Assembly: GCA_009377605.1 (NCBI GenBank)
Contig: WHTT01000034.1
Coordinates: forward strand, 1-64,000
DNA from: Luteitalea sp.
GTDB taxonomy: Bacteria > Acidobacteriota > Vicinamibacteria > Vicinamibacterales > Vicinamibacteraceae
DNA length: 64,000 bases
Direction: 5' to 3'
The notes beneath the pieces were generated by a model, which saw only the letters and a list, made by a program, of their open reading frames with translations, was not told where the DNA came from and did no database searches. Position 1 is the stretch's first letter. Every line of letters begins with the position of its first letter. Positions 1 to 64,000 of this stretch are shown one piece after another. A program made the translations under genes and the position numbers.

Positions 1-1
1 G

Positions 2-211
2 CACGAGCTGATGGACATAAACTCGAGCCCTCAGTCGGCAGGAACGTTGGAGCTGCAGGGTGTCCCGAACGGCACGTGGATAGCGGAATGGATGAACACG
101 CTGGATGGGACCTCAATCAGGACGGAGCTGGTCGAGAGTGCGGATCACCAGCTCGTCTTGAGCACGCCGGCCGTTGAGAAGAGTGTCGCGGTTCGCTTGC
201 AGCGGGTCTAG
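2..211 (+). CDS. C-terminal end of a protein starting upstream (partial)
   Basis: An open frame enters from the window edge and stops at 211, giving about 69 C-terminal residues. The visible part has a beta-sandwich-like pattern (LELQGVPNGTWIAEWMNT, then DGTSIRTELVE, ending in VAVRLQRV). This resembles the small C-terminal collagen-binding-like or Ig-like domain that closes many secreted glycoside hydrolases. The next genes encode a carbohydrate-binding protein and a GH16 remnant, which supports a polysaccharide role, but the catalytic part is outside the window and the function cannot be named. Confidence 0.55.
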   Translation, partial: HELMDINSSPQSAGTLELQGVPNGTWIAEWMNTLDGTSIRTELVESADHQLVLSTPAVEKSVAVRLQRV

Positions 212-337
212 GGGGACTTGGTCCTTGGTCCTTGGTCCTTGGTCCTTGGTCCTTGGTCCTTGGTTCTTGGTTCTTGGTTGCCTATTGCCCCGAGGTTAAA
301 GCGCACCAAGGACCAAGAACGAAGAACCAAGAACCCG
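212..337. repeat. Inverted pair of heptamer arrays (GGTCCTT type)
   Basis: The left arm (about 215-279) is a near-perfect tandem run of GGTCCTT drifting into GGTTCTT. A core of about 25 bp (CCTATTGCCCCGAGG, then GCGCACC) follows. The right arm (305-335) carries the complementary units ACCAAGGACC and GAACCAAGAA. The arms can pair into a long hairpin. It fills the space between two convergent genes, so it could act as a bidirectional terminator. Close relatives occur at 21150-21244 and 60064-60172. Confidence 0.9.
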
Positions 338-1051
338 TTATGGCTCGAGCCTGATCGTCCCAAACGACTCAGGCACGTGATTGCTCCGATTGAAGGTCGG
401 CCGCCATGAAAGGACGAGCCTCCCATTCGATCCCTCCCCCTTTGGTGGCCCCTGGATGCGGTACAGGTTGATTCGCATCTCGTTTCCGGGCACTGGCGGT
501 CGGCTATCGATGGACTTGATGGGGATTCGCATCTCGCCGTACCAGGTCTTCTTGTCTCGATCGAGGCGAGCCTTCACCTCGAACTCCGAATTCCACCGCC
601 ATCCACCTTCCGGCTTCGGCTCATCACGATCGATGTCGAGGTCCACCCACTCCCCTTGGGGAGACACCTGGAATTCCCTGTAGCGGCGGATATTCTCGAA
701 ATCGGCGCCAATGAAGACCTCCGCGACGTCCCACTCCCAAAGCTCGTTGGTCTCCGTGGTCGTCGATGGATTGGGACGCAGGTACAACTCTTCGTACGGG
801 CACACGAAGAGGAGATAAAGATTCTGATCCGTCCACCGCGATCGAATCTCCGTGCGGTGACTGGGGATAGGACGCTCCCAGCGGTCATTCTCCATGATGG
901 CCAGCGGAGCCTCTTGCCAGAACGGGGTGGCTGGGTCGGCGGTCACCTCCACGTCGGCCGCGGCGCGTCGGCTGATCAGCGGATCCCCAGCGCCACCGGT
1001 CACGACGGCCATCGACACGAACAGGATCGTTAGGAGCAACATCGTCTTCAT
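338..1051 (-). CDS. Secreted CBM9-like carbohydrate-binding protein
   Basis: This 237-residue protein begins with a signal peptide (residues 1 to about 21, hydrophobic core LLLTILFVSMAVV). The rest matches the family 9-like carbohydrate-binding fold: an early FWQEAP segment, a strand pair around RSRWTDQNLYLLF, the acidic NELWEWDVAEVFIG segment and the YREFQVSPQGEWVDLDID motif. Such stand-alone CBM9-like proteins are periplasmic or surface-bound and are thought to bind sugar polymers or their ends. No catalytic domain is present. It lies beside a GH16 remnant, in keeping with a former polysaccharide-use locus. The stop codon abuts the heptamer repeat downstream. Confidence 0.85.
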   Translation of the reverse strand: MKTMLLLTILFVSMAVVTGGAGDPLISRRAAADVEVTADPATPFWQEAPLAIMENDRWERPIPSHRTEIRSRWTDQNLYLLFVCPYEELYLRPNPSTTTETNELWEWDVAEVFIGADFENIRRYREFQVSPQGEWVDLDIDRDEPKPEGGWRWNSEFEVKARLDRDKKTWYGEMRIPIKSIDSRPPVPGNEMRINLYRIQGPPKGEGSNGRLVLSWRPTFNRSNHVPESFGTIRLEP

Positions 1052-1096
1052 CTGACACTCACCGTTCTGTCTTCATCCGCGCAACGTTCGCGAGCC

Positions 1097-1325
1097 TCAT
1101 CGGGACTCACCGCTCGTAATCTTCTCGTACACGCGCACGTAAGTACTGGAGCTCGTTGTGCCTGACGTACCCTTCCTCGTATCCCCACTTGGTTGGATCG
1201 GGATGCCCCTCATAGTCGAACTCATCCGACCACACCAGATTCCAGCCCTGTTTTTCCGGCGCTTGGGCGAAGGCGCCGGTCACGGGGAGTGACAAGATGA
1301 CTGCGAGGACTAGTGCCTGACGCAT
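1097..1325 (-). pseudogene. GH16 glucanase remnant with internal deletion
   Basis: A signal peptide (MRQALVLAVILSLPVTGAFA) is followed by the typical mature start of a GH16 beta-glucanase: LVWSDEFDYEG, then PTKWGYEEGYVRHNELQY. The reading frame then breaks and stops at 1107. In the next frame the same DNA reads YVRVYEK and stops at 1097. The sequence YVRVY is the hallmark C-terminal strand of GH16 enzymes (usually VDYVRVY). The simplest reading is that the roughly 200 catalytic codons, including the ExDxxE site, were deleted and the two ends fused out of frame, possibly across a short TAC match. No activity is expected. Family assignment is from motifs only. Confidence 0.75.
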
Positions 1326-1520
1326 GAGCCCCTCCCGCCTTGCGTACGATGTCCACCTATTTTGTATACGTGGCGAATCTAGTTGTTTTGGTTATGTTTG
1401 TCAATTGAACCACGAGGTCTCGCGACAGGAGAGTCAGAAGCGGCAAGAGCTACTGGCCCTTCAGAAAGAAAACGCAAACACGGCGGTCCGGAAACGGCCG
1501 TCTCGGCGAGGGAACGGTCG

Positions 1521-1621
1521 GGCGCGTTCGCCGACTCGTCCGCCCGTTTCGACTTCGCCAAGGCTACGTCGAACCCGCCGACGCTTTAGCGAAGGCGGGA
1601 GCGCGGAGGCGTGAACGCGCC
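1521..1621. repeat. Degenerate palindromic intergenic repeat
   Basis: The ends GGCGCGTTC (1521) and GAACGCGCC (1613) are exact inverted copies. Inside lies another palindrome with CGCTTTAGCG and CCGCC/GGCGG arms. The same GAACGCGCCGTCAG string recurs at about 27789. The region from 1326 to 1622 shows no convincing gene. Confidence 0.6.
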
Positions 1622-1622
1622 G

Positions 1623-3845
1623 TCAGAAGCTCGTGCGAAGCTCCGCGACAATCTGCCGCTTGATGATGTCGCCGAAGACGTGCTGCTGGATTTCGTTGTT
1701 CAGCAGGTTCGTCACCTTGACGGAGGTGATGTACTCGCCACGCCCGCCCCATTTCACGCCGAAGGCACCATTCACGAGGGTGAAGGCATCTGTCGGGCCA
1801 TCAAATCGGCTGTCGAGCACGTCCCGCCAAAACGCGTCGTCAGTATAGCTGACCGTAAAATTGCCGAGGAAACGCGGGCCGTCGTAGCCAACACCCACGT
1901 TCATCCGGTGGCTGGGGGGCAGGTTGAGCTCCGAGATATCGAAGTCCTTGGGATCCGGCTCGTCCTGATAGGAGTAGTTGAGAAAGCCATTCCACGTCCG
2001 CGTGACCGCGCCCTCGATACCGAGCTCGACGCCACGGTAGCGCACCTCGCCAAGATTCAGATAGCTGAAGGCCGCCGGGAGGCCGTTCCCAGGCCCAAAC
2101 TGGCCGGACGCGACAATCAGCTCGAGCACATCAGGCGGCAGCGGCCAGCCGGGCGGCGGGTTCGACGCGCGGTAGGAGTCGACTTGCGTGAAGAAGATGT
2201 CGTTCTTCACGTTGTTGACGTAAAACGCCGCCGAGAGCGTCGCACGATCCCAGAGGACACCGGTGTAGCCAACCTCGTACGCGTCCAGCGACTGCTCTTC
2301 CAGGTCGGTGTTTCCAGTCGCGGTCACGGGGAAGTTGAAGACTTGACCTCCAAGGCGCGGATCGAGGGAACCGAGGGGTAACTGGTCGAGTAGCGTGAGA
2401 TCGATGAAGTTGTTGATGAGCGACGGCGCCCGATAGGCACGATTGTACGACACTCGAACGGTCTGTTCGGGCGTTGGTTTGTACATGAACGTCGTTCGGG
2501 GGGAGAAGACCGGGTCGTCGAGCACGTCGAACATGTCGAGGCGCGCACCGACGACCCACCAGAAGTGTCTCGAGAGGAGGATCTCGTCCTGCACATAGAT
2601 GCCGCCTTCCGTGCGCGAGTCCTCCCCAGGCGCAATCGAGAGCTGGAACTGATTTCGCCGGAAGTTTCCACCGTAACTGAGGACGTGCCGGGCGGCGAGT
2701 GTCTGGACGTTGCCCACCTCGACGTCGTAGGTTTCGGTCTTGAAGTCGAACTCGATTGGACGGGCATCGGGCCCGACGCTCAAGAGGTTCGTTGCACCCC
2801 CGTCGAGCAGGTTCACGAACCCGCTGACCTTCAGGCCGCCGCGAGTGAAACCGACCTTGCCATAGCCGAGCGTCCCCCCGCGAACGACGTCGAACGGCCC
2901 TATGCCCGTATGGATAATGCCGTCCGATGACGCAACGCCACCTTGAAAGACCAGGCTTCGCTCATCGTCCGGGAAGTCGTAGTCGGCACGGACGTCCAGC
3001 TTCGGCTGCGTGGTTCCGCTGTTCGGAAAGCTCGGGTATGGTGTGTTCGTCTCGTTGGGCATCAGGCCGGTGGGGCGCGCGAACGCTTCTTGCGCGTACC
3101 CGCCGGCCGAGATCTTGTAGGCCCAGCGGTCGTTCACCGCCTGCGCGTGCGAGCCGTTCACATAGAAAAGACTGCCGGCATCTTGGTCGACAAGATCGGT
3201 GCTCCGACCGAACGTCCCCACGCCAATCGTGGCCCTCGTCCCCTGCATCTCCCGTGGTGACTTCGTGATGACATTCACCACACCGGTCATGGCGTTGGCG
3301 CCCCAGACCGCCGATGCCGGCCCGCGAATCACTTCGATCTGCTTGATGTCGGATGGCTCCACGGGCAGGCTGTCCCACATGATGAAGCCGAAGAAATCGA
3401 GGTAGATGCTCCGCCCATCGACCAGCGCAAGCTGTGAGGCCGAGAGTGTGCCGCTCGCGGCGCGACTCGTGAGATTGATGTCGCGCGCCGACGTTTGGGT
3501 GACGTTGAGGCCAGGCACCGTCCGGAACAGATCGCCGTAGTTGAGTGCCGGCGATTGCTCGATGGTCTGGCTCGTGATGACGCTGACCGTCGCAGGCGCA
3601 TTGAGCAGCGACTGCTCGGTGCGAGAGGCAGTGACAACCACCTGCTCTTCGTTGATGGGCAGCTTCTCCGACGCCTCTTGCGAGGCCTCATCGGGCGCTT
3701 GCTGCGACGGCGGCTCAGCGGGCTTCTCTTGTGCAGACGGCGGGGCGTCGCGCGACGGGCCTTGGTTCGCGCCACCCACGGCGGCCCAACCGGACCCTGC
3801 CGACATCACGCCACACACCAAGACGAGGGATACGAGCCTGAGCAC
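1623..3845 (-). CDS. TonB-dependent outer-membrane receptor
   Basis: This 740-residue receptor has a GTG start placed six bases after an AAGGAG ribosome-binding site. A signal peptide (residues 1-22) is followed by a proline/glutamate-rich stretch (30-65) and a TonB-box-like EEQVVVTASR. The plug domain (about 75-195) contains VDGRSIYLDFFG, IEVIRGPASAVWGANAM and GVVNVITKSP. The remainder is a 22-strand barrel ending in a terminal Phe (VAELRTSF), as outer-membrane proteins do. Such receptors import scarce ligands using proton-motive force. The substrate is not readable: it lacks the carboxypeptidase-like domain seen in other receptors here, and no cobalamin riboswitch was recognised upstream. 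Confidence 0.92.
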   Translation of the reverse strand: MLRLVSLVLVCGVMSAGSGWAAVGGANQGPSRDAPPSAQEKPAEPPSQQAPDEASQEASEKLPINEEQVVVTASRTEQSLLNAPATVSVITSQTIEQSPALNYGDLFRTVPGLNVTQTSARDINLTSRAASGTLSASQLALVDGRSIYLDFFGFIMWDSLPVEPSDIKQIEVIRGPASAVWGANAMTGVVNVITKSPREMQGTRATIGVGTFGRSTDLVDQDAGSLFYVNGSHAQAVNDRWAYKISAGGYAQEAFARPTGLMPNETNTPYPSFPNSGTTQPKLDVRADYDFPDDERSLVFQGGVASSDGIIHTGIGPFDVVRGGTLGYGKVGFTRGGLKVSGFVNLLDGGATNLLSVGPDARPIEFDFKTETYDVEVGNVQTLAARHVLSYGGNFRRNQFQLSIAPGEDSRTEGGIYVQDEILLSRHFWWVVGARLDMFDVLDDPVFSPRTTFMYKPTPEQTVRVSYNRAYRAPSLINNFIDLTLLDQLPLGSLDPRLGGQVFNFPVTATGNTDLEEQSLDAYEVGYTGVLWDRATLSAAFYVNNVKNDIFFTQVDSYRASNPPPGWPLPPDVLELIVASGQFGPGNGLPAAFSYLNLGEVRYRGVELGIEGAVTRTWNGFLNYSYQDEPDPKDFDISELNLPPSHRMNVGVGYDGPRFLGNFTVSYTDDAFWRDVLDSRFDGPTDAFTLVNGAFGVKWGGRGEYITSVKVTNLLNNEIQQHVFGDIIKRQIVAELRTSF

Positions 3846-3967
3846 CGCCAGCTCCTTGTGATGGAGAGACTGACTCTCGCACAGTCGCCCTCATCTTACA
3901 GGATTTCGCTGCTAATCAGTGCTCCTGCAGAGTAGCTAAACGCTTGGGTGTGACGACCTGACCTTGG

Positions 3968-4633
3968 CTATGCGCCAGCATCGGTGGGGCGGTACCACTT
4001 CTCCAGCCCGTCGTAGCTCACACCGAGCTTTTGCAGGACCTCATCCGGGGCCCCGGTCCATTTCGGCGCCGGGACGTTGCCAAGGTAGCCGATGTCTTCG
4101 ACGCCCACCTTGCTCGACCAGAATCCTGTGGCCGTGAGATCACGCACCAAGCTGAAGAAGCGTGCACCGTGTGAGAGCCCCTTTGCCTCCGCCTTCTCGG
4201 GCCACGCGATGTCGTCGAGGATGGCGGTCTGCTCCGCTGCAGCACAAGCCGCGAACGCCTTGCCAAATCTCGTGTCACATTCACGGTCGAGCCAGCGAAG
4301 ACCGCCACGCAGTGCCGTCTGCCTGGTGGGTTGGTCGACCAACATGAAGTCGATGAACTCTGGGACGCCTGCGTCGGTGGCGCTGCCGGATCGCTCGTCG
4401 GCCGGAAGGATGAGATCGACCAAGATGCCGAGCGTCGCGTATTCCGCCTTGGTGAAGAACTTCGGCTCGTACGCGGTCTTCTCGTCGGCCGCCGCCTGAC
4501 GCGCCTGCTCGGCGTGCTGGTGGGCTTGCGCCGCCTCGGCGCCGGTCCAACTGATCCCTGCCGCGGCCGGCACGGTCCCGAGCACCTGCAACGCTTTCCG
4601 TCGACTGATTTCGCTCATGGCTGTCTCGCTCAT
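3968..4633 (-). CDS. Gluconate 2-dehydrogenase subunit 3 family, Tat-exported
   Basis: This 221-residue protein starts with a twin-arginine signal (SRRKALQVLG, then AAAGISW), so it is probably exported folded. The mature part matches the small subunit of membrane FAD dehydrogenases of the gluconate 2-dehydrogenase type: FFTKAEYATLGILVDLILPADE near residues 60-80, SATDAGVPEFIDFMLVD after it, and LMxD/TA-rich helices. The subunit carries no cofactor. It is thought to chaperone or hitch-hike its flavoprotein partner across the membrane. That partner is the GMC gene immediately upstream (4706-6418). A second start (MSEISRR, five codons in) is equally possible. A palindromic repeat fills the gap between the pair. 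Confidence 0.88.
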   Translation of the reverse strand: MSETAMSEISRRKALQVLGTVPAAAGISWTGAEAAQAHQHAEQARQAAADEKTAYEPKFFTKAEYATLGILVDLILPADERSGSATDAGVPEFIDFMLVDQPTRQTALRGGLRWLDRECDTRFGKAFAACAAAEQTAILDDIAWPEKAEAKGLSHGARFFSLVRDLTATGFWSSKVGVEDIGYLGNVPAPKWTGAPDEVLQKLGVSYDGLEKWYRPTDAGA

Positions 4634-4686
4634 CCGTAGCGCAGGGCTTCAGCCCTGCCAGGCAGGCCTAAAGGCCTGCGCTACGG
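4634..4686. repeat. Palindromic repeat (CCTAAAGG type) inside the GMC operon
   Basis: Perfect 12-bp outer arms (CCGTAGCGCAGG and CCTGCGCTACGG) enclose two inner hairpins, CAGGGCTTCAGCCCTG and CAGGCCTAAAGGCCTG. It fills nearly the whole gap between the flavoprotein gene and its small-subunit gene, so both would be separated by an RNA hairpin if co-transcribed. A relative is at 60765-60836. Confidence 0.9.
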
Positions 4687-4705
4687 CAACCTCTTTCCCT
4701 CATCG

Positions 4706-6418
4706 TCAGATACTACGCTTCTTCCACTGCTCAGCGATGTACTCGCTCGTGCGCCAAGCGAAGGCGAGAATGGTCCACGTCAGGTTCTTGTCCGCCTGCG
4801 AGACAAACGGTGCGCCGTCGCAGACGAACAGGTTCGGCACCTCGTGCGCCTGACAGTATTTGTTCAGGACGGACGCCTTGGGCTCGTTGCCCATGCGAAT
4901 CGTGCCAGATTCATGGATGATGCGCCCGCCTGGCTCGAGGCCGTAGTCCTGGTCGTGGTCGCGCCACGGTGTCGTCACGGTCCCACCCATGGTCTGGATG
5001 ATTTCGCGGAACGTTTCTTGACCGTGCTTCGCCTGCTTCCGCTCATGGTCGCTCCACTTGAAGTGGAAGCGCAGGACCGGGATGCCCCACTGGTCCACGA
5101 CTTCGGGATCGATCTCGCAGTAGCTGTCCTTGTTGGGGATCATCTCGCCCCGCAAGGCAAAGCCGACACCCGTGCCGTAGAGCCGCCGATACTCCTCCTT
5201 CAACGCCTTGCCGTAGCCACCGCCGGAGCCGCCTGGATGCTCCTCGATCCCGCCCATGAAGCCGTATCCCGGCATGCGACGGCCACCGCCAATCTCGATG
5301 TGATATCCGCGCGGAAAATCGAGCTTTCGATTGTCCACCCACCACGGTGTGTAGAGATGCATCCCGCCGACCCCATCCTCATTGACCGAGGGAAGGTCCA
5401 CGAGCTTCGGGATGAAGCCGCTCACGCTCATACCAGTCGAGTCGATCAGATACTTTCCCACCACGCCACTATTGTTGGCGAGCCCCTTCGGGAAGCGCGG
5501 GGACGTCGAGTTGAGCAGGAGCCGCGCCGACTCGCAGGCACTCGCCGCCAGCACGACGATCTTGCCGCGGAGCGTCGTTTCCTGGCCGTTCGTCGTGTTG
5601 ACGTACGACACGCCTGTCGCACGTCCCTCATCGTCGCTCAAGACCTCGCGCGCCATGGCGTGCGGAACAACGGTGAGCTTCCCGGTCTTCTCCGCGGGCG
5701 GGAGTAACACCGTGGGGCTGGAGAAATTGGAGTGCGTTCCACAACCACGACCGCATTGCCCGCAGTAATGGCAAGCAGCACGGCCATTGAGCGGTTGCGT
5801 GAGAATCGACATGCGCGCCGGCACACAGGGAATCTTCAGCTTGTCGCACGCGTCCTTGATGAGCAGCTCGTACCCGCGCGGCTTCGGCGGCGGCTGGAAG
5901 ATGCCGTCCGGCTCGTTGTGAAGGCCCGTCTCGCTGGCGTGGTTGTTGCCAAAGATGCCGATGAAGCGATCGCAGTTGTCGTAGTACGGCTTGATGTCGT
6001 CGTACGTGATCGGCCAGTCGTCGCCCAGGCCGTCGATGCCCTTGCGGCGAAAGTCGTCCGGTCCCCACCTGAGGGAGATACGCCCCCAATGGTTCGTCCG
6101 GCCGCCGAGCATGCGTGCCCGGAACCAGTCCCAGCGCTCGCCTGGCGCCATCGTGTACGGCTCCCCATCCATCTCCCAACCGCCGATGCACCCATCGAAC
6201 TCGCCAAATGGCTTTTCCTTGCCGCCGAAGCCACGGCGCGGTGAGTCGTACGACCACTTGAACATCGCGCCGTCCTTCGCGACGTCCCAAAGAGCTCCCG
6301 CTTCCAACAGCGCGACGTTGGCGCCAGCCTTCGTCAAGACATACGCCGCCATGCCGCCGCCAGCACCCGACCCGACGATGATGACGTCATACTCCTTGGA
6401 ACTCTCGATAACCTGCAT
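4706..6418 (-). CDS. GMC-family FAD-dependent oxidoreductase
   Basis: A 570-residue flavoprotein with the FAD-binding Rossmann start YDVIIVGSGAGGGMAAYVL (residues 10-28) and the ALLEAG acidic end. It has a GMC-type loop (ARMLGGRTNHWG, about 100) and a C-terminal segment HESGTIRMG plus NLFVCDGAPFVSQADKNLTW carrying the active-site His and Asn region. Residues about 213-224 hold a cysteine cluster (ACHYCGQCGRGC) typical of the dehydrogenase branch paired with subunit-3 proteins. It would oxidise a sugar, polyol or other alcohol and pass electrons to the respiratory chain. It lacks its own signal, so export probably depends on the Tat signal of the downstream partner. The start follows GAGG at a good distance. 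The substrate is unknown. Confidence 0.9.
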   Translation of the reverse strand: MQVIESSKEYDVIIVGSGAGGGMAAYVLTKAGANVALLEAGALWDVAKDGAMFKWSYDSPRRGFGGKEKPFGEFDGCIGGWEMDGEPYTMAPGERWDWFRARMLGGRTNHWGRISLRWGPDDFRRKGIDGLGDDWPITYDDIKPYYDNCDRFIGIFGNNHASETGLHNEPDGIFQPPPKPRGYELLIKDACDKLKIPCVPARMSILTQPLNGRAACHYCGQCGRGCGTHSNFSSPTVLLPPAEKTGKLTVVPHAMAREVLSDDEGRATGVSYVNTTNGQETTLRGKIVVLAASACESARLLLNSTSPRFPKGLANNSGVVGKYLIDSTGMSVSGFIPKLVDLPSVNEDGVGGMHLYTPWWVDNRKLDFPRGYHIEIGGGRRMPGYGFMGGIEEHPGGSGGGYGKALKEEYRRLYGTGVGFALRGEMIPNKDSYCEIDPEVVDQWGIPVLRFHFKWSDHERKQAKHGQETFREIIQTMGGTVTTPWRDHDQDYGLEPGGRIIHESGTIRMGNEPKASVLNKYCQAHEVPNLFVCDGAPFVSQADKNLTWTILAFAWRTSEYIAEQWKKRSI

Positions 6419-6527
6419 GCTTCAACCTCATTAAGACGAGTGCGAGGAGCAACCTCCGCCAATCTCGAGTTTCTGGAAGAGCTCTCAACCTCACAATCTT
6501 AACGTGGAACAGATTCCGCGCGAAATA

Positions 6528-6549
6528 CGCCCGACCTTTAGGTCGGGCG
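6528..6549. repeat. Perfect palindrome with TTTA-type centre
   Basis: The arms CGCCCGACCT and AGGTCGGGCG flank a two-base centre, giving a 10-bp stem. It lies between the start of the GMC gene and the end of aguA and belongs to the CTTTAGG-centred palindrome family seen elsewhere in the window. Confidence 0.8.
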
Positions 6550-6567
6550 CGCGCGTGAGCCGTCACA

Positions 6568-7650
6568 TCAGGCTGTCACCCCTGCCGCTGGCTGCTGTTG
6601 CGTGACGCAATGAATCGCCCCAAGGCCCCAGACGAGAGGCTCACACGGAATCGACACCACGCGCCGATCAGCAAACAGCGCTTGCAGGGTGCCGGCTGCC
6701 CGCTTGTCATTCGTCGCGTGACCAAACACCGGCAACAAGACAACGCCGTTGGCAATGTAGAAATTCGCATAGCTGGCCGGCAGCCGGTCCCCAGACGCCC
6801 CTCCTATCACACCGGGCATGGGAAGCGTGACGATGCGATAGGGGTGCCCGGCCGGATCGCGCGCCAGCTCGAGCCGCCGGAGGTTGTCCGCCAGCAGTGC
6901 GTAGTTCGCATCCCCGGAATCCTCCTCGTTCACGCAGACGATCGTATCGGCCGACACGAACCGCGCCACGTCGTCGACGTGGCCGTCGGTATCGTCTCCG
7001 ATCAGCCCCTCACCGAGCCACAGCACCTGCTCCACGCCCAGGAACTCACGAAGGTGATGTTCAATCGCTGCCCGATCGAGATGTGGATTCCGATTCTGGT
7101 TCAGTAGGCACTGCTCCGTCGTCATCACGACACGGGTGCCGTTGACGTCGATGGCTCCCCCCTCGAGGATCATGCCGGGCGTGAACCGCTCGGCACCCAG
7201 AATCGGGAACAGCGCGTCCGGCACACGCGCGTCTGCTCTGAGCGGCGGATACTTGTCGCCCCAGGCATTGAAGCTCCAATGATTGAACGCCAACTGTCCG
7301 TCGGGTCCCAGCAGGAAGTTCGGCCCGTAATCGCGGATCCAAGCGTCCACGGTTGGGATCCTGTGGATGCGCAGGTTATGCGCTTGTGGCCACCGACACG
7401 CCGCCTTTATCTGCGCTTCCGTCTCCTGGTCGTCTACGAGCAGGTCCACGTGCTCGTGCTGGGTGAGCACCTCGATCATGCGGAGGAAGAGCGCCTGCAC
7501 CTGCGGGACGCGATTCGGCCAGGTTTCGGGATCCTTCGGCCATGCGAGCCAAGTCGACTCGTGCCGGTGCCACTCGGCAGGCATTCGGTAACCACGCGCC
7601 GCGGGCGTCACGACGCTTCTTTCCTGCCCCAACCGCGTCGGCTGCATCAT
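6568..7650 (-). CDS. aguA: Agmatine deiminase
   Basis: A 360-residue peptidylarginine-deiminase-fold enzyme that hydrolyses agmatine to N-carbamoylputrescine and ammonia. Visible signatures are RMPAEWHRHESTWLAWP near the N terminus, WIRDYGPNF (about 107-115), EGGAIDVNG (about 162), the HVDDVARFV histidine motif (about 222) and the catalytic cysteine in GAIHCVTQQQP (Cys348). Length is normal for the family. It overlaps the upstream aguB by four bases (ATGA), so the two are translationally coupled and form the complete two-step route to putrescine. Cytoplasmic. Confidence 0.95.
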   Translation of the reverse strand: MMQPTRLGQERSVVTPAARGYRMPAEWHRHESTWLAWPKDPETWPNRVPQVQALFLRMIEVLTQHEHVDLLVDDQETEAQIKAACRWPQAHNLRIHRIPTVDAWIRDYGPNFLLGPDGQLAFNHWSFNAWGDKYPPLRADARVPDALFPILGAERFTPGMILEGGAIDVNGTRVVMTTEQCLLNQNRNPHLDRAAIEHHLREFLGVEQVLWLGEGLIGDDTDGHVDDVARFVSADTIVCVNEEDSGDANYALLADNLRRLELARDPAGHPYRIVTLPMPGVIGGASGDRLPASYANFYIANGVVLLPVFGHATNDKRAAGTLQALFADRRVVSIPCEPLVWGLGAIHCVTQQQPAAGVTA

Positions 7651-8552
7651 CGCCTGCTCGTGCCTTCCTCGATGAGCCGTTCGCTCAGCGGCGCGTAGGC
7701 GTCGATGCGCCGGTCACGCAAGAACGGCCAGTGCTGCCGCGTCTCTTCGATAAGGGACAAATCACACTCGACGATCAGCGTGTCCTCACGCCGGCTCGAC
7801 GCGCGCGCGAGCACGCGACCGAAGGGATCGGCCACAAACGACTGGCCCCAGAACGCCAAGTCTCCTTCCTTCCCGACACGATTCACCACGACCACGTACA
7901 CGCCATTGGCAATCGCATGCGCGCGCTGGATAGTCTCCCACGCTTCGTGCTGTGCCCGGTTCACCTCCTCTGCCTCACCGGGTAACCATCCAATCGCTGT
8001 GGGATAGAAGAGGATCTGCGCGCCCGAGAGCGCCGTGAGGCGTGCCGCCTCTGGAAACCACTGGTCCCAACAGACCAGCACGCCGCAGCGCCCGTGCCGC
8101 GTCGTGTGAGCCCGAAACCCGAGATCGCCCGGCGTGAAGTAGAACTTCTCGTAATAGAGCGGGTCGTCCGGGATGTGCATCTTGCGATACATCCCAGCCA
8201 TGGCTCCGTCTGCGTCGAAGACGACGGCCGTGTTGTGATAGACGCCAGCGGCGCGTCGCTCGAACAGCGAGGCCACGACGACCACCTTGTGCTGTCGAGC
8301 GACCTTACCGATCGCGCGGGTGGAGGGACCAGGAATCGGCTCGGCGAGCTTGAACCACTCGACGTCCTCGCGCTGGCAGAAGTACTGCGATCGAAACAGC
8401 TCCTGCAAGCACACGATGGTCGCGCCATCACGGGCAGCGCGCGAAATGCGATCGAGTGCCTTCTCGAGGTTCGACTTCGGGTCGGGAATCGCAGACATCT
8501 GTACGAGGCCAACGACGGGATTCTTCCTCGTCGTGCGTGACGTCTTCCGCAT
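7647..8552 (-). CDS. aguB: N-carbamoylputrescine amidase
   Basis: A 301-residue nitrilase-superfamily enzyme that cleaves N-carbamoylputrescine to putrescine, CO2 and ammonia. The Glu-Lys-Cys triad is visible: Glu in VCLQELFRSQYFCQ (about 50), Lys in YRKMHIPDD (about 124) and Cys161 in GVLVCWDQWFPEAAR. The YYEKFYFTPGD segment and the C-terminal WPFLRDRRIDAY are typical of the AguB branch. It is the first gene of a two-gene unit with aguA. The gap upstream is occupied by an octamer repeat element, so a promoter would have to lie in or beside that repeat. Confidence 0.95.
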   Translation of the reverse strand: MRKTSRTTRKNPVVGLVQMSAIPDPKSNLEKALDRISRAARDGATIVCLQELFRSQYFCQREDVEWFKLAEPIPGPSTRAIGKVARQHKVVVVASLFERRAAGVYHNTAVVFDADGAMAGMYRKMHIPDDPLYYEKFYFTPGDLGFRAHTTRHGRCGVLVCWDQWFPEAARLTALSGAQILFYPTAIGWLPGEAEEVNRAQHEAWETIQRAHAIANGVYVVVVNRVGKEGDLAFWGQSFVADPFGRVLARASSRREDTLIVECDLSLIEETRQHWPFLRDRRIDAYAPLSERLIEEGTSRR

Positions 8553-8577
8553 AATGAAAGGAGTGTACCAGACGTAA

Positions 8578-8777
8578 GGGGTGACGGGGTGACAGGGTGA
8601 CAGGGTGACAGGGTGACAGGGTGATCGGTGGTTCCGAGCAATTTAACCGCACATCGAGCGACGAGGAAGCGTCGCCGTCACGTGACGTCAACCTCGTGCG
8701 GTCGAACAGCCTCCTCACCTTGTCACCCCCTCACCTTGTCACCCCCTCACCTTGTCACCCCCTCACCTTGTCACCCT
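8578..8777. repeat. Inverted pair of GTGACAGG / 16-mer arrays
   Basis: The left arm (8578-8626) is five to six copies of GGTGACAG. The right arm (8714-8777) is four copies of the 16-mer CTCACCTTGTCACCCC, whose GTCACC core is complementary to the left units. The roughly 85-bp core between them is itself palindromic at its edges (CCGCAC and GTGCGG) and has CGTCACGTGACG at its centre. It fills the gap between two same-strand genes. Confidence 0.9.
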
Positions 8778-8780
8778 GCC

Positions 8781-10955
8781 TCATGGCAACGCAAAGGCCA
8801 CGTAAGCGTCCCCCGACTTCGTGCCCATCTTGCCGCCCCCCGCGGCGATCACGACGAATTGCCGGCCATTCACGGAGTAGGTGCCCGGCGTCGCGTATCC
8901 ACCGGCTGGAAGCTTGGTCTGCCAGAGCAGCTCGCCGGTCCTCTTGTCGAACGCACGAAACATCTCGTCCTTGGTCGCCCCGATGAAGATCAGCCCGCCC
9001 GCCGTAACGACAGGACCGCCGTAGTTTTCCGTGCCGGTGGGTGCCATCCCCTGTTCCGTGAGCTCCGGCAGCTCGCCGAGCGGAATTTGCCAGACGATCG
9101 TACCAGCGTTGAGATCGATCGCGTTGAGCGTGCCCCATGGCGGCTCGACCGCCGGATACCCTTCGTGATCGAAGAAGCGATTGTAGCCGGTGGTCGTGTA
9201 GGGCGACCTCGCGCCCGGCCCAGGAGCCCTGGGCCGAGGCGAGCCCTGAGTACCTCCAGGCCGCGCTTCCCCAAACAGATACCGGACGATGGCGTTACGC
9301 TCATCGGCACGTAACGCGCCGAATCTCGGCATGACCCCCTTGCCTTCCGCGATCACGCGGGCCACCTCTGCTCGCTCGAGTCGCGCCGCAACGTCTTGGA
9401 GCGATGGAATCGTCTGCGCCGGCGCACCCGCGCGATCGACGCCGTGGCAGGAGGCGCACTGTGTCTGGTAGAGACGCTGCCCTTGCGGTACAGAGGATCC
9501 TCCTCCGGCACCGATCTCGACCATCTCGAGCACCCACGCCATCTCGTTGGAATTGACGTACAGCCAGCCGGACGCGGGATCGAGCGCCTGCCCGCCCCAT
9601 TCCCCACCTCCATCGAAGCCTGGAAAGATGACCGTGCCTTCACGGCTCGGGGGAATGAACGGCTGCCCCGTCCGCAATGTCCTGAGCCGCTCCAACACGT
9701 GGGCACGTGCCGCAGGCGTTCGACTCGTGACCTCCGCCTCGGTGAGCTGCTGGCGTGCAAAGGGGGGCGGCGCAATAGGGAACGGCTGCGTTGGCCACGC
9801 GAGCTCGTCTTTCAGATCGGACGCCGGCACGGCACGCTCCTGCACAGGGAAGAGCGGTTCGCCCGTCTGCCGATCGAACAGGAACACGTAACCGTGCTTG
9901 GTCACTTGGGCCACCGCATCGATGCGGCGCCCACCATGTGTCACCGTGACCAGCACCGGTGCGGCCGGGAGGTCGCGATCCCAGAGGTCGTGATGCACGA
10001 CCTGGTAGTGCCAGACGCGCCGGCCCGTGTCGGCGCGAAGCGCGAGCACGCAGTTGGCGAAGAGGTTGGCGCCTTTGCGATCACCACCCCAGAAGTCGAA
10101 GGCGGCCGAGCCGGTGGGCAGGAAGACGAGCCCGCGCTCCACGTCCACACTGATTCCCGACCAGACATTCGCGCCGCCGCTACGCGCCCACGCGTCCGGC
10201 GGCCACGTTTCGTAACCGTACTCGCCAGGCCAGGGAATGGTGCGGAAGGTCCAACGGATTGCGCCGGATCGCACGTCGTACGCGCGGATGTGACCGGGGG
10301 CTGCGGCACCGGGCCCTTCCGACACGCGTGTGCCGACAATGAGGAGATCTTCGTAGATGGCACCCGGTGTGTTCGACATCACGGTCAGGCCCGAAACGTC
10401 GCGGCCGAGCCCCTTCGCGAGGTCGATACGGCCCTGGGCGCCGAAGGTCCGGATGGGCGTGCCCGTTCGTGCATCGAGGGCGTAGAGGAACTGCCCCGCG
10501 CTCAAAAAGACTCGTCGAGCCGCCTTGCCATCGGACCAGTGGACCAGGCCGCGGTTCACGCCCAGCGCCTCCGCCTCGCGCCCTTGTGCACCGCTCAGGA
10601 AGGGGTCGAAGCGCCACAGCTCGCGGCCCGTGGCCGCGTCGAGCGCGAACGCTTTGAGCTGGGGAGATGTCGCATACAGCACACCATCGACGACAATGGG
10701 ATTGGACTGGATCTGCGAGCGGTCGTCTGCGCGAGCATCACCCGTCCGGTAGGTCCACGCGAGGCGAAGGCGTTGGACGTTGCTACGGTTGATGTGTGCG
10801 AGCGGCGAGTACTGCTGATGACCCGGGTCGCCGCCATGCATCGGCCACGCGACGTCAGTCGGAGCGGGTCGCCAGACGAGACCCAGTGCCGCGATGACGA
10901 CAATGCCCCACAGCGCGTGGAGCACCAGGGCGCGGACGGTTACGACGTCGCTCAC
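8781..10955 (-). CDS. PQQ-dependent dehydrogenase with inserted cytochrome c domain
   Basis: With a GTG start preceded by AAGGATA, the protein is about 724 residues. One N-terminal membrane helix (ALVLHALWGIVVIAALGLV) anchors it with the rest in the periplasm. The first part is a quinoprotein propeller (WPMHGGDPGHQQYSPL, GRELWRFDP, YDVRSGAIRW, DRQTGEPLFPV). A class I cytochrome c domain with CASCH at about residue 500 and a distal Met (KGVMPRFG) is inserted. A last propeller part follows (WGTLNAIDLNAGTIVWQIPLG to YVAFALP). It would oxidise a sugar or alcohol and feed the respiratory chain through its haem. An upstream start at 11090 is less likely because it would overlap the divergent peptidase gene. 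Substrate unknown. Confidence 0.9.
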   Translation of the reverse strand: MSDVVTVRALVLHALWGIVVIAALGLVWRPAPTDVAWPMHGGDPGHQQYSPLAHINRSNVQRLRLAWTYRTGDARADDRSQIQSNPIVVDGVLYATSPQLKAFALDAATGRELWRFDPFLSGAQGREAEALGVNRGLVHWSDGKAARRVFLSAGQFLYALDARTGTPIRTFGAQGRIDLAKGLGRDVSGLTVMSNTPGAIYEDLLIVGTRVSEGPGAAAPGHIRAYDVRSGAIRWTFRTIPWPGEYGYETWPPDAWARSGGANVWSGISVDVERGLVFLPTGSAAFDFWGGDRKGANLFANCVLALRADTGRRVWHYQVVHHDLWDRDLPAAPVLVTVTHGGRRIDAVAQVTKHGYVFLFDRQTGEPLFPVQERAVPASDLKDELAWPTQPFPIAPPPFARQQLTEAEVTSRTPAARAHVLERLRTLRTGQPFIPPSREGTVIFPGFDGGGEWGGQALDPASGWLYVNSNEMAWVLEMVEIGAGGGSSVPQGQRLYQTQCASCHGVDRAGAPAQTIPSLQDVAARLERAEVARVIAEGKGVMPRFGALRADERNAIVRYLFGEARPGGTQGSPRPRAPGPGARSPYTTTGYNRFFDHEGYPAVEPPWGTLNAIDLNAGTIVWQIPLGELPELTEQGMAPTGTENYGGPVVTAGGLIFIGATKDEMFRAFDKRTGELLWQTKLPAGGYATPGTYSVNGRQFVVIAAGGGKMGTKSGDAYVAFALP

Positions 10956-10989
10956 GTTGTTATCCTTGCACCTGTGGAGGACTGTGCCA

Positions 10990-12138
10990 ATGTTAACCGC
11001 CGAGGGATGCCGGAACCGCCGCGCGAAGCTGTGGACTCTCGTCAATCCACAACCTGACTGCGTGCTCCTGGGCGAGCCGCGACACCTCACGTACCTCGCC
11101 AGTTTCTACGCCTCGCCGTTCACATATCGAAGCCAGAATGCACCGGCGCTCGCGATCTTGACGCCCGAGCACGCCGTGCTCGTTGCCGACAGCACGCAGC
11201 GGCTCTATAGCCAAGCGGCCCATGTCGACGAGATCATCGCGCCGACATGGTATCGCGGCCGCGAGTCGGCGGTGGACAGGGGCGCGCTCTTGACCACAAC
11301 CGTGGTCGAGCAGCTTTCACGCGTACGGGGCCGGCGCATCGCCGTCGACAGTGCCGTTCCGACGGGCGTCATGGATCACCTCCGCCGTGACGGCCGCGCC
11401 GTGGAGCCCCTCGACATCCGGCCCACGATTCGGCGTATGGAGCGCCAGAAGGATGCCGACGAGGTCGAGTTGATGCGGCGGTCGGTGGCCGCGGGCGAGG
11501 CTGGGTTCAGAGCGGCTGTCGAACAGATTCGACCGGGCATGACCGAGATTCAAGCCTATACCCTGATCCAGCGCGCCTCGGTGGAGTCTGCGGGTCATGC
11601 TGTCCTCGTCTATGGCGATTTCGTCTCCGGAGAGCGCACGCTGAGGCATGGCGGCCCGGCGGGTCAGCGGATCATTGAACCCGACGATCTCTTTCTCCTG
11701 GACTTCTCCGTGGTCGTTCATGGCTATCGGGCGGACTTCGCGAACACGTTCGTGGTGGCAGGCGGCAGACCGTCAGCGCGACAGCAGGAGCTCGCGGCGT
11801 ATTGTTTGGAGGCGATGCACGTGGGGGAAAGCCTCCTCCAGGCGGGCTCACGGTGCCGAGACATCGACGCGGCCGTGCGGGAGGCCTTCGCCAAGCGGCA
11901 GGTCGATCAGCACTTCACACACCACACAGGGCACGGCCTGGGCCTGGGACATCCGGATCCGCCGTACCTCACACCAGAGAGCAGCGAGACCCTCGTTGCC
12001 GGTGACATCGTCACGCTCGAGCCCGGTTTGTACGTGGATGGCGTCGGCGGCATGCGATTCGAGCACAACTATCTCATCACGCAGGAAGGGTTCCAAACGC
12101 TGACACATCACACGCTCGGGTTAACGGCAATGCCGTAG
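10990..12138 (+). CDS. M24 (Xaa-Pro aminopeptidase-like) metallopeptidase
   Basis: A 382-residue creatinase/prolidase-fold protein; the start follows GGAGG by nine bases. Residues 1-135 form the N-terminal creatinase-like domain. The C-terminal pita-bread domain shows all five metal ligands: Asp238 (LLDFSV), Asp249 (YRADFANTF), His in HHTGHGLGLGHPDPP (about 314), Glu344 (TLEPGLY) and Glu358 (MRFEHNYLIT). It therefore should be an active two-metal peptidase cutting X-Pro or similar dipeptide bonds in the cytoplasm. It is divergent from the PQQ dehydrogenase with only 34 bases between the start codons, so at least one promoter must lie within the opposing gene. Confidence 0.9.
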   Translation: MLTAEGCRNRRAKLWTLVNPQPDCVLLGEPRHLTYLASFYASPFTYRSQNAPALAILTPEHAVLVADSTQRLYSQAAHVDEIIAPTWYRGRESAVDRGALLTTTVVEQLSRVRGRRIAVDSAVPTGVMDHLRRDGRAVEPLDIRPTIRRMERQKDADEVELMRRSVAAGEAGFRAAVEQIRPGMTEIQAYTLIQRASVESAGHAVLVYGDFVSGERTLRHGGPAGQRIIEPDDLFLLDFSVVVHGYRADFANTFVVAGGRPSARQQELAAYCLEAMHVGESLLQAGSRCRDIDAAVREAFAKRQVDQHFTHHTGHGLGLGHPDPPYLTPESSETLVAGDIVTLEPGLYVDGVGGMRFEHNYLITQEGFQTLTHHTLGLTAMP

Positions 12139-12277
12139 CGTGGCTTTGCGTTCCGCCGGTCGGTGGCGCCTCTAACGGGCCGACGAGCACGATAGAAATC
12201 TACGCCAGCAACTGTCCCAAACTGGCGGCCTTCCCGCCTGGTCGGTGCCCCACTGACGGCAGCATGGGACGATACAG

Positions 12278-15022
12278 CTAGGCGATCTCCACCTCGAGAA
12301 CGCTGCCCTCGGCGAGCTCGACCAGATCGCCCAACGACACGCGAGCGCGCCCATCACTGCTCGACGCCTTGTAGGCCGTGGCCTGGCCGTCGACCGCTAC
12401 GTGCGTCGGTGTCCCTGCGGCGTCGATCTCGAAATTCTGGCACGGGAGTGTGCCGTGCAGCACTCGCAACACAATACCTGTGGCAGACGACCGCACGGAG
12501 CGCTCGAACGTGCCCCAGCCGGTTGCCGTCGCCCAGAAGCAGCGGAACGCGGCCTCCTCGGGGAATCGCCGCGTGATGGTCACGCGCCGGTTGCCTCCGT
12601 CGTAGAGGAAGCCACCCGCCGCCACCAGACAAGACCAGGCGGCCATGGCTCGCGCATAGTGATGGCCACACTCGGCCTCGTCCCAGGGATTCCGCTTCTC
12701 GCCGTCGTACCGGCTCCGAACGTTCGCGATGCACTCGACACCCTCGCGGGTCATCCCGACGTACAGCATGTGTGCAGCGACGGTATACTCGAGACCGGTC
12801 CAGACCTCCGCATAGTAGGGAAAGGGAATGCGCGGCCGGCGCGCCGTGCCGTAGTCGCACACGACGAGGGCAGCCTCGTCGTTGAGCGCATACGTTCGCG
12901 CCACGCTGTCGTGCGCGATGAGCGTTGGCCTGGAGTTGTAGCGGGAGACGGACTCGAGCGTCTTACGGATCCTCGCCGGATCGAGCAGCGCGCCAAGGCC
13001 CGCGACTTCCGCTAAGTACTGGCCCACGAGCTGGTCCGCGAGACACCCCTCCCCCAGCTGGTACGTTGGTCGCTCAGTGTCTTCGCTGCCCGACTCGCCA
13101 CGTAGCGCCGGCGCGATCGTCTGCGTGGCGACACCTCGTACATGTTGCACGTAGTACTCACCGTTGAACAGGTTCTCGTCGATCCAGGCGCGACCGCCCT
13201 CGAACAGCCGCCTGTACTCGGTCGCCGCCTGCTCGTCACCGACCGCGCGTGCCATCTCCTCGCCGGCGCGCAGCCCTGCCAGGTAGTAGATGCCGCACTG
13301 CGGGTTCGGGCCGTAGAACTCGACGTCGTAAGTGTTGTGCTGCACGCCTTCCATCACACCGTCCCGGTCCGCATCCCAACCGCCGGGTACCCAGGCGAAC
13401 TCCAAGGCCCGCTTGACACGCGGCCAGATCTCGCGGAGCCAGCCGAGGTCACCCGACAGGCGCCAGTCGAGGTACGCGTGAACGATCTGCCCCATCTGTC
13501 CGTCGGCGGCGGCAAATCCCCAGCGCTCCGCACCTTCCGGCAGCGAGTGCCGAAAGCGGATCGCACCTGCCTCGTCCATCGCAGGCCCGAACATCGCGCG
13601 GCGAAGCGAGCGCGCGAACGACGGAAAGACATGGGGTGTCGCCGTCTCATAGTTCCACACGTGTGCACAGCTGCCGTGGCAGCAACCAGCCTCGTCGTTG
13701 ACGCCTTCGAAGCCGTGGAACTCACCGTCGGCCGTCCGGAAGCAGGTGTTCGCGACCAGCGTCGACAGGTTCGCCATGGCCGCGTCCTTGACGCCGGCTG
13801 GCACCGTGCTCTCCTGGACGGCGCCTGCAAAGGCCCGCGTCTTCGCCTCGAGCCGATCGAGGTTGGAAGCCGCGTACTGCGCCGCCACCCAAGCATCCGG
13901 GAACTTGGTCGTGTACCAGTTACCGATTAGCCTGTCCTTCTGGTCTTCCGGCGCGTGCCAGCCACATCGCGCGGGTGTTCTGTTTGGAAAATGCCACGCG
14001 AGGAGGAAGGTGTATTCGCCGCTCTCCCCTGGCGCAATGGTCCGTTGGAGGCAGAGCGCGCCAACCGTGCCGCGCTCGGCCGGCTCCTCGCCGAGCTGGC
14101 CATCTTCGACGAAGCCCTCCCAGTAGAGCAGCGGCGAGTCCCACCAGCGGCCCTCCGGCCAGCCGCGCCACGATGTCAGCGCGCCATCGCCGGCGGCACG
14201 AACCGCCAGCGCGACGCTGCCGTGCATCGGGTCGTCTGCTGCAAGGCCAGGGTTCGTCATCACCAATCCAGTGAGGTCGCCATCCTGACGATAGGCGTTC
14301 TCACGACCATCGTCGTCGTCGGGGCCTGAAGGGCTCTCGGAACGAACTGGGTTCTGTAGAGAGAACGCAATCGATACCCGTGCCGGCGCTGTACCGGCGT
14401 TGGTGACGCGATAACGTAAGACGGTTACTGGGAGCCCCGATTCATCAGGCTCGTGTGGGATGAACGGCGTGAATGCCTCGAGCGCCACGCTCACCGGCAG
14501 TTCTGGATCCTCGAAGTCGATGCGAGCAAGCGGAAACTCTCCGGTGAACGCTGCGCTGGCCAGCCGCGGGAGGCCTGGCACGTTGTCGGCCCCGAGCCCC
14601 GAAGAACCCTCGTACGGCGGTAGAATACGCGCCTCGAGCACACGCGCCACCGAGGGCCCGTCTCCGACCTTTGCCCAGATCGCCGGGAAGGCATAAGTCG
14701 GTCGCCGACCCTTGTCCGGCTTGTTGAAGATCTCCCAATCGCGCAGCTGACCTCGCCCGCCCAAGCTGATGCTTCCGGCGCCGACGCCGCCGAGGGGAAA
14801 CGCGAGCATCTCGAGTTGTCGGCCACGAAACACCCGCGGATAGGTCAACGCCGCCGCGTCCCGCGCGGCCATCGTCGTCACCGATGGCGGCTCCTCGACC
14901 GTGGGCTGCGGTGTCGGCTCCTGTGTCTTCCCGGTGGCGATATCTGGGGTCGCTGCAGCACCAGCCGCCAACGTCATTTGCTGCAGAAACGTTCGACGTC
15001 CGCTCCTGGAGGTTCGCTTCAT
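12278..15022 (-). CDS. GH116 glycosidase (glucosylceramidase GBA2-like), Tat-exported
   Basis: A 914-residue protein with a twin-arginine signal (SGRRTFLQQMTLAAGAAA). The N-terminal beta-sandwich begins around RQLEMLAFPLGGVGAGSISLGG, typical of the GBA2 family, and continues to about residue 350. The catalytic (alpha/alpha)6 barrel follows. The expected nucleophile lies in HNTYDVEFYGPN (Glu about 567) and the acid/base in CLADQLVGQYLAEV (Asp about 661). Family members are beta-glucosidases, beta-xylosidases or glucosylceramidases. It starts 11 bases after the membrane-protein gene and has a GAGGATC ribosome-binding site, so it closes the operon that starts with the radical SAM gene. Confidence 0.9.
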   Translation of the reverse strand: MKRTSRSGRRTFLQQMTLAAGAAATPDIATGKTQEPTPQPTVEEPPSVTTMAARDAAALTYPRVFRGRQLEMLAFPLGGVGAGSISLGGRGQLRDWEIFNKPDKGRRPTYAFPAIWAKVGDGPSVARVLEARILPPYEGSSGLGADNVPGLPRLASAAFTGEFPLARIDFEDPELPVSVALEAFTPFIPHEPDESGLPVTVLRYRVTNAGTAPARVSIAFSLQNPVRSESPSGPDDDDGRENAYRQDGDLTGLVMTNPGLAADDPMHGSVALAVRAAGDGALTSWRGWPEGRWWDSPLLYWEGFVEDGQLGEEPAERGTVGALCLQRTIAPGESGEYTFLLAWHFPNRTPARCGWHAPEDQKDRLIGNWYTTKFPDAWVAAQYAASNLDRLEAKTRAFAGAVQESTVPAGVKDAAMANLSTLVANTCFRTADGEFHGFEGVNDEAGCCHGSCAHVWNYETATPHVFPSFARSLRRAMFGPAMDEAGAIRFRHSLPEGAERWGFAAADGQMGQIVHAYLDWRLSGDLGWLREIWPRVKRALEFAWVPGGWDADRDGVMEGVQHNTYDVEFYGPNPQCGIYYLAGLRAGEEMARAVGDEQAATEYRRLFEGGRAWIDENLFNGEYYVQHVRGVATQTIAPALRGESGSEDTERPTYQLGEGCLADQLVGQYLAEVAGLGALLDPARIRKTLESVSRYNSRPTLIAHDSVARTYALNDEAALVVCDYGTARRPRIPFPYYAEVWTGLEYTVAAHMLYVGMTREGVECIANVRSRYDGEKRNPWDEAECGHHYARAMAAWSCLVAAGGFLYDGGNRRVTITRRFPEEAAFRCFWATATGWGTFERSVRSSATGIVLRVLHGTLPCQNFEIDAAGTPTHVAVDGQATAYKASSSDGRARVSLGDLVELAEGSVLEVEIA

Positions 15023-15033
15023 GTGATCCTCGT

Positions 15034-17145
15034 CTACCGTGCCACGTGATAGATGGCCACCGATCGGTTCCTGAACACCAGCCCGAAGCGATCGGGATTC
15101 GCATTCAGCAAGGGCTCGAAGTTCGGGTACTTGTGGCGCTCGGGCGGCCCGACGACCAAATAGTCGATCCTGAGCTGAGCCGCCCGTTCATGAACCTGCC
15201 CCGCGTCGCGCATATGGTACATCCCTCGCACTATTCGGCTGGCGTCCATGTATTTGGCGAGCGGCACCATGGAGATTGGAATGCCGGTGGACATACGGCG
15301 CTCGGCAAAGGCAGGCACGTACGCCCAGGTCGTCGTGTGGCGGACGTACGGCTCCACCTGCACGATGGCATCGGCGGGCGTGAAATGCCTGATCCAGTCG
15401 AGCGCCTCGACCTCGTCGCGGGTCAGGACGAGTGTCCAGCGGAACCCGCCGCCTATCTCCGTGACCTTCTCGCGATTGGTCAGGTCCTGCGTGTTGTAGA
15501 GGTCGATGGCCGTGAGTGGAGCGGCCGCCAACGCCAGCAGGAGCGCCCCGGCCGTTGTGGCAATTTTCGTCCGGGTACCCCCTCGCCACAATTCCTGGAT
15601 GGCGAAGCCGACCAGGACCGCCAGCGCCATGAACAGGAAGTGGCCAGCGCGCCACCCGACGTACACGAACTGATGATCCCGCACGTCGACGAAGAAGTAG
15701 AACCAGAGAGAGATTGCGATCACGATGCCGACAACACCGAGCTCGGTGGCGCGCCGGCGCACCGCGAGCCATGCGCCCACTCCGCCCGCGATGAGCATGG
15801 GGCCAAAGCTCAAGAAGATCCCGACGACCGGACTGGTCACAGCAGTGTGGTTCAACCGAATGCGAACGAGCAGATCGCCCCGATCCGCGTAGCGGAGGGC
15901 GCTGGCCAGCGTCAACCCGAGCGCGAGCGGCACCGCACCAGCCAGCGCGCCTGTGGCAATAGCCCGCCACTGTCGCACCATGACCAGCCGGGCGAGGGCA
16001 TACACGGCGACCATTGCCGTGATCATCACCGCCGAGAAAGTGCTGAGCAGAAGGCAGGCGGCCAACAAACTGCCCACCATCGCCATCAAGGCCGACCAGG
16101 GGAAGGTTCGAGGTTCAAGGGTCGAGGTTCGAGATTCGAGGTCCGAGGTTGGAGGTTCGAGGTTCGAGGTCCGAGATTTGGGGCAGGCTTGAACGACGCA
16201 GAGCAACGCCGAGAAGCCAATCGCGTAGCCCATCGCATGGTGGGGTTGATACAGCAACAATCTGTGCAGACCGTCGACCGGCATGCTCCCGTAGATCCAG
16301 CGAGTGACCGCATCGATGTTCAGCTGGCGCACCAGATCGAGGGACGCTCCCGCCGACCACAGCGACCACAGGCGCTCGGTGCCTTCGAAGCTCGTGAAGA
16401 GCACGCCGGCCGTGCAACCGAGCGCCGCCGCAGTCGGGCCGCGGACGAAGTGCCGCACGAAAAAGAAGAAGAAAGCGATGAAGACGAGATCGAGCGCCAG
16501 CGAGTTCACGAGCAGCACCTGCTCGTTGGTCAGATGCGGCCATTGCCGGTACTCCACCGACGGCAACAGGTGCGCCAGCCAGTAGTAGTGCAGCGTATCG
16601 TCCAAATAGAACTGGTTGTGCGGCGGCACGTCTCCCTTGCTCAGCTCGGCGACGACGGCCATACGCCAGACGAAGTCGGCGGTGAAGTAGGCGCGGTAGG
16701 CGCGACCGCCCTCGACGGTCTCACCAACCCGAGCAAACGGTCGACCCACTACCATGGGGACGAGGAGCAGGAGCAGCAGGAGCGCGGCAGCATCCTTCCG
16801 CGTGAAGCGCGGCAGCGCAAGGCAGCCGGACCACCTGCGCGCCGGCCAGACGACGAGCAATGCCAATACGGGCGGGAGCACCAACAAGACGCTGCCTCGC
16901 AGGCCGGCGATCCAGAGCCCCAGCAGGACGAGACAGCTCAACGCGTAACCCCACACCGCACCAACCAACAGCGAGGCCAACCACGTGCCCCGGCCGTACA
17001 AGCTGCGAGCGACGAGCACACCAGGTGCACAGAACCAGAACGCGATGAGTAAGAGGAGGATGCCCCACGTGAGCGGCAGGATCGCTGAAAGGGTGAGAAC
17101 GAGCGACGCGATCAGCGCCAGAGCTGCAGCGAGGATTGCAATCAT
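15034..17145 (-). CDS. Polytopic membrane protein, GT-C-like
   Basis: A 703-residue integral membrane protein with about a dozen hydrophobic helices from residue 1 to about 540. A soluble C-terminal region follows (VEALDWIRHFTPADAIVQVEP, then RMSTGIPISMVPLAKYMD and LRIDYLVVGPPERHKYPNFEPLL). The layout of many helices, a periplasmic FTPADAIVQ-type domain and a DYLVVGPxE motif is like uncharacterised GT-C-type glycosyltransferases or YfhO-like proteins; no family could be fixed by eye. It overlaps the radical SAM gene by four bases (ATGA). Residues about 323-347 are an in-frame repeat insertion (SRTSNLEPPTSDLESRTSTL), placed between membrane helices. Confidence 0.7.
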   Translation of the reverse strand: MIAILAAALALIASLVLTLSAILPLTWGILLLLIAFWFCAPGVLVARSLYGRGTWLASLLVGAVWGYALSCLVLLGLWIAGLRGSVLLVLPPVLALLVVWPARRWSGCLALPRFTRKDAAALLLLLLLVPMVVGRPFARVGETVEGGRAYRAYFTADFVWRMAVVAELSKGDVPPHNQFYLDDTLHYYWLAHLLPSVEYRQWPHLTNEQVLLVNSLALDLVFIAFFFFFVRHFVRGPTAAALGCTAGVLFTSFEGTERLWSLWSAGASLDLVRQLNIDAVTRWIYGSMPVDGLHRLLLYQPHHAMGYAIGFSALLCVVQACPKSRTSNLEPPTSDLESRTSTLEPRTFPWSALMAMVGSLLAACLLLSTFSAVMITAMVAVYALARLVMVRQWRAIATGALAGAVPLALGLTLASALRYADRGDLLVRIRLNHTAVTSPVVGIFLSFGPMLIAGGVGAWLAVRRRATELGVVGIVIAISLWFYFFVDVRDHQFVYVGWRAGHFLFMALAVLVGFAIQELWRGGTRTKIATTAGALLLALAAAPLTAIDLYNTQDLTNREKVTEIGGGFRWTLVLTRDEVEALDWIRHFTPADAIVQVEPYVRHTTTWAYVPAFAERRMSTGIPISMVPLAKYMDASRIVRGMYHMRDAGQVHERAAQLRIDYLVVGPPERHKYPNFEPLLNANPDRFGLVFRNRSVAIYHVAR
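16104..16177. repeat. In-frame tandem heptamer array inside the membrane-protein gene
   Basis: About ten degenerate copies of GAGGTTC (GGTTCGAG, GATTCGAG, GTCCGAG variants) run through the coding sequence without breaking it. They add about 25 residues rich in Arg, Thr, Ser, Leu, Glu and Pro between two hydrophobic helices. The unit style matches the intergenic repeat elements of this window. Confidence 0.9.
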
Positions 17146-18662
17146 CCGGAGAGGGGCGCCGCACCGGACGCCGTTCCGTAATCGAACGCATGCATGCGTA
17201 GCAGGCGCACGCCGGACTTGACATAGTTGAGCAGGATCCGCGGTGAGTCGATGCCACGCAACGTCTCGACGACGTGGGAGGGCCGCAGGTAGAAGCTGAG
17301 GAGCGCCTTCTTTCTGAGCGCGATGAGCTCATCGGTCGAGAGCGACAACGTTCGGACAATTGGCCGGGCATAGTCGCCGCGCGGCAGGTCGGATTCGTCG
17401 AAGAGCTGCATCTCCTTGGCCATTCGATAGTACTCGGTTCCGGGCAGCGGATAGGCAATGTTGAAATCGAGGAAGGTGGGGTCCAGCTTCTTGGCAAACG
17501 CGATCGTCTCCTCCACAGTGTCGCGGGTCTCCCATGGGAGGCCTATCAGAAAGAGGCCGTAGGTCCTGAGACCGTGCTGCTTGCAGAGCGCGACGGCTCT
17601 CTCGGCGTCTGCGAGCTTGGCCCGCTTCTTCATCCGGTCCAACATCTCCTGGTTGCCGCTTTCGATCCCGAAGCCGACGATCCAGCAGCCGGCCCTCTTC
17701 ATCCACTGCGCCCGCGTGTCGCTGATCGTGTCGACCCGACTATTACAGCCCCACCGAATATCGAGGCCGCGATCGAGAATCTTCTGGCAGAGCTCGACGA
17801 CCCACTTCTCGTTCCACGTAAACGTATCCGCTCGAAAAAAGAAGTTGCGGATGCCGTGCTTGGTGACGCACTCCTCGAGCTCGTTGGCGATGTTCTCCGG
17901 CGAGCGCACCTTCAGGCGATAGCCCGAAGCGACCGTTACCGCGCAGTAGATGCATTTGTGCGGGCAGCCACGTCCGGTCTCGATCATCGTGATCGGCTCG
18001 CCGGTATCCGGTGCGACATACAGCTCGTTCTTGAGGAGGTGGCGCGCGGGAAGGGGCAGCGCATCGAGATCCTGTACATCGATGAACGGGCGGTCTGGCG
18101 TCCGCGCCATCGCACCATCCATGCGGTAGCTGATACCTAGAATCTGCGACCAGTCGCCGGCCATCGCAATCTCGGCCAGCGTGTGCTCCGACTCGCCACG
18201 GATGACAACGTCCAGCTCAGGATGCCCGGCCAGGACCTCCTCGTCTTTGGGCGTGAAGTGCGCGCCTTTGGCCACGGTGACAATGGATGGCTCGATCTCC
18301 TTCGCAAGCCGGCACGCGGCGAGGTCGCGGACGAGCGTGGGTGTCGTGACGCTCACCAGTAAGAGGTCCGGCATGAAGGTCTCCACGCCCACACGCACAT
18401 CGTCCCACGTGGCTCGCTCTGCCGCGAAGTCGCCGATGCGGCACTCGATCCCAGTGCTCTCCAGCGCCGCAGCCATGTAGGCGAGATCGAGCGGGGAGCG
18501 ATTCGGCTGCGCGGTCATGCCGTCCACCGGCGCTTGGCAGCGATCGTCGCGCATGTAGACGCCGCTCGGCGGGTACATCAGCAACACGCGCTTCACGCCG
18601 CGCTTCGCCGTCTCATGCGACGAAGAAATATTTGACGAGCGTAAAGGCTGCTGCGACACCAT
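17142..18662 (-). CDS. B12-binding-domain radical SAM protein
   Basis: About 506 residues from the ATG at 18662. GGAGG lies only one base upstream of that codon, so the true start could be the overlapping GTG next to it or a TTG at 18698. The N-terminal third has the cobalamin-binding Rossmann pattern (KRVLLMYPPSG, SPLDLAYMAAALE, PDLLLVSVTTPT, DVVIRGESE) but no DxHxxG motif, as in many members. The radical SAM cluster is GRGCPHKCIYC (Cys233, 237, 240), followed by FFFRADTF, WGCNSRVD and GFGIESGNQEMLDRM. Relatives include BchE-like and hopanoid or methyltransferase enzymes; the substrate cannot be told. It heads an operon with a membrane protein and a GH116 glycosidase. Confidence 0.88.
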   Translation of the reverse strand: MVSQQPLRSSNISSSHETAKRGVKRVLLMYPPSGVYMRDDRCQAPVDGMTAQPNRSPLDLAYMAAALESTGIECRIGDFAAERATWDDVRVGVETFMPDLLLVSVTTPTLVRDLAACRLAKEIEPSIVTVAKGAHFTPKDEEVLAGHPELDVVIRGESEHTLAEIAMAGDWSQILGISYRMDGAMARTPDRPFIDVQDLDALPLPARHLLKNELYVAPDTGEPITMIETGRGCPHKCIYCAVTVASGYRLKVRSPENIANELEECVTKHGIRNFFFRADTFTWNEKWVVELCQKILDRGLDIRWGCNSRVDTISDTRAQWMKRAGCWIVGFGIESGNQEMLDRMKKRAKLADAERAVALCKQHGLRTYGLFLIGLPWETRDTVEETIAFAKKLDPTFLDFNIAYPLPGTEYYRMAKEMQLFDESDLPRGDYARPIVRTLSLSTDELIALRKKALLSFYLRPSHVVETLRGIDSPRILLNYVKSGVRLLRMHAFDYGTASGAAPLSG

Positions 18663-18743
18663 GCCTCCAATATTGTCTCGCGCAACATTGAAGGTCAAGG
18701 TTTTGACGGCGGAAGGGGTGGGCCGTATTGGCAGCGACGTGCC

Positions 18744-18769
18744 GGCCGCCTCGGCGAGGCGGCCCTACC
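18744..18769. repeat. Palindromic repeat (GGCGAGG type)
   Basis: A perfect 9-bp stem (GGCCGCCTC / GAGGCGGCC) around GGC, followed by CTACC. The same string occurs at 27823-27848. It touches the stop codon of the receptor gene at 18769 and may serve as its terminator or as a shared mobile hairpin. Confidence 0.8.
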
Positions 18770-21036
18770 TAAAACTCCCACAGGAGGCCGGCAGATGGAA
18801 AGAACGGAAACAGCTTCTCGATCTGCCCGTAGCTCTCGGGACCAAAGTTCGCATGATTCAGCACGTTCGTCACTTCGACGAACAGGGTCATCCGACTACG
18901 TCCGTACGTGAACGCGCGGCTCCAGCGTGCGTCGAGCCGATGGTAGGTGGGCAAGCGCGCACCGTTGCGCCGATCCGTCAACAGGTACGTGGGCGTCTCA
19001 TCCTCGTCATCGTCGATGGGCCCGGCGGCATAGTAGCCACGCATCGGATAGTTGCTCCCGTAGAGATACTTGACCCCAACAGTCGATTGATGCGAGAGAC
19101 GGAACGTTGCCTGGGCGTAATCCGCGGGGAAGATCTCGCCACGTTCGACATCCTCGCGTTCCGTGTTGGCATAGGTGTACGACACCCATCCGTTCAGCCG
19201 TCCGCTCGTCCGGCGCTGCAGGAGGAGCTCGACACCGTAGCTCCTGCCGCGCAAGGCGTTCTCATAGCGACTCGCGAACGAGCCCGGCAGCTCCACGCCA
19301 TCGACAAGGCGTGGCTCACCATCGCGCCGCCAGAGCAGGTCCCGCTCCTCGCGGCGGTAGCACGTCACCACGCTGCGCAGATCCGTGGGAAGACGACGCT
19401 CGACGCTCAGATCGTACGTCCAGGACCGCTCCGGCTTCAGGTTGTCTCCGGCGTAGAGACCAATCACATGCGCGAACGTTGGCATCTCATGAGAGAGACC
19501 GACGCCACCACGGAGGATCGTCGCCGGCGTGGCGGCCCATTCGGCCTGCGCCCACGGTGAGACGGTCGTCTCCGACGCAAGGTTGGAGTGATCGATACGG
19601 CCCCCCGCGTTGACCGTGACGTTCTGCTCCCCCTGCCAACGCGCCTGTCCGTAGATGGCCTGCGTATTCGCCGTGCCATCGTAGGAGTCACGCAGCAGGT
19701 TCGTCGAGCCTTCGTCCAACTCCGCAAGATCATCGACCTGGTGCCGCGTCGTCTCGACGACGCCGCCCGCATCGAGCGTCCAGGCCGACGACAGCGACGC
19801 TGTGAGGTCCGTCCGGTATCCGACCATGCGAAACCGGTTCCGGTTGAGCGTGAACCCGTCGGCATTGCGACCGTCCAGCAGACTCGCCACCGCATAGCCG
19901 CGCTGCCGCATGACGACCCCGTCACCGAATGTGCTCTGTAGCGTGAGGTAGTTGATCGATGATCGGTTCTCGGCGTTCCACAAGTCGTTTGGATCGACGA
20001 TCTCTTCCTCTATGTCAAGGTCGAAGTAGCCGCCGAGCGTCGCGCCCTCGAGCCGGTGCGTCGGCGTGAGCCCGATGGAGAGCTTCGCCAAGGCATCGGT
20101 GAACCAGAAGGAGACGGTCTCGTCCTCCTCGTCTTCGTCCTCGTCCTCGAAGGCGCTGGCCAGCCAACCGATGTAGCTCTGCCGCGCTGAGATCAGCCAC
20201 GACCCTCGACCTCCGCTGCCAAGTGGGCCTTCGACGATCCCCGAAACGGCCGTCCCGCTGACGCTGCCTTGCACACGGAGCCGGTCGGCCGACCCGTTAC
20301 GGCTTTGAAATTCCAATTGTGGTCCAATGCCGCTGTCGAGCCGCTGCGGAGAGGCGCCGCTCAAGAGCGTCACCCCTTCCAGGACGTCGCTGTTGACGAG
20401 CGACGCAGAGCCCCACTCAGGATTCTCGACTGCATGCAGCAAGGCAGCAGTTGCTGGAACGCCATCGAAGAAAATCCGCGCCCGCTGTGGCGCCTGCCCC
20501 CGCACGGAAAAGATCGCGCTCGCGTCGTTGCTGCTCGCCACGCCCGGCAGCGCCTGCACGGCGCGCATGGGATCGTCGAAGAGTGTGCCACGCAGGTTTT
20601 GCAGATCCGCTCCGCCCAGCGTCTGCTGCGAGATGGCGCCCGGCTCGCGCGCGCCGAACCGATCGCCGCCGGTCACCGTGACACGTTCTTCGTGCGTGCC
20701 GACCCCCTCGGCGAGGGGAACGGCGACATCGAGCGTCTGACCGGGCTGCACGACCGCCGTGCGCTCAACATACGCGTAGCCGACCAAGGACACCTGCAGC
20801 ATGTACGTGCCTGGAGCCACATCCGCCAGGATCGCGCGCCCCTCGGCATCGGTCTGTGCGGACCGGTCGCCCGGCTGCAGACGCACCAGCACACCGGGCA
20901 ATGGCACACCAGTTCGACTCTCCGTGATGAGCACACGGACGGTCGCGGGCGGGGAGGCTTCCTGCGCAGCCACGTGGACCGCCAGGCATGGACTCAGCAA
21001 CGCGATCGCTAGGGCGAGCACTCGAACAAGGAACAT
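18769..21036 (-). CDS. TonB-dependent receptor with carboxypeptidase-regulatory-like domain
   Basis: About 755 residues, taking the ATG at 21036, which has GGAAGG six bases upstream. A signal peptide (1-25) leads to a carboxypeptidase-regulatory-like domain (about 33-110: VRVLITESRTGVPLPGVLVRL, DAEGRAILADVAPGTY, VSLVGYAYVERT). A TonB-box-like EERVTVTGG and a plug domain (about 140-260) follow. The barrel ends in LPxxP-type FPFFPSAGLLWEF. It is clearly paralogous to the receptor next upstream in transcription (21245-23821): the segments LxxLRxxLxDDPxRxxxAxPGVA and GRGSWLxxxRxxYxGWL recur. It lacks the STN signalling domain of that neighbour. Substrate unknown. Confidence 0.92.
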   Translation of the reverse strand: MFLVRVLALAIALLSPCLAVHVAAQEASPPATVRVLITESRTGVPLPGVLVRLQPGDRSAQTDAEGRAILADVAPGTYMLQVSLVGYAYVERTAVVQPGQTLDVAVPLAEGVGTHEERVTVTGGDRFGAREPGAISQQTLGGADLQNLRGTLFDDPMRAVQALPGVASSNDASAIFSVRGQAPQRARIFFDGVPATAALLHAVENPEWGSASLVNSDVLEGVTLLSGASPQRLDSGIGPQLEFQSRNGSADRLRVQGSVSGTAVSGIVEGPLGSGGRGSWLISARQSYIGWLASAFEDEDEDEEDETVSFWFTDALAKLSIGLTPTHRLEGATLGGYFDLDIEEEIVDPNDLWNAENRSSINYLTLQSTFGDGVVMRQRGYAVASLLDGRNADGFTLNRNRFRMVGYRTDLTASLSSAWTLDAGGVVETTRHQVDDLAELDEGSTNLLRDSYDGTANTQAIYGQARWQGEQNVTVNAGGRIDHSNLASETTVSPWAQAEWAATPATILRGGVGLSHEMPTFAHVIGLYAGDNLKPERSWTYDLSVERRLPTDLRSVVTCYRREERDLLWRRDGEPRLVDGVELPGSFASRYENALRGRSYGVELLLQRRTSGRLNGWVSYTYANTEREDVERGEIFPADYAQATFRLSHQSTVGVKYLYGSNYPMRGYYAAGPIDDDEDETPTYLLTDRRNGARLPTYHRLDARWSRAFTYGRSRMTLFVEVTNVLNHANFGPESYGQIEKLFPFFPSAGLLWEF

Positions 21037-21149
21037 CGACATCCTTCCATGAAGACGCACAGAATGTGCGCTCGGCAGACGAGCATCACGCTTCGCTGTT
21101 TCCTTGGAGAGTGGCTAGCGCAGAAATCCCTCGCGAGCGTCGAGGATAG

Positions 21150-21244
21150 TGTCCTTGGTCCTTGGTCCTTAGTTCTTAGTTCTCGGTTCTTGGCGCGCCC
21201 ATTGCCCCGATGCCAAGGCGCACCAAGGACCAAGGACCAAGAAC
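21150..21244. repeat. Inverted pair of heptamer arrays (GGTCCTT type)
   Basis: The left arm (21150-21193) is GGTCCTT units drifting into AGTTCTT. The core is CCCATTGCCCCGATG then GGCGCACC. The right arm (to 21244) is AAGGACC/AAGAACC units. The core closely matches that at about 280-305, so the two loci are copies of one element rather than chance repeats. It lies between the two receptor paralogues. Confidence 0.92.
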
Positions 21245-23821
21245 CTAAAATTCGATCTGCAGACCAGCCGAGGGGAGCACGGGGAACAAGCGCTCGGTGG
21301 CGTCCAGGACTTGGCCGGTTTGCGCGTCTACGACACCCGGGCGAGCGCCGTAGTTCTTCCGGCCGAGCACATTGAGGACTTCGAAGAAGAACGTGAGCCG
21401 ACGATTCCAGAAGGTGAACGTGCGATTCACGCGGGCGTCGAGCCTGGCGTATGGGGGCAGGCGCGTCTCGTTACGGCGATCGCTTATCACGAGCTCCCCG
21501 TCATGCGAAGCGATGTATCCGGGCATGGGAAAGTTGCTACCAAAGCGAAACGTCGCACCGACGCTCGTCTTGTCCGTCAGACGATAGTGCGCATGGGCAT
21601 TCACCGTGTGACGTTGATCGAAGTCTCCCCAGAACGTCTCGCCGCGCGCGGCGTCGGTGTAGCGCGTCCGTCCATACGCGTACGAGACCCATCCCGTCAG
21701 GTCGGAGGGGCCATCGCGCGCGAGCAGCAGCTCAACGCCGCGAGACCGGCCCCTCAACGCGTTCGCGTACTGCGGCTGTGGCGCGGGCGCGACGAGCGAT
21801 CCGTCCACCAGCCGATAGTCCGCGTCCTCCAGCCGCAGGAAGTCGCGGTCCTGGCGGTCGTAGAGGGTCACCTGCGCGCGGAGGAACGGCTTCGGTCGCA
21901 GCTCGACGCCCACATCGAGGTGCCGCGACTGTTCGCTGCCGAGCTCGGCGCCGCCCGACGGCCCCAGCACCTGTTCGATCTCAGGCGTTTGTCGATACCA
22001 TCCTGCCGCGGCACGCACGCTGAAGGTGTCTCGTATATCCCACGCCGCTCGAACCGACGGCAGGACAGCGGTCTCATCGATCAGGCTCGAGCGCGTCACC
22101 CGCACGCCCGGCGCAACAGACCAGCCCGCCCCACCCTGCCATGTCATCTGCGCGTAGCCCGACACCAACGATGCGCTACCATCGACGATGGTGTCTCGCT
22201 CCGGACTGGTCGTCGACGAGGACGGTACGAGCACGGTCGGCTGCGCCGTCTGCCGATCGTGCTGTTGCTGCGCCGACATGCCGACCTGAACGAGCGTCTC
22301 GGGGCGCGCTGCCCAGGAGACGTCCGCGCGATAGGCGACGTCTTGGAACCAATTTCGCGACAACTCCCGATCGGCGGCGCCCGTATTCCCGAATCCCTGC
22401 CCCGCCACCGAGACGCGCTGACTCACGACCAGTCTCGGCGAGAGCGTCGACTGCAACGCCAGGATGCCGAGTCCTGCGCCGTGCCAGTTCAGAAGTCTGT
22501 CCGCGCTCACGGAGTCGTGACGATTGTCGAGATACGTGCCGCCAACCACGAACGTGGTTTGAATCTGGTGTCCTCGCGCCACGTCGTAGACAAGCTTCGA
22601 CTGGAAGTCCGCGAAACCGAACTCCTTGGCGGAGTTGTCGCGAGCGACCGGCGTCAGCCATCCAGGGTAATCCGCACGAAACGCCGTCAGCCAGGAACCG
22701 CGACGGCTCGGTCCGATCGGTCCTTCGGCGACGACTGACAGGCCACCGCCACCGCCAATGCCATCGTTACCACCCCCGTCCAGCATGGTCTGCACATGGA
22801 GTCCGTTCCGACTCCCTTCACGAATCGTGGTGTCGAGCCACGCACCGGTACGATTGCCGTAGTGCAGCGGATAGGCGCCCGCGGCGAGCGACATCCGATC
22901 GACGATCTCGCGGTTGAGCAGGGCGACCGAACCGAAGGTGTCGTCGCTTTGCTCGATCGTGTGCACGAGCCACGGCGCCATGACACCGTCGATGGACATG
23001 CCGATATGTCGGAGACCCGCGCCGCGTACCGAGAAATCCCCGCGAAAGTCATCATTGGCGGCGACACCCGGCATGGCGTGCGCCACCCGCACGGGATCGT
23101 CCGTGAGGACGCTACGCAGTTGCTCGAGCTCGGCGCCGCCTAATGTTGCCTCCGCAGGCGTCAATCGCGGCGGCACGCCGCGTGCGGCACGTGCGCTATC
23201 TGTGACGGTGATCTGCTCGGTGTACGAGCACACGCGTGGCACGAGTGGCACGACCAGATCGACCACACCGGCCACGGGCACAACGGCATCCGGGCGTGCC
23301 TCCATGAAGCCGTGCATGACGACGACGAGGTGTTGATCCCCAGCGGGGAGATCATCGATCCGGAACGCGCCGTACGCGTCGGTGTACGCACGACTGCCGG
23401 CACGCGCCGGCGCCTGGACAAGGACGCCATGAAGGGGCGCGCCGGTGTGCGCGTCAAGGACGCGGCCGCGCAGCGAGCCGTGCGACTTGGGCACCGGCGG
23501 CGCGCGCGCCGGCCTTCGTTTCGGCGCTGGCACGACGAACACCGTTCCACGTGGTCCGTCCTTCGCCCGTAAGCCGTGAGGACGCAGGATCTCGTCCAAG
23601 ATCTTGCGCGGCGACGTCGCGCGTGGCTCATCGGACACGAGCATGTCCGAGCGCACCAATTCTGTGCTGAAGATGATCTTCAACCCTTCGCGGCCGAGCG
23701 TCTGAAGCGCGTCCTTCAGCGGCCGGCCGGCATACGGACCGGCACCAGTGTCGGCCGTCGCGATCCCGTGGCTCGCGGTTGCAAAGGTGACAAACACTGC
23801 GAGCAGGCGACCAAGCGTCAC
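21245..23821 (-). CDS. FecA-like TonB-dependent receptor with STN signalling domain
   Basis: About 858 residues from a GTG start that overlaps the FecR-like stop codon (GTGA). A signal peptide (1-22) is followed by a secretin/TonB short N-terminal domain (about 24-90: YAGRPLKDALQTLGREGLKIIFS, LDEILRPHGLRAKD), the part that touches the FecR protein in transducing receptors. A carboxypeptidase-regulatory-like domain (about 108-190: RGRVLDAHTGAPLHGVLVQ, DLPAGDQHLVVVMHGF), plug and barrel follow, ending in SAGLQIEF. With the sigma factor and FecR genes it forms a surface-signalling unit that should induce its own transport genes when ligand is bound. Confidence 0.93.
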   Translation of the reverse strand: MTLGRLLAVFVTFATASHGIATADTGAGPYAGRPLKDALQTLGREGLKIIFSTELVRSDMLVSDEPRATSPRKILDEILRPHGLRAKDGPRGTVFVVPAPKRRPARAPPVPKSHGSLRGRVLDAHTGAPLHGVLVQAPARAGSRAYTDAYGAFRIDDLPAGDQHLVVVMHGFMEARPDAVVPVAGVVDLVVPLVPRVCSYTEQITVTDSARAARGVPPRLTPAEATLGGAELEQLRSVLTDDPVRVAHAMPGVAANDDFRGDFSVRGAGLRHIGMSIDGVMAPWLVHTIEQSDDTFGSVALLNREIVDRMSLAAGAYPLHYGNRTGAWLDTTIREGSRNGLHVQTMLDGGGNDGIGGGGGLSVVAEGPIGPSRRGSWLTAFRADYPGWLTPVARDNSAKEFGFADFQSKLVYDVARGHQIQTTFVVGGTYLDNRHDSVSADRLLNWHGAGLGILALQSTLSPRLVVSQRVSVAGQGFGNTGAADRELSRNWFQDVAYRADVSWAARPETLVQVGMSAQQQHDRQTAQPTVLVPSSSTTSPERDTIVDGSASLVSGYAQMTWQGGAGWSVAPGVRVTRSSLIDETAVLPSVRAAWDIRDTFSVRAAAGWYRQTPEIEQVLGPSGGAELGSEQSRHLDVGVELRPKPFLRAQVTLYDRQDRDFLRLEDADYRLVDGSLVAPAPQPQYANALRGRSRGVELLLARDGPSDLTGWVSYAYGRTRYTDAARGETFWGDFDQRHTVNAHAHYRLTDKTSVGATFRFGSNFPMPGYIASHDGELVISDRRNETRLPPYARLDARVNRTFTFWNRRLTFFFEVLNVLGRKNYGARPGVVDAQTGQVLDATERLFPVLPSAGLQIEF

Positions 23822-24915
23822 CGCTGCGGCTCCTCGCGAGGCCCGCGGCCGCGCGACGGCTGGCTCGACGAGATGACGATGCTGCCATCCTCGATGCGAT
23901 GCGTGAGGCCGCACGTGGCGAGCACGACGTCCAGCGACTCCTCGGGAGTCAGGCCATCGATCGACCCGTGCACGATGATTGTCGCCGCCGTATCTGCCAG
24001 CTCCGCGTCGGCGTACTGCACGCGCCACCCGCCCTCACGCTCGACCCACTCGAGGAACGCCGACAGCGGCTTTCCTTCGATATTCGCAGGTGGCGCCGCG
24101 CGGCTGACCCACTCCCACAATGCACCTTGCAGGGGAATCGCCCGGCGCGTGACCTCCCCGCCACGACTGGCGACGAGCTCCGTGCCGCGCCGCACTTCGT
24201 GCGATCGCCTCTCCTGCTCCAGCCGGACGATGCCATCCCGTACGCGCACGCGCAGTGCCGAGCTCAGACGCCGCACCTCGAAGCGCGTCCCGATATCGCG
24301 GGCGATGCCATACGGCGTGCGAATCTTCACCGGTTGGCGTTGTGAGGATCTCTCGTCGCCTGCGTCGACGTAGACCGCGCCCGCTTCCAGTGCGACATCG
24401 TCGTCCTTCTCCAGATGCACAGTGGTCGCTTCGTCCAACCGCAGCGACACACCGCTGGACAGGCGGAGAGCGGCACGCGTCCCCCCGGGCGTCCGCAGGA
24501 CCGTTCCTTGATGAATGGGATGGCGCGCCGTGCGACGCTCCGGCTCCAGGGTGACCTCGGCCTTCTCGTGACTTCCCGTGGACTCCGTCAGAGAGACGGG
24601 GCCGGTTGCGGCCTCGAGGGTGGCGACGACCGTGATCGAGCCAGGCGGGCGAGATGGATTTCGCAGATACACACGGTGCGCGACGATCGCCAGCACCGCC
24701 GCCGTCGCCACGGCCGCAGCGAACAACGCCTGTCGTTGGCGTCGGCGCACGCGCAGCGTCTCCTGCCACGCCTCGCGGACCACTCCGCGCACGCGCTGGG
24801 TACGATGGGCGGGCGCCGCCGGCCGCGGCCCCGCCAAGAGCAGCAGCTCGCGCAAGGGATCACGCTCGTCAGGCGTCGCGCTCGCATCGGGGACCTGGTG
24901 CTCCATGAGGGTCAA
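23818..24915 (-). CDS. FecR-like anti-sigma / sigma regulator
   Basis: A 365-residue inner-membrane protein. The cytoplasmic N-terminal part (1-60) precedes one membrane helix (about 63-82, ALFAAAVATAAVLAIVAHRV). The periplasmic FecR domain (about 130-240) includes GTVLRTPGGTRAALRLSSG, VSLRLDEATTVHL, EAGAVYVDAGD and PYGIARDIGTRFEV. The C-terminal domain (about 290-350: PLSAFLEWVEREGGWRVQYAD, TPEESLDVVLATCGLTHRIE) looks like the STN/DUF4974-type module that meets the receptor. It begins 13 bases after the sigma gene and overlaps the receptor start, so the three are co-translated. It probably holds the sigma factor inactive until signalled. Confidence 0.9.
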   Translation of the reverse strand: MTLMEHQVPDASATPDERDPLRELLLLAGPRPAAPAHRTQRVRGVVREAWQETLRVRRRQRQALFAAAVATAAVLAIVAHRVYLRNPSRPPGSITVVATLEAATGPVSLTESTGSHEKAEVTLEPERRTARHPIHQGTVLRTPGGTRAALRLSSGVSLRLDEATTVHLEKDDDVALEAGAVYVDAGDERSSQRQPVKIRTPYGIARDIGTRFEVRRLSSALRVRVRDGIVRLEQERRSHEVRRGTELVASRGGEVTRRAIPLQGALWEWVSRAAPPANIEGKPLSAFLEWVEREGGWRVQYADAELADTAATIIVHGSIDGLTPEESLDVVLATCGLTHRIEDGSIVISSSQPSRGRGPREEPQR

Positions 24916-24928
24916 CGCTCCTCTGTGC

Positions 24929-25522
24929 TCACTCCGACACTACTTGGGTCAACGTCCAGCCGGACAGCGCGGCGAAGCCCTCGCGAAAGGCTGCGCGGGC
25001 GCGCGTCAACAGCGACTCGGCGGCCTTTGGCGTCGATCGTAGCCGCTCGGCAATGTCCGCGACTGCGAGTCCTTCGATATATTTCCACTCCAGCACATCT
25101 CCGTACCTGGCCGGCAGGTAGTCGAGCGTCAGGCGCACGAGCCGCGCCAGCTCGTGGCGGTCCAGCGTCACATCCGGCCGATCGGCGGCCCTCGCGGCGA
25201 GCGCTTCCAGCGACGCGCGAATTTCGGGAACGTCATCGATCAGGCGCACCGCCGACGGCCTCCCCTGACGGCGGTAGTAGGCACCAATCTCGTGCCGGCA
25301 CAACGTACAAAACCATGTGAAGAGCGCCGCTTCACCTCGCCATGTCGACAGCTTGCGCAGGCCAGTGACGAGCGCCACTTGGACGATGTCTTCGGCCGCG
25401 TCCTCGTCCCGAACTCGATTGACGACAAAGCGGTACAGTCGAGGGAAGTGCCCGTCGAAGAACTCGTCGAAGGCCGACTCGTCGCCCGCGAGCATGCGGC
25501 GCGCCAGCGCGCGGTCATCCAT
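24929..25522 (-). CDS. ECF RNA polymerase sigma factor
   Basis: A 197-residue group-4 sigma factor. Region 2 spans about 10-85 (ESAFDEFFDGHFPRLYRFV, EDAAEDIVQVALVTGLRKL, LFTWFCTLCRHEI) and region 4 about 130-185 (YLPARYGDVLEWKYIEGLAV, ADIAERLRSTPKAAESLLTRA). No region 1 or 3 is present. It is the first gene of a three-gene unit with a FecR-like regulator and an STN-bearing receptor, so it most likely transcribes those genes, and perhaps the second receptor at 18769-21036, in response to an external ligand. The target promoter could not be recognised by eye. Confidence 0.92.
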   Translation of the reverse strand: MDDRALARRMLAGDESAFDEFFDGHFPRLYRFVVNRVRDEDAAEDIVQVALVTGLRKLSTWRGEAALFTWFCTLCRHEIGAYYRRQGRPSAVRLIDDVPEIRASLEALAARAADRPDVTLDRHELARLVRLTLDYLPARYGDVLEWKYIEGLAVADIAERLRSTPKAAESLLTRARAAFREGFAALSGWTLTQVVSE

Positions 25523-25636
25523 GTCAATCCGTGAGAGAGGGGAAGGGCAGGAAATCCTTCGGATGGGAGCTCATGCTCCGCGTCCCGTCAACCTATCACG
25601 GATGGGGTGCTCCGGTCCTCGCAAGCGTTCGGAACA

Positions 25637-27754
25637 TCAGCCGGTGAGGCGATCCGACTCGAGATCAGTCACGGCCTCGCCGACAGCCGCCCCTCGTCCC
25701 GCACCGAGCAGCAACGCAGCCAGGTAGCAGACGGCCATGATGAGCAACAAGAAGCGATAACCGGTGACGAGCGAGAGGTATTCCATCACGCCGCCCAGCA
25801 TGGCGCCCAGCAGGTTGGCACCGTAGGCGGCAGACACCGCGGGCGTGCGCTTGAGACTGGCGCCAAACAGGAGCCCGGCACAGTACAACGGGCTGAAGAC
25901 CAGGACCGCGTAGAAGATGGACTCCACCGTGCGACTCGCGAAGCCAATGGATCCAATTGGCAACAGGTAACTCACACCGATTAGGGCCAGGAGACCGGCA
26001 CCGACGAGCCACCGACGGCGCAGCTCGTACTTGGTCATCGTCAGGGTGGCCGCGACGGCCATGACGAGCACGGAGGCTATGGCGAGGGAGGCAACGACCC
26101 AGGTCGAGCCCCAGAGCAATGCGAACTGGATGATCGACTTCGTCTCGAGCAACATGAAGCCGACGCCGAGCAGGAAGAACACCCAGAACTGCGGGGAAAG
26201 GGGGGAGAGCGCGCGCCGAGCGCCGTGGCCTCCGGGATTGTCGGACCTGCGCGCCCATCGCAGCGCACCACCGACGCTGACGGCGGAGAGGCCCAACACC
26301 AGCGCCAATGCCCAGGCGTAATGCGCCGGGAGCGTCGGTGCCTGCATGTAGAGAAAGGGCCAGTCATCGCGGGCCGGAACGACGGAGCGATCGCGCGTGA
26401 GTGGGCGGCCGGGGCTCACCACGTCCGGCTGGTTGTAAGCTGCCACGCGGTCCGGCGGCGGTGGGAACACAGGGACGCGGGCCAGACCGGGTCCCGCCAT
26501 CATCACGGCAAGATAGGCATGCTCCTGATGCACGTGGACGCGCGGCGCTTCGCCAAAGGCCTGTTCCGCGGTGTTGGCCAGTCGATCGACGAGCCACTTC
26601 TCACGGAAGTAGTTGTAGATCACGAGCACGCCATCCGGCTCGAGCAATTCGCGCACGGCCCGAAACGATTCTTCGGTGAACATGTAGCTCTCGAGCCGTA
26701 CGCTCGTAAAGCTGGACTGCAGCGTCAGCGAGTCGATGAGCGCGAACACCACGAGGTCGTACTTCCGATCGGTCGTCCGCAGAAAATGCCGGGCATCGTC
26801 GGTCACGACGCGAACGCGCGGGTCTTGATATGGACGATCTGGATGGTACCAGCGGCCGAGCGCAGCAATCACCGGATCGATTTCCACGGCGTCCACATGC
26901 TTGGCGCCGTGCTTGAGCGCCGCGGCGACGTCGGTGCCGGAGCCGGCACCCAGGATGAGGACGTTCTCGAACGTGTCACCAAACACCGTGTACGGCCACT
27001 CGTAGAAGTACTCCTTGTGGGCGATCGGGGCCATCGACTGGTGAAAGATGTTGTTGACCTCCACGACCATTTCGCCGTTGTCGTCGTGTGTCGTGATCTT
27101 GTAGTACGGCGACCAGATGGTGCCCACCTGCAGCGCGACCACGAGGCCCCACGAGACGGCCAGGAGCACGGTACTGGCGATTGCCCAGGTGCGGGGCATC
27201 TCCCAGACGAACAGCAGCGCCACCACGAGGGCAACGCCGAACCACATGGCGGGAGGGAGCTGCCAGTAGGACATCGCAGCAAATGCGCCGACGCCCGCCA
27301 GGCTCGCCATGAGATTGACCAGATAGGCACGCAGGGGGGGATGTCGCTCCAGCTCGCGTCCCATGCGCTGCGCGATGCTGGCAAACAGGACAGCAACCAC
27401 GATGAACAAGAGGGGAAGGAAGTACGTGCTCTCGACGGGAACCACGCGTTCGGCGGTGCCGCTCGTAAAGTAAATGTGGCTGGAGGTGATGGGGACGGCC
27501 ACTTCGAGCCGTAGAAAGTACACCGCGCCAACGACGGCGGCCTGAATCACGGCGAAGGCCCGGAACAGGTCCCATCGTACTCGAGCCAGCAGACAGCCAA
27601 CGCCAATACCGAGAAAGCTGGCAAGCAGGATGAAGTTCGCGAAGTACGAGAGCAGGCGCACGTACGCTGGCATCCAGCGGATGAGCGCGACCTCGAGGAA
27701 CAGGACGAGGAACGAGATCAAGAAGAGGCGAAACAGAGATGGGTTGGAGGTCAA
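25637..27754 (-). CDS. Membrane-fused spermidine-synthase-like protein
   Basis: A 705-residue protein: about seven hydrophobic helices (1-220), a spermidine-synthase-like Rossmann domain (about 240-470) and a second set of about seven helices (480-700). The soluble domain has VLILGAGSGTDVAAALKHGA, VDAVEIDPVIAALG, VRVVTDDARHFLRTTDRKYD and LEPDGVLVIYN, that is, the nucleotide-binding loop and DDA motif of aminopropyltransferase-fold enzymes. Substrate residues for putrescine are not clearly present, and membrane-fused relatives are mostly uncharacterised. It ends near the sigma-factor start and is preceded by a palindromic repeat and a deoxyhypusine-synthase-like gene on the same strand, a polyamine-flavoured context. 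Confidence 0.85.
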   Translation of the reverse strand: MTSNPSLFRLFLISFLVLFLEVALIRWMPAYVRLLSYFANFILLASFLGIGVGCLLARVRWDLFRAFAVIQAAVVGAVYFLRLEVAVPITSSHIYFTSGTAERVVPVESTYFLPLLFIVVAVLFASIAQRMGRELERHPPLRAYLVNLMASLAGVGAFAAMSYWQLPPAMWFGVALVVALLFVWEMPRTWAIASTVLLAVSWGLVVALQVGTIWSPYYKITTHDDNGEMVVEVNNIFHQSMAPIAHKEYFYEWPYTVFGDTFENVLILGAGSGTDVAAALKHGAKHVDAVEIDPVIAALGRWYHPDRPYQDPRVRVVTDDARHFLRTTDRKYDLVVFALIDSLTLQSSFTSVRLESYMFTEESFRAVRELLEPDGVLVIYNYFREKWLVDRLANTAEQAFGEAPRVHVHQEHAYLAVMMAGPGLARVPVFPPPPDRVAAYNQPDVVSPGRPLTRDRSVVPARDDWPFLYMQAPTLPAHYAWALALVLGLSAVSVGGALRWARRSDNPGGHGARRALSPLSPQFWVFFLLGVGFMLLETKSIIQFALLWGSTWVVASLAIASVLVMAVAATLTMTKYELRRRWLVGAGLLALIGVSYLLPIGSIGFASRTVESIFYAVLVFSPLYCAGLLFGASLKRTPAVSAAYGANLLGAMLGGVMEYLSLVTGYRFLLLIMAVCYLAALLLGAGRGAAVGEAVTDLESDRLTG

Positions 27755-27771
27755 TCTACGACACCTTCGAG

Positions 27772-27848
27772 GTAGGGCGCGTTCGCCGAACGCGCCGTCA
27801 GACCGCCTTGGGCGAGGTCACGGCCGCCTCGGCGAGGCGGCCCTACCA
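27772..27848. repeat. Composite palindromic repeat (GGTAGGGCG ... CCCTACC)
   Basis: Outer inverted ends GGTAGGGC and GCCCTACC enclose two perfect hairpins: GGCGCGTTC/GAACGCGCC (27777-27797) and GGCCGCCTC/GAGGCGGCC (27823-27843). Each hairpin recurs alone elsewhere (1521-1621 and 18744-18769). It overlaps the stop codon of the deoxyhypusine-synthase-like gene. Confidence 0.9.
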
Positions 27849-28820
27849 TCCGAGGACCTTCGCGAAGACGAGCGGCGTCACGATCGTCGCGTCGGACTCG
27901 ATGACGAACTTGGGGGTCTCCGCGCCGAGCTTGCCCCATGTGATCTTTTCGTTGGGCACGGCGCCCGAGTACGAGCCGAAGCTCGTCGTCGAATCGCTGA
28001 TCTGACAGAAGTAGCCCCAAAGCCGCACGTCTGACAGCTTCAGGTCCTGGTGGAGCATCGGCACGACGCAAATGGGAAAGTCACCGGCAATTCCCCCTCC
28101 GATCTGGAAGAACCCAATCGAGCGCTGGCCGCTCGTCTCTCGATACCATCGTGCGAGCTCGATGAAATATTCCACACCGCTCTTGATCGTCGTGGCCTGC
28201 TTGACATGGCCACCGATGCACCGCGCGGCGTACATGTTGCCCAATGTCGAGTCCTCCCAGCCAGGGACGAAGAGCGGGAGCGCCTTTTCGGCCGCGGCGG
28301 CCATCCAGCTATTGCGCGGGTCAATCTGGTAGAGCTCCTTGAGGCGACAGCTGCGCAGCAGGTCATAGAGGAACTCGTGAGGGAACCGCCGCACGCCCGC
28401 GCGGTCCGCTTCGTCCCAGTCCGCCATGACGAACCGCTCGATGCGGCGCATCGCTTCCTCTTCGGGGATGCAGGTATCGGTCACGCGATTGAGGTGCCTG
28501 TCGTACAGCGCCTCCTCATCAGCAGGTGTGAGGTCACGATAGTTGGGAATACGTTCGTAATGATCGTGGGCCACGAGGTTGTAGAGATCCTCCTCGAGGT
28601 TGGCGCCCGTACAGCAGATCGCGTGCACCTTGTCCTGGCGAATCATTTCGGCGAGCGAGAGCCCCAGCTCGGCAGTGCTCATGGCACCGGCCAGCGTGAC
28701 AAGCATGACGCCGCCGTCTTCGAGGTGTCTCGCGTAGCCGTCGGCGGCCTCCTTGAGCGTTGCGGCGTTGAAGTGCCGATAGTGATGGTCCACGAACTGA
28801 GAAATGGGTCCAGCGCTCAA
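27843..28820 (-). CDS. Deoxyhypusine-synthase-like protein
   Basis: About 325 residues with a TTG start seven bases after AAAGGAG; a start at 28979 would be supported only by an arginine-rich, unlikely N terminus. The family fold is clear: GGVMLVTLAGAMSTAELG (NAD-binding start), AICCTGANLEEDLYNLVA, VPGWEDSTLGNMYAA, FFQIGGGIAGDF and SYSGAVPNEKITWGKL, in which Lys297 matches the catalytic lysine of deoxyhypusine synthase. Bacteria do not normally make hypusine on EF-P, and bacterial members of this family are thought to make homospermidine or related polyamines from spermidine or putrescine. The nearby spermidine-synthase-like gene and the aguAB genes 19 kb away fit a polyamine role. Confidence 0.88.
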   Translation of the reverse strand: MSAGPISQFVDHHYRHFNAATLKEAADGYARHLEDGGVMLVTLAGAMSTAELGLSLAEMIRQDKVHAICCTGANLEEDLYNLVAHDHYERIPNYRDLTPADEEALYDRHLNRVTDTCIPEEEAMRRIERFVMADWDEADRAGVRRFPHEFLYDLLRSCRLKELYQIDPRNSWMAAAAEKALPLFVPGWEDSTLGNMYAARCIGGHVKQATTIKSGVEYFIELARWYRETSGQRSIGFFQIGGGIAGDFPICVVPMLHQDLKLSDVRLWGYFCQISDSTTSFGSYSGAVPNEKITWGKLGAETPKFVIESDATIVTPLVFAKVLGW

Positions 28821-28855
28821 AGGCGGCTCCTTTCCGAACAGAAAAGTGTAGCAGA

Positions 28856-30190
28856 ATGCAACAGAAGGTCCACGTGACGACACCATCTCCCCACGATGCC
28901 TCATCGGCCGCTCCGAGCGACGCCGAGGCGCTCGGCGCGAGCGAAGTCGACGCCGGCGTGCCGGGCGGCGTCGAGGCACGCGGTTTTGCCCGCCTCGCCG
29001 CGGCGCTTGCGTCGCGGAACTTTCGGCTGTTGTGGCTCGGTGCGGCCACGTCCACCTCGGGAACCTGGATGCAGCGAGTCGCGCAGAACTGGTTGGTCCT
29101 CACACTGACCGGCTCCGCATTCTATCTGGGCCTGGACTCGTTTCTCGGCGAGGTGCCCATTCTGCTCTTCACGCTGATTGGCGGCGTCATTGCCGACCGG
29201 CACGACCGGCGCACCCTGCTCATGACGTCGCAGTGGATTCAGCTGGCCTGTGCGTTCATCCTCGCAGGCCTGGTGTTCACGGAGCGCGTCGAGGTCTGGC
29301 ACGTCCTGACGTTGTCGTTCATCACCGGCCTCGCGCAGGCGTTCGGCGGACCCGCCTACCAGTCGCTGATTCCCGCCCTGGTGCCGCGCGATCACCTGCC
29401 CAACGCGATTGCGCTGAACTCGATCCAGTTCAATCTCGCCCGCGTGTTTGGCCCGCTCATGGCCGGCGCTACGCTTGCAGCGCTGGGCATGGCCGCCTGC
29501 TTCATGCTCAACGGGATATCCTTTCTGTTCGTGCTGGCCGCGCTGGCGCTGTTACGTCTGCCACCGCATGAGGTCAAGCGCCAGCAACCGCACATTCTCG
29601 ACGATCTCCGCCGCGGCATCGCGTATGTCCGCCGGCGCCAGGCGCTGGTCTCCCTGATCGCCGTGGCGTTCCTGTCCACCTTCTTGGGCTTTCCCATGCA
29701 AACCTTGCTGCCAGTGTTCGCGCAGGAGGTGTTCCATCAGGGCGTGGGGGAGTACAGCCGAATGATGACATGCGCCGGGGCGGGCGCTGTGGCCGGCGCG
29801 CTCGTCGTGGCCTGGCTAGGCCGCTTTGCCCACATGGGACGCACACTGCTCATCTTGCTCGGGGTGTACGGTGTGCTGGTCGTGGCCTTCGCGCTGTCGC
29901 GCGAGCTGTGGGTCACCTACGTGCTGCTGTTCGCGAGCGGCTCGGCCGTGATCATCACCAGCTCGTTGCTGACCTCGCTCGCCCAACTGGTCGCGCCAGA
30001 CCACCTGCGCGGCCGGGTGATGAGCATCTTCATGGTGGCCTTTCGCGGCGGCATGCCGCTCGGCAACCTCCTCAGCGGCACCGTGGCAAGTCTTACCTCT
30101 GCCCCACTCATCCTCGCGATCAATGGGCTCGTCATCGTCGTCGTCTCGGCGTATTTCCTGACTCGTCGACAGGGCGTCGCGGAACTGTAA
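28856..30190 (+). CDS. MFS transporter (EntS/DUF894-like)
   Basis: A 444-residue, 12-helix major facilitator with an alanine-rich cytoplasmic N terminus of about 45 residues. Family marks include RNFRLLWLGAATSTSGTWMQ at the first helix, GGVIADRHDRRTLL in the loop between helices 2 and 3, and PALVPRDHLPNAIALNSIQF. This layout is that of the enterobactin-exporter-like branch, which exports siderophores, drugs or metabolites. A GTG at 28874 with AAGG upstream is a better start by ribosome-binding site. It is divergent from the deoxyhypusine-synthase-like gene with about 35-50 bases between starts, so the two could share regulation. Substrate unknown. Confidence 0.88.
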   Translation: MQQKVHVTTPSPHDASSAAPSDAEALGASEVDAGVPGGVEARGFARLAAALASRNFRLLWLGAATSTSGTWMQRVAQNWLVLTLTGSAFYLGLDSFLGEVPILLFTLIGGVIADRHDRRTLLMTSQWIQLACAFILAGLVFTERVEVWHVLTLSFITGLAQAFGGPAYQSLIPALVPRDHLPNAIALNSIQFNLARVFGPLMAGATLAALGMAACFMLNGISFLFVLAALALLRLPPHEVKRQQPHILDDLRRGIAYVRRRQALVSLIAVAFLSTFLGFPMQTLLPVFAQEVFHQGVGEYSRMMTCAGAGAVAGALVVAWLGRFAHMGRTLLILLGVYGVLVVAFALSRELWVTYVLLFASGSAVIITSSLLTSLAQLVAPDHLRGRVMSIFMVAFRGGMPLGNLLSGTVASLTSAPLILAINGLVIVVVSAYFLTRRQGVAEL

Positions 30191-30433
30191 GGGACCAAGG
30201 GATCAAGGGGTCAAGGGATCAAGGGGTTGATCGAGCCGGCGTGGCACTACCCACGGGACCTGGGCAGCGCGAACCAAGAATTCCATGCTTGCCGCGGATC
30301 ACGGACGCACCCCTTGATCCCTTGATCCCTTGGTCCCTTAGTCCCTTGATCCCTTGGTCCCTTAGTCCCTTGGTCCCTTAGTCCCTTGGTCCCTTGGTCC
30401 CTTGGTCCCTTGACCCCTTGACCCCTTGCCCCT
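30190..30433. repeat. Inverted pair of octamer arrays (GGGATCAA / CCCTTGGT type)
   Basis: The left arm (30190-30230) holds about five units of the GGGATCAA and GGGACCAA kind. The core of about 80 bp is unique. The right arm (30310-30433) holds about fifteen octamers alternating between CCCTTGAT, CCCTTGGT and CCCTTAGT. This is the longest array in the window. It fills most of the 364-bp gap between the MFS gene and the secreted protein; the rest of the gap holds a promoter and leader. Confidence 0.93.
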
Positions 30434-30440
30434 GTTTTCC

Positions 30441-30469
30441 TTGACCTCACCGAGAAGCGCCGCTACACT
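30441..30469 (+). promoter_or_regulatory. Sigma-70-like promoter for the secreted repeat protein
   Basis: TTGACC (30441-30446) and TACACT (30464-30469) are separated by 17 bases, close to the vegetative consensus. It starts directly after the octamer array. The predicted leader to the ATG at 30555 is about 80 bases and carries GAGG before the start. Confidence 0.55.
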
Positions 30470-30554
30470 CTCGGCGATCCTTCGGTGCTCCCAGCTACCG
30501 AACGAGTCGGTGCCTTGGCATCGGCGCTCCGTCATCACTGACAAGAGGTTCTCC

Positions 30555-32678
30555 ATGAAGAAGGCCTGCCTGCAAGGCGTTCGTGTGGCTGCAACTGCAA
30601 GCCTGATCGCCGTGGCGCTCGGACTGGCCGCGACGGCTCAGGCTCAGACACCCAACACGCGCTGGGTGTTCCCCGAAGGCGTCTACGATCAAGGTGGCTT
30701 CTGGCGAGAAGAGATCATCGTCACGAATCCCGGTGACAAGCCGGTGCACGCGGCGTTGACGCTCTTGACACCGACGAGCCGCTGTAACGTGGGCTCAATC
30801 GATCCGCTGGCTCCGCTGACCGATATCCCGCCGACGAGTCAGTACCGGTACGACATCAGCTTTGCATTTGTCGCCAGGTTCTGCCCGCATCTTCCGGCGT
30901 CGGGCGCCGTAGCGGTGGTTCTCGAAACGACCGGGCCGGTGGTCGCGGAACGGACAATGTTCTGGGGCGGCCGGCACATGCGGGGGCAGACGGGTGAGGT
31001 TGGGTTTTCGGGGCCGGGCGCATCGCGGTGGTATTTTGCCGAGGGAGCCGCCGTCGGGCCGTTCCGCACTTTCTTCGCCCTCGCCAACGTCGATCCCCTC
31101 CTGGACGCCGAGGTGGAGCTGAAGTACCTGCTCGAGAACGGCTCCACGCGGACGAGCCAGGTGAGGGTCCCGGCCAGCACTCGCCAAACCGTCGAGGCGC
31201 CGCCGGGCATCGGCGGCTTCGGTGCCGAGGTTCGCTCGACCAACGGCGTGCCGATCTACGCCGAGCGCGCGATGTTCTGGTCGGACTATCAGGGCGGGCA
31301 CACCTCGAAGGGCATCGCTGAGCCGAGCACGGAATGGCACCTCGCCGAGGGCGCGAACTTCGACGGCATCTTCACCACGTATCTGTTGTTCGCCAACCCG
31401 AATCCAACGCCGATCACCGTTGACGTGCGTTACCTCACCGACGACGGCGGCACGACGTCAGCGCAGTATTCGGTGCCCGCCAACGGCCGGCGCACCGTGC
31501 TGGTGGGCGCCCCTGGTCACGGCGGTCCGACCAACACGTCGTTCTCGGCGATCGCCACCGCGCCACTGGGTTTCGTGGCAGAGCGTGCGGTCTATGTGGC
31601 GGGCATGACCGAGGGCACGGCCTCTGCTGGTATTGCCGGTCCGGCCGTGCAGTGGGCGTTCGCGGATGGGGCATCCGGCGGATTCGCGGAGTATCAGCGG
31701 TTCGAGGATAACGACCGTCGTAGTTTCGATACGTATTACTTCGTCTCGAACCCTCACAACAGCGCCGCGACGGTCACCGTTCGATTCTATCGTCCGGATG
31801 GAACCGGTGTGGTCGAGTCTTACTCGGTGAAGCCGAGCTCGCGCATCGCGGTGTTGGTCACCAATCCGGCCTTGAGCAATCAGCGCTACGGTGCGGTGTT
31901 CACTGCGTCGCAGCCAGTGGTCGTGGAGCGTGCGATGTACTACAGCCGTGGCGCGCACGCAGTCGCCGGTGTCCCCTGGAGCGATCCGGTGACCGATCCG
32001 CCTGCGCCACCTGCGCCGTCGGTGACGGGCATCGTCAATCCCGCCGATGGGCAACCGCTGAACCGCTCGACCGGCGGCCCCGTTCTGCTGGTGGGAAGCA
32101 ACTTCGCCCGAGGCGCCAGCGTGTCGTTTGGCGGACAGACAAGCACCGTCCTCGAGGTGCTCAACAGCAGCGCCATGCTCGTCGAACCTCCGCGGGATGT
32201 GCAAGCGAGCGACGGCGCCGTCGACGTGGTGGTCAGTTGGCCATCGGGCCAATCGGTGACGTTGCCAGCGAGCTTCGACGTGGCACATCGCGCGCCGGAT
32301 CCACCGCCGGGTCAGTTCCTGCCGGTTCCGGACTACGCGCCGGGCGTCGTCGTGCAGGTCGCGACAGAGCGGCCGGACCTCCTCGCAACATCGTGTCAGC
32401 ATCACTACGGAGCGGCCGGCTGGGGCTTTCTAGACGCGGTGGTCGACCGGCTGCGCCAGTTCGACACGCGCTGGGGCTACAACTGCAAGCGTGGCTACTG
32501 CAGCGACCCGTCGCAGGATGTGGTCAGCTATCATCGGGGAGCCGGTCCGACCGTTGAGGGCGTCGGCGACGTCTGGGTCATCGACGTCGTGTTCTCGCAC
32601 TGCGGATCTCCGTCTCCGAACTGGCTCGTTCATGCGCATCCCGGGCCCGCGGGCTGGACGAGTCGAGGACGGTTCTAA
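30555..32678 (+). CDS. Large secreted protein: beta repeats, IPT/TIG domain and novel C-terminal domain
   Basis: A 707-residue protein with a signal peptide (1-31, ending ATAQA). Residues about 35-480 are four to five repeats of roughly 100 residues. Each runs from WxxAEG or WVFPEGVY through a VTNPGDKP or FANPNPTP turn and VPASTRQTV-type strand to VxAERAMFW; such repeats are found in uncharacterised cell-surface proteins. An IPT/TIG-like Ig domain follows (about 489-580: GIVNPADGQPLNRSTGGPVLLV, VSFGGQTSTVLEV). After a PDPPPG linker comes a C-terminal domain (587-707) with SCQH, RWGYNCKRGYC, DPSQDVV, DVWVIDV and SHCGSPSPNWLVH. That domain is shared with the convergent gene at 32837-34126. Function unknown; the product is probably extracellular. 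Confidence 0.82.
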   Translation: MKKACLQGVRVAATASLIAVALGLAATAQAQTPNTRWVFPEGVYDQGGFWREEIIVTNPGDKPVHAALTLLTPTSRCNVGSIDPLAPLTDIPPTSQYRYDISFAFVARFCPHLPASGAVAVVLETTGPVVAERTMFWGGRHMRGQTGEVGFSGPGASRWYFAEGAAVGPFRTFFALANVDPLLDAEVELKYLLENGSTRTSQVRVPASTRQTVEAPPGIGGFGAEVRSTNGVPIYAERAMFWSDYQGGHTSKGIAEPSTEWHLAEGANFDGIFTTYLLFANPNPTPITVDVRYLTDDGGTTSAQYSVPANGRRTVLVGAPGHGGPTNTSFSAIATAPLGFVAERAVYVAGMTEGTASAGIAGPAVQWAFADGASGGFAEYQRFEDNDRRSFDTYYFVSNPHNSAATVTVRFYRPDGTGVVESYSVKPSSRIAVLVTNPALSNQRYGAVFTASQPVVVERAMYYSRGAHAVAGVPWSDPVTDPPAPPAPSVTGIVNPADGQPLNRSTGGPVLLVGSNFARGASVSFGGQTSTVLEVLNSSAMLVEPPRDVQASDGAVDVVVSWPSGQSVTLPASFDVAHRAPDPPPGQFLPVPDYAPGVVVQVATERPDLLATSCQHHYGAAGWGFLDAVVDRLRQFDTRWGYNCKRGYCSDPSQDVVSYHRGAGPTVEGVGDVWVIDVVFSHCGSPSPNWLVHAHPGPAGWTSRGRF

Positions 32679-32755
32679 TCAGGATTCAGGGATCGGGAAA
32701 CAGGAATCGGCCCTTCGACTCACCTATTCAACGCTGATTTCACCGGGGCGGACGT

Positions 32756-32799
32756 CCTCCCTCGGTGATGGACCAACCTGGATCCATCATCGAGGGAGG
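32756..32799. terminator. Bidirectional terminator-like hairpin
   Basis: CCTCCCTCGGTGATGGA (32756-32772) pairs with TCCATCATCGAGGGAGG (32783-32799) at 16 of 17 positions around a 10-base loop. It lies midway between two convergent genes. No long T run follows on either strand. Confidence 0.75.
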
Positions 32800-32836
32800 G
32801 ATCTGCCGAGCTCAGCCCCCGAGGGGTCCGGATGAC

Positions 32837-34126
32837 TCAGAATCGGCCACGGCTCGTCCACCCGGCCGCACCGCCGTAGTGGTGGACCAACCAACCCGGC
32901 GACGGCGACCCGCCGCAGTGCCCGTTGATGACATCGATCACCCAGACATCTCTATTGCCCTCTACGGTTGGCCCTGAGCCACCGTGATAGGCAACGACAT
33001 CTTGTGACGGATCCCCGCAGTTGCCACGTTTGCAGTTGTAGCCCCAGCGCGTGTCGAACTGGCGCAGGCGGTCGACGACCGCATCGAGGAACAGCCAGCC
33101 AGCCGCGCCGCGCTCATGCTGGCAGGACCCGGCGAGGAGGTCCGGTCGCTCCTGAGCCACCTGCACGACGACACCAGGAGCGTAGCCTGGCACCTCCAAC
33201 CGCCCTCCAGGCGGCGGATCGGGCGCTCGCCCTCCACCGCCGCCTGGCGGCGGCTCCGGGGTGGGCGGAGGACCTGTCGTCGGCGGAGGATCTGTCGTCG
33301 GTGGTGGCTCCGGGCTCGGCGGCGGTGGCTCTGGACTCGGTGGCGGTGGCTCCGGAGCTGGCGCTGCTGCCGGTGTACGGAACGACTCGACAGGAGAGTA
33401 TCCACTCTTTGCCTTGCTGCTGATGGCTTGAACGCGCCAGAAGAGCTGGCGCTCCGGTCCAACATCGCCCATGGGCGCCAAGGTTTGCGTCCCCTCGGCT
33501 CGCGGCACCGTGAGCACCGCCTCCATCGATGCAAAATCGGCGTCCTTCGCCACCTCGAAGCGATATGACACCTGGCCGGCGGGTCCCTTCACCGCGCCAT
33601 TGTTGGCGACGAGAACGGGCGTGGTGTTCAGCGTGACCTCGCCACCCACCGGCACAGCCGGAGCTGGCGCCTCGATGGCGACCGGCTCCGCCAGCTCGAA
33701 CGACGCCGCGGCGGAGAAGCCGCCCGTGTTCGCCCCATCGAGGCCTCGCACACGCCAGTAGTAGGTCTGGTTGACCGGCAGCTCCTCCGGCACGCGATAT
33801 TGCGTCTGACCCTCCTCCCCCACCGGCAGCTCGTCGACGTCGACGATCAGCTCCGAGAACTCTGCATCCGCCGCAAGCTGCAGGTGCTGCTGCAGCGGCC
33901 GTTCACCGTTGGTGGTCGCGTTCTGGAACGCCAGCGTAATTGGCTCGCCGGCATCGACACTCTCACCGTTGGCGGGCTCGAGCGGGGCTGGTGCGGTAAT
34001 GGACACGCCGGCGATGGGACCGGCGACGTCAGGGCTGAGGGGATTTCGGCTCTTGTCGGCCTCGGTACATCCGGCGGCTGTCAGGACGCCGACCACAAGA
34101 GGGACCAGTAGGCTGTGTCTGCACAT
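32837..34126 (-). CDS. Lipoprotein: two FN3-like domains, Pro-rich linker and novel C-terminal domain
   Basis: A 429-residue protein with a lipoprotein signal (LTAAGC lipobox, Cys20). Two beta-sandwich domains follow (about 40-150 and 152-250), each with the YYWRVRGLD / LFWRVQAIS and GGFSAAASFEL / GYSPVESFRT pattern of fibronectin-type folds. A proline-rich linker (about 252-308, PPPPSPEPP-type repeats) leads to the C-terminal domain (309-429). This is about 80 percent identical by hand count to the end of the convergent secreted protein (VVVQVAxERPDLL, SCQH, RWGYNCKRG, VWVIDV, AGWTSRGRF). The layout suggests an anchored protein that holds the C-terminal module away from the membrane. Function unknown. 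Confidence 0.8.
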   Translation of the reverse strand: MCRHSLLVPLVVGVLTAAGCTEADKSRNPLSPDVAGPIAGVSITAPAPLEPANGESVDAGEPITLAFQNATTNGERPLQQHLQLAADAEFSELIVDVDELPVGEEGQTQYRVPEELPVNQTYYWRVRGLDGANTGGFSAAASFELAEPVAIEAPAPAVPVGGEVTLNTTPVLVANNGAVKGPAGQVSYRFEVAKDADFASMEAVLTVPRAEGTQTLAPMGDVGPERQLFWRVQAISSKAKSGYSPVESFRTPAAAPAPEPPPPSPEPPPPSPEPPPTTDPPPTTGPPPTPEPPPGGGGGRAPDPPPGGRLEVPGYAPGVVVQVAQERPDLLAGSCQHERGAAGWLFLDAVVDRLRQFDTRWGYNCKRGNCGDPSQDVVAYHGGSGPTVEGNRDVWVIDVINGHCGGSPSPGWLVHHYGGAAGWTSRGRF

Positions 34127-34304
34127 CGATACCTCGCCTTACAGATGAGCAGACGCACCACATGCCCCGTTTGCGGGCGTCTCCAGATGAACTATCGGCC
34201 AGCGAGGGCCACAACTTCAGTGGGCCCAGGCCATGCGAATGGCGTGTAGTGTAGCTCAACTCGCGCCGTGAGGGAAACGTGAGGGTACCAAGAAAGAGGA
34301 CGAC

Positions 34305-34922
34305 TCAGCTAGAGCCGCCGCCCCGCAGAGCGTCACGGAAGGCCTTCATTGCCTCCGATGCCGTGGGGCGGTCAAGGAAGGAACAGAGTAATGCGATGTC
34401 GAGATCTGGGAACAACGCGCTGCTATTCGTTTGCTCGTAATGGTCTTGGCGCAAGAGATGGATCTCGATTCGACCCTCCTTCCAGAACCAGACCTCACCG
34501 ATGCCGAGGCGGCGGTAGATTTCCAGCTTGTCGATGCCTCCACTAGTCCACACGACCTCGATCGCCAGGTCTGGCACTTCCTTACTCTGGTCGGTGCCAA
34601 CGATGTAGCACTCGTCTGGCTCGACGCCGCTCTGCTTGGGAACGCTCTTGAGCGTCCAGCTCCCGTACGGTGAAAAGGCGATGTCGCGCTCCAGCGCATA
34701 CACCGCGACGAGAAGGCCGATGTGTGACTTGATGCGCTCGTGGTCCTTCGATGGGCTCATGATCTCGAGCGCCCCTTCCAGATAAGAGATGCGCGGGCCT
34801 GAGGCATCGCCGCGCAGGGCGAGCTGGACCTCGTAGTGCGACCAGGGCACGCCGTAGCTGACGAGCCGCTGATCCGCGGTCGGCACGTGCTCTCCGGCGG
34901 GGATTGATGCTTGCGTGGCCAC
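34305..34922 (-). CDS. Uma2 family (DUF820) putative endonuclease
   Basis: A 205-residue protein of the Uma2 family, which has a PD-(D/E)XK nuclease-like fold. Signatures are ISYLEGALEIMSPSKDHERI, GVEPDECYIVG, VPDLAIEVVWTSGGIDKLEIY and LGIGEVWFWKEGRIEIHLL; the acidic PDLAIEVV segment carries the metal-binding and Glu residues. These genes are very abundant in cyanobacteria and some soil bacteria, and their biological role is unclear. It starts nine bases after the AlgJ-like gene on the same strand, so it may be read through from the O-acetylation operon. A second Uma2 gene is at 46887-47576. Confidence 0.85.
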   Translation of the reverse strand: MATQASIPAGEHVPTADQRLVSYGVPWSHYEVQLALRGDASGPRISYLEGALEIMSPSKDHERIKSHIGLLVAVYALERDIAFSPYGSWTLKSVPKQSGVEPDECYIVGTDQSKEVPDLAIEVVWTSGGIDKLEIYRRLGIGEVWFWKEGRIEIHLLRQDHYEQTNSSALFPDLDIALLCSFLDRPTASEAMKAFRDALRGGGSS

Positions 34923-34931
34923 GAATCTAGA

Positions 34932-36329
34932 TTACCACGCGTTCGCCCGAGCCCGCGCCTCCGGGCGATCGCCCTCGGCTCGGCGATCCAAAGGAATCAC
35001 CCTCCAGTCACCAATGGCGAGCTCGCGTGTCGCGAACTGGTAAATCACCACATGCTTGCCGGCGAGACGATCGGAGCGCGCGCCGAGCCCCCGGCGCAGC
35101 AGGGCGCGCGTCGCAAACGCCCCGTCGTCGTTCTGCACGATCCGGTCGACGGGCCGCTGCAGCTCGTAACTGAGCTGCTCCGCAAAGCCTGCGGAGTCAC
35201 CCCAGCGCATCGACGCCAACGAGTAGATGTTGGTGAAGCTATCGCCGAGCAGCAGCACATCGGCCGAGCGCGAGGGCTGCCACTTTCTGCCGTCCGGCGC
35301 GAGCACCCGACGCAGGAACACCGACTCGGGCGGATACAGCAGTTGGCCCGGCGGCAGATCGAGCATCAGCGCGATGTCGCCGACGTTCTGTACGGCGCGG
35401 CGCACCGTGCGGTAGCCAGCCGGCGGCACCGCGGGCAGTGACACGTGCCGCTTCACGAAGTCGGTCAGGAGCGTTGCCGCGAGCTGGAGCGTCTCTGGAC
35501 GCCAATGCGTGTCGGTGGAAAGGTAGGGTGCGCGCCCACCAGTGACGCGTGCATCGACAAACGCCTGCGACGGATCGAAGACCAACACCCCGGCCTCGGT
35601 GAGCTCCTCGATGAACGCGGTGTACGACGGATTCTGGAGCGGCGTTGACCAGTCGGCGTAAGCGCCAGCCAGCTTCTCGGGCTGGATGGTTGCCTTGACG
35701 GGCGTCGGCATCACGACCAACGCGATGCCACGTGCTTCCAGGTCACGCGCGAGCTGCAGGATCGCGACGCGTGGATCCGGCTGAGGAGGCGCGGTCCAGG
35801 CGTCCGCAGCGGCCACGCGCCGTTCGAGCTCCGCGGGTCTCAGAAACCCTCGTCCGGTGACGTACTCGACATCCGGCCGGTAGAACAGCCAGCCCTCGCG
35901 GCCGCGGTACACTCGTTCGTTGCCGACGCCCAGCCACCGGCTCAAGACGATCTGTGCCAGTGGGCGCAGCACTCGACCGAGCCGCGACTCGTCTTCGAGC
36001 GCGTTCTCGAACGACTCCAGTTGCGCGAGCACGGTGCGGTTCGCGGTCACGGTGCGTCCCCAGGCGCTCGCCGCCTCCGTCTGCGCCAAGGCGAGCGAGA
36101 TCTCACGCGGCAGCCCTCCCAGACGCGACCAGGCAGGCTCGCTCACATCCGTATCGGAGGCCTTCACGATGCCCTGCCATTCGAAGAGCGGCACCGCGAT
36201 GACAAACGCGACGAACAGGACAACGAGCGTGTGCACGACGGCTGGACGGACGGTGGTGTGACCGACCTCGATCCTTGCGATCTCCTCCCGCGACAACTCC
36301 GGCATCTGCGATGCGACCTGATCGACCAT
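34932..36329 (-). CDS. AlgJ/AlgX-like SGNH O-acetyltransferase
   Basis: A 465-residue protein with one N-terminal membrane helix (about 32-50, VVHTLVVLFVAFVIAVPLF) and a periplasmic SGNH-hydrolase-like domain. The conserved WLFYRPDVEYVTGRG segment (about 146) is followed by the catalytic pieces: Asp273/His275 in YLSTDTHWRPE and Ser364 in VLLLGDSFTNIYS. This is the arrangement of AlgJ and AlgX, which place acetyl groups on a secreted polysaccharide. It starts four bases after the MBOAT gene that supplies the acetyl group, so the two act as a pair. The polymer is unknown; no polymerase genes are in the window. Confidence 0.9.
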   Translation of the reverse strand: MVDQVASQMPELSREEIARIEVGHTTVRPAVVHTLVVLFVAFVIAVPLFEWQGIVKASDTDVSEPAWSRLGGLPREISLALAQTEAASAWGRTVTANRTVLAQLESFENALEDESRLGRVLRPLAQIVLSRWLGVGNERVYRGREGWLFYRPDVEYVTGRGFLRPAELERRVAAADAWTAPPQPDPRVAILQLARDLEARGIALVVMPTPVKATIQPEKLAGAYADWSTPLQNPSYTAFIEELTEAGVLVFDPSQAFVDARVTGGRAPYLSTDTHWRPETLQLAATLLTDFVKRHVSLPAVPPAGYRTVRRAVQNVGDIALMLDLPPGQLLYPPESVFLRRVLAPDGRKWQPSRSADVLLLGDSFTNIYSLASMRWGDSAGFAEQLSYELQRPVDRIVQNDDGAFATRALLRRGLGARSDRLAGKHVVIYQFATRELAIGDWRVIPLDRRAEGDRPEARARANAW

Positions 36330-36333
36330 GGAC

Positions 36334-37776
36334 CTAGAAGATGAAATAAATAAACGGATTGTATGCCTGCGTCGTGAGCACCACCGTGGAGAGCACTAAC
36401 AGCGCGACAACTGCAGCGGCCTTCGGCCAGCTCAGCGTCCGCGTCCAGTCCCAGGTCTGTGGGCAGCACCAGGTGATCACCGCCGCGAGTCCGACGGTAA
36501 GCACGTAATATGGCTGATACACGATGCCCGCCAGCAACCCAGCGCCCTCTTGAGGCGTGCCTTGTCCAACCATGTTCGCGACGTAGCGTATCGCCGCCGG
36601 TAGATCGGACGCACGAAAGAAGACCCATGTGAACAACAGGAGGACGAATGTCAGTCCCACGCGAAGCGGCGCCGGAAAGCGCGCGTAGATCGCCGCCTTT
36701 CCAAACATGCGCTCGAACGCCAGCAGCACGCCATGGAGGCCTCCCCAGATGAGGAAGTTCCACGCAGCGCCGTGCCACAAGCCGCCAAGCAACATGACGA
36801 TGAGCAGGTTGACGTACGTGCGGGCCGGACCTTGACGATTACCGCCCAGCGGGACGTACAAGTAGTCGCGCAACCAGGTCGACAGCGAGATGTGCCACCG
36901 GCGCCAGAACTCGGTGATGGATTTCGATCGATACGGCGAATCGAAGTTCTTCGGAAACACGAAGCCCAACATCAGGCCGAGGCCAATGGCCATATCGGAG
37001 TAACCGCTGAAATCGAAGTAGATTTGGAACGCGTACGCGGTCACGCCGTACCATGCCTCGAGCGGATCGAGCGAGCCGGCCTCGAACGCCAAATCGGCCA
37101 CCTTACCGCACGGATTGGCGAGGAGCACCTTCTTTGCCAGGCCCATCGAGAAGAACGCGATGCCTCGGGCAAACTTCGTCGCGGTGTGGCTGCGCGTACG
37201 GAGTTGATCGGCGACTTCCGAGAAACGGATGATTGGTCCCGCCACGAGCTGAGGGAACATCGAAACGAAGCAGGCCAAGTCGATGAAGTTCCGGATCGCC
37301 GATACCCGGCCGCGATACACGTCGATCGTGTAGCTCATCGACTGAAACGTGTAGAAGCTGATGCCGAGCGGCAGCGTCACGCGCAGGGCGGTGTCCAATC
37401 GAAGCGACGGTAAACCCATCCACTCGACGAGCACGTCGTAGCTCCCGGCGCCGAAGTTGAAGTACTTGAAGAACCCCAGGAGGCCGAGGTTGGTGCAGAG
37501 GGAGACGACGAGCGCCGCTCGCGCTTTCGAGGTACGAGGGGCGAGGGGCGAGGGCCGAAGGGGCGAGGAGCGCTCACGCTGAATCACCAGCCCGCAGAGG
37601 TAATCAACCGTCGTAGAGCCGAGGAGGAGGACGACAAAGAGCGGATTCGCCCAACCGTAGAAGACGTAGCTGAGAACGGTGAGAACGAGGTGCCTCAGGC
37701 GCCGCGGTGCCGCATAGTAGAGTGCCAGGCAAAGGGGGAGAAAGTAGAAAAGAAAGAGGTACGAGCTGAAGACCAT
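36334..37776 (-). CDS. AlgI-like MBOAT acyltransferase
   Basis: A 480-residue membrane-bound O-acyltransferase with about eleven helices. Typical AlgI marks are MVFSSYLFLFYFLPLCLALYY, LPLGISFYTFQSMSYTIDVYRG, FPQLVAGPIIRF, FQIYFDFSGYSDMAIGLGLM, FWRRWHISLSTWLRDYLYVPLG and the active-site LWHGAAWNFLIWGGLHG (His335, His348). It moves acetyl groups across the inner membrane to the AlgJ-like partner encoded four bases downstream. Residues about 69-83 (SSPLRPSPLAPRTSK) are encoded by a tandem repeat array that expands the loop after the second helix. The lipoprotein gene upstream probably belongs to the same unit. Confidence 0.93.
   Translation of the reverse strand: MVFSSYLFLFYFLPLCLALYYAAPRRLRHLVLTVLSYVFYGWANPLFVVLLLGSTTVDYLCGLVIQRERSSPLRPSPLAPRTSKARAALVVSLCTNLGLLGFFKYFNFGAGSYDVLVEWMGLPSLRLDTALRVTLPLGISFYTFQSMSYTIDVYRGRVSAIRNFIDLACFVSMFPQLVAGPIIRFSEVADQLRTRSHTATKFARGIAFFSMGLAKKVLLANPCGKVADLAFEAGSLDPLEAWYGVTAYAFQIYFDFSGYSDMAIGLGLMLGFVFPKNFDSPYRSKSITEFWRRWHISLSTWLRDYLYVPLGGNRQGPARTYVNLLIVMLLGGLWHGAAWNFLIWGGLHGVLLAFERMFGKAAIYARFPAPLRVGLTFVLLLFTWVFFRASDLPAAIRYVANMVGQGTPQEGAGLLAGIVYQPYYVLTVGLAAVITWCCPQTWDWTRTLSWPKAAAVVALLVLSTVVLTTQAYNPFIYFIF
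37526..37570. repeat. In-frame tandem repeat inside the AlgI-like gene
   Basis: About six degenerate copies of GAGGGGC (GGTACGAG, GGGCGAG, GGGCCGAAG variants) lie within the coding sequence and keep the frame. They encode an Arg/Ser/Pro-rich loop absent from typical AlgI proteins. It is the second such insertion in the window. Confidence 0.8.
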
Positions 37777-37787
37777 GCGGGAAGTCC

Positions 37788-37832
37788 GGTAGGGCGGCCC
37801 TTTAGGGCCGCCGTGGATAGGCCCGCCCTACC
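37788..37832. repeat. Palindromic repeat (GGTAGGGCGG ... CCGCCCTACC)
   Basis: Ten-base perfect inverted ends enclose an inner GGCGGCCCTTTAGGGCCGCC hairpin. It sits in the 88-bp gap between the lipoprotein gene and the AlgI-like gene. Confidence 0.88.
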
Positions 37833-37864
37833 GCCTCAATGAACAGCATTCCCCTCTATCCCTC

Positions 37865-39343
37865 CTAATTTTCCCCAGTGTCGTAGTACAGGGTGAGATC
37901 CGTGCTCTCGCTGTCGTCGATCAGTCGCTCGCCTTCGAGCTCCGGATGAGCGTCGTACGGTTCCAAGGTCAATCGATGCACGCTGCCCGGCTCCTTCCGT
38001 GCCGTCGGGAGGACCTGCACGTCGCGGATCGCCCACTGCGCCACCTGGATCTGCCGAGCGTCATAGTCTCCCTCGAGCACCTTGATAATCTCGTAGCCGT
38101 TGACAACGAGCGCGTTGCGGTACGGCGCGATTGCTTGGGGTGTGGGAATGGTTCCTGGACTCACCAGTCGTGCCTCGACGACGACGCGCCCGGCTCCAGG
38201 GCCCCGCTCCTCGGCGCCCGACGGGTCGCCTGCCGCGCCTGCGGGACCGAGAGCTCCGCTCGAGGGCACCGCGTGCGGGCTGTCGCTGCGATCCATCCAT
38301 ACATCTGGGTAGGAATCGCCGCCATCGTTGTGCGTCAGGCGGACCCACGCCTCGACCTTGGAGAAGTCGGCACTGAAGCGGCCAACGTACACCTCGGACT
38401 GCTTTCCTCCGCTGCGCACTTGGTTTGGGCCGCCGCGATTGTACGGCCCCGTCATCGTCAGGAACCGCGGATGGTTCGTCCAGCGCGGATGATACACCTC
38501 CGGGTTGCGGAAGCCCGGCGCGCTGTTGATGTTGACGGTCCACCGCTTGTCGGTCCCCACATCGACCATCGTGAGGTTGCGATGCGCGCCGTCGAAGTAC
38601 CAGAGGAGGCCACTGCCCACGTTCGCGAAATCGGGCCAGCATCCTTCACCGAGCTTCTGAAACGGGCCATTTGGCAGCTCCGCCAAGCCGATGTTCGGCC
38701 ACGGGAACTCGCCGCCAGCCATGCGCCCGTCGGTCGATAGATTGAAGGAGGTGGCCTTCGACGCCTTGTCGTTCCAAACGACCTCTCGCCTGGCCGGATC
38801 GTCGATCGGAAATCGCGTCACGGTAGCAAAGTCGTACGGCCTGGCTTCCGTATGGCCCGATCCCACGTACACCCATTCAGTGCCATCTCTTGGGTCCGGC
38901 CACACGGTGAGCGCAAATCCGCTCGCGAGCTCCTCGAAGCTCGAGCCCTCCCAGTCGCCTAGCGACACTTGCGGTCCGCCCGGAGCATTCGGCCGGCTCG
39001 ATACCACGAAGCGGTCGCCGCGCGGTGTCAGGAGCGGTTTCACATAGCTACCACGCTCGCGACGAATCACCCGCTCGCCTCGATCATCCTCCGTATCGAA
39101 GCCCATCAGGACGAGGTCGTCGCCTGCAGCGAACGGATCCTCACCGTCGTGCTGGACCCAAACGAGGCGAGTATGCGTACCGGTCAGCTCATGCACGGCC
39201 GCGGCAGGCCCCTCGCGCGTCTGGGTGGGGTTGGAGCATGCGGCCACGATCAGAACGAGCGGAACAAGCAGGATGAGCCGAGGCCTATCTGGTCCCTTCA
39301 TGCGCACCCAACGGATCATTTCACAGGCAAAGATGGCTGTCAT
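37865..39343 (-). CDS. Lipoprotein with beta-propeller-like fold, O-acetylation-cluster associated
   Basis: About 492 residues from the ATG at 39343, which follows GGAG by six bases; an ATG at 39301 would give a more usual signal length. The signal ends in a lipobox (LIVAACS). The body shows spaced strands like a TolB/PD40 propeller: LVWVQHDGEDPF, DRGERVIRRERGSYVKPLLTP, WPDFANVGSGLLWYFDG, EVYHPRWTNHPRFLTMTGPY and YVGRFSADFSKVEAWVRLT. It ends in a distinct segment (ALVVNGYEIIKVLEGDYDAR, IQVAQWAIRDVQVLP, DLTLYYDTGEN). That ending seems to recur next to AlgI/AlgJ-like genes, so it may bind or sense the acetylated polymer. This role is inferred from position only. Confidence 0.65.
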   Translation of the reverse strand: MTAIFACEMIRWVRMKGPDRPRLILLVPLVLIVAACSNPTQTREGPAAAVHELTGTHTRLVWVQHDGEDPFAAGDDLVLMGFDTEDDRGERVIRRERGSYVKPLLTPRGDRFVVSSRPNAPGGPQVSLGDWEGSSFEELASGFALTVWPDPRDGTEWVYVGSGHTEARPYDFATVTRFPIDDPARREVVWNDKASKATSFNLSTDGRMAGGEFPWPNIGLAELPNGPFQKLGEGCWPDFANVGSGLLWYFDGAHRNLTMVDVGTDKRWTVNINSAPGFRNPEVYHPRWTNHPRFLTMTGPYNRGGPNQVRSGGKQSEVYVGRFSADFSKVEAWVRLTHNDGGDSYPDVWMDRSDSPHAVPSSGALGPAGAAGDPSGAEERGPGAGRVVVEARLVSPGTIPTPQAIAPYRNALVVNGYEIIKVLEGDYDARQIQVAQWAIRDVQVLPTARKEPGSVHRLTLEPYDAHPELEGERLIDDSESTDLTLYYDTGEN

Positions 39344-39352
39344 CTTTTCTCC

Positions 39353-39517
39353 AGTGACGAGTGACGAGTGGCGAGTGACGAGGTATTCTGTGCCGGGGCC
39401 GACGCGCCGGCGGTTGATGGTCACCCGGTGGGCAAGGGCGCCGCCGTTTCATAGTCGTTCAGCCCAAGCCGAGGGTGCACCCTCACTCGTCACTCGTCAC
39501 TCGTCACTCGTCACTTC
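39353..39517. repeat. Inverted pair of heptamer arrays (GTGACGA / ACTCGTC type)
   Basis: The left arm (39353-39382) has about four GTGACGA units and the right arm (39484-39517) about five ACTCGTC units, the reverse complement. The core of about 100 bp is unique. The element takes up the whole gap between the divergent lipoprotein and phoB-like start codons. Only the lipoprotein start keeps a visible ribosome-binding site. Confidence 0.92.
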
Positions 39518-39520
39518 CTA

Positions 39521-40213
39521 ATGTCCCGTGTCCTGGTTGTAGAAGACGACGCCGATATCGCGGATCTCGTCCGGTTGTACCTCCAGCGAGCGGGCCATGA
39601 GGTGCAGTGCCTGCATTCCGGCTCTGAAGCGCTCCACCTGATGCTCCAGTCAACGCCAGATGTGGTCGTGCTCGATCGCATGTTGCCCGGTGTCGACGGC
39701 CTCGAGATCCTTCGTCTCGTGCGTACGACGCCTGAGCTCAAGGGCATCCCCATCCTGATGTTGACCGCGCGCGCAGCAGAAGCGGAGCGCATACAAGGGC
39801 TCGAGGTCGGCGCAGACGACTACGTGACGAAGCCATTCAGTGCAAAGGAGCTCGTCGCGCGCGTCGCGGCCCTTCTACGACGTACCTCGGCCGCCGCCAG
39901 CGGCGGCCCGCAGCAGCGCTACGGGCCGATCTTGCTCGACCTCGATCGACACCTGGTGACCAACGAAGGGCAGGAGGTGAGGCTCACGGCCAAGGAATTC
40001 CTGCTGCTGCAGTACTTTCTCGAGCACCGCGGGCGTCTGCTGTCGCGCGAGGTCCTGCTCACCAACGTCTGGGGATATACCTACACTGGCGGGACTCGGA
40101 CCGTAGATGTGCACATCCGGCGCCTGCGCGAGAAGCTGCCGCTGCTCGGCGAGGCCATCGAGACCGTCAAGCAGTTTGGGTACAGGCTGAGGAATCTGGA
40201 AGAACGTCCATAA
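39521..40213 (+). CDS. phoB: PhoB-like OmpR-family response regulator
   Basis: A 230-residue regulator. The receiver domain (1-115) has the acidic pair EDD near residue 9, phosphoacceptor Asp52 (VVVLDRMLPG), Thr in MLTARA and Lys in YVTKPF. The winged-helix DNA-binding domain (about 130-225) shows LTAKEFLLLQYFLEHRGRLL, LLTNVWGY, RTVDVHIRRLREKL and IETVKQFGYRL, the PhoB/OmpR pattern. A PhoR-like kinase gene follows 118 bases downstream and a TonB receptor after that. No ribosome-binding site is visible before the ATG because a repeat element abuts it. The name PhoB rests on the kinase pairing, the family pattern and the candidate pho boxes nearby. Confidence 0.82.
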   Translation: MSRVLVVEDDADIADLVRLYLQRAGHEVQCLHSGSEALHLMLQSTPDVVVLDRMLPGVDGLEILRLVRTTPELKGIPILMLTARAAEAERIQGLEVGADDYVTKPFSAKELVARVAALLRRTSAAASGGPQQRYGPILLDLDRHLVTNEGQEVRLTAKEFLLLQYFLEHRGRLLSREVLLTNVWGYTYTGGTRTVDVHIRRLREKLPLLGEAIETVKQFGYRLRNLEERP

Positions 40214-40224
40214 TGTCGCCCCAT

Positions 40225-40263
40225 AGGGCTCGTCTTGGGGCTCGTCTCGGGGCTCGTCTCGGG
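40225..40263. repeat. Tandem 12-mer array between phoB- and phoR-like genes
   Basis: Three copies of GGGCTCGTCT(C/T)G in a row. No inverted partner array was found, although CCATAGGG and GGGCCCGG flank it. The rest of the 118-bp gap shows nothing else clear. Confidence 0.7.
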
Positions 40264-40331
40264 CCCGGCCCGAGTCGCCCCGGCGTGGGCGCCCGAACGC
40301 AACCGCCGCACGCAAGGCACGGAAGCTCGTC

Positions 40332-41699
40332 ATGCGTCGTTCTACAGTCATTCTTCTCGTCACCATGGCCGCCGTCGGGGTGTTGCTGGCCCTGTTCAGC
40401 GAAGCCTCCGAGAGCGGCGGCTCAGACGGCAATCTGCCGCGTGTCGTGCTCATGGCCTGTCTCGTCGCGCTCGCGGCCGCCGCGACGTTGACCTGGCTCG
40501 ACCGTCGCGCGCTGCGCCGCCGCGTCTCCGCGTTGGCCGAAGCCATCAAGCAGCTCCCCACGCCGGCGGGTGCCACACGCCTCGTCCAGCAGGCCGACGA
40601 TGAGCTACAGGAGATCGCGCACGCGGTGAATGCGACCGCGGATGCCGTCGGGCGGCGGCTGAGCGAGGCGGCTCATGAGCGCGCGCGGATGGAAGCGATC
40701 CTGGCCAGCATGCTCGAGGGCGTGTTGGTCGTGGATCGTGACGGCGAGGTCGTCCTCGCCAATGACGCGGCACGTGGCCTCTTGCCTCTCGACGGGACAC
40801 CTATCGGCCGCCGCTACGTCGAGCTCATCCGCCAGCCTGACATCATTCAGCAGATTGCCAGTGCCCTCGCGGGCGCGACGCCACCGGCGGTGGAGGTCGT
40901 CTTTGCCCGGGAGGCGCAGCGGATCTTCCTGGCACGCGCCGCGCCCGTGCTCCCTTCGGCCGGGACCGGCGCGGTCCTGGTCTTGCATGACATCACGGAC
41001 CTGCGACGCGCCGATCGCATGCGGCGGGATTTCGTCGCAAACGTGTCACATGAGTTGCGGACGCCGCTCACCGCCATTCGCGGCTACGTGGAAGCGCTCC
41101 TCGACGAGGGTCCGCACGCACCGCAGGTGCAACGTTTCTTGGAGATCATTGGCCGTCATGGCGCCCGGATGGAGCGGCTGGTGCAGGATCTCTTGCGCTT
41201 GGCCCGGCTGGACGCGGGTCAGGAAGCCTTGGACCTGGTGAACTGTTCGACAGACGCGCTCTTTGCCGCCGTCATCGACGACCTTCGGCCCTCCATCGAG
41301 AACCGTCAGCAACAGGTGGAGCTCAGCGTCGACCGTGAAGCCACAACGCTGGTGGTCGATCCGGCGAAGCTGCACGACGTGCTCCACAACCTGGTCGAGA
41401 ACGCGTCGAACTACTCGCCCGAACGCGCGCGGATTACGCTCTCGGCCGAGGCAAACGGGGACCGCTTCCTGTTGCGCGTGGCCGATACCGGACCAGGCAT
41501 CTCAGAGGCCCACCTCCCGCGCATCTTCGAGCGCTTCTACCGGGTGGACAAGGCTCGCTCACGTGAAGCGGGGGGGACCGGCCTTGGCCTGTCCATCGTG
41601 CGTCACCTCGTCGAGCTGCACGGAGGAACGGTCTCCGCCGCGAATCGGGCCAGCGGCGGCGCGCTCTTCACTGTCAGCCTACCCCGACGCACCGACTGA
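40332..41699 (+). CDS. phoR: PhoR-like sensor histidine kinase
   Basis: A 455-residue kinase with two N-terminal membrane helices (about 5-22 and 36-55) and little periplasmic sequence between them, as in PhoR, which senses phosphate through the PstSCAB-PhoU complex rather than directly. A PAS-like domain (about 115-225: MLEGVLVVDRDGEVVLANDAA) precedes the HisKA motif DFVANVSHELRTPLTAIRGY (His about 243). ATP-binding boxes follow: HNLVENASNYSP, VADTGPGIS, and GGTGLGLSIVRHLVELHGG. It should phosphorylate the regulator encoded just upstream. The pst genes themselves are not in the window. Confidence 0.85.
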   Translation: MRRSTVILLVTMAAVGVLLALFSEASESGGSDGNLPRVVLMACLVALAAAATLTWLDRRALRRRVSALAEAIKQLPTPAGATRLVQQADDELQEIAHAVNATADAVGRRLSEAAHERARMEAILASMLEGVLVVDRDGEVVLANDAARGLLPLDGTPIGRRYVELIRQPDIIQQIASALAGATPPAVEVVFAREAQRIFLARAAPVLPSAGTGAVLVLHDITDLRRADRMRRDFVANVSHELRTPLTAIRGYVEALLDEGPHAPQVQRFLEIIGRHGARMERLVQDLLRLARLDAGQEALDLVNCSTDALFAAVIDDLRPSIENRQQQVELSVDREATTLVVDPAKLHDVLHNLVENASNYSPERARITLSAEANGDRFLLRVADTGPGISEAHLPRIFERFYRVDKARSREAGGTGLGLSIVRHLVELHGGTVSAANRASGGALFTVSLPRRTD

Positions 41700-41739
41700 C
41701 CCCCTGACTCCTTCGATTTCCTGATTCCTGATTCCTTTC

Positions 41740-41791
41740 TTAACACCGATGTAACGGACGTCTTACGTCCTCGTCATACCCCCGCTATACC
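41740..41791 (+). promoter_or_regulatory. Candidate pho-box array and promoter for the TonB receptor
   Basis: Three related 7-mers lie on one face of the helix: TTAACAC (41740), TGTAACG (41750) and TCTTACG (41761), spaced 10 and 11 bases. CATACC follows 14 bases after the last, and TATACC lies at 41786. OmpR/PhoB regulators bind direct repeats with 11-bp spacing. The same layout is found at 51276-51329, before the orphan regulator gene. Confidence 0.55.
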
Positions 41792-41866
41792 CTTCACCCG
41801 AAGGTCGGGTTTGCTCAGCAATCCCGTCGTTAGGATGCACCTCCCGGTCCGACTCTCGAGGAGCTT

Positions 41867-44659
41867 ATGAAATCCCCACATTTGATGGGCGTAGCGCTGT
41901 GGCTCTTCGTCACAGCGTGCGCTGTTCCCGGTTTTGCGCAAGATACGGCCAGCGCCGGCAGTCCCGCCGGGGCCACGATCCGCGTGGCGGGGCGGGTGCT
42001 CGACTCGCAGAATGCAGTACCGCTCCCTGGCGTCACGGTGGAGCTGGTGGGCACCGACGTGGTGGCGTACACCGACGTCGATGGCCGGTACGTCTTGGAC
42101 GTACCGGCGGGCACACATGAAATCAAGGTCGTGCTGGACGGCTACGAGGAACAGACGGTCCGCGTGCAGGCGGAGTCTGGACAACCGGTCGATGTCAACG
42201 TCGCCCTCACGATGGCGGCCTTCGCGGAACAGGTGACCGTGACGGCGGACGTCGTCGAGAGCTCGATGTCCTCCGCAGCGACCCAGTTGGTGGAGCGCCG
42301 CCGGGCCTCGGTGATCTCCGACAATCTGGGCGCCGCTGAGATGAGGCAGAACGCCGACTCGAACGCAGCGGCCGGAATGCAGCGGGTCACCGGTCTCTCG
42401 GTCGTGGACGACCAATACGTCTTCGTTCGAGGGCTCGGGGAGCGCTACAGCACGACGACCCTGAATGGCGCCACGCTTCCCACGACCGAGCCGGATCGGC
42501 GGGTCGTCCCGCTCGATCTGTTCCCGGCGGGACTCCTGGAGAGCGTCCGCGTGTCGAAGTCGTTCTCGCCCGACCAGCCGGGCGATTTCGCCGGCGGCGT
42601 CGTGGAAATCCAGCCACTGAGTCTTCCGTCGCGTGCGGTGCTCGACGCCTCGTTCACCATCGGCGTCAACTCGCAGACAGCGGGTGAAACGGGCCTCGGC
42701 TATTCCGGTGGGAGCCGTGACTTTCTCGGCTACGGCAACGGAGCGCGGGAGCTGCCGACGAGCTTTCCTGATCGCCGAGTGGTTCGTCGCGGCGGCATCT
42801 TCACGCCGGACGTCGGCTTTTTGCGTGAGGACCTCGAGCCGCTCGGCGAAGCGTTCGAGAACACCTGGGACGCACAGCCGCGGGACAGCAAGCCGGAGCA
42901 AAGCTACAACCTCGTCTACGGTAACCGCTTCGGCCGCCTCGGCGTGGTGGCGAGCGTGACCCAGGGATACGAGGAGCAGTTCGGTGACGAGCTGTGGCGC
43001 ACCTTCCGCGTTGGCGGCGAGGAGGACGATTTGGAGGTGTTCAGCGACTACGCGTTCCAGACGAGCACCCTCCAAGCGCGTACCGGCGTCGTCGGCAACG
43101 TCGCCTGGCAGTTCTCGCCGAGCCACCGGCTGGGCGTCAACAACTTCTACACGCACACCGGCAGCGACGAAACGCGGACCTACGAAGGCTTCAACTCCGA
43201 TATCGCCACCACGGTGCGCGACACACGCCTCTTCTGGAAAGAAGAAGCCCTGCTCACCAACCAGCTGATCGGTGATCACCACCTGAGCGGGTTCGGCAAC
43301 AGCCGCGTCGACTGGCGCGTGGCCTACGCCAGGGCAGACCGCGACGAGCCGGACCTCCGCCAAACGCTGTACGAGTTCCAGAACGGCCAGTTCGTGCTCG
43401 CCGACGAATCGCAGAGCGGCTTCCGCATGTTCAACACGCTCGACGACCAAAGCGTGGACCTGGCGCTCAACTGGAGCGTCTATACGACGACCTGGGCCAG
43501 CCAACCCATGATGTTCAAATTTGGCCCGTCGTTCATCCGTCGCGAGCGGGACTTCAGGTCGCGGCGCTTCCGCTTCGTTCCGCTCGTCACGTTCGGCGCG
43601 GATCGCTCGCTCTCACCGGAGGAGCTCTTCACGCCGGCCAACATCGGACCGGAGGACTCGTTCGAGATCCGGGAGGAGACGCGCCCCACCGACACCTACG
43701 AAGCCAACCAAGACATCCTCGGCGGTTACGCGATGATCGACCTGCCGCTGTCGAACCGGCTCCGACTCGTCGGCGGCGTGCGTCTGGAACGCTTCGAGCA
43801 AACGGTCGACACGTTCGATCCCTTCAGCCTCGCGACCGAGCTCGAGATTGTTCGCTCGGAGCTCGAGACGACCGACGTCCTACCGGCCCTCAACCTGATC
43901 TACGCCCTGACACCGTCGGCGAACCTGCGGGTGAGCGCCAGCCAAACCGTGAACCGGCCGGAGTTCCGCGAGCTGGCGCCGTTCGAGTTCACGGACGTCG
44001 TTGGTGGGCGATCCGTTGTCGGTAACCCGGATCTACAGCGGGCGCTCATCCGCAACGTCGACGTGCGGTGGGAGTGGTTCCCGCGGGCGGAGGAGGTGCT
44101 CGCCGCAAGCTTCTTCGTCAAGCAGTTCGAGGATCCGATCGAGCGCATTGTTGAGCCTACAGCGCAGCTCCGCACCTCGTACACGAATGCCGAATCGGCG
44201 CGCAACTTCGGCGTCGAGCTCGAGGCGCGCAAGGCGCTCACCCCCTGGCTGGTGGCCGGAGCCAACTACACGTTCGTCGACTCGGAGATCGAGCTCGCAC
44301 CGGCCGCGCAGCAGGTGCAAACCTCGCTCACCCGCCCCTTGGCCGGCACGTCGAAGCACCTGTTCAACGCGCTCGGGGAACTGCGTTTCGCCCAGCGCTC
44401 GTCGCTGCGCGTGCTCTACAACTTCTTCGGCGACCGCATCGTCGATGTGGGCTCGGAGGGGCTGCCCGACATCATTCAGGAGGATCGCGGCGGCCTCGAC
44501 GTCGTGTTCTCACACCAACTGGCTGGGCGGCTCAACCTTCGCGTGGCAGGCGTCAATCTCATCGACGACCCCTTCGAATTCACGCAGGGGGGCAAGCTCC
44601 AGCGCAGCTACGAGGTGGGACGCACGTTCAGCGTCTCCTTGGGAGTCAGTGCGTTCTGA
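41867..44659 (+). CDS. TonB-dependent receptor with carboxypeptidase-regulatory-like domain
   Basis: A 930-residue receptor. A signal peptide (1-24) is followed by a carboxypeptidase-regulatory-like domain (about 36-115: VAGRVLDSQNAVPLPGVTVEL, DVDGRYVLDVPAGTHEIKVVL) and a TonB-box-like EQVTVTADV. The plug (about 135-250) includes RVTGLSVVDDQYVFVRGLGER, LNGATLPTTEPDRRVVPLDLFPAGLLESV and SFSPDQPGDFAGGVVEIQ. The barrel ends in SVSLGVSAF. This plug pattern is that of large receptors found beside phoBR-type genes and beta-helix proteins in several phyla. It follows phoR with a candidate pho-box array upstream, so it may take up an organophosphate or other phosphorus source. The ligand is inferred only from context. 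Confidence 0.92.
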   Translation: MKSPHLMGVALWLFVTACAVPGFAQDTASAGSPAGATIRVAGRVLDSQNAVPLPGVTVELVGTDVVAYTDVDGRYVLDVPAGTHEIKVVLDGYEEQTVRVQAESGQPVDVNVALTMAAFAEQVTVTADVVESSMSSAATQLVERRRASVISDNLGAAEMRQNADSNAAAGMQRVTGLSVVDDQYVFVRGLGERYSTTTLNGATLPTTEPDRRVVPLDLFPAGLLESVRVSKSFSPDQPGDFAGGVVEIQPLSLPSRAVLDASFTIGVNSQTAGETGLGYSGGSRDFLGYGNGARELPTSFPDRRVVRRGGIFTPDVGFLREDLEPLGEAFENTWDAQPRDSKPEQSYNLVYGNRFGRLGVVASVTQGYEEQFGDELWRTFRVGGEEDDLEVFSDYAFQTSTLQARTGVVGNVAWQFSPSHRLGVNNFYTHTGSDETRTYEGFNSDIATTVRDTRLFWKEEALLTNQLIGDHHLSGFGNSRVDWRVAYARADRDEPDLRQTLYEFQNGQFVLADESQSGFRMFNTLDDQSVDLALNWSVYTTTWASQPMMFKFGPSFIRRERDFRSRRFRFVPLVTFGADRSLSPEELFTPANIGPEDSFEIREETRPTDTYEANQDILGGYAMIDLPLSNRLRLVGGVRLERFEQTVDTFDPFSLATELEIVRSELETTDVLPALNLIYALTPSANLRVSASQTVNRPEFRELAPFEFTDVVGGRSVVGNPDLQRALIRNVDVRWEWFPRAEEVLAASFFVKQFEDPIERIVEPTAQLRTSYTNAESARNFGVELEARKALTPWLVAGANYTFVDSEIELAPAAQQVQTSLTRPLAGTSKHLFNALGELRFAQRSSLRVLYNFFGDRIVDVGSEGLPDIIQEDRGGLDVVFSHQLAGRLNLRVAGVNLIDDPFEFTQGGKLQRSYEVGRTFSVSLGVSAF

Positions 44660-44692
44660 GCGCGGCGACTCACCACGAAGGGCATGAAGATC

Positions 44693-44820
44693 AACCACGA
44701 AGAACACAAAGAATGGTTGCACCACGAAGAACACGAAGTTCACGAAGAAAACTCCAGAAAGAATTCTTCGTGCTCTTCGTGACCTTCGTGGTGCAACCAT
44801 TCTTTGTGTTCTTCGTGGTT
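44693..44820. repeat. Perfect 37-bp inverted repeat (CACGAAGAA type) inside an operon
   Basis: Bases 44693-44729 and 44784-44820 are exact reverse complements, 37 bases each, with a 54-base spacer that is itself partly palindromic (CACGAAG and CTTCGTG units). Units resemble ACCACGAAGAAC, a motif common between genes in several bacterial phyla. It separates the receptor from the beta-helix gene and would form a very stable RNA hairpin. Confidence 0.95.
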
Positions 44821-44872
44821 GAGTTCTTCGTGGTTTCCTCTTCCGGTTCTTCGCAGTTGGCTAGGAGGTTTT

Positions 44873-46183
44873 ATGCGTCGGTTCAGATCGATTCTCGTCC
44901 ACGCGAGCTTGATCGGTGCCCTGATGGTGACTCTCGCGCCAGGCACCGCTACCCAGGTAGAAGTCCCCGGCATCGACAAGCCGGTCGTCGTCGTGAGCGG
45001 CCGCATCACGAGCGACACGACCTGGGAAGACCAGTTCTACTACGTGTTGCGCGGTGCGGTGTTCGTTCAAGACGGCGCGAGGCTCACGATCGAGCCGGGC
45101 ACCACGATCGTCGGCGAAACGGCCACGCAAGGCACGCTCGTCATTGCGCGCGGCAGCCGGATCATCGCCAACGGGCGCCGTGACGCACCGATTGTGTTCA
45201 CGAGCGATCAACCCGTTGGCGAGCGTGGCCGCGGCGACTGGGGCGGCCTTATCATCAATGGTCGGGCACCGCTCAACGTTTCTGGGGGCGAAGGCGTCGG
45301 CGAAGGTGACACGGGCGTCTACGGCGGTGACGACCCGAACGACAACAGCGGCATCCTCCGCTACGTGCGCGTCGAGTTCGCCGGCATCGAGTTCAGCCCC
45401 GACAACGAGCTGAACGGTATCGCGTTCCAGGGCGTCGGCCGAGGCACGGTTGTTGACTACGTCCAGGTCAAGGCGAACAAGGACGATGGTGTCGAGTTCT
45501 TCGGAGGAACCGCCGATGCGAAGCACCTCGTGCTCACGAGCATTGCCGACGATAGCCTCGACTGGACGGACGGCTGGGTGGGTCGTTTGCAGTTCGTCGT
45601 GGCTCACCAGCGGGGAGACGACGCGAATAACGGGATCGAGGCAGACAACAGCGGCGACAACAACAATCTCCAGCCGCGGTCCGACCCGACCATCTACAAC
45701 GCGACGTTCATCGGCGACCCAGATAACAATGAGGGGAGCGAAAGCGACAACGGGTGGGTCCTGCGAGAAGGCACTGCGGCCACCATCCGAAATTTCATCG
45801 TGATGGGTTTCAAGGAATGGGGGATCAACATCGATCACACCGCTACCGTCGAGCAGATCCGCAACGGCAATCTGACGCTGGCAAACGGCATCCTGTTCCA
45901 GAACGGCCTGCTGCCTGGCTTCGCACACTTCGACGATGACGCGGCGCCGTTCTTCGCCGGCAGCCCGACGATCCGGATCGCCGACCCAGGGCTCATCGAT
46001 CCCTACAACCACGAGAACCCGAACTATCGCCCGCGCGGTGCCGCGACGCTGGCGGGAGGTCAGCTCGCACCCGCGACGCCGCCCAACGACGGGTTCTTCG
46101 AGGTCACCACGTATATCGGCGCGCTGAGCCCAGACCCCGCCCAGGACTGGACGCGCGGCTGGACCAACTTCGAACAGCAGTGA
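44873..46183 (+). CDS. Secreted right-handed beta-helix protein
   Basis: A 436-residue protein; the ATG follows AGGAGG by four bases. A signal peptide (1-26) precedes a rung-like pattern: GRITSDTTWEDQFYYVLRG, AVFVQDGARLTIEPGTTIVGE, GTLVIARGSRIIANGRRDAP, IVFTSDQPVGERGRGDWGGLI, and later LDWTDGWVGRLQFVVAHQ. This is the beta-helix family often annotated only as hypothetical and commonly placed next to TonB receptors in phosphate-responsive clusters. No catalytic site is evident; a surface or periplasmic ligand-binding role is possible. It overlaps the next gene by four bases (GTGA) and follows the receptor after a large hairpin. Confidence 0.8.
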   Translation: MRRFRSILVHASLIGALMVTLAPGTATQVEVPGIDKPVVVVSGRITSDTTWEDQFYYVLRGAVFVQDGARLTIEPGTTIVGETATQGTLVIARGSRIIANGRRDAPIVFTSDQPVGERGRGDWGGLIINGRAPLNVSGGEGVGEGDTGVYGGDDPNDNSGILRYVRVEFAGIEFSPDNELNGIAFQGVGRGTVVDYVQVKANKDDGVEFFGGTADAKHLVLTSIADDSLDWTDGWVGRLQFVVAHQRGDDANNGIEADNSGDNNNLQPRSDPTIYNATFIGDPDNNEGSESDNGWVLREGTAATIRNFIVMGFKEWGINIDHTATVEQIRNGNLTLANGILFQNGLLPGFAHFDDDAAPFFAGSPTIRIADPGLIDPYNHENPNYRPRGAATLAGGQLAPATPPNDGFFEVTTYIGALSPDPAQDWTRGWTNFEQQ

Positions 46184-46710
46184 ACGTTTTTCGCATGAAT
46201 GCCCTGCGCGTCGCGCAGGGCATTCTCACCCTCCTCATCTGCACGGCTTGTACGGGTCGTGACGACAGCGGATCGCGCGTCGCGCTGTCCTCCACCTTCC
46301 CCACGCCGGAGCGCCTCGCGCAGGCGGTACTCGATGGCTTCCGCGAGCGAGACCGATCGCGGCTCGCGAGCATGATGCTGTCAGAGGCGGAGTTCCGCGA
46401 GGCAATCTGGCCGGAGCTCCCGGCGAGCCGCTCAGGACGCAACTTGCCAAGCGACTACGCGTGGGGGCAGCTCAAACAACGGAGCGACGGGGCGCTCGCA
46501 TCGCTCTTCGCCCGGCATGCCGGCCAGCGATACGACCTCGTGCGCATCGAGTTCACCGGCGAGACGACCGAGTACGGCGCATTCACGGTGAGGCGGCACT
46601 CGCTCATGACCGTGCGCGATGCCAGCGGAGCCGAGCAGCAGCTGCGCCTCTTTGGATCAGCCGTGACGCAGGGTGGACAATGGAAGCTCTTCAGCTACGT
46701 CGTCGACTAG
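46180..46710 (+). CDS. Putative small lipoprotein, unknown function
   Basis: A 176-residue protein translated from a GTG that overlaps the preceding stop (GTGA), so the two genes are coupled. The N terminus (RVAQGILTLLICTACTGRD) looks like a lipoprotein signal although the lipobox is not canonical. The mature part, including LAQAVLDGFRERDRSRLASMM, DYAWGQLKQRSDGALASLF and QWKLFSYVVD, resembles an NTF2-like cone (a small alpha+beta domain), but I do not recognise a family. It may work with the beta-helix protein. Confidence 0.7.
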   Translation: MNVFRMNALRVAQGILTLLICTACTGRDDSGSRVALSSTFPTPERLAQAVLDGFRERDRSRLASMMLSEAEFREAIWPELPASRSGRNLPSDYAWGQLKQRSDGALASLFARHAGQRYDLVRIEFTGETTEYGAFTVRRHSLMTVRDASGAEQQLRLFGSAVTQGGQWKLFSYVVD

Positions 46711-46886
46711 ACATCTCCTAGTTGCTTCGGCTGATACAGGCCGCCAGATAGGCCACGGCGGTCCCGCTCACGCGTGCGTGTCTGTCCGAGTGGCCCACTA
46801 CAAGTCCCCCTGCTCGTCGCGATGGAATGCGCCGATGAGATGGATGGTAGTATCATGATGGTTATCTTGCATTTTGCAGGGTGTGC

Positions 46887-47576
46887 ATGACGATGCCGCA
46901 GACTGCCTCTTACGTTGACGCAATTGGGCATGTACCGCCGGGCGGTACCCTGATTGTGACGAACGTCCCGTGGTCAGAGTACGAGCAACTGCTGTCCACC
47001 CTCGGCGAGGGGTACACGGCGAGGATTACCTATGATCGTGGAAGGTTGGAGATCATGGCGCCCTCGTCCAGTCATGAGATGTACAAGGAGTTGCTTGTCG
47101 GCATCGGACGCCTCGTCGCCCAGGAGATGGGGGTCGATCTCGAAAGCCGCGGCTCCACTACCTTCAAGGTCGAGCGTTTCGCCCAGGGCGCCGAGCCTGA
47201 CACCTGCTTCTATGTGCAACACGCCACCAGCATCATTGGCAAGACGATGATCGACCTCGAGACAGATCCTCCGCCGGACGTGATCGTCGAGGTGGACGTC
47301 TCGCACGCCTCAATAAACAAGTTGGACTTCTACGCGAGCCTCGGCGTTCCGGAGGTGTGGCGATACGACGAGCGGCGGATGTGCATCTACCACCTCACAG
47401 CACAGGGGTACGTTGAAGCACTCGCTAGCCGCACGTTTCCCCCGTTGACCGGTAACGCCCTCACTGAATTCCTGGAACGGAGCAAGTCGGCTGGCCAGAG
47501 TGCCGCACTGAGATCAGTTCGCGACTGGCTGCGCCAAGCTATGGCGCAGGGCTCGACGCAGACCGACGATCGGTGA
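46887..47576 (+). CDS. Uma2 family (DUF820) putative endonuclease
   Basis: About 229 residues from the ATG at 46887. Family marks are VPWSEYEQLLSTLGEG, ITYDRGRLEIMAPSSSHEMY, EPDTCFYVQH, PPPDVIVEVDVSHASINKLDFY and LGVPEVWRYDERRMCIYHL, that is, a PD-(D/E)XK-like core with the metal site in PDVIVEVD. It is a different branch from the Uma2 protein at 34305-34922: the two are homologous but only weakly alike. The role is unknown. The 176 bases upstream show no clear features. Confidence 0.85.
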   Translation: MTMPQTASYVDAIGHVPPGGTLIVTNVPWSEYEQLLSTLGEGYTARITYDRGRLEIMAPSSSHEMYKELLVGIGRLVAQEMGVDLESRGSTTFKVERFAQGAEPDTCFYVQHATSIIGKTMIDLETDPPPDVIVEVDVSHASINKLDFYASLGVPEVWRYDERRMCIYHLTAQGYVEALASRTFPPLTGNALTEFLERSKSAGQSAALRSVRDWLRQAMAQGSTQTDDR

Positions 47577-47584
47577 CTCTGCAG

Positions 47585-49270
47585 CTAATGCTCCCTCCAC
47601 ACCGCCGCGCGCGGGTCGGCATCGTCCTTGTTCGAGGGCGCCCCATCACGGGCGAAGAAGCCCAATAGCAGAAACGGGTAGTACCAGTTCACGTAGACGC
47701 CTGTGCCGTGGATCTTCCACATCTGCGCGCCGATTGCGAGCGCACCGGTGAGCAGCGCGAGCTGGACGGGTGTGCGGCCGCGCGCGAGAAAGAAGGCGCC
47801 GCAGACAAAGACCACGAAGATCAGGAACATCGGGCTCGTATTGAACTGTCCGGGAACGAGCGGCTCGCGGAGCAGCTCGCGCACGCCGCCGCGTAGGCCC
47901 CAGAACCCGAAAGGACTCGAGCCGTAGGCCGCTGGATCCTGCTGGTGTCCCTGCGTGTCGTGCAGGATCGTGCCGATCACGCCTCGTCCGTCTGCCGGGT
48001 GCGACCGCAGCAGCACCGGCACGCCGATCACGAGGCTCGCGAGGGCGAGGCCTCCAACGAATCTGACCGTGGCGGCACGATTCTTCCAGTAATACCCAAG
48101 CCACGCGGGGATGAAGAACACCGGGTAGAACAGTGTGGCCACGCCGGTGGCAAGGAGCGCTCCCGCGACGATCGGCCGGCTCAGCGCCGCAAACGCCAGC
48201 AACACCACCGATGGCGCGGCGATGTGCGAGATGAAGGTGATGCCGCCGATCATCTCACGCTCACCACCGACGCCCAGCACATACGCGCTGCCGCAGTACA
48301 AGGCCGCGAGTCCCCAGGCCACCTGGCTCCCGGCGAGGCTTCGCGCGGCGAGGATCAAAGCCGTGACGCCAATCAGATGGAACGACACGGTGGTGAGCTT
48401 CGTCGCCAGCACGGGGGGCAGGTAGTAGGGCTGGGCGGCGAGGTCGGGCCGATCAGGCGCGTGCGGATTGACCGGCCGCGGATCCAGCATGATCTGGAAC
48501 GGGAGGTGCGCCAAGTAGAAGACGGGACTGTAGGTCGAGCCCGGCGTGCCGCTCAGCAGCGGATCGCCGTACGGAAACATGCCTCGCTCCCGTAGACGCT
48601 GAGCGCCGAGGTTCGTATAGAACCCTGCGTCGTCGGGTGGCCGTAGCAGACCGATCAGCAGGTTGGACGCGAGCAGCAGGCCGGTGAGGACGACGAGCGC
48701 GCGAGCCGGCAGGTTCGGCTGCCAGGGCGCGACGTGTGGCCGGCGCATCCGCCAGAGCGCGCGAGCGAGCAGGAAGAGCCCCACGGCAACGATGCCGGTA
48801 AACACCCAATCCATCACGCGAAAGTACGTCGGGTCGCGCAAGAGGTCGAAGAAGCGCATCACGTCGAACAGGAGGAATCCAGTAACCAGCAGCGCCAGCA
48901 GCTCGACGTTCCGTGCGCTGAATGGGCGTGCGAAATCGAAAGCAACCGTGAGCGCCACGATGAGCGCAATCCAGAGGACGCCGGCCTCGGTCGGCAGCAG
49001 CCGCCGCAGGAAGTCGCCGCCGCTGGGGCCTTTCAGATCCGACCAAACGTTCTCCAGGGTGCGGCTGCCGGAGTGCACGGGCGAGAGCGGGTCGAACCGC
49101 GGCGTTTCGAGTTGACGAGGCGTGAGACGCTCCCGGTCCGGTGGCCCCGCAGCCTGTGCGAAGACCGCGTTGGTGAGCAATAAGAGGGTAACGCCTGTCA
49201 GAACGAGCACACCAGCACGGCGCATGATCCGCCGACAAGGCCAAGCATCACCTGACTGACTACTACTCAC
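47585..49270 (-). CDS. Polytopic membrane protein, possibly GT-C/DUF2029-like
   Basis: A 561-residue protein from a GTG start after AGGAG. A cleavable or anchoring first helix (MRRAGVLVLTGVTLLLLTNAVFA) is followed by a soluble stretch and about twelve helices. Loop motifs such as NLGAQRLRERGMFPYGDPLLSG, STYSPVFYLAHLPFQI and WKIHGTGVYVNWYYPFLLLG recall membrane mannosyltransferase-like (GT-C) proteins with a first-loop GxxPYGDP motif. It begins 10 bases after the ArsR-type gene on the same strand, so the two may be co-transcribed, which is an unexpected partner for a metalloregulator. Activity is not known. Confidence 0.65.
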   Translation of the reverse strand: MSSSQSGDAWPCRRIMRRAGVLVLTGVTLLLLTNAVFAQAAGPPDRERLTPRQLETPRFDPLSPVHSGSRTLENVWSDLKGPSGGDFLRRLLPTEAGVLWIALIVALTVAFDFARPFSARNVELLALLVTGFLLFDVMRFFDLLRDPTYFRVMDWVFTGIVAVGLFLLARALWRMRRPHVAPWQPNLPARALVVLTGLLLASNLLIGLLRPPDDAGFYTNLGAQRLRERGMFPYGDPLLSGTPGSTYSPVFYLAHLPFQIMLDPRPVNPHAPDRPDLAAQPYYLPPVLATKLTTVSFHLIGVTALILAARSLAGSQVAWGLAALYCGSAYVLGVGGEREMIGGITFISHIAAPSVVLLAFAALSRPIVAGALLATGVATLFYPVFFIPAWLGYYWKNRAATVRFVGGLALASLVIGVPVLLRSHPADGRGVIGTILHDTQGHQQDPAAYGSSPFGFWGLRGGVRELLREPLVPGQFNTSPMFLIFVVFVCGAFFLARGRTPVQLALLTGALAIGAQMWKIHGTGVYVNWYYPFLLLGFFARDGAPSNKDDADPRAAVWREH

Positions 49271-49280
49271 AAACTCACTC

Positions 49281-49712
49281 CTACGTCAGTCCCATTTCGG
49301 GTCGTCGCAGGCGTGCGGCCAGGCGCGCGACACGTGCGCGGCCGGTGCGGGCCTCGAGCCGAACAGCATCGCGTGCGACCTCGCCTACTGAGGTGAGCGA
49401 CGCCAGGACCGCGTCCAGCACCTGGCGCAGTGAGGGCGGAAGATCCTCGGCCACTCGATAGTGCACCCAGAGCCCCTCGCGGCGGGTGGACACGAGCCGC
49501 GTGCGCCTCAGGTACGCCAAGTGGCGCGAGGCTTTCGGCTGAGGGATCTTCAGCGACTCGTGAATGTGGCAGACACATACCTCACCGTCTTTCAGCAACG
49601 CGAGGATGCGCAGTCGCGTTGGCTCTGCAACCGCCGTCAGCAGCTCCGCTACGCGCTCCAGTGGTACACCCGCTTCACCGCTTGGGCTGGCGCCTGTTTC
49701 AGGGGGCTCCAT
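49281..49712 (-). CDS. arsR: ArsR/SmtB-family metalloregulator
   Basis: A 143-residue winged-helix repressor. The DNA-binding part spans about 20-95 (LTAVAEPTRLRILALLKDGE, IPQPKASRHLAYLRRTRLV). The arsenic-sensing motif is visible as EVCVCHIHESL, two cysteines in the recognition-helix region (about 45-47), as in As(III)-responsive ArsR proteins. The tail (100-143) is longer than the minimal family. It is divergent from the arsenate-reductase-like gene, the normal layout for self-regulated arsenic genes. No arsenite pump gene is present nearby. Confidence 0.88.
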   Translation of the reverse strand: MEPPETGASPSGEAGVPLERVAELLTAVAEPTRLRILALLKDGEVCVCHIHESLKIPQPKASRHLAYLRRTRLVSTRREGLWVHYRVAEDLPPSLRQVLDAVLASLTSVGEVARDAVRLEARTGRARVARLAARLRRPEMGLT

Positions 49713-49794
49713 GGATTCCTCCTCGATTGCGATGTGGCAAGCTCGCAGTATATATTCGTCGGAGACGATGTGTCACGGGACTCGGCGGTCACCC

Positions 49795-49840
49795 TTCGAC
49801 TCGCTTCGCTCGCCGCAGGCGGGCCGTTAGGCGAGTCGAA
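49795..49840. repeat. Palindromic hairpin in the arsC leader
   Basis: TTCGACTCGC (49795) and GCGAGTCGAA (49831) are exact inverted copies, with smaller hairpins between. It is followed by a run of related ACTCA/GCTCA units up to the start codon. It belongs to the mobile palindrome class rather than looking like an ArsR operator; a TATATATT stretch at 49749 is the better operator or promoter candidate. Confidence 0.75.
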
Positions 49841-49869
49841 TGGAACTCAAAACTCACAGCTCACGACTC

Positions 49870-50271
49870 ATGGCTCTCGTGATCTTCGCCTGTGTCCATA
49901 GTGCTGGGAGGTCGCAGATGGCCGCGGCCTTCTTCAACGCGCAGGCTGATCCGTCTCTCGCGCGGGCGGCGGCCGCCGGCACGGAGCCTGCCGCGCGGGT
50001 CCATCCGGTCGTCGTGGAGGCGATGCGCGAGGCTGGCATTGATCTCGACGATGCCCGGCCACAGTTGCTCACGGAGGAGATCGTACGCGGGGCGCGGCTG
50101 CTCATCACGATGGGGTGTGGCGAACGCTGCCCGGTCGTGCCGGGTCTCGAGGTGGAGGACTGGGATCTACCGGATCCGAAAGGCAAGCCGCTCGACGAGG
50201 TGCGGGCCATTCGCGATCAAGTCCGCGCGCGGGTCGACGCACTGCTGGCGGCACGCGGGTGGCGGGTCTAG
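49870..50271 (+). CDS. arsC: Arsenate reductase-like, low-molecular-weight phosphatase fold
   Basis: About 133 residues from the ATG at 49870, which places the active site at the normal distance; an in-frame ATG at 49840 lies inside a repeat. The P-loop CVHSAGR (Cys8 to Arg14, CX5R) and SQMAAAFFNAQ follow the thioredoxin-coupled ArsC pattern; MGCGERCPVVPG and DWDLPDPKG carry the second redox cysteines and the catalytic Asp region. It would reduce arsenate to arsenite. It is divergent from arsR. The gene is short but complete. Confidence 0.87.
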   Translation: MALVIFACVHSAGRSQMAAAFFNAQADPSLARAAAAGTEPAARVHPVVVEAMREAGIDLDDARPQLLTEEIVRGARLLITMGCGERCPVVPGLEVEDWDLPDPKGKPLDEVRAIRDQVRARVDALLAARGWRV

Positions 50272-50379
50272 GGGGTGGCAGACTGGCTCAGTCCACGTCC
50301 GGAGGCAGGCGTCTGAGCGCGCGCGCAGTAGGTAGGCGCCGGCGGCATTATCAACACTGTACTACACGCATGCCAGATA

Positions 50380-51234
50380 ATGCACTCGATGCGTGCCCTT
50401 TGGCTGTACGCGGCGATTGTGGTCGCGGCGCTCGCAACGCTGAAGCTGCTGGTTCTGCTGGTACAGCCGCGCATGGCTTTCTTCCCCTTCCGCGGCGAAG
50501 ACGTGACGCCAGCGCAGCACCAATGGGAGCACGAGGCGGTCACCATCGTGACGCGGGACGGTGAGCGGCTGCGCGCCTGGTGGCTTCCGCATCCGGAGCC
50601 GCGCGCGCAGGTTGTCTACTTTCACGGCAACGGCGGCAATCTCTCCATCTGGTGCAACATCCTGGTTGACCTGGCGCGACGCGGGTTCAGTGTCCTCGCG
50701 GCCGACTACCGCGGTTACGGTCTCAGCACGGGAGAGCCCTCCGAGCAAGGTCTTTACACCGACGTCGAGGCGACGATCCGCTATTTCACGGAACACCGGC
50801 GGGATGGCGATCTGCCCGTCATCTACTGGGGACGCTCGCTGGGTGCCACGATGGCGGCGCGTGCCGCACGCGCGACGCCGCCAGACGGCTTGGTGCTTGA
50901 ATCCGGCTTCGCCGACGTCCATGCCCTGTTCAATCGAAACCCGATCATGTGGTCGCTGGCGTGGTTCTCGAGTTATCGCTTTCCCACAGCACGATGGCTC
51001 CAAGGCGTCACCTGCCCCATTCTCGCGCTCCACGGTACCGCAGACTCGGTCGTGCCGTTCCGGGTCGGACGCGACCTGTTCGAACGCCTCGGATCGCCGC
51101 GCAAGCGCTTCGTCGCGATTGACGGGGGCGATCACAACGACGCCGTGCCTCGCCACGCCGACCACTACTGGCGCGCCGTCGAACAGCTCGTCACCGAGTC
51201 CACGACTGCCACCCCTAGATCCCTAGATCCCTAG
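50380..51234 (+). CDS. Alpha/beta hydrolase (BEM46-like serine hydrolase)
   Basis: A 284-residue protein with one N-terminal membrane helix (about 8-28, YAAIVVAALATLKLLVLLVQ). The hydrolase core shows the oxyanion turn YFHGNGGNLS, ADYRGYGLSTGEPSE, the nucleophile elbow WGRSLGA (Ser about 151), the acid in LHGTADSVVP and the His in GGDHND. This is the ABHD17/BEM46-type layout; substrates of bacterial members are mostly unknown esters or acyl groups. The last codons (PRSLDP) are encoded by the CTAGATCC tandem repeat that follows, so the repeat has altered the C terminus. Confidence 0.88.
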   Translation: MHSMRALWLYAAIVVAALATLKLLVLLVQPRMAFFPFRGEDVTPAQHQWEHEAVTIVTRDGERLRAWWLPHPEPRAQVVYFHGNGGNLSIWCNILVDLARRGFSVLAADYRGYGLSTGEPSEQGLYTDVEATIRYFTEHRRDGDLPVIYWGRSLGATMAARAARATPPDGLVLESGFADVHALFNRNPIMWSLAWFSSYRFPTARWLQGVTCPILALHGTADSVVPFRVGRDLFERLGSPRKRFVAIDGGDHNDAVPRHADHYWRAVEQLVTESTTATPRSLDP

Positions 51235-51247
51235 ATCCCTAGATCCC
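51212..51247. repeat. Tandem octamer array (CTAGATCC)
   Basis: Four to five consecutive copies of CTAGATCC span the hydrolase stop codon. The unit resembles the GGGATCTA copies at 52140-52160 in inverse orientation, nearly 1 kb away on the other side of the regulator gene. Confidence 0.88.
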
Positions 51248-51275
51248 TGCCTGATCCCTGACCTTGTGACAGCCA

Positions 51276-51329
51276 ATTAACCGAGATTTAACCGGGCTGT
51301 CACGGGCAGGTAACGAGCCCTCGATACCC
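51276..51329 (+). promoter_or_regulatory. Candidate four-part pho box and promoter for the orphan regulator
   Basis: Half-sites ATTAACC (51276), TTTAACC (51287), CTGTCAC (51297) and AGGTAAC (51308) are spaced 11, 10 and 11 bases. CTGTCAC matches six of seven bases of the E. coli pho-box unit CTGTCAT. GATACCC follows 15 bases after the last start, where a -10 element would lie. Layout matches 41740-41791. Confidence 0.6.
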
Positions 51330-51371
51330 TTTCACTTGTCGTCTTCTCCACCCCTGCCTGGGAGCGTCGCC

Positions 51372-52115
51372 GTGATCCATGCCACGATGCCTCGAACTAG
51401 CCAGCCGGAACCGGATCGCCTGACCGATAGCCGGACGCGGATTCTCGTCGTCGAGGACGAGCAAGATCTCGCTGATTTGATCAGGCATGCGCTCGAGCGC
51501 GAGAAGCACATGAGCGTCGACACGGTCACGAGCGGTGACGCAGCGCTGCAGCTGGTCGCACAGCGCGTCCCCGACCTGATTCTGCTGGATCTCAACCTCC
51601 CTGGCGTCGATGGGTTCGAGGTGTGCCGATTGTTGCGCGCGCGCCCAACGACCTCGCACGTGCCCATCATCATGCTCACCGCACGCGCCGGCGAACCGGA
51701 TCGTATCGCCGGCCTGGATCTCGGCGCCGACGATTACATCGTCAAGCCCTTCAGTCTGCGCGAGCTGGCGGCGCGCGTGCGTGCCGTGCTGCGGCGCCGG
51801 CAGCCGAACGCAGCTCCGCCGCTCAGCCTGTATCGTGGCAAGCATCTCGTGGCCGACTTCGAGGCTGTCGCGGTCCAAGTCGAGGGTCAATCCATCCGCC
51901 TCACGCGCCGCGAGTTCGAGCTGCTCCGGTGTCTCGTTGAAAACAGGAACCGCGTGCTGTCACGCGATCGGCTCCTCGAGATTGTCTGGGGGTACGACCA
52001 GTTCATCGAGACACGCTCAGTCGACGTCCACATCGGCCGCCTGCGCGCGAAGCTCGGTCCCGCCGGGAACCAGATCGAGACGGTGGTCGGCCTCGGGTAC
52101 CGATTCGTCGAGTAA
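51372..52115 (+). CDS. OmpR-family response regulator (PhoB-like, orphan)
   Basis: About 247 residues from a GTG placed eight bases after GGGAG; TTG at 51336 and ATG at 51387 are alternatives. The receiver domain has EDEQD, phosphoacceptor Asp73 (LILLDLNLPG), MLTARAG and IVKPFS. The winged-helix domain has LTRREFELLRCLVENRNRVL, LEIVWGYDQF, RSVDVHIGRLRAKLG and IETVVGLGYRFV. No kinase gene lies next to it. It is followed by the polyphosphate kinase gene, and its own upstream region carries candidate pho boxes, so it may belong to or be fed by the PhoBR circuit. Confidence 0.9.
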   Translation: MIHATMPRTSQPEPDRLTDSRTRILVVEDEQDLADLIRHALEREKHMSVDTVTSGDAALQLVAQRVPDLILLDLNLPGVDGFEVCRLLRARPTTSHVPIIMLTARAGEPDRIAGLDLGADDYIVKPFSLRELAARVRAVLRRRQPNAAPPLSLYRGKHLVADFEAVAVQVEGQSIRLTRREFELLRCLVENRNRVLSRDRLLEIVWGYDQFIETRSVDVHIGRLRAKLGPAGNQIETVVGLGYRFVE

Positions 52116-52116
52116 C

Positions 52117-52284
52117 GGGGATCAAGGGATCAAGGGATCAAGGGATCTAGGGATCTAGGGCCAGCGGATTTGCGATCGTTTGAGGGCCCACGTCGTGTAT
52201 CGGCAGGCAGCACGCCGGTAGCCCCCGAACGTTCGCCAATCGACTGATCCCTTGATCCCTTGATCCCTTGATCCCTTGATCCCT
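52117..52284. repeat. Inverted pair of octamer arrays (GGGATCAA / TGATCCCT)
   Basis: The left arm (52117-52160) has about five units, GGGATCAA changing to GGGATCTA. The right arm (52245-52284) has five TGATCCCT units. The core of about 85 bp is unique. It fills most of the gap between the regulator and the polyphosphate kinase gene. Confidence 0.93.
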
Positions 52285-52320
52285 GTGATATCGTGAGGAG
52301 GTAGAATCGTCGAATCAGGT

Positions 52321-54564
52321 ATGCCTCCGATCGATCCCGTTGCTGGGCCAACATCTCAGCGCCCGGAGCAAGCTGCGGCACCCGGACAGGCTCTGGCCCT
52401 CGTGCAGCCGCGCATCGCAACGCGTGCGCGCAGCCGGCGCCGCGGCGAGGCGCCCGCACATCTGCCGGCTCCGGACTGGAGTCACGTCGATCCACACAAT
52501 CTCAGCGACCCAGCTCTGTACATCAACCGAGAGTTGAGCTGGCTCGAGTTCAACGAGCGTGTGCTCGATCAGGCGCGCGACGCGGCACAGCCGTTGCTCG
52601 AACGCGTGAAGTTCCTGGCCATTGCGGCGAACAACCTGGACGAGTTCTTCATGGTGCGCGTCGCCACGCTCTTGAAGAAATACCGAGCAGGCATCGAAGA
52701 CGTGTCACCGGACGGTCTGCACACGGAGCATCAGCTCCAGGCGGTACGGCTGCGGGCAGGTCAGATGTTCGCCGAGATGACGGCCTGCTGGCGCGAGACC
52801 TTGCGCCCGTTGCTGGCTGGTGTCGGCGTTCACTTCTTGGAGCCGAAGGACTACACGCCGGAGATCGAGGCCTTCTTGGCTGCATCGTTCAAGCGTGAGA
52901 TCTTCCCGGTGCTGACGCCGCTGGCCTTCGATCCGGGCCACCCGTTCCCGTATATCTCGAATCTCAGCAAGAACCTGGCCGTGGTGGTCAAGCACAACGG
53001 ACGCACGAAGTTCGCCCGTGTGAAAGTGCCGGACGTGCTGCCGCAGTTCGTGCAGATTCCAGATGGCCTTGCGCCCAGACCAGGCACGACGTTCGCGTTC
53101 CTCGAGGATGTCATCCGCGCGAACGTGCAGGAGCTGTTTCCTGGCACGGAAGTGCAGGAAGCGCACCTCTTTCGCATCATTCGGGACACCGACATGGTGA
53201 TCCAGGAAGATGAAGCGGACGACCTGCTGGAGTCCGTCGATCGGAGCCTGAAGCAGTTGCGTTACGGCGCGCTCTCGCTCCTTCAAGTCGACAACGACAT
53301 GCCGCGGCGCGTGCTCCGCATCCTCATCGAGAACTTCGAGGTCGATGAGGAGGCGGTGTTACGGACAATCGACAGGCTGGGGTTCCGCGATTGGATGGAG
53401 CTCACCCGGCTGCACCTGCCGCAGTTCAAGGATCCACCGTTCTCACCACGCGTGCTCTGGCCGAATCCGGATAGCGACCTCTTCGACGAGCTCCACTACG
53501 AGGACCAGCTCCTGCACCATCCGTTCGACTCGTTCGCCTCGGTCGAGTCATTCCTCAAGGTGGCGGTGACGGATCCGCAAGTGGTCGCCATCAAGATGAC
53601 GCTCTATCGCATCGGCGCGAACTCGCCGCTCGTCGACATGCTGATCGAGGCGGCAGAGCAAGGCAAGCAAGTTGCGGTGTTGGTGGAGCTCAAGGCACGC
53701 TTCGACGAGGCGAACAACATTGCCTGGGCGACTCGCCTGGAGGCCGCCGGTGTGCACGTCGTCTACGGACTCCTGAACTTGAAGACGCACTGTAAGTTGT
53801 GCCTGGTCATCCGCAAGGAGCCGGAGGGCATCACCCGCTACGCTCACATCGGCACGGGGAACTACAATCGCGACACGTCGCAAATCTATACCGACCTTGG
53901 CATGTTCACCGCCGACGAGACCATCGTCGACGACATCAGCGAAGTCTTCAACTACCTGACCGGCTACTCGAATCGAAAGAGCTTTCGGGAGCTGCTGGTG
54001 GCGCCCGTGTCGCTACGCGGGCAGCTGAAGGCGCTCATCGACCGCGAGTGCGAGCATGCCCAGGCCGGTCGCCCTGCGCGGCTCATCTTCAAGAACAACG
54101 CCGTCACCGACCCCGCCATGATTCGCGTGCTCTACCACGCATCACAGTGCGGCGTGCCGATTGATCTCATCGCACGCGGCGTTTGCTGCCTCAGGCCCGG
54201 CGTGACCGGCATCAGTGAGACCATTCGTGTGCGGTCGATCGTGGGCCGCTTCCTCGAGCACTCGCGCATCTACTATTTCGAAAACGGCGGGCAGCCGGAG
54301 ATTTACATCGGCAGCGCGGATCTGATGGAGCGGAACCTGGATCGGCGTGTCGAGGTGCTCTGCCCGGTGAAAGACTCCGAGGTCCGGCGCCACCTGCGCG
54401 AGACGGTGCTCGAGGCGTATCTGGCGGATACCGATCGCGCCAAGGTGCTGCTGCCAGACGGCCGCTACCTGCGTGCCACCCCCGAAGCGGATACGACACC
54501 GCTCAACGCCCAGCAAGCGCTGCTCGACCACAGCATAGGGGAAAGAGGAACGAGCATCACGTAG
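52321..54564 (+). CDS. ppk1: Polyphosphate kinase 1
   Basis: A 747-residue PPK1 that polymerises ATP gamma-phosphates into polyphosphate. The four-domain order is visible: N domain (YINRELSWLEFNERVLDQA, FLAIAANNLDEFFMVRVA), head domain (FPVLTPLAFDPGHPFPYISN), and C1/C2 phospholipase-D-like domains. The autophosphorylated histidine is His509 in AHIGTGNYNRDT and the second essential histidine is His647 in FLEHSRIYYF. An Ala/Arg-rich extension of about 50 residues precedes the core. GAGGAGG lies over 20 bases before the ATG, so the start may be imperfectly placed. Neighbouring regulator and candidate pho boxes support phosphate control. Confidence 0.95.
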   Translation: MPPIDPVAGPTSQRPEQAAAPGQALALVQPRIATRARSRRRGEAPAHLPAPDWSHVDPHNLSDPALYINRELSWLEFNERVLDQARDAAQPLLERVKFLAIAANNLDEFFMVRVATLLKKYRAGIEDVSPDGLHTEHQLQAVRLRAGQMFAEMTACWRETLRPLLAGVGVHFLEPKDYTPEIEAFLAASFKREIFPVLTPLAFDPGHPFPYISNLSKNLAVVVKHNGRTKFARVKVPDVLPQFVQIPDGLAPRPGTTFAFLEDVIRANVQELFPGTEVQEAHLFRIIRDTDMVIQEDEADDLLESVDRSLKQLRYGALSLLQVDNDMPRRVLRILIENFEVDEEAVLRTIDRLGFRDWMELTRLHLPQFKDPPFSPRVLWPNPDSDLFDELHYEDQLLHHPFDSFASVESFLKVAVTDPQVVAIKMTLYRIGANSPLVDMLIEAAEQGKQVAVLVELKARFDEANNIAWATRLEAAGVHVVYGLLNLKTHCKLCLVIRKEPEGITRYAHIGTGNYNRDTSQIYTDLGMFTADETIVDDISEVFNYLTGYSNRKSFRELLVAPVSLRGQLKALIDRECEHAQAGRPARLIFKNNAVTDPAMIRVLYHASQCGVPIDLIARGVCCLRPGVTGISETIRVRSIVGRFLEHSRIYYFENGGQPEIYIGSADLMERNLDRRVEVLCPVKDSEVRRHLRETVLEAYLADTDRAKVLLPDGRYLRATPEADTTPLNAQQALLDHSIGERGTSIT

Positions 54565-54566
54565 TG

Positions 54567-54603
54567 CCACGTAGCTGGCGCTTACGCGCGCCGCCAGCCG
54601 TGG
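54567..54603. terminator. Hairpin between convergent ppk1 and small gene
   Basis: CCACGTAGCTGGCG (54567-54580) pairs with CGCCAGCCGTGG (54592-54603), a stem of about 12 bp with a two-base bulge. It overlaps the last codons of the minus-strand small gene and follows the ppk1 stop directly. No T run follows. Confidence 0.6.
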
Positions 54604-54809
54604 TCAGTCCGTGTGTCCAGCTCGAAGAGCCATCGGGCGCGCTCCACTCTGTGCCAATCGGAGCACACCCTCTCCCGAACGACATGATCATCCTGCTCTT
54701 CGAGGACGCGCCAGCCGCCGCCCGCCGTGTCCACGACCAGTCGCCTCACGCTGCCGGCGATGTGTTGCATGCGAAGCTCGACACGGTGACCGCGGGGTGT
54801 GGGGTTCAT
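54582..54809 (-). CDS. Small conserved-looking protein of unknown function
   Basis: A 75-residue protein with a strong ribosome-binding site (GGGAGG, seven bases before the ATG), which is the main reason to accept it. The sequence has a compact pattern: RRLVVDTAGGGWRVLEEQDDHV, then RERVCSDWHRVERARWLFELD. The GGWRVxEE plus DWHRVERAR signature seems to recur in short soil-bacterial proteins without known function. No signal peptide or membrane helix. It is convergent with ppk1 and separated from it only by a hairpin. Context gives no firm clue. Confidence 0.6.
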   Translation of the reverse strand: MNPTPRGHRVELRMQHIAGSVRRLVVDTAGGGWRVLEEQDDHVVRERVCSDWHRVERARWLFELDTRTDHGWRRA

Positions 54810-54984
54810 TGCAGGGCCTCCCGAGAGGGCACAAAGAGCGCCTATCATCCCGCGAGACGCCACCAAGCGGGTGTAAATTCTCTGTAACGCACTCGGTAAA
54901 GCGTTCGTTCGCGATACCGTCAATTGATGAGCTGAAATGAGCGTGGATGGCTGGCAACGTGCCCTTGCCACCGGTGCGCTTTTG

Positions 54985-56253
54985 TCACGTGGACGCCGCT
55001 GGCGCCAGACCGACACGGGGCAGCGAGACGCGCAGCGCCGCCGCGCTCAGCGCGAGCACACAGAGCGCCAGGGTCCAGAGCGCCGGCGTGTACGATCCGG
55101 TCAGCGCCGCGCACTGCGCAAAAATGACGGGCCCGATCGCGGAGGCCAGCACGGTGAGCATCTGCGCAGCACCCTGAATGCGCCCCAGATGTGCGTGCCC
55201 GAACGCTCGCCGCCAGACCGCGAAGAAGATCACGGTGATCATGCCTCCAGACAGGCCCATCAGCGCAGCAAAGATCCAGAGCTGTGGTCGTGTGCTCAGC
55301 ACCGGCAGCACCGCGAGCGCGGCCCCGTAGATGAACATGGACAGACCGAGCAATCGCTGCATCGACCAGCGGAGCGTGAGCCATCCGCACCCGAGCTGAC
55401 CGACGAGGGCAATGATCGACGTGCCGGCGAGGAACGTGACGTAGGTCTGCTGATCGAAGCCACGCTCGGCGAGCACGGCCTCGTTGAACAGTCCAAGGCC
55501 TGACGAGACCAATCCGAACAGCGACGTTCCACCGCCGAAGACCCAGAACGCCGGCGTGCGCAACGCCGCGGCAAGTGAGAGCCCGTCACCGACACTCCCG
55601 GCAGAGTCTGGCGCCGGCACCGGCGGCCCGACTGGCTCGCGGAGAAATACGAGCACGATGGGTGCAACGATCACTGCCAGGGCAAACGCGACTTGGGCCC
55701 AGGCGGTACGCCATCCACTCACCCGAACCACGCCTCCGACCGCAATGAAGGCGGCGGCAAAGAGCACGCTCAACAGCACGGCGTACACGCCCATCGCCAC
55801 GCCGACCTGGCGGTCGAAGGACTTGCCGACGGTCGTGATGCTGGCGACCGAGAGGGCGCTTTGTCCCAGTGCGCGCGTGGCGAGCACGAGCACGAACAAG
55901 AGGACCACGCCGCCACTGATTCGGCTCATGCTCCACACGACGACGGCCAACAGCGCGGTCAACACGAACGTCGTGGCGCGCAGGCCAAAGCGGTCGAGCA
56001 GCCGGCCAATCGGCAAACAGACCGCCGCTCCGATGAGCGTCGCCCAGAGATTGATATTCGCGTACAGCACGCGGTCGAGCTGTAGGTCGCGCAGCATGGG
56101 CTCCGTGATCAAGCCCAGCCCCTGCGTCCGGCCTGGAAGCGTGGCCAGCATGATGACAGCCGCCACGACCACGTTGGTCCACCCGATCCAGCTGCGCTGA
56201 TCGGCGTCGCTCGCAGCGCCGCCTTCAGCCATCTCGGTTGCCGATGTCGTCAC
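54985..56253 (-). CDS. MFS transporter
   Basis: A 422-residue, 12-helix major facilitator with a short polar N terminus. Helix 1 begins around WTNVVVAAVIMLATLPG. The loop-2/3 motif is LPIGRLLDRFGLRATTFV and later segments include TTVGKSFDRQVGVAMGVYAV and AHLGRIQGAAQMLTVLAS. The pattern is closest to oxalate/formate- or monocarboxylate-type members, but the substrate cannot be read from the sequence. It is transcribed ahead of the small protein gene with 175 bases between, in which nothing clear is seen. Confidence 0.87.
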   Translation of the reverse strand: MTTSATEMAEGGAASDADQRSWIGWTNVVVAAVIMLATLPGRTQGLGLITEPMLRDLQLDRVLYANINLWATLIGAAVCLPIGRLLDRFGLRATTFVLTALLAVVVWSMSRISGGVVLLFVLVLATRALGQSALSVASITTVGKSFDRQVGVAMGVYAVLLSVLFAAAFIAVGGVVRVSGWRTAWAQVAFALAVIVAPIVLVFLREPVGPPVPAPDSAGSVGDGLSLAAALRTPAFWVFGGGTSLFGLVSSGLGLFNEAVLAERGFDQQTYVTFLAGTSIIALVGQLGCGWLTLRWSMQRLLGLSMFIYGAALAVLPVLSTRPQLWIFAALMGLSGGMITVIFFAVWRRAFGHAHLGRIQGAAQMLTVLASAIGPVIFAQCAALTGSYTPALWTLALCVLALSAAALRVSLPRVGLAPAAST

Positions 56254-56325
56254 AGTACTCCACTGCCCCCGGGTGCATCCACGTAAGTGGCCGGGGATTT
56301 CAAGGGGCAGAGCCCCCTTGGCTGG

Positions 56326-58553
56326 TCAAAAGCGAACGCCGGCGCTGAGGCCGAGCGCGCGTGGAGCGCCCATCTCGCCGACAAACCCCGATGGAGCGAA
56401 GCTCTCGTACTGGAACGCGACCGGGATGTAGCGCGTATCGAATGCGTTCCGCACCCAGGCTTCGGCCAACAGATACTTGCCTCTCACGCCGGCGTGGAAG
56501 TTGGCGAGCGAATAGGACTCCTGGCTCTGAGCGTTGGTATCGTCGTAGTGGAAGGATCCGTAGAGCACAACCTCGGCCCGCCCGTAGAAGGTCACCCCGG
56601 GGCTCAACCGACCCGAATACTGGAGACCCGCGCTGGCCGTGTAGTCCGGCGTGTTCGGCAGCTCATTGCCCCCGACGTCTACGCCTGCCGATCGACTGCC
56701 GGCCGCGAACCGCGCGTGCGTGTATCCAATCGAGGTGAAGAGGTCGACACCCGGCGCCGGCCTCGCGCTGAGCTCCAGCTCCACGCCACGGCTCGCGGCG
56801 CCGCCGACGTTCGCGATATAGAACTGCGCGGGCACCAGCGGATCCGGCACGTTCAGCTGTAGGTTGTTCCAGTCGATGAAGAACGCAGCGGCGTTGGCGG
56901 TTAGCCGGCCATTCGCCCAGGTCGTCTTCACGCCGGCCTCGACGTGCCACGCCTGCTCTTCGTCGTAGGCTTCAGACCCGGCGGGCGACGCCGGGTTGAA
57001 GCCACCCGCCTTGAATCCACGCCCGACGGTCCCATAGAGCATCTGATCGGGCCGTAGCCGGTACGTAACCGAGACCTGGGGCGAGACGTTCGAGAAGCCC
57101 TTGTCGGCGGCAACCGATGCGGGCAAAACGATGGGCGGCTCGGAGAACGTCTCGAGCGCCGCACGCTTCTTCTCGTAATCAAACCGAGCACCGGCGGTCA
57201 CGTCGAGCCGGCGGTTCACCGTCAACGTGCCTTGGCCGAAGACGCCGAGACCGCGATCCTCGAGCTGGGCGCGCGGCGAAATCTGGCGCACCGCGAGACC
57301 GACCGAAGGCGACAGAAGAAACGGCGCGAAGGCGTTCACGGCATCCTGGTCGTAGTCCTGCGTGAAGAGAAAGATGCCGGCCTGCCACTTCAACAGGGCG
57401 CGATCCGACAACGCCACGGGCCTCTGCTCCGCCGACGCGAACCGCACTTCCTGCGTGAGCTGAAGGTCTCGCTCCCTGTTGTCGCGCGTGACGAGCGGAC
57501 GAGACGAGTAGTCGAGATCGGTCGCGTCCTCGGTCGTCCACCGCACCACACCAGTCGTCGTCGAGACGACAATCCGGCTGCCAGTGCGGCGTGCTTGTAC
57601 GGTCGTGGCGAAGATGTCGCGATCGGTCCGGCCCTCGAAATCCCGCGAGGCGTGGAACGGCTGCTGTCGCGCTGCCGCGAGGTCGTTCAGCGCGTAGTCG
57701 CCGTCCCGGGCGCGTTCTCCGGTCACAATGACGCGGGCTTCCCACGTGTCGGTCGGCGTCCACAGTAACTGCCCCTTGCCAGAGAACGCCGAGCGATGAT
57801 CGAGATCGCTGCCGGTCACATCGTTGACGGTCAACCCCTCGCGTGAGACTTGCGCAAAGGAGACGCCCGCGCTCAGCCGGTCCGCCACCACCGGACCCGA
57901 TGTGCTTCCGCGTACGGTCCAAAATCCGTGGTTCCCGACGGGAACCGACAGGCGCCCACCCAGCCAGTGCGGGATGGCCGGCTGGTCGTGATGTTCACTA
58001 GGCCACCGAGAGTGTTACGTCCGAAGAGCGCGCTCTGTGGTCCACGAACGAGCTCGATCTGATCGACGTCGAGCAGCTCGAGGCTCGAGGAGCTCGCGTT
58101 GAGCTGCGGCACGCCGTCGACGTAGGTCGTGATCCCCGGATTGCTCGGGCTCGAGCCGATCCCACGGAAGCGTGGGTTGCTCAACTTCCGCGCCGTGAGC
58201 TCGGTGAAGAACGTGTTGGGAGCGTAGAGCGCAGCGTCGCTGACGAGACTGATATTTGCATCCCGAATCGTCTCACCCGGCACCACCGTGACGCTCACCG
58301 GCAGCCTCTGCTTGTCTTCCGGCTCCTTCTGAGCCGTCACGGTGACGTCCGGCATGCGCACGCGAAGCGGCGGATCCTCGGTCGGCTGCGTCTGCGGCGG
58401 CGCTGCCGTCTGCGCGATCGCGCCCCTCGATGCGATCAGCAGTGCCACGAGGAGACAGCCAACCGCGCGGCCCACTGCTCGGGATGTGCGCAGATACGCC
58501 AACCGTTCGAGGAACGGCGCATCGGCCTCGACAGGGAACATATGCGCCGCCAT
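56326..58553 (-). pseudogene. TonB-dependent receptor disrupted by a frameshift
   Basis: The N-terminal part encodes a signal peptide (CLLVALLIASRGAIA), a TonB-box-like PDVTVTAQKEP and a plug (PNTFFTELTARKLSNPRFRG, SALFGRNTLGGLVNITTSRPS). It then runs out of frame and stops at 57873. The barrel continues in another frame from about 57960 (GRLSVPVGNHGFWTVRGS, then GPVVADRLSAGVSF) to a normal end LGLSAGVRF at 56326. The two frames join at 57951-57965, a run of G residues (TGGGTGGGCG on the coding strand); loss of one G explains it. The start is uncertain (58541 to 58577). It is either a pseudogene, a phase-variable gene or a sequencing error; all other receptor features look intact. Confidence 0.85.
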
Positions 58554-58600
58554 GCAAATGCTTACGCGCCAACGCACGGGGGTGTTTCAGTCTGCCTCAG

Positions 58601-58767
58601 CCTAAGGGCCTGTCAGGGAATAAGTGCACCATTCTGGCTGCCGATGCAATCCCGTCTGCCAGCGTTGCTCGTCGCTTACATACTCCCGGTATGCGCACTC
58701 CTCGCGCCTTGCCAGACGGGCGCCTCGACACCCAGAACGGCACACCTATTCCCTGACAGGCCCTAAG
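58601..58767. mobile_element. MITE-like element with long imperfect terminal inverted repeats
   Basis: The element is about 167 bp with ends of roughly 57 bp in inverted orientation: AGGGCCTGTCAGGGAATA near the left end and its reverse complement near the right. The arms continue through a TTCTGG segment and a GTCTGGC segment. No protein is encoded. The layout is that of a non-autonomous miniature element or a large REP-like hairpin. A clear target-site duplication was not seen. It occupies most of the 243-bp gap between the frameshifted receptor and the first glycosyltransferase. Confidence 0.75.
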
Positions 58768-58796
58768 CAGGTCCCAGACCACGTGCTGCGACCGCT

Positions 58797-60056
58797 TCAC
58801 CTGGGGGCAAGGAGGGGTACGGCCCAACGCGCGCGATCGACGGTGAGCCGGCGGCGATGGAGCTCGCTGTAGAGGGCGAAGATGCGAGCGGTGACGCGTG
58901 GCCAACCGTAGCGCTGCGCCGTCAGGCGCGCGGCCTCGACCCTCGCGGCCCGCTCGACGGGTTTTCGCAGCATCTCCTCGATGACCGAGGCGAAGCCAGG
59001 ACCCGTTGGCGTGGCAAGCCAGGCGTTCTCACCGCTCGCATAACTCAGCACGCCTCCAGCACTCGGGACGACCACCGGCACGCCGGACGCCATGGCCTCG
59101 AGTGGCCCAATCCCAAAGGGCTCGTGTGGGTTCGGATGTACGAATGCATCCGCACTCGCGTAGAACGCGGCAAGGAGTCGTCGATCGGCCACATGCCCCC
59201 AAAACAGCACGCGCCCCGGCACACGAGCTTGCGCCGCCGCGCGCAAGGGATCTCCGTCGGGACCGTCTCCGGCGATCACCACCCGCACGCGCCGGTCGTC
59301 GTTGTCCGGCAATTTCTCGAGCATCGCAATGAGGAGAGGCAGGTGCTTCTCCGGGGCCAAGCGGCCCGCGTACAGGACGTAGATCGCGTCTCGGTCGTCC
59401 CCCAGTCGAGCCGACCAGGCCTCACGTACGGCGGCCGATCGGTGCTCTGGACCGAAGCGATCGGCGTCGACGCCCATGGGCACGACATGGACGTCGCGTG
59501 TGTGGCGTGGCACCAGCGCACCTCGGATCTCCTCCGCCGTATAGTCGGAGTTTGCGAGATGGTAGTCGAACTGAGGCGTGTATACGTACCCCATGTACCA
59601 GCGTGCCAGCGTCCGCGCGGCGCTCGACGACCAGCCGAGCGCCCCCACGTTGTCGTCGAACCGCTCGCAGCTCAGGCCAACCAGTGTGGGCCGGGCGATG
59701 CCAGCAACGCCGAGCCGCCGGAGGACGCCAGCCAAGTAGCAGAGCGCGTACTTGTCACACACTTCGACCAGGTCCGGCTGCTCGGCACGCAAGATCTCCT
59801 GGATGGCCGCCCAGGGCCACAGGTAGCGGTGCGGCAACAACAACCGGTAACGGCGGTCGACGATGGGTGCGCGTGGCGCCTTGATGTAGTAGATGCGTCC
59901 CCACGCCCCGACGTCTTCGAGGCCACCCTGCTCCGCCGGCACGACGAGCCGCATGGCCCTCCCGGCGACGTTCGCTGCCCTCAACATCGCGAGGTAGAAG
60001 GTGCGAATGCCACCGGAGGACGGGTGCCATGCGTTGGTCAGGTGCAGTGTCTTCAT
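58797..60056 (-). CDS. Family 4 glycosyltransferase
   Basis: A 419-residue GT-B enzyme. The N-terminal acceptor domain starts with HLTNAWHPSSGGIRTFYLAML, the usual glycine-rich loop. The nucleotide-sugar domain shows VHVVPMGVDADRFGP, LYAGRLAPEKHLPLLI, VIAGDGPDGDPLR, GHVADRRLLAAFYASADAF and the paired-glutamate motif HEPFGIGPLEAMASGVPVV. It transfers a sugar from a nucleotide donor with retention; donor and acceptor are unknown. It is the last gene of a minus-strand run with a second GT4 gene and two PHP proteins, which suggests glycolipid or cell-envelope glycan synthesis. Confidence 0.92.
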   Translation of the reverse strand: MKTLHLTNAWHPSSGGIRTFYLAMLRAANVAGRAMRLVVPAEQGGLEDVGAWGRIYYIKAPRAPIVDRRYRLLLPHRYLWPWAAIQEILRAEQPDLVEVCDKYALCYLAGVLRRLGVAGIARPTLVGLSCERFDDNVGALGWSSSAARTLARWYMGYVYTPQFDYHLANSDYTAEEIRGALVPRHTRDVHVVPMGVDADRFGPEHRSAAVREAWSARLGDDRDAIYVLYAGRLAPEKHLPLLIAMLEKLPDNDDRRVRVVIAGDGPDGDPLRAAAQARVPGRVLFWGHVADRRLLAAFYASADAFVHPNPHEPFGIGPLEAMASGVPVVVPSAGGVLSYASGENAWLATPTGPGFASVIEEMLRKPVERAARVEAARLTAQRYGWPRVTARIFALYSELHRRRLTVDRARWAVPLLAPR

Positions 60057-60063
60057 GGTCCCA

Positions 60064-60172
60064 GTCCTTAGTCCTTGGTCCTTGGTCCTTAGTCCTTGGT
60101 GCGGCTGGTACGCTTCGATGCTTCGGTACGCCGTGGCGCACCAAGAACCAAGAACTAGGGACCAAGAACCGA
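60064..60172. repeat. Inverted pair of heptamer arrays (GGTCCTT type)
   Basis: The left arm (60064-60100) has GGTCCTT/AGTCCTT units. A core of about 40 bp begins GTGCGGC and ends GTGGCGCACC. The right arm (to 60172) has AAGAACC and AGGGACC units. The CTTGGTGCG ... GCGCACCAAG junctions are shared with 215-335 and 21150-21244. Its end supplies the last codons of the membrane protein gene at 60155. Confidence 0.92.
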
Positions 60173-60739
60173 GAGACGCCTAGCGGCCGCAATGCAGCCG
60201 CGGCCGATTGTGAGGACGAAGCTGACGACAAGAAGTGGCATGCGGCACAGGTCGTCGACGAGCGACCCGCGCCCTTCGCCGACGATGAGCGCGCCGCGCC
60301 GCATCGCGAAGAGATTGAACAGCGTCGATATGCCTGTGAGCACAGCCGACGCGAAGATGCTCTCCGCGAGGCGCACCGTTCCGCGCAGCCAATGCACGGT
60401 GAGCTCGAGCGAGTGGGTGCACAGCGGCAACAGCACAATGACGGTGACCGAGGCGAGCCAGGCCGGCTGCGCATGACGGAAGGCCTGCGTGAGCGCGCCG
60501 TAGAAGCCCGCCGTGATGCCGCGAAACACCAACTCGGTCGTCATCGCCGCAAGTGCCGCATCGAGCCCAGCCGAAAGATTCGCCGAGAAGAAAATCGTGG
60601 ATCTGAACCCGGCGCTCAGCACGGCAGACTTCCAGTTCCAGCGCCGTACGATACGGTGAACTGGATGCCGCACCAAGCCATGCAGCACCTCACTCACCCG
60701 CTCGTCGACCTTCGTGCTCATGACTTCAATCCGGTCCAT
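60155..60739 (-). CDS. Membrane protein of unknown function
   Basis: About 194 residues from the ATG at 60739. It has about four hydrophobic segments (FSANLSAGLDAALAAMTTELV, WLASVTVIVLLPLCTHSLEL, ESIFASAVLTGISTLFNLFAM and LLVVSFVLTIGRGCIAAARR). I recognise no family. The last residues (RLSVLGP) are encoded by the heptamer repeat element downstream, so the original stop was probably displaced. It sits between two GT4 genes and may help in lipid or glycan transport. A longer reading from 60811 would cross the palindromic repeat and is unlikely. Confidence 0.65.
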   Translation of the reverse strand: MDRIEVMSTKVDERVSEVLHGLVRHPVHRIVRRWNWKSAVLSAGFRSTIFFSANLSAGLDAALAAMTTELVFRGITAGFYGALTQAFRHAQPAWLASVTVIVLLPLCTHSLELTVHWLRGTVRLAESIFASAVLTGISTLFNLFAMRRGALIVGEGRGSLVDDLCRMPLLVVSFVLTIGRGCIAAARRLSVLGP

Positions 60740-60764
60740 GGTCGTGCCATCGTTGGTCCTCGTA

Positions 60765-60836
60765 GTAGCGCAGGCCTTTAGGCCTGCCAATGGACGGGCG
60801 TGAAATCTCACAGGCAGGCCTAAAGGCCTGCGCTAC
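60765..60836. repeat. Palindromic repeat (GTAGCGCAGGCCTTTAGG type)
   Basis: Outer copies of GTAGCGCAGGCCTTTAGGCC and their exact complement lie on both sides of a 25-base spacer. Each half is itself palindromic. It closely matches 4634-4686. It lies between two glycosyltransferase-cluster genes. Confidence 0.92.
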
Positions 60837-60846
60837 GATTGACCAT

Positions 60847-62004
60847 TCAGATCGCCGTGACTGGCAAGGCATGCGGCAGCGAGCGCGCTGAAATCTCGCG
60901 GTACGTGTCGAACAGCGGCGCGAGCGCGCGCGCCCACGTCCGCCCGAGCGCGTACTGCCTCGCCGCGTCACCCATTCGGCGGCGAAGCGCCTCGTCTGCC
61001 ACGAGCCGGCACAACCTCTCGCCCATCACCTCTGGATCGTCGCCGTGGCACATGAAGCCGGTCTCCCCGGGCCGCATGTTCTCCCGTGGACCGCCGCGGT
61101 CGGAGACGATCACGGGTAATCCCGATGCCTGCGCCTCGAGCACGACGTTGCCCGCGGTGTCCGTGCGGCTGGGAAACAGGAAGACATCCGCCGAGGCCAT
61201 GGCGCGTGCGACGTCCGCATGCGGCAGCTCGCCCGTAAAGAGCGCATTCGGACAGGCGCGCTGCAGCGCTCGCCGCATCGGCCCGTCGCCCACGAACACG
61301 AACCGCGCAAGACAACCCCGGCGGCTGAGCGCCCGCTCGAACGCCGGCACCGCCGCAAGGCCCTTCTCGTGCGAGATGCGCCCCACGTAGAGCACGGCCG
61401 GAATGGTCGGTGACACTCGCCAGGCAGACCGCAAGGCGTCCGACCGCGCCGCAGGAGAGAACCGATCAGTGTCGACACCGCGCGGCCACACACGCAACTT
61501 CTCAGACCGGAGCTTCCCGGACACGAGGAGGCGGCGTGTGGCCTCGGAAGGCACCAGAATGCGCTCGCATTTGCCATACGGCCATCTCAAGTACTCGCGC
61601 ATCAACTGTCCCAAGCGACGCGACCCGCTGAGCATCTCCGCGTACTCGGCGAGCTGTGTATGAAAGCTGCCCACCATCGGCAGCTGCAGGCGCCCAGCGA
61701 CGTACATCGCCGCCAAGCCAACCGGCCCCGGGGTCGTCATGTGCACGAGGGCGATGTCATCGCGCCGTGCGTGCGAGAGGAACGAGAGCAGCCGCGGAAG
61801 GTACATCTGCATGCCGCGGTAGAACGGCACGCCGACACCGAGCGAGCGCAGCGCCAGGTAGTCGGGTTGCGCCACGCCGATCTGGGACGCGGTATAGACA
61901 CGCAGGTGCATGTCCGCCGGCGCCCACCGCAGCACTGCCTTGAGCGTGGTCGTCACGCCATTGACCTTCTCGAAGTCGTTGTCCGTGAAGATGGCAACTC
62001 GCAT
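60847..62004 (-). CDS. Family 4 glycosyltransferase (mannosyltransferase-like)
   Basis: A 385-residue GT-B enzyme. The start MRVAIFTDNDFEKVNGVTTT is typical of the MgtA/PimB-like alpha-mannosyltransferase branch; a longer reading upstream lies over the PHP gene and is not used. Other marks are GSFHTQLAEYAEM, ILVPSEATRRLLV, VWPRGVDTDRFSP, LYVGRISHEKGL, FVGDGPMRRALQ and DTAGNVVLEAQASGLPVIVSD with the paired acidic motif. The ATG starts one base after the PHP stop codon, so the two proteins are made together. It probably glycosylates a lipid carrier or glycerolipid at the inner membrane. Confidence 0.92.
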   Translation of the reverse strand: MRVAIFTDNDFEKVNGVTTTLKAVLRWAPADMHLRVYTASQIGVAQPDYLALRSLGVGVPFYRGMQMYLPRLLSFLSHARRDDIALVHMTTPGPVGLAAMYVAGRLQLPMVGSFHTQLAEYAEMLSGSRRLGQLMREYLRWPYGKCERILVPSEATRRLLVSGKLRSEKLRVWPRGVDTDRFSPAARSDALRSAWRVSPTIPAVLYVGRISHEKGLAAVPAFERALSRRGCLARFVFVGDGPMRRALQRACPNALFTGELPHADVARAMASADVFLFPSRTDTAGNVVLEAQASGLPVIVSDRGGPRENMRPGETGFMCHGDDPEVMGERLCRLVADEALRRRMGDAARQYALGRTWARALAPLFDTYREISARSLPHALPVTAI

Positions 62005-62005
62005 G

Positions 62006-62911
62006 TCACGCTGCTTCCAGCAAACGTCCCGCCGGCCGCGCCACCAGATCGACGAGCAGCGCCTGATTGAACCGTTCCTCCAGCACGAAGTGCGCATAGG
62101 CCAGCGCGAGCGGGATGGTGACGAGCGGCAGGCCCACGACCGCGCCGAGCAGCATCGCGTGCCGGCGCCACTGAAGCGGCTGTTCGATGAACCGGGCAAT
62201 CTGCTCCTGGTAGAACCCGGTGGCCAAACGAACGATATCCGACGCCATCGTGAAGTAGTGGCCGTGCGCCCCTTCCACGCGGATCCGCCCAGCGCGGAGC
62301 TCTTGCATGAACGCTTCACGTGTCGTCGCGCGATCGGAGACGACGTAGGTCCGGCCAACCCCGCGCTGGGTGTGGGAGTCGCTGCCAGCCACACCGACCT
62401 TTCGGCAGGCCCCAGCCAGCGCCGTCGCCGTCATGTTCTGCGCCGCGAGGCGCGAGCCGTTACGGATCTCGAGGGCGTCGATCCACGGCATCAGTCGGGC
62501 CACGTGTGCAGCCGTGATCTGGCCATTGACGCGTGAGGCGACGTGATTGAGGCTGGTGAAGATACGCTGATGTCTGAGGTACGGCATCAGTTGGCCGATG
62601 TCGCGCCGCAACCGGTCGATCTCCGCAAACTGGGCCTCGCTGATATCGAGCACGTTGAGGTGCACCTTCACCTGATCATCGGGGAAGATCGCGGTCACCT
62701 CACAGCCGACGATCACGTCCGGTCTATCCGCGATGGTGAGTGCGCCATCGATGGTGTCGTGGTCGGTGATGGCCACCAAGTCCATGCCTCGCGCCTTGGC
62801 ACGTCGATAGACCCCCTCGGGGGTGTTGTACGACTCCTTCATGATCAGGCTCAGCGGATACAGCGACGTGTGGCCAGAGAAGTACGTGTGCACGTGCGCG
62901 TCGAGCTTCAC
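62006..62911 (-). CDS. PHP-domain phosphoesterase
   Basis: A 301-residue protein with a GTG start four bases after AAAGGAGG. The PHP metal-binding motifs are in order: HVHTYFSGH (about 6-14), AITDHDTIDG (about 47-56), a Glu in GCEVTA, His in TSLNHVAS and AGSDSHT (about 175). PHP domains hydrolyse phosphate esters with a trinuclear metal centre. The C-terminal 80 residues hold a hydrophobic helix (MLLGAVVGLPLVTIPLALAYA), unusual for the family, which suggests membrane attachment. Co-translated with the GT4 gene downstream, it may act on a phosphorylated glycolipid precursor. Confidence 0.88.
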   Translation of the reverse strand: MKLDAHVHTYFSGHTSLYPLSLIMKESYNTPEGVYRRAKARGMDLVAITDHDTIDGALTIADRPDVIVGCEVTAIFPDDQVKVHLNVLDISEAQFAEIDRLRRDIGQLMPYLRHQRIFTSLNHVASRVNGQITAAHVARLMPWIDALEIRNGSRLAAQNMTATALAGACRKVGVAGSDSHTQRGVGRTYVVSDRATTREAFMQELRAGRIRVEGAHGHYFTMASDIVRLATGFYQEQIARFIEQPLQWRRHAMLLGAVVGLPLVTIPLALAYAHFVLEERFNQALLVDLVARPAGRLLEAA

Positions 62912-62985
62912 TGCTCCTCCTTTCGGCGACGGCGCGACGCGATAGGAGCATTCAGTGCCACCGACCCGTCGTGGCGCCCCTACCT

Positions 62986-63024
62986 CGTGTCACCTTGTCA
63001 CCTTTGTCACCCTGTCACCCCGTC
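62986..63024. repeat. Tandem GTCACC(TT/CT) repeat
   Basis: Four to five units of the GTCACCTT, GTCACCCT and GTCACCCC kind lie between the two PHP genes. They resemble the right arm of the element at 8578-8777. No inverted partner array is present, so this may be a solo arm. Confidence 0.75.
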
Positions 63025-63032
63025 CCTCATCT

Positions 63033-63833
63033 TCACGAAGCTGCCTGCACCGTGAGGGGCTCGGTGTCGAGACTTTCAGGCGCGGCCGCCGCATTCCAGG
63101 CTGCGCCCCGGTAAAGCATCAGGCCGACGTCAACGTTCGATCGCAGGGCGTCCCTAATTGACCGCCAGTCCTTACGCGCCTTCAAGAGCGTCTTCCAGGA
63201 GTAGAGATGCCGCGGCTTGTGGAAGTCGCTGTTCGCAATGTACGGGTAATGCTTCAGGCTGGTCACCGAGAAGAGATCGTCCCGATTGGCCGCTTCCCAG
63301 ACATCGACCAACGCCGCCAGCTCCTGCCGGTGCTCCCACAGATAGCAGGTCGAGATCTCCAGCCGCATCCGAGTGCGGTGGTGCGGGTGACACGCGATGC
63401 TCACCGCCTCCTGCCGCCGAATCTCTCGCAGAATCGCGTCGGCGGACTGATCGGCGCTGATGTACTCCCGGACGCCGAGGGCGATGATGTGCGAGTTCTT
63501 CTTGCTGCGCAGGTGGTTCTGCGTGATCTCTGCGCCGGGCAGGACCAGGAGCCCATACCGCTCGAAGGCACGCGCCGCTTCGGCCTCGATCTCCGCGAGG
63601 TAGTCAGGGAAGCGCTCAGCCGTCAAGGAAAAGTGCCGCCGGCCGAGCGTCAGCAAACGGCCCGCGCGCGCGAGCAGGTCGCGCTCCATGAGGATGTGGT
63701 CCGTAATCGCGATGACGTCGAAATGACCCGTGCGACCGTAGAGGTCGCACACCTCGCGGAGCGTGAGCTGCCCATCGCTCCAGCGCGTATGGATGTGGAA
63801 GTCACACAGGAGAAATGGATCATAGCCGGGCAT
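63033..63833 (-). CDS. PHP-domain phosphoesterase
   Basis: A 266-residue cytoplasmic protein with the PHP motifs CDFHIHTRWSDGQL (about 10-23), VIAITDHIL, LPGAEIT, ACHPHHRTR and ANSDFHKPRH, giving a full set of metal ligands. It differs from the PHP protein downstream: it has no membrane segment and only weak similarity outside the motifs. The start follows GAGGAA inside the end of the preceding gene, with three bases between the two. It belongs to the same run as the glycosyltransferases. Substrate unknown; histidinol phosphatase is not indicated by this context. Confidence 0.88.
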   Translation of the reverse strand: MPGYDPFLLCDFHIHTRWSDGQLTLREVCDLYGRTGHFDVIAITDHILMERDLLARAGRLLTLGRRHFSLTAERFPDYLAEIEAEAARAFERYGLLVLPGAEITQNHLRSKKNSHIIALGVREYISADQSADAILREIRRQEAVSIACHPHHRTRMRLEISTCYLWEHRQELAALVDVWEAANRDDLFSVTSLKHYPYIANSDFHKPRHLYSWKTLLKARKDWRSIRDALRSNVDVGLMLYRGAAWNAAAAPESLDTEPLTVQAAS

Positions 63834-63836
63834 GGT

Positions 63837-64000
63837 TCAGTTCCTCACGTCCACGTGCGTGGTGTCTTTCACCCGTGCGTGAACAATCTCCGACCAGTAG
63901 TTCCGGACGTAGACGCGGAAGACGTGCAACATCCCCATCGCCCGGTAACGCCGTGCCGACGTCCACAGGTAGCAGTGACGCGCCAGCACGAGGCGACCGT
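63837..64000 (-). CDS. C-terminal end of an unknown protein (partial)
   Basis: The last 53 residues of a minus-strand gene that enters from the window edge. The visible part (GRLVLARHCYLWTSARRYRAM, then LHVFRVYVRNYWSEIVHA) is basic and aromatic with no recognisable motif. It ends three bases before the PHP gene start, so it is part of the same operon. No function can be given. Confidence 0.6.
   Translation of the reverse strand, partial: GRLVLARHCYLWTSARRYRAMGMLHVFRVYVRNYWSEIVHARVKDTTHVDVRN

What the first reader, a model, noticed from the sequence alone, without database searches (positions are those of the whole stretch)
32298..33205. Two convergent secreted proteins share a ~117-residue C-terminal domain of unknown type
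Residues 587-707 of the plus-strand secreted protein and 309-429 of the minus-strand lipoprotein align almost end to end. About 95 of 117 positions are identical by hand count. Shared points are VVVQVA, RPDLL, SCQH, FLDAVVDRLRQFDTRWGYNC, KRG, DPSQDVV, VWVIDV, HCG, SPSP, WLVH and AGWTSRGRF. The N-terminal parts are unrelated: beta repeats plus an IPT domain in one, FN3-like domains plus a Pro-rich arm in the other. The module has several conserved Cys, Trp, Asp and His residues. This looks like a mobile, possibly catalytic or binding, extracellular domain displayed once in released and once in lipid-anchored form. I do not recognise it as a named family.
Basis: partly seen in the sequence, partly recalled or inferred. 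Interest (0 to 1): 0.78.

Follow-up and report, generated by a model that had tools for sequence, protein, structure and literature searches.

The report
New surface-protein head domain in acidobacteria
Two neighbouring exported proteins end in the same undescribed, probably disulfide-bonded protein module; relatives sit at the tip of many exported proteins in one order of soil bacteria, often beside genes that look like envelope-sugar builders, and in two phages, so it is probably a head that binds or acts on something at the cell surface.

Summary
Window 32301-32675 (+) and 32840-33217 (-) encode the C-terminal ~125 residues of two exported proteins, 81% identical. Pfam, NCBIfam, PHROGs and PDB sequences give no convincing match. 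An AlphaFold model (pLDDT 83) has no PDB fold match but matches one uncharacterised phage protein (Foldseek E 6e-7). The family is real: 45 of 162 Vicinamibacterales genomes carry 1-6 copies, including cultured Luteitalea pratensis and Luteitalea sp. TBR-22; outside the order only one sampled genome of the phylum does. It ends proteins whose other parts are stalk domains (Ig/FN3/Big_2/DUF5719+IPT), and it occurs in two distinct phages. C31, R54, D70 and D91 are invariant (81/81), C97 nearly so (80/81); a second Cys pair occurs only as a pair (15/15). In 33 of 41 places the domain gene lies just upstream of a conserved methyltransferase gene, in a locus that often adds flippase-like, radical SAM and glycosyltransferase genes. 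Best reading: a surface head that binds, or less likely processes, an envelope glycan or glycolipid. 'Mobile' is only partly right: the window pair is old (dS about 1.5), but heads seem to have been exchanged between stalks. The convergent orientation is not conserved. Function remains inferred.

The parts
30555..32678 (+). P0001, 707-aa exported protein: signal peptide, DUF5719-type repeats, IPT-like region, C-terminal head
   Evidence: orthologue in the same genus 78.5% identical over the N-terminal part
30555..30647 (+). predicted signal peptide (residues 1-31, ...ATAQAQ)
   Evidence: by eye
31323..31508 (+). best-scoring stretch of the DUF5719 match (residues 257-318)
   Evidence: Pfam PF18986, 34.0 bits, cut-off 26.2
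32064..32282 (+). IPT/CoaZ-like region (residues 504-576)
   Evidence: NCBIfam NF058597 19.9 bits, below its cut-off of 30; TIG found in 8 of 78 relatives
32301..32675 (+). C-terminal head domain, plus copy (P0003)
32837..34126 (-). P0002, 429-aa lipoprotein: lipobox, Ig/FN3-like domains, Pro-rich arm, C-terminal head
34067..34081 (-). lipobox TAAG|C (residues 16-20)
   Evidence: by eye
33692..33844 (-). best-scoring stretch of the Ig_Rha78A_N match (residues 95-145)
   Evidence: Pfam PF25788, 29.1 bits, cut-off 27.4
33218..33370 (-). Pro-rich arm (about residues 253-303)
   Evidence: sequence
32840..33217 (-). C-terminal head domain, minus copy (P0004)
32289..32605 (.). arm 1 of the 317-nt inverted repeat (coding homology)
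32913..33229 (.). arm 2 of the 317-nt inverted repeat (coding homology)
34932..36329 (-). neighbour: AlgX-like SGNH acetyltransferase gene; possible functional link only
   Evidence: Pfam PF16822, E 8e-27
36334..37776 (-). neighbour: MBOAT O-acyltransferase gene; possible functional link only
   Evidence: Pfam PF03062, E 1.6e-33

Best explanation
The shared module is the functional head of 'stalk and head' surface proteins of Vicinamibacterales. Sec export, and in many members lipidation, puts the protein in the envelope. Ig/FN3/Big_2/DUF5719+IPT domains and Pro-rich linkers act as spacers. The C-terminal, probably disulfide-closed alpha/beta head binds an envelope glycan or glycolipid, through a polar site built around invariant R54, D70 and D91 with N58, K60, Y74 and H96 (model numbering). 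The likely ligand is the product of the conserved locus that one member of the family usually precedes (methyltransferase, flippase-like, radical SAM, with glycosyltransferase genes nearby). Phages seem to use the same head on a putative virion-associated protein and on an exported protein encoded beside their lysozyme. Shown: the domain family, its conservation, its C-terminal position in the bacterial members, stalk variety, gene neighbourhood, phage copies. Inferred: surface location, glycan binding, the polar site, and which way the domain passed between host and phage.
For: Recurrent N-terminal partners are stalk-type domains only (Ig_Rha78A_N 26, fn3 19, DUF5719 9, TIG 8, Big_2 4, PKD 4 of 78), so the conserved head is the part likely to do the work. 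Simple pattern scan: 36 of 84 with a lipobox, 26 more with a signal-peptidase-I-like signal, 22 none, several of these cut ORFs. Invariant C31/R54/D70/D91 (81/81) and C97 (80/81); second Cys pair 15/15 co-occurring with no singletons. Purifying selection, dN/dS 0.12-0.16. Domain gene upstream of the methyltransferase in 33 of 41 places, within 4.2 kb, 29 on the same strand; both genes in 40 of 162 genomes. Neighbours are flippase-like TIGR00374/LPG_synthase_TM (58.4 bits, cut-off 43.2), GT4 and epimerase-like genes; AlgX-like and MBOAT beside the window pair. Two phage contigs encode it, one after a lysozyme gene.
Against: No binding or activity data. Invariant charged residues would also fit an enzyme. 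The window pair is not next to the methyltransferase locus, only the third copy is. Co-occurrence was not corrected for phylogeny. Surface exposure of the lipoproteins is assumed: they could face the periplasm.
Confidence: 0.42

Rival explanations
1. The head is an enzyme (hydrolase, lyase or transferase acting on cell wall or envelope glycan) presented on a spacer, using the invariant R54/D70/D91 with N58, K60, Y74 and H96.
For: Many conserved polar residues on and beside the predicted strands; a phage copy directly follows a lysozyme gene; Ig_Rha78A_N, fn3 and PhoD_N-type domains often accompany enzymes (general knowledge).
Against: No match to any enzyme family or fold; with C31 and C97 probably bonded no catalytic Cys is left; H96 is not invariant (74/81).
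Confidence: 0.28
2. The module is a C-terminal sorting or anchoring domain that routes varied cargo to the surface, like PEP-CTERM or type IX CTDs.
For: Almost always at the C-terminus after varied N-terminal parts.
Against: Many members are already lipoproteins; only 1-6 copies per genome; the N-terminal parts are spacers without evident cargo function; no sorting-domain family hit; one phage copy has 80 or more residues after the domain.
Confidence: 0.1
3. The module is a toxin or effector head used against competitors.
For: C-terminal position after repeats, several paralogues per genome.
Against: No conserved small immunity-type gene stood out beside the domain genes in the 39 neighbourhoods examined; the recurrent partners are methyltransferase, flippase-like, glycosyltransferase and barrel-like genes.
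Confidence: 0.05

Closest known systems
A0A6J5QSJ9, uncharacterised 210-aa protein of an uncultured Caudovirales phage (BFVD)
   Same: Predicted fold over 117 columns: Foldseek E 5.7e-7, probability 1.00, TM 0.71, rmsd 2.4, 24% identity
   Different: Function unknown; sequence and gene context could not be inspected here
NTF2-like protein 3duk (PDB)
   Same: Weak profile match over the strand region, E 0.92
   Different: Not significant; no NTF2-like chain among the structure hits listed
Ig/FN3-stalk lipoproteins and DUF5719 proteins (Pfam PF25788, PF00041, PF18986)
   Same: N-terminal parts of the window proteins and relatives reach these families
   Different: These families do not contain the C-terminal head; PF18986 is itself of unknown function

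Membership tests
Any Pfam, NCBIfam or PHROGs family (C-terminal head) | a match that is convincing and shared by the members | tested here: not met
   49 members scanned one by one: best E 0.067 in Pfam, 0.011 in NCBIfam, 0.0077 in PHROGs, each in 1-3 members only
DUF5719 (PF18986), N-terminal part of P0001 | score above the gathering cut-off | tested here: met
   34.0 bits against 26.2
Ig_Rha78A_N (PF25788), N-terminal part of P0002 | score above the gathering cut-off | tested here: met
   29.1 bits against 27.4
Bacterial lipoprotein, P0002 | signal peptide with lipobox and +1 Cys | tested here: met
   VVGVLTAAG|C20 by eye; no dedicated predictor was run
NTF2-like fold | fold match to solved NTF2-like structures | tested here: inconclusive
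   sequence profile E 0.92; not among the structure rows listed
Papain-like / NlpC-P60 amidase | catalytic Cys at the start of the central helix with His and a polar residue on strands | tested here: inconclusive
   C31 lies 8 residues before helix 39-49 and co-varies with C97 as a likely disulfide; no fold hit listed
C-terminal sorting domains (PEP-CTERM, type IX CTD) | match to the curated NCBIfam sorting-domain models | tested here: not met
   no such hit for any of 49 members

The most novel reading that the evidence does not exclude
A new protein fold family, largely restricted to Vicinamibacterales and some phages, serves as the recognition (or catalytic) head of surface lipoproteins that work with an undescribed envelope glycolipid or glycan made by a conserved locus, and phages exploit the same head.
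Probability: 0.3. Interest if true: 0.65.

Novelty: new variant of a known kind. Interest (0 to 1): 0.5.

Why it matters
Vicinamibacterales (acidobacteria of subdivision 6) are abundant in soil and little studied at the cell surface. A conserved head domain with a conserved set of gene partners, present in two cultured strains, gives a concrete handle on an uncharacterised envelope locus, and may mark phages of these hosts.

Tried and rejected
A structure prediction with 5 rows (pLDDT 58) was too poor; 7 rows around a consensus-like member gave 82.6, but the five models ranged from 82.6 down to 46, so the fold is only moderately trusted. Weak hits taken as chance: Serratia phage JS26 head protease, streptococcal phage primases, flagellin, fructose-bisphosphatase and myosin chains at Z 3.5 or less. 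Plasmids and GenBank phages gave no relative; a last DNA-pattern scan of viral contigs found only the phages already known. Gene conversion between the window copies: the minus head is closer to its paralogue (80.6%) than to its orthologue (69.6%), but tree support is weak (83/36), so left open. A DNA-level role for the 317-nt inverted repeat was rejected: it is coding homology and its orientation is not conserved. Distribution outside Acidobacteriota could not be tested well: the single scan of genome contigs found only two close relatives. A literature search on the motif string and on DUF5719 found nothing.

Full report
1. The observation. The window holds a plus-strand ORF (start 30555, 707 aa) and a minus-strand ORF (34126-32837, 429 aa) whose 3' ends are about 160 bp apart. 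Their last 125-126 residues are 81% identical, E 9e-63 in a search of the whole genome. The DNA-level counterpart is an inverted repeat of 317 nt at 75%. The N-terminal parts are unrelated: DUF5719 plus an IPT-like region in one, lipobox, Ig/FN3-like domains and a Pro-rich arm in the other. A third copy lies on another contig of the same genome (G000:C50).

2. Is it a known family? No model in Pfam, NCBIfam or PHROGs matches convincingly, for the window copies or for 49 members scanned one by one. No PDB sequence matches better than E 0.92. The PDB fold search gave nothing (best Foldseek E 4.1; best VIA Z 3.5). The viral library gave one clear match, an uncharacterised Caudovirales phage protein (E 5.7e-7, TM 0.71).

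3. Distribution. A profile finds the domain in 45 of 162 genomes of the order, 1-6 copies each, and in 16 of 396 genomes spread over the phylum, all but one in the same order. Two complete genomes can be named from their exact lengths: G125 has 7,480,314 bases, as reported for strain HEG_-6_39 (PMC4882960; that this strain is Luteitalea pratensis is my own knowledge), and G325 has 6,468,984 bases, as reported for Luteitalea sp. TBR-22 (PMC8852301). The tool places both in the same family as the window genome; NCBI calls it Vicinamibacteraceae, order Vicinamibacterales.

4. Anatomy. Over 81 members (three outgroups left out) C31, R54, D70 and D91 are invariant; C97 80/81, N58 79, K60 78, Y74 78, R49 78, H96 74 (model numbering). 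C31 and C97 most likely form a disulfide. Fifteen members, including both window copies, carry a second Cys pair in the turn after strand 1 (NCKRGxC); none carries only one of the two. In the bacterial members the domain is at or near the C-terminus. dN/dS in the domain is 0.12-0.16, so the copies are under purifying selection.

5. Stalks and heads. The recurrent N-terminal partners are stalk-type domains. DUF5719+IPT proteins of Luteitalea share 38-39% identity over more than 500 residues with the P0001 stalk, yet their heads fall in another, well-supported clade (21 rows, 100/96), whereas the P0001 head groups with that of the neighbouring lipoprotein (4 rows, 99/95). Either the head was replaced on the same stalk, or the fusion arose twice. 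The event is not recent: the two window heads differ at dS 1.47.

6. The window locus. In G515 (same genus) the region is collinear with window 25692-41169, but the lipoprotein gene is inverted, so that both genes lie in tandem. The convergent arrangement is therefore not a conserved trait. Neighbours in the window include AlgX-like and MBOAT genes, a Uma2 gene and an MFS transporter.

7. A conserved partner locus. Around the third copy and many relatives the order is: domain lipoprotein, SAM methyltransferase, flippase-like LPG_synthase_TM protein, radical SAM protein, with a second LPG_synthase_TM gene, a GT4 glycosyltransferase, an epimerase-like gene and a barrel-like exported protein close by. 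The methyltransferase orthologue is in 50 of 162 genomes, the domain in 45, both in 40. Where both are present the domain gene lies upstream within 4.2 kb in 33 of 41 places, 29 on the same strand; in the other 8 there is no domain gene on that contig. Of the ten methyltransferase-only genomes, eight were inspected: G206 and G512 have a divergent domain gene in the neighbourhood, G505 has the lipoprotein without a recognisable head, and three genomes of family f2 have there a lipoprotein with another C-terminal part. The link is strong but I did not correct for phylogeny.

8. Phages. Two distinct IMG/VR phages carry the domain. L056: a 228-aa protein whose middle part reads like a phage fibre linker (by eye only), after a 1344-aa ORF of unknown family and a PHROG head/structural gene. 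L057 (and its near twin L058): a signal-peptide protein right after a phage lysozyme gene. They are 46-62% identical to Vicinamibacterales copies; in the tree they fall, on long branches, among bacterial copies. Hosts were not determined.

9. Mechanism. I favour a surface-exposed head that binds an envelope glycan or glycolipid (0.42) over an enzyme (0.28); a sorting domain (0.1) or a toxin (0.05) is less likely. Shown: family, conservation, architecture, gene order, phage copies. Inferred: surface location, ligand, polar site.

Noticed in passing
window 30188-30446: Tandem array of an 8-bp unit (CCCTTGAT/CCCTTGGT and its reverse complement) just upstream of the plus-strand gene; what looks like the same unit also occurs at the start of contig C50 of this genome (translated as SRDRGIKG repeats in L053:2-949).
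   Followed up: no
G000:C50:1-9000 (L053): Conserved locus: domain lipoprotein, SAM methyltransferase, flippase-like LPG_synthase_TM, radical SAM, GT4, epimerase-like; product unknown.
   Followed up: partly
L045:6045-6806, L053:4834-5703, L049:3139-3906, L071:4456-5316 and others: A 250-290 aa exported, barrel-like protein without any family hit lies beside the domain gene in about 17 loci; a possible partner.
   Followed up: partly
L124:4055-4942, L128:4011-4982, L130:302-1165: In three genomes of another family of the order, the place next to the same methyltransferase is held by a lipoprotein with a different, also unnamed C-terminal part.
   Followed up: partly
L056:4683-5369, L057:4923-5663: Phage copies of the domain, one near virion genes, one after a lysozyme gene; the phage hosts are not known.
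   Followed up: partly
L054:4000-4968, L080:5537-6430, L078:1484-3466: Divergent outgroup heads, at least one without the GHCG motif (L054: DPRWGMISKNPGDTQC...EDVVAYL), two of them near ordinary copies.
   Followed up: no
window 27843-28979 (-): Gene of the deoxyhypusine synthase family (Pfam DS, E 6.5e-42) in a bacterium.
   Followed up: no
window 32837-34126 against L066:8976-10259: Single-gene inversion of the lipoprotein gene between two genomes of one genus, with flanks collinear.
   Followed up: partly
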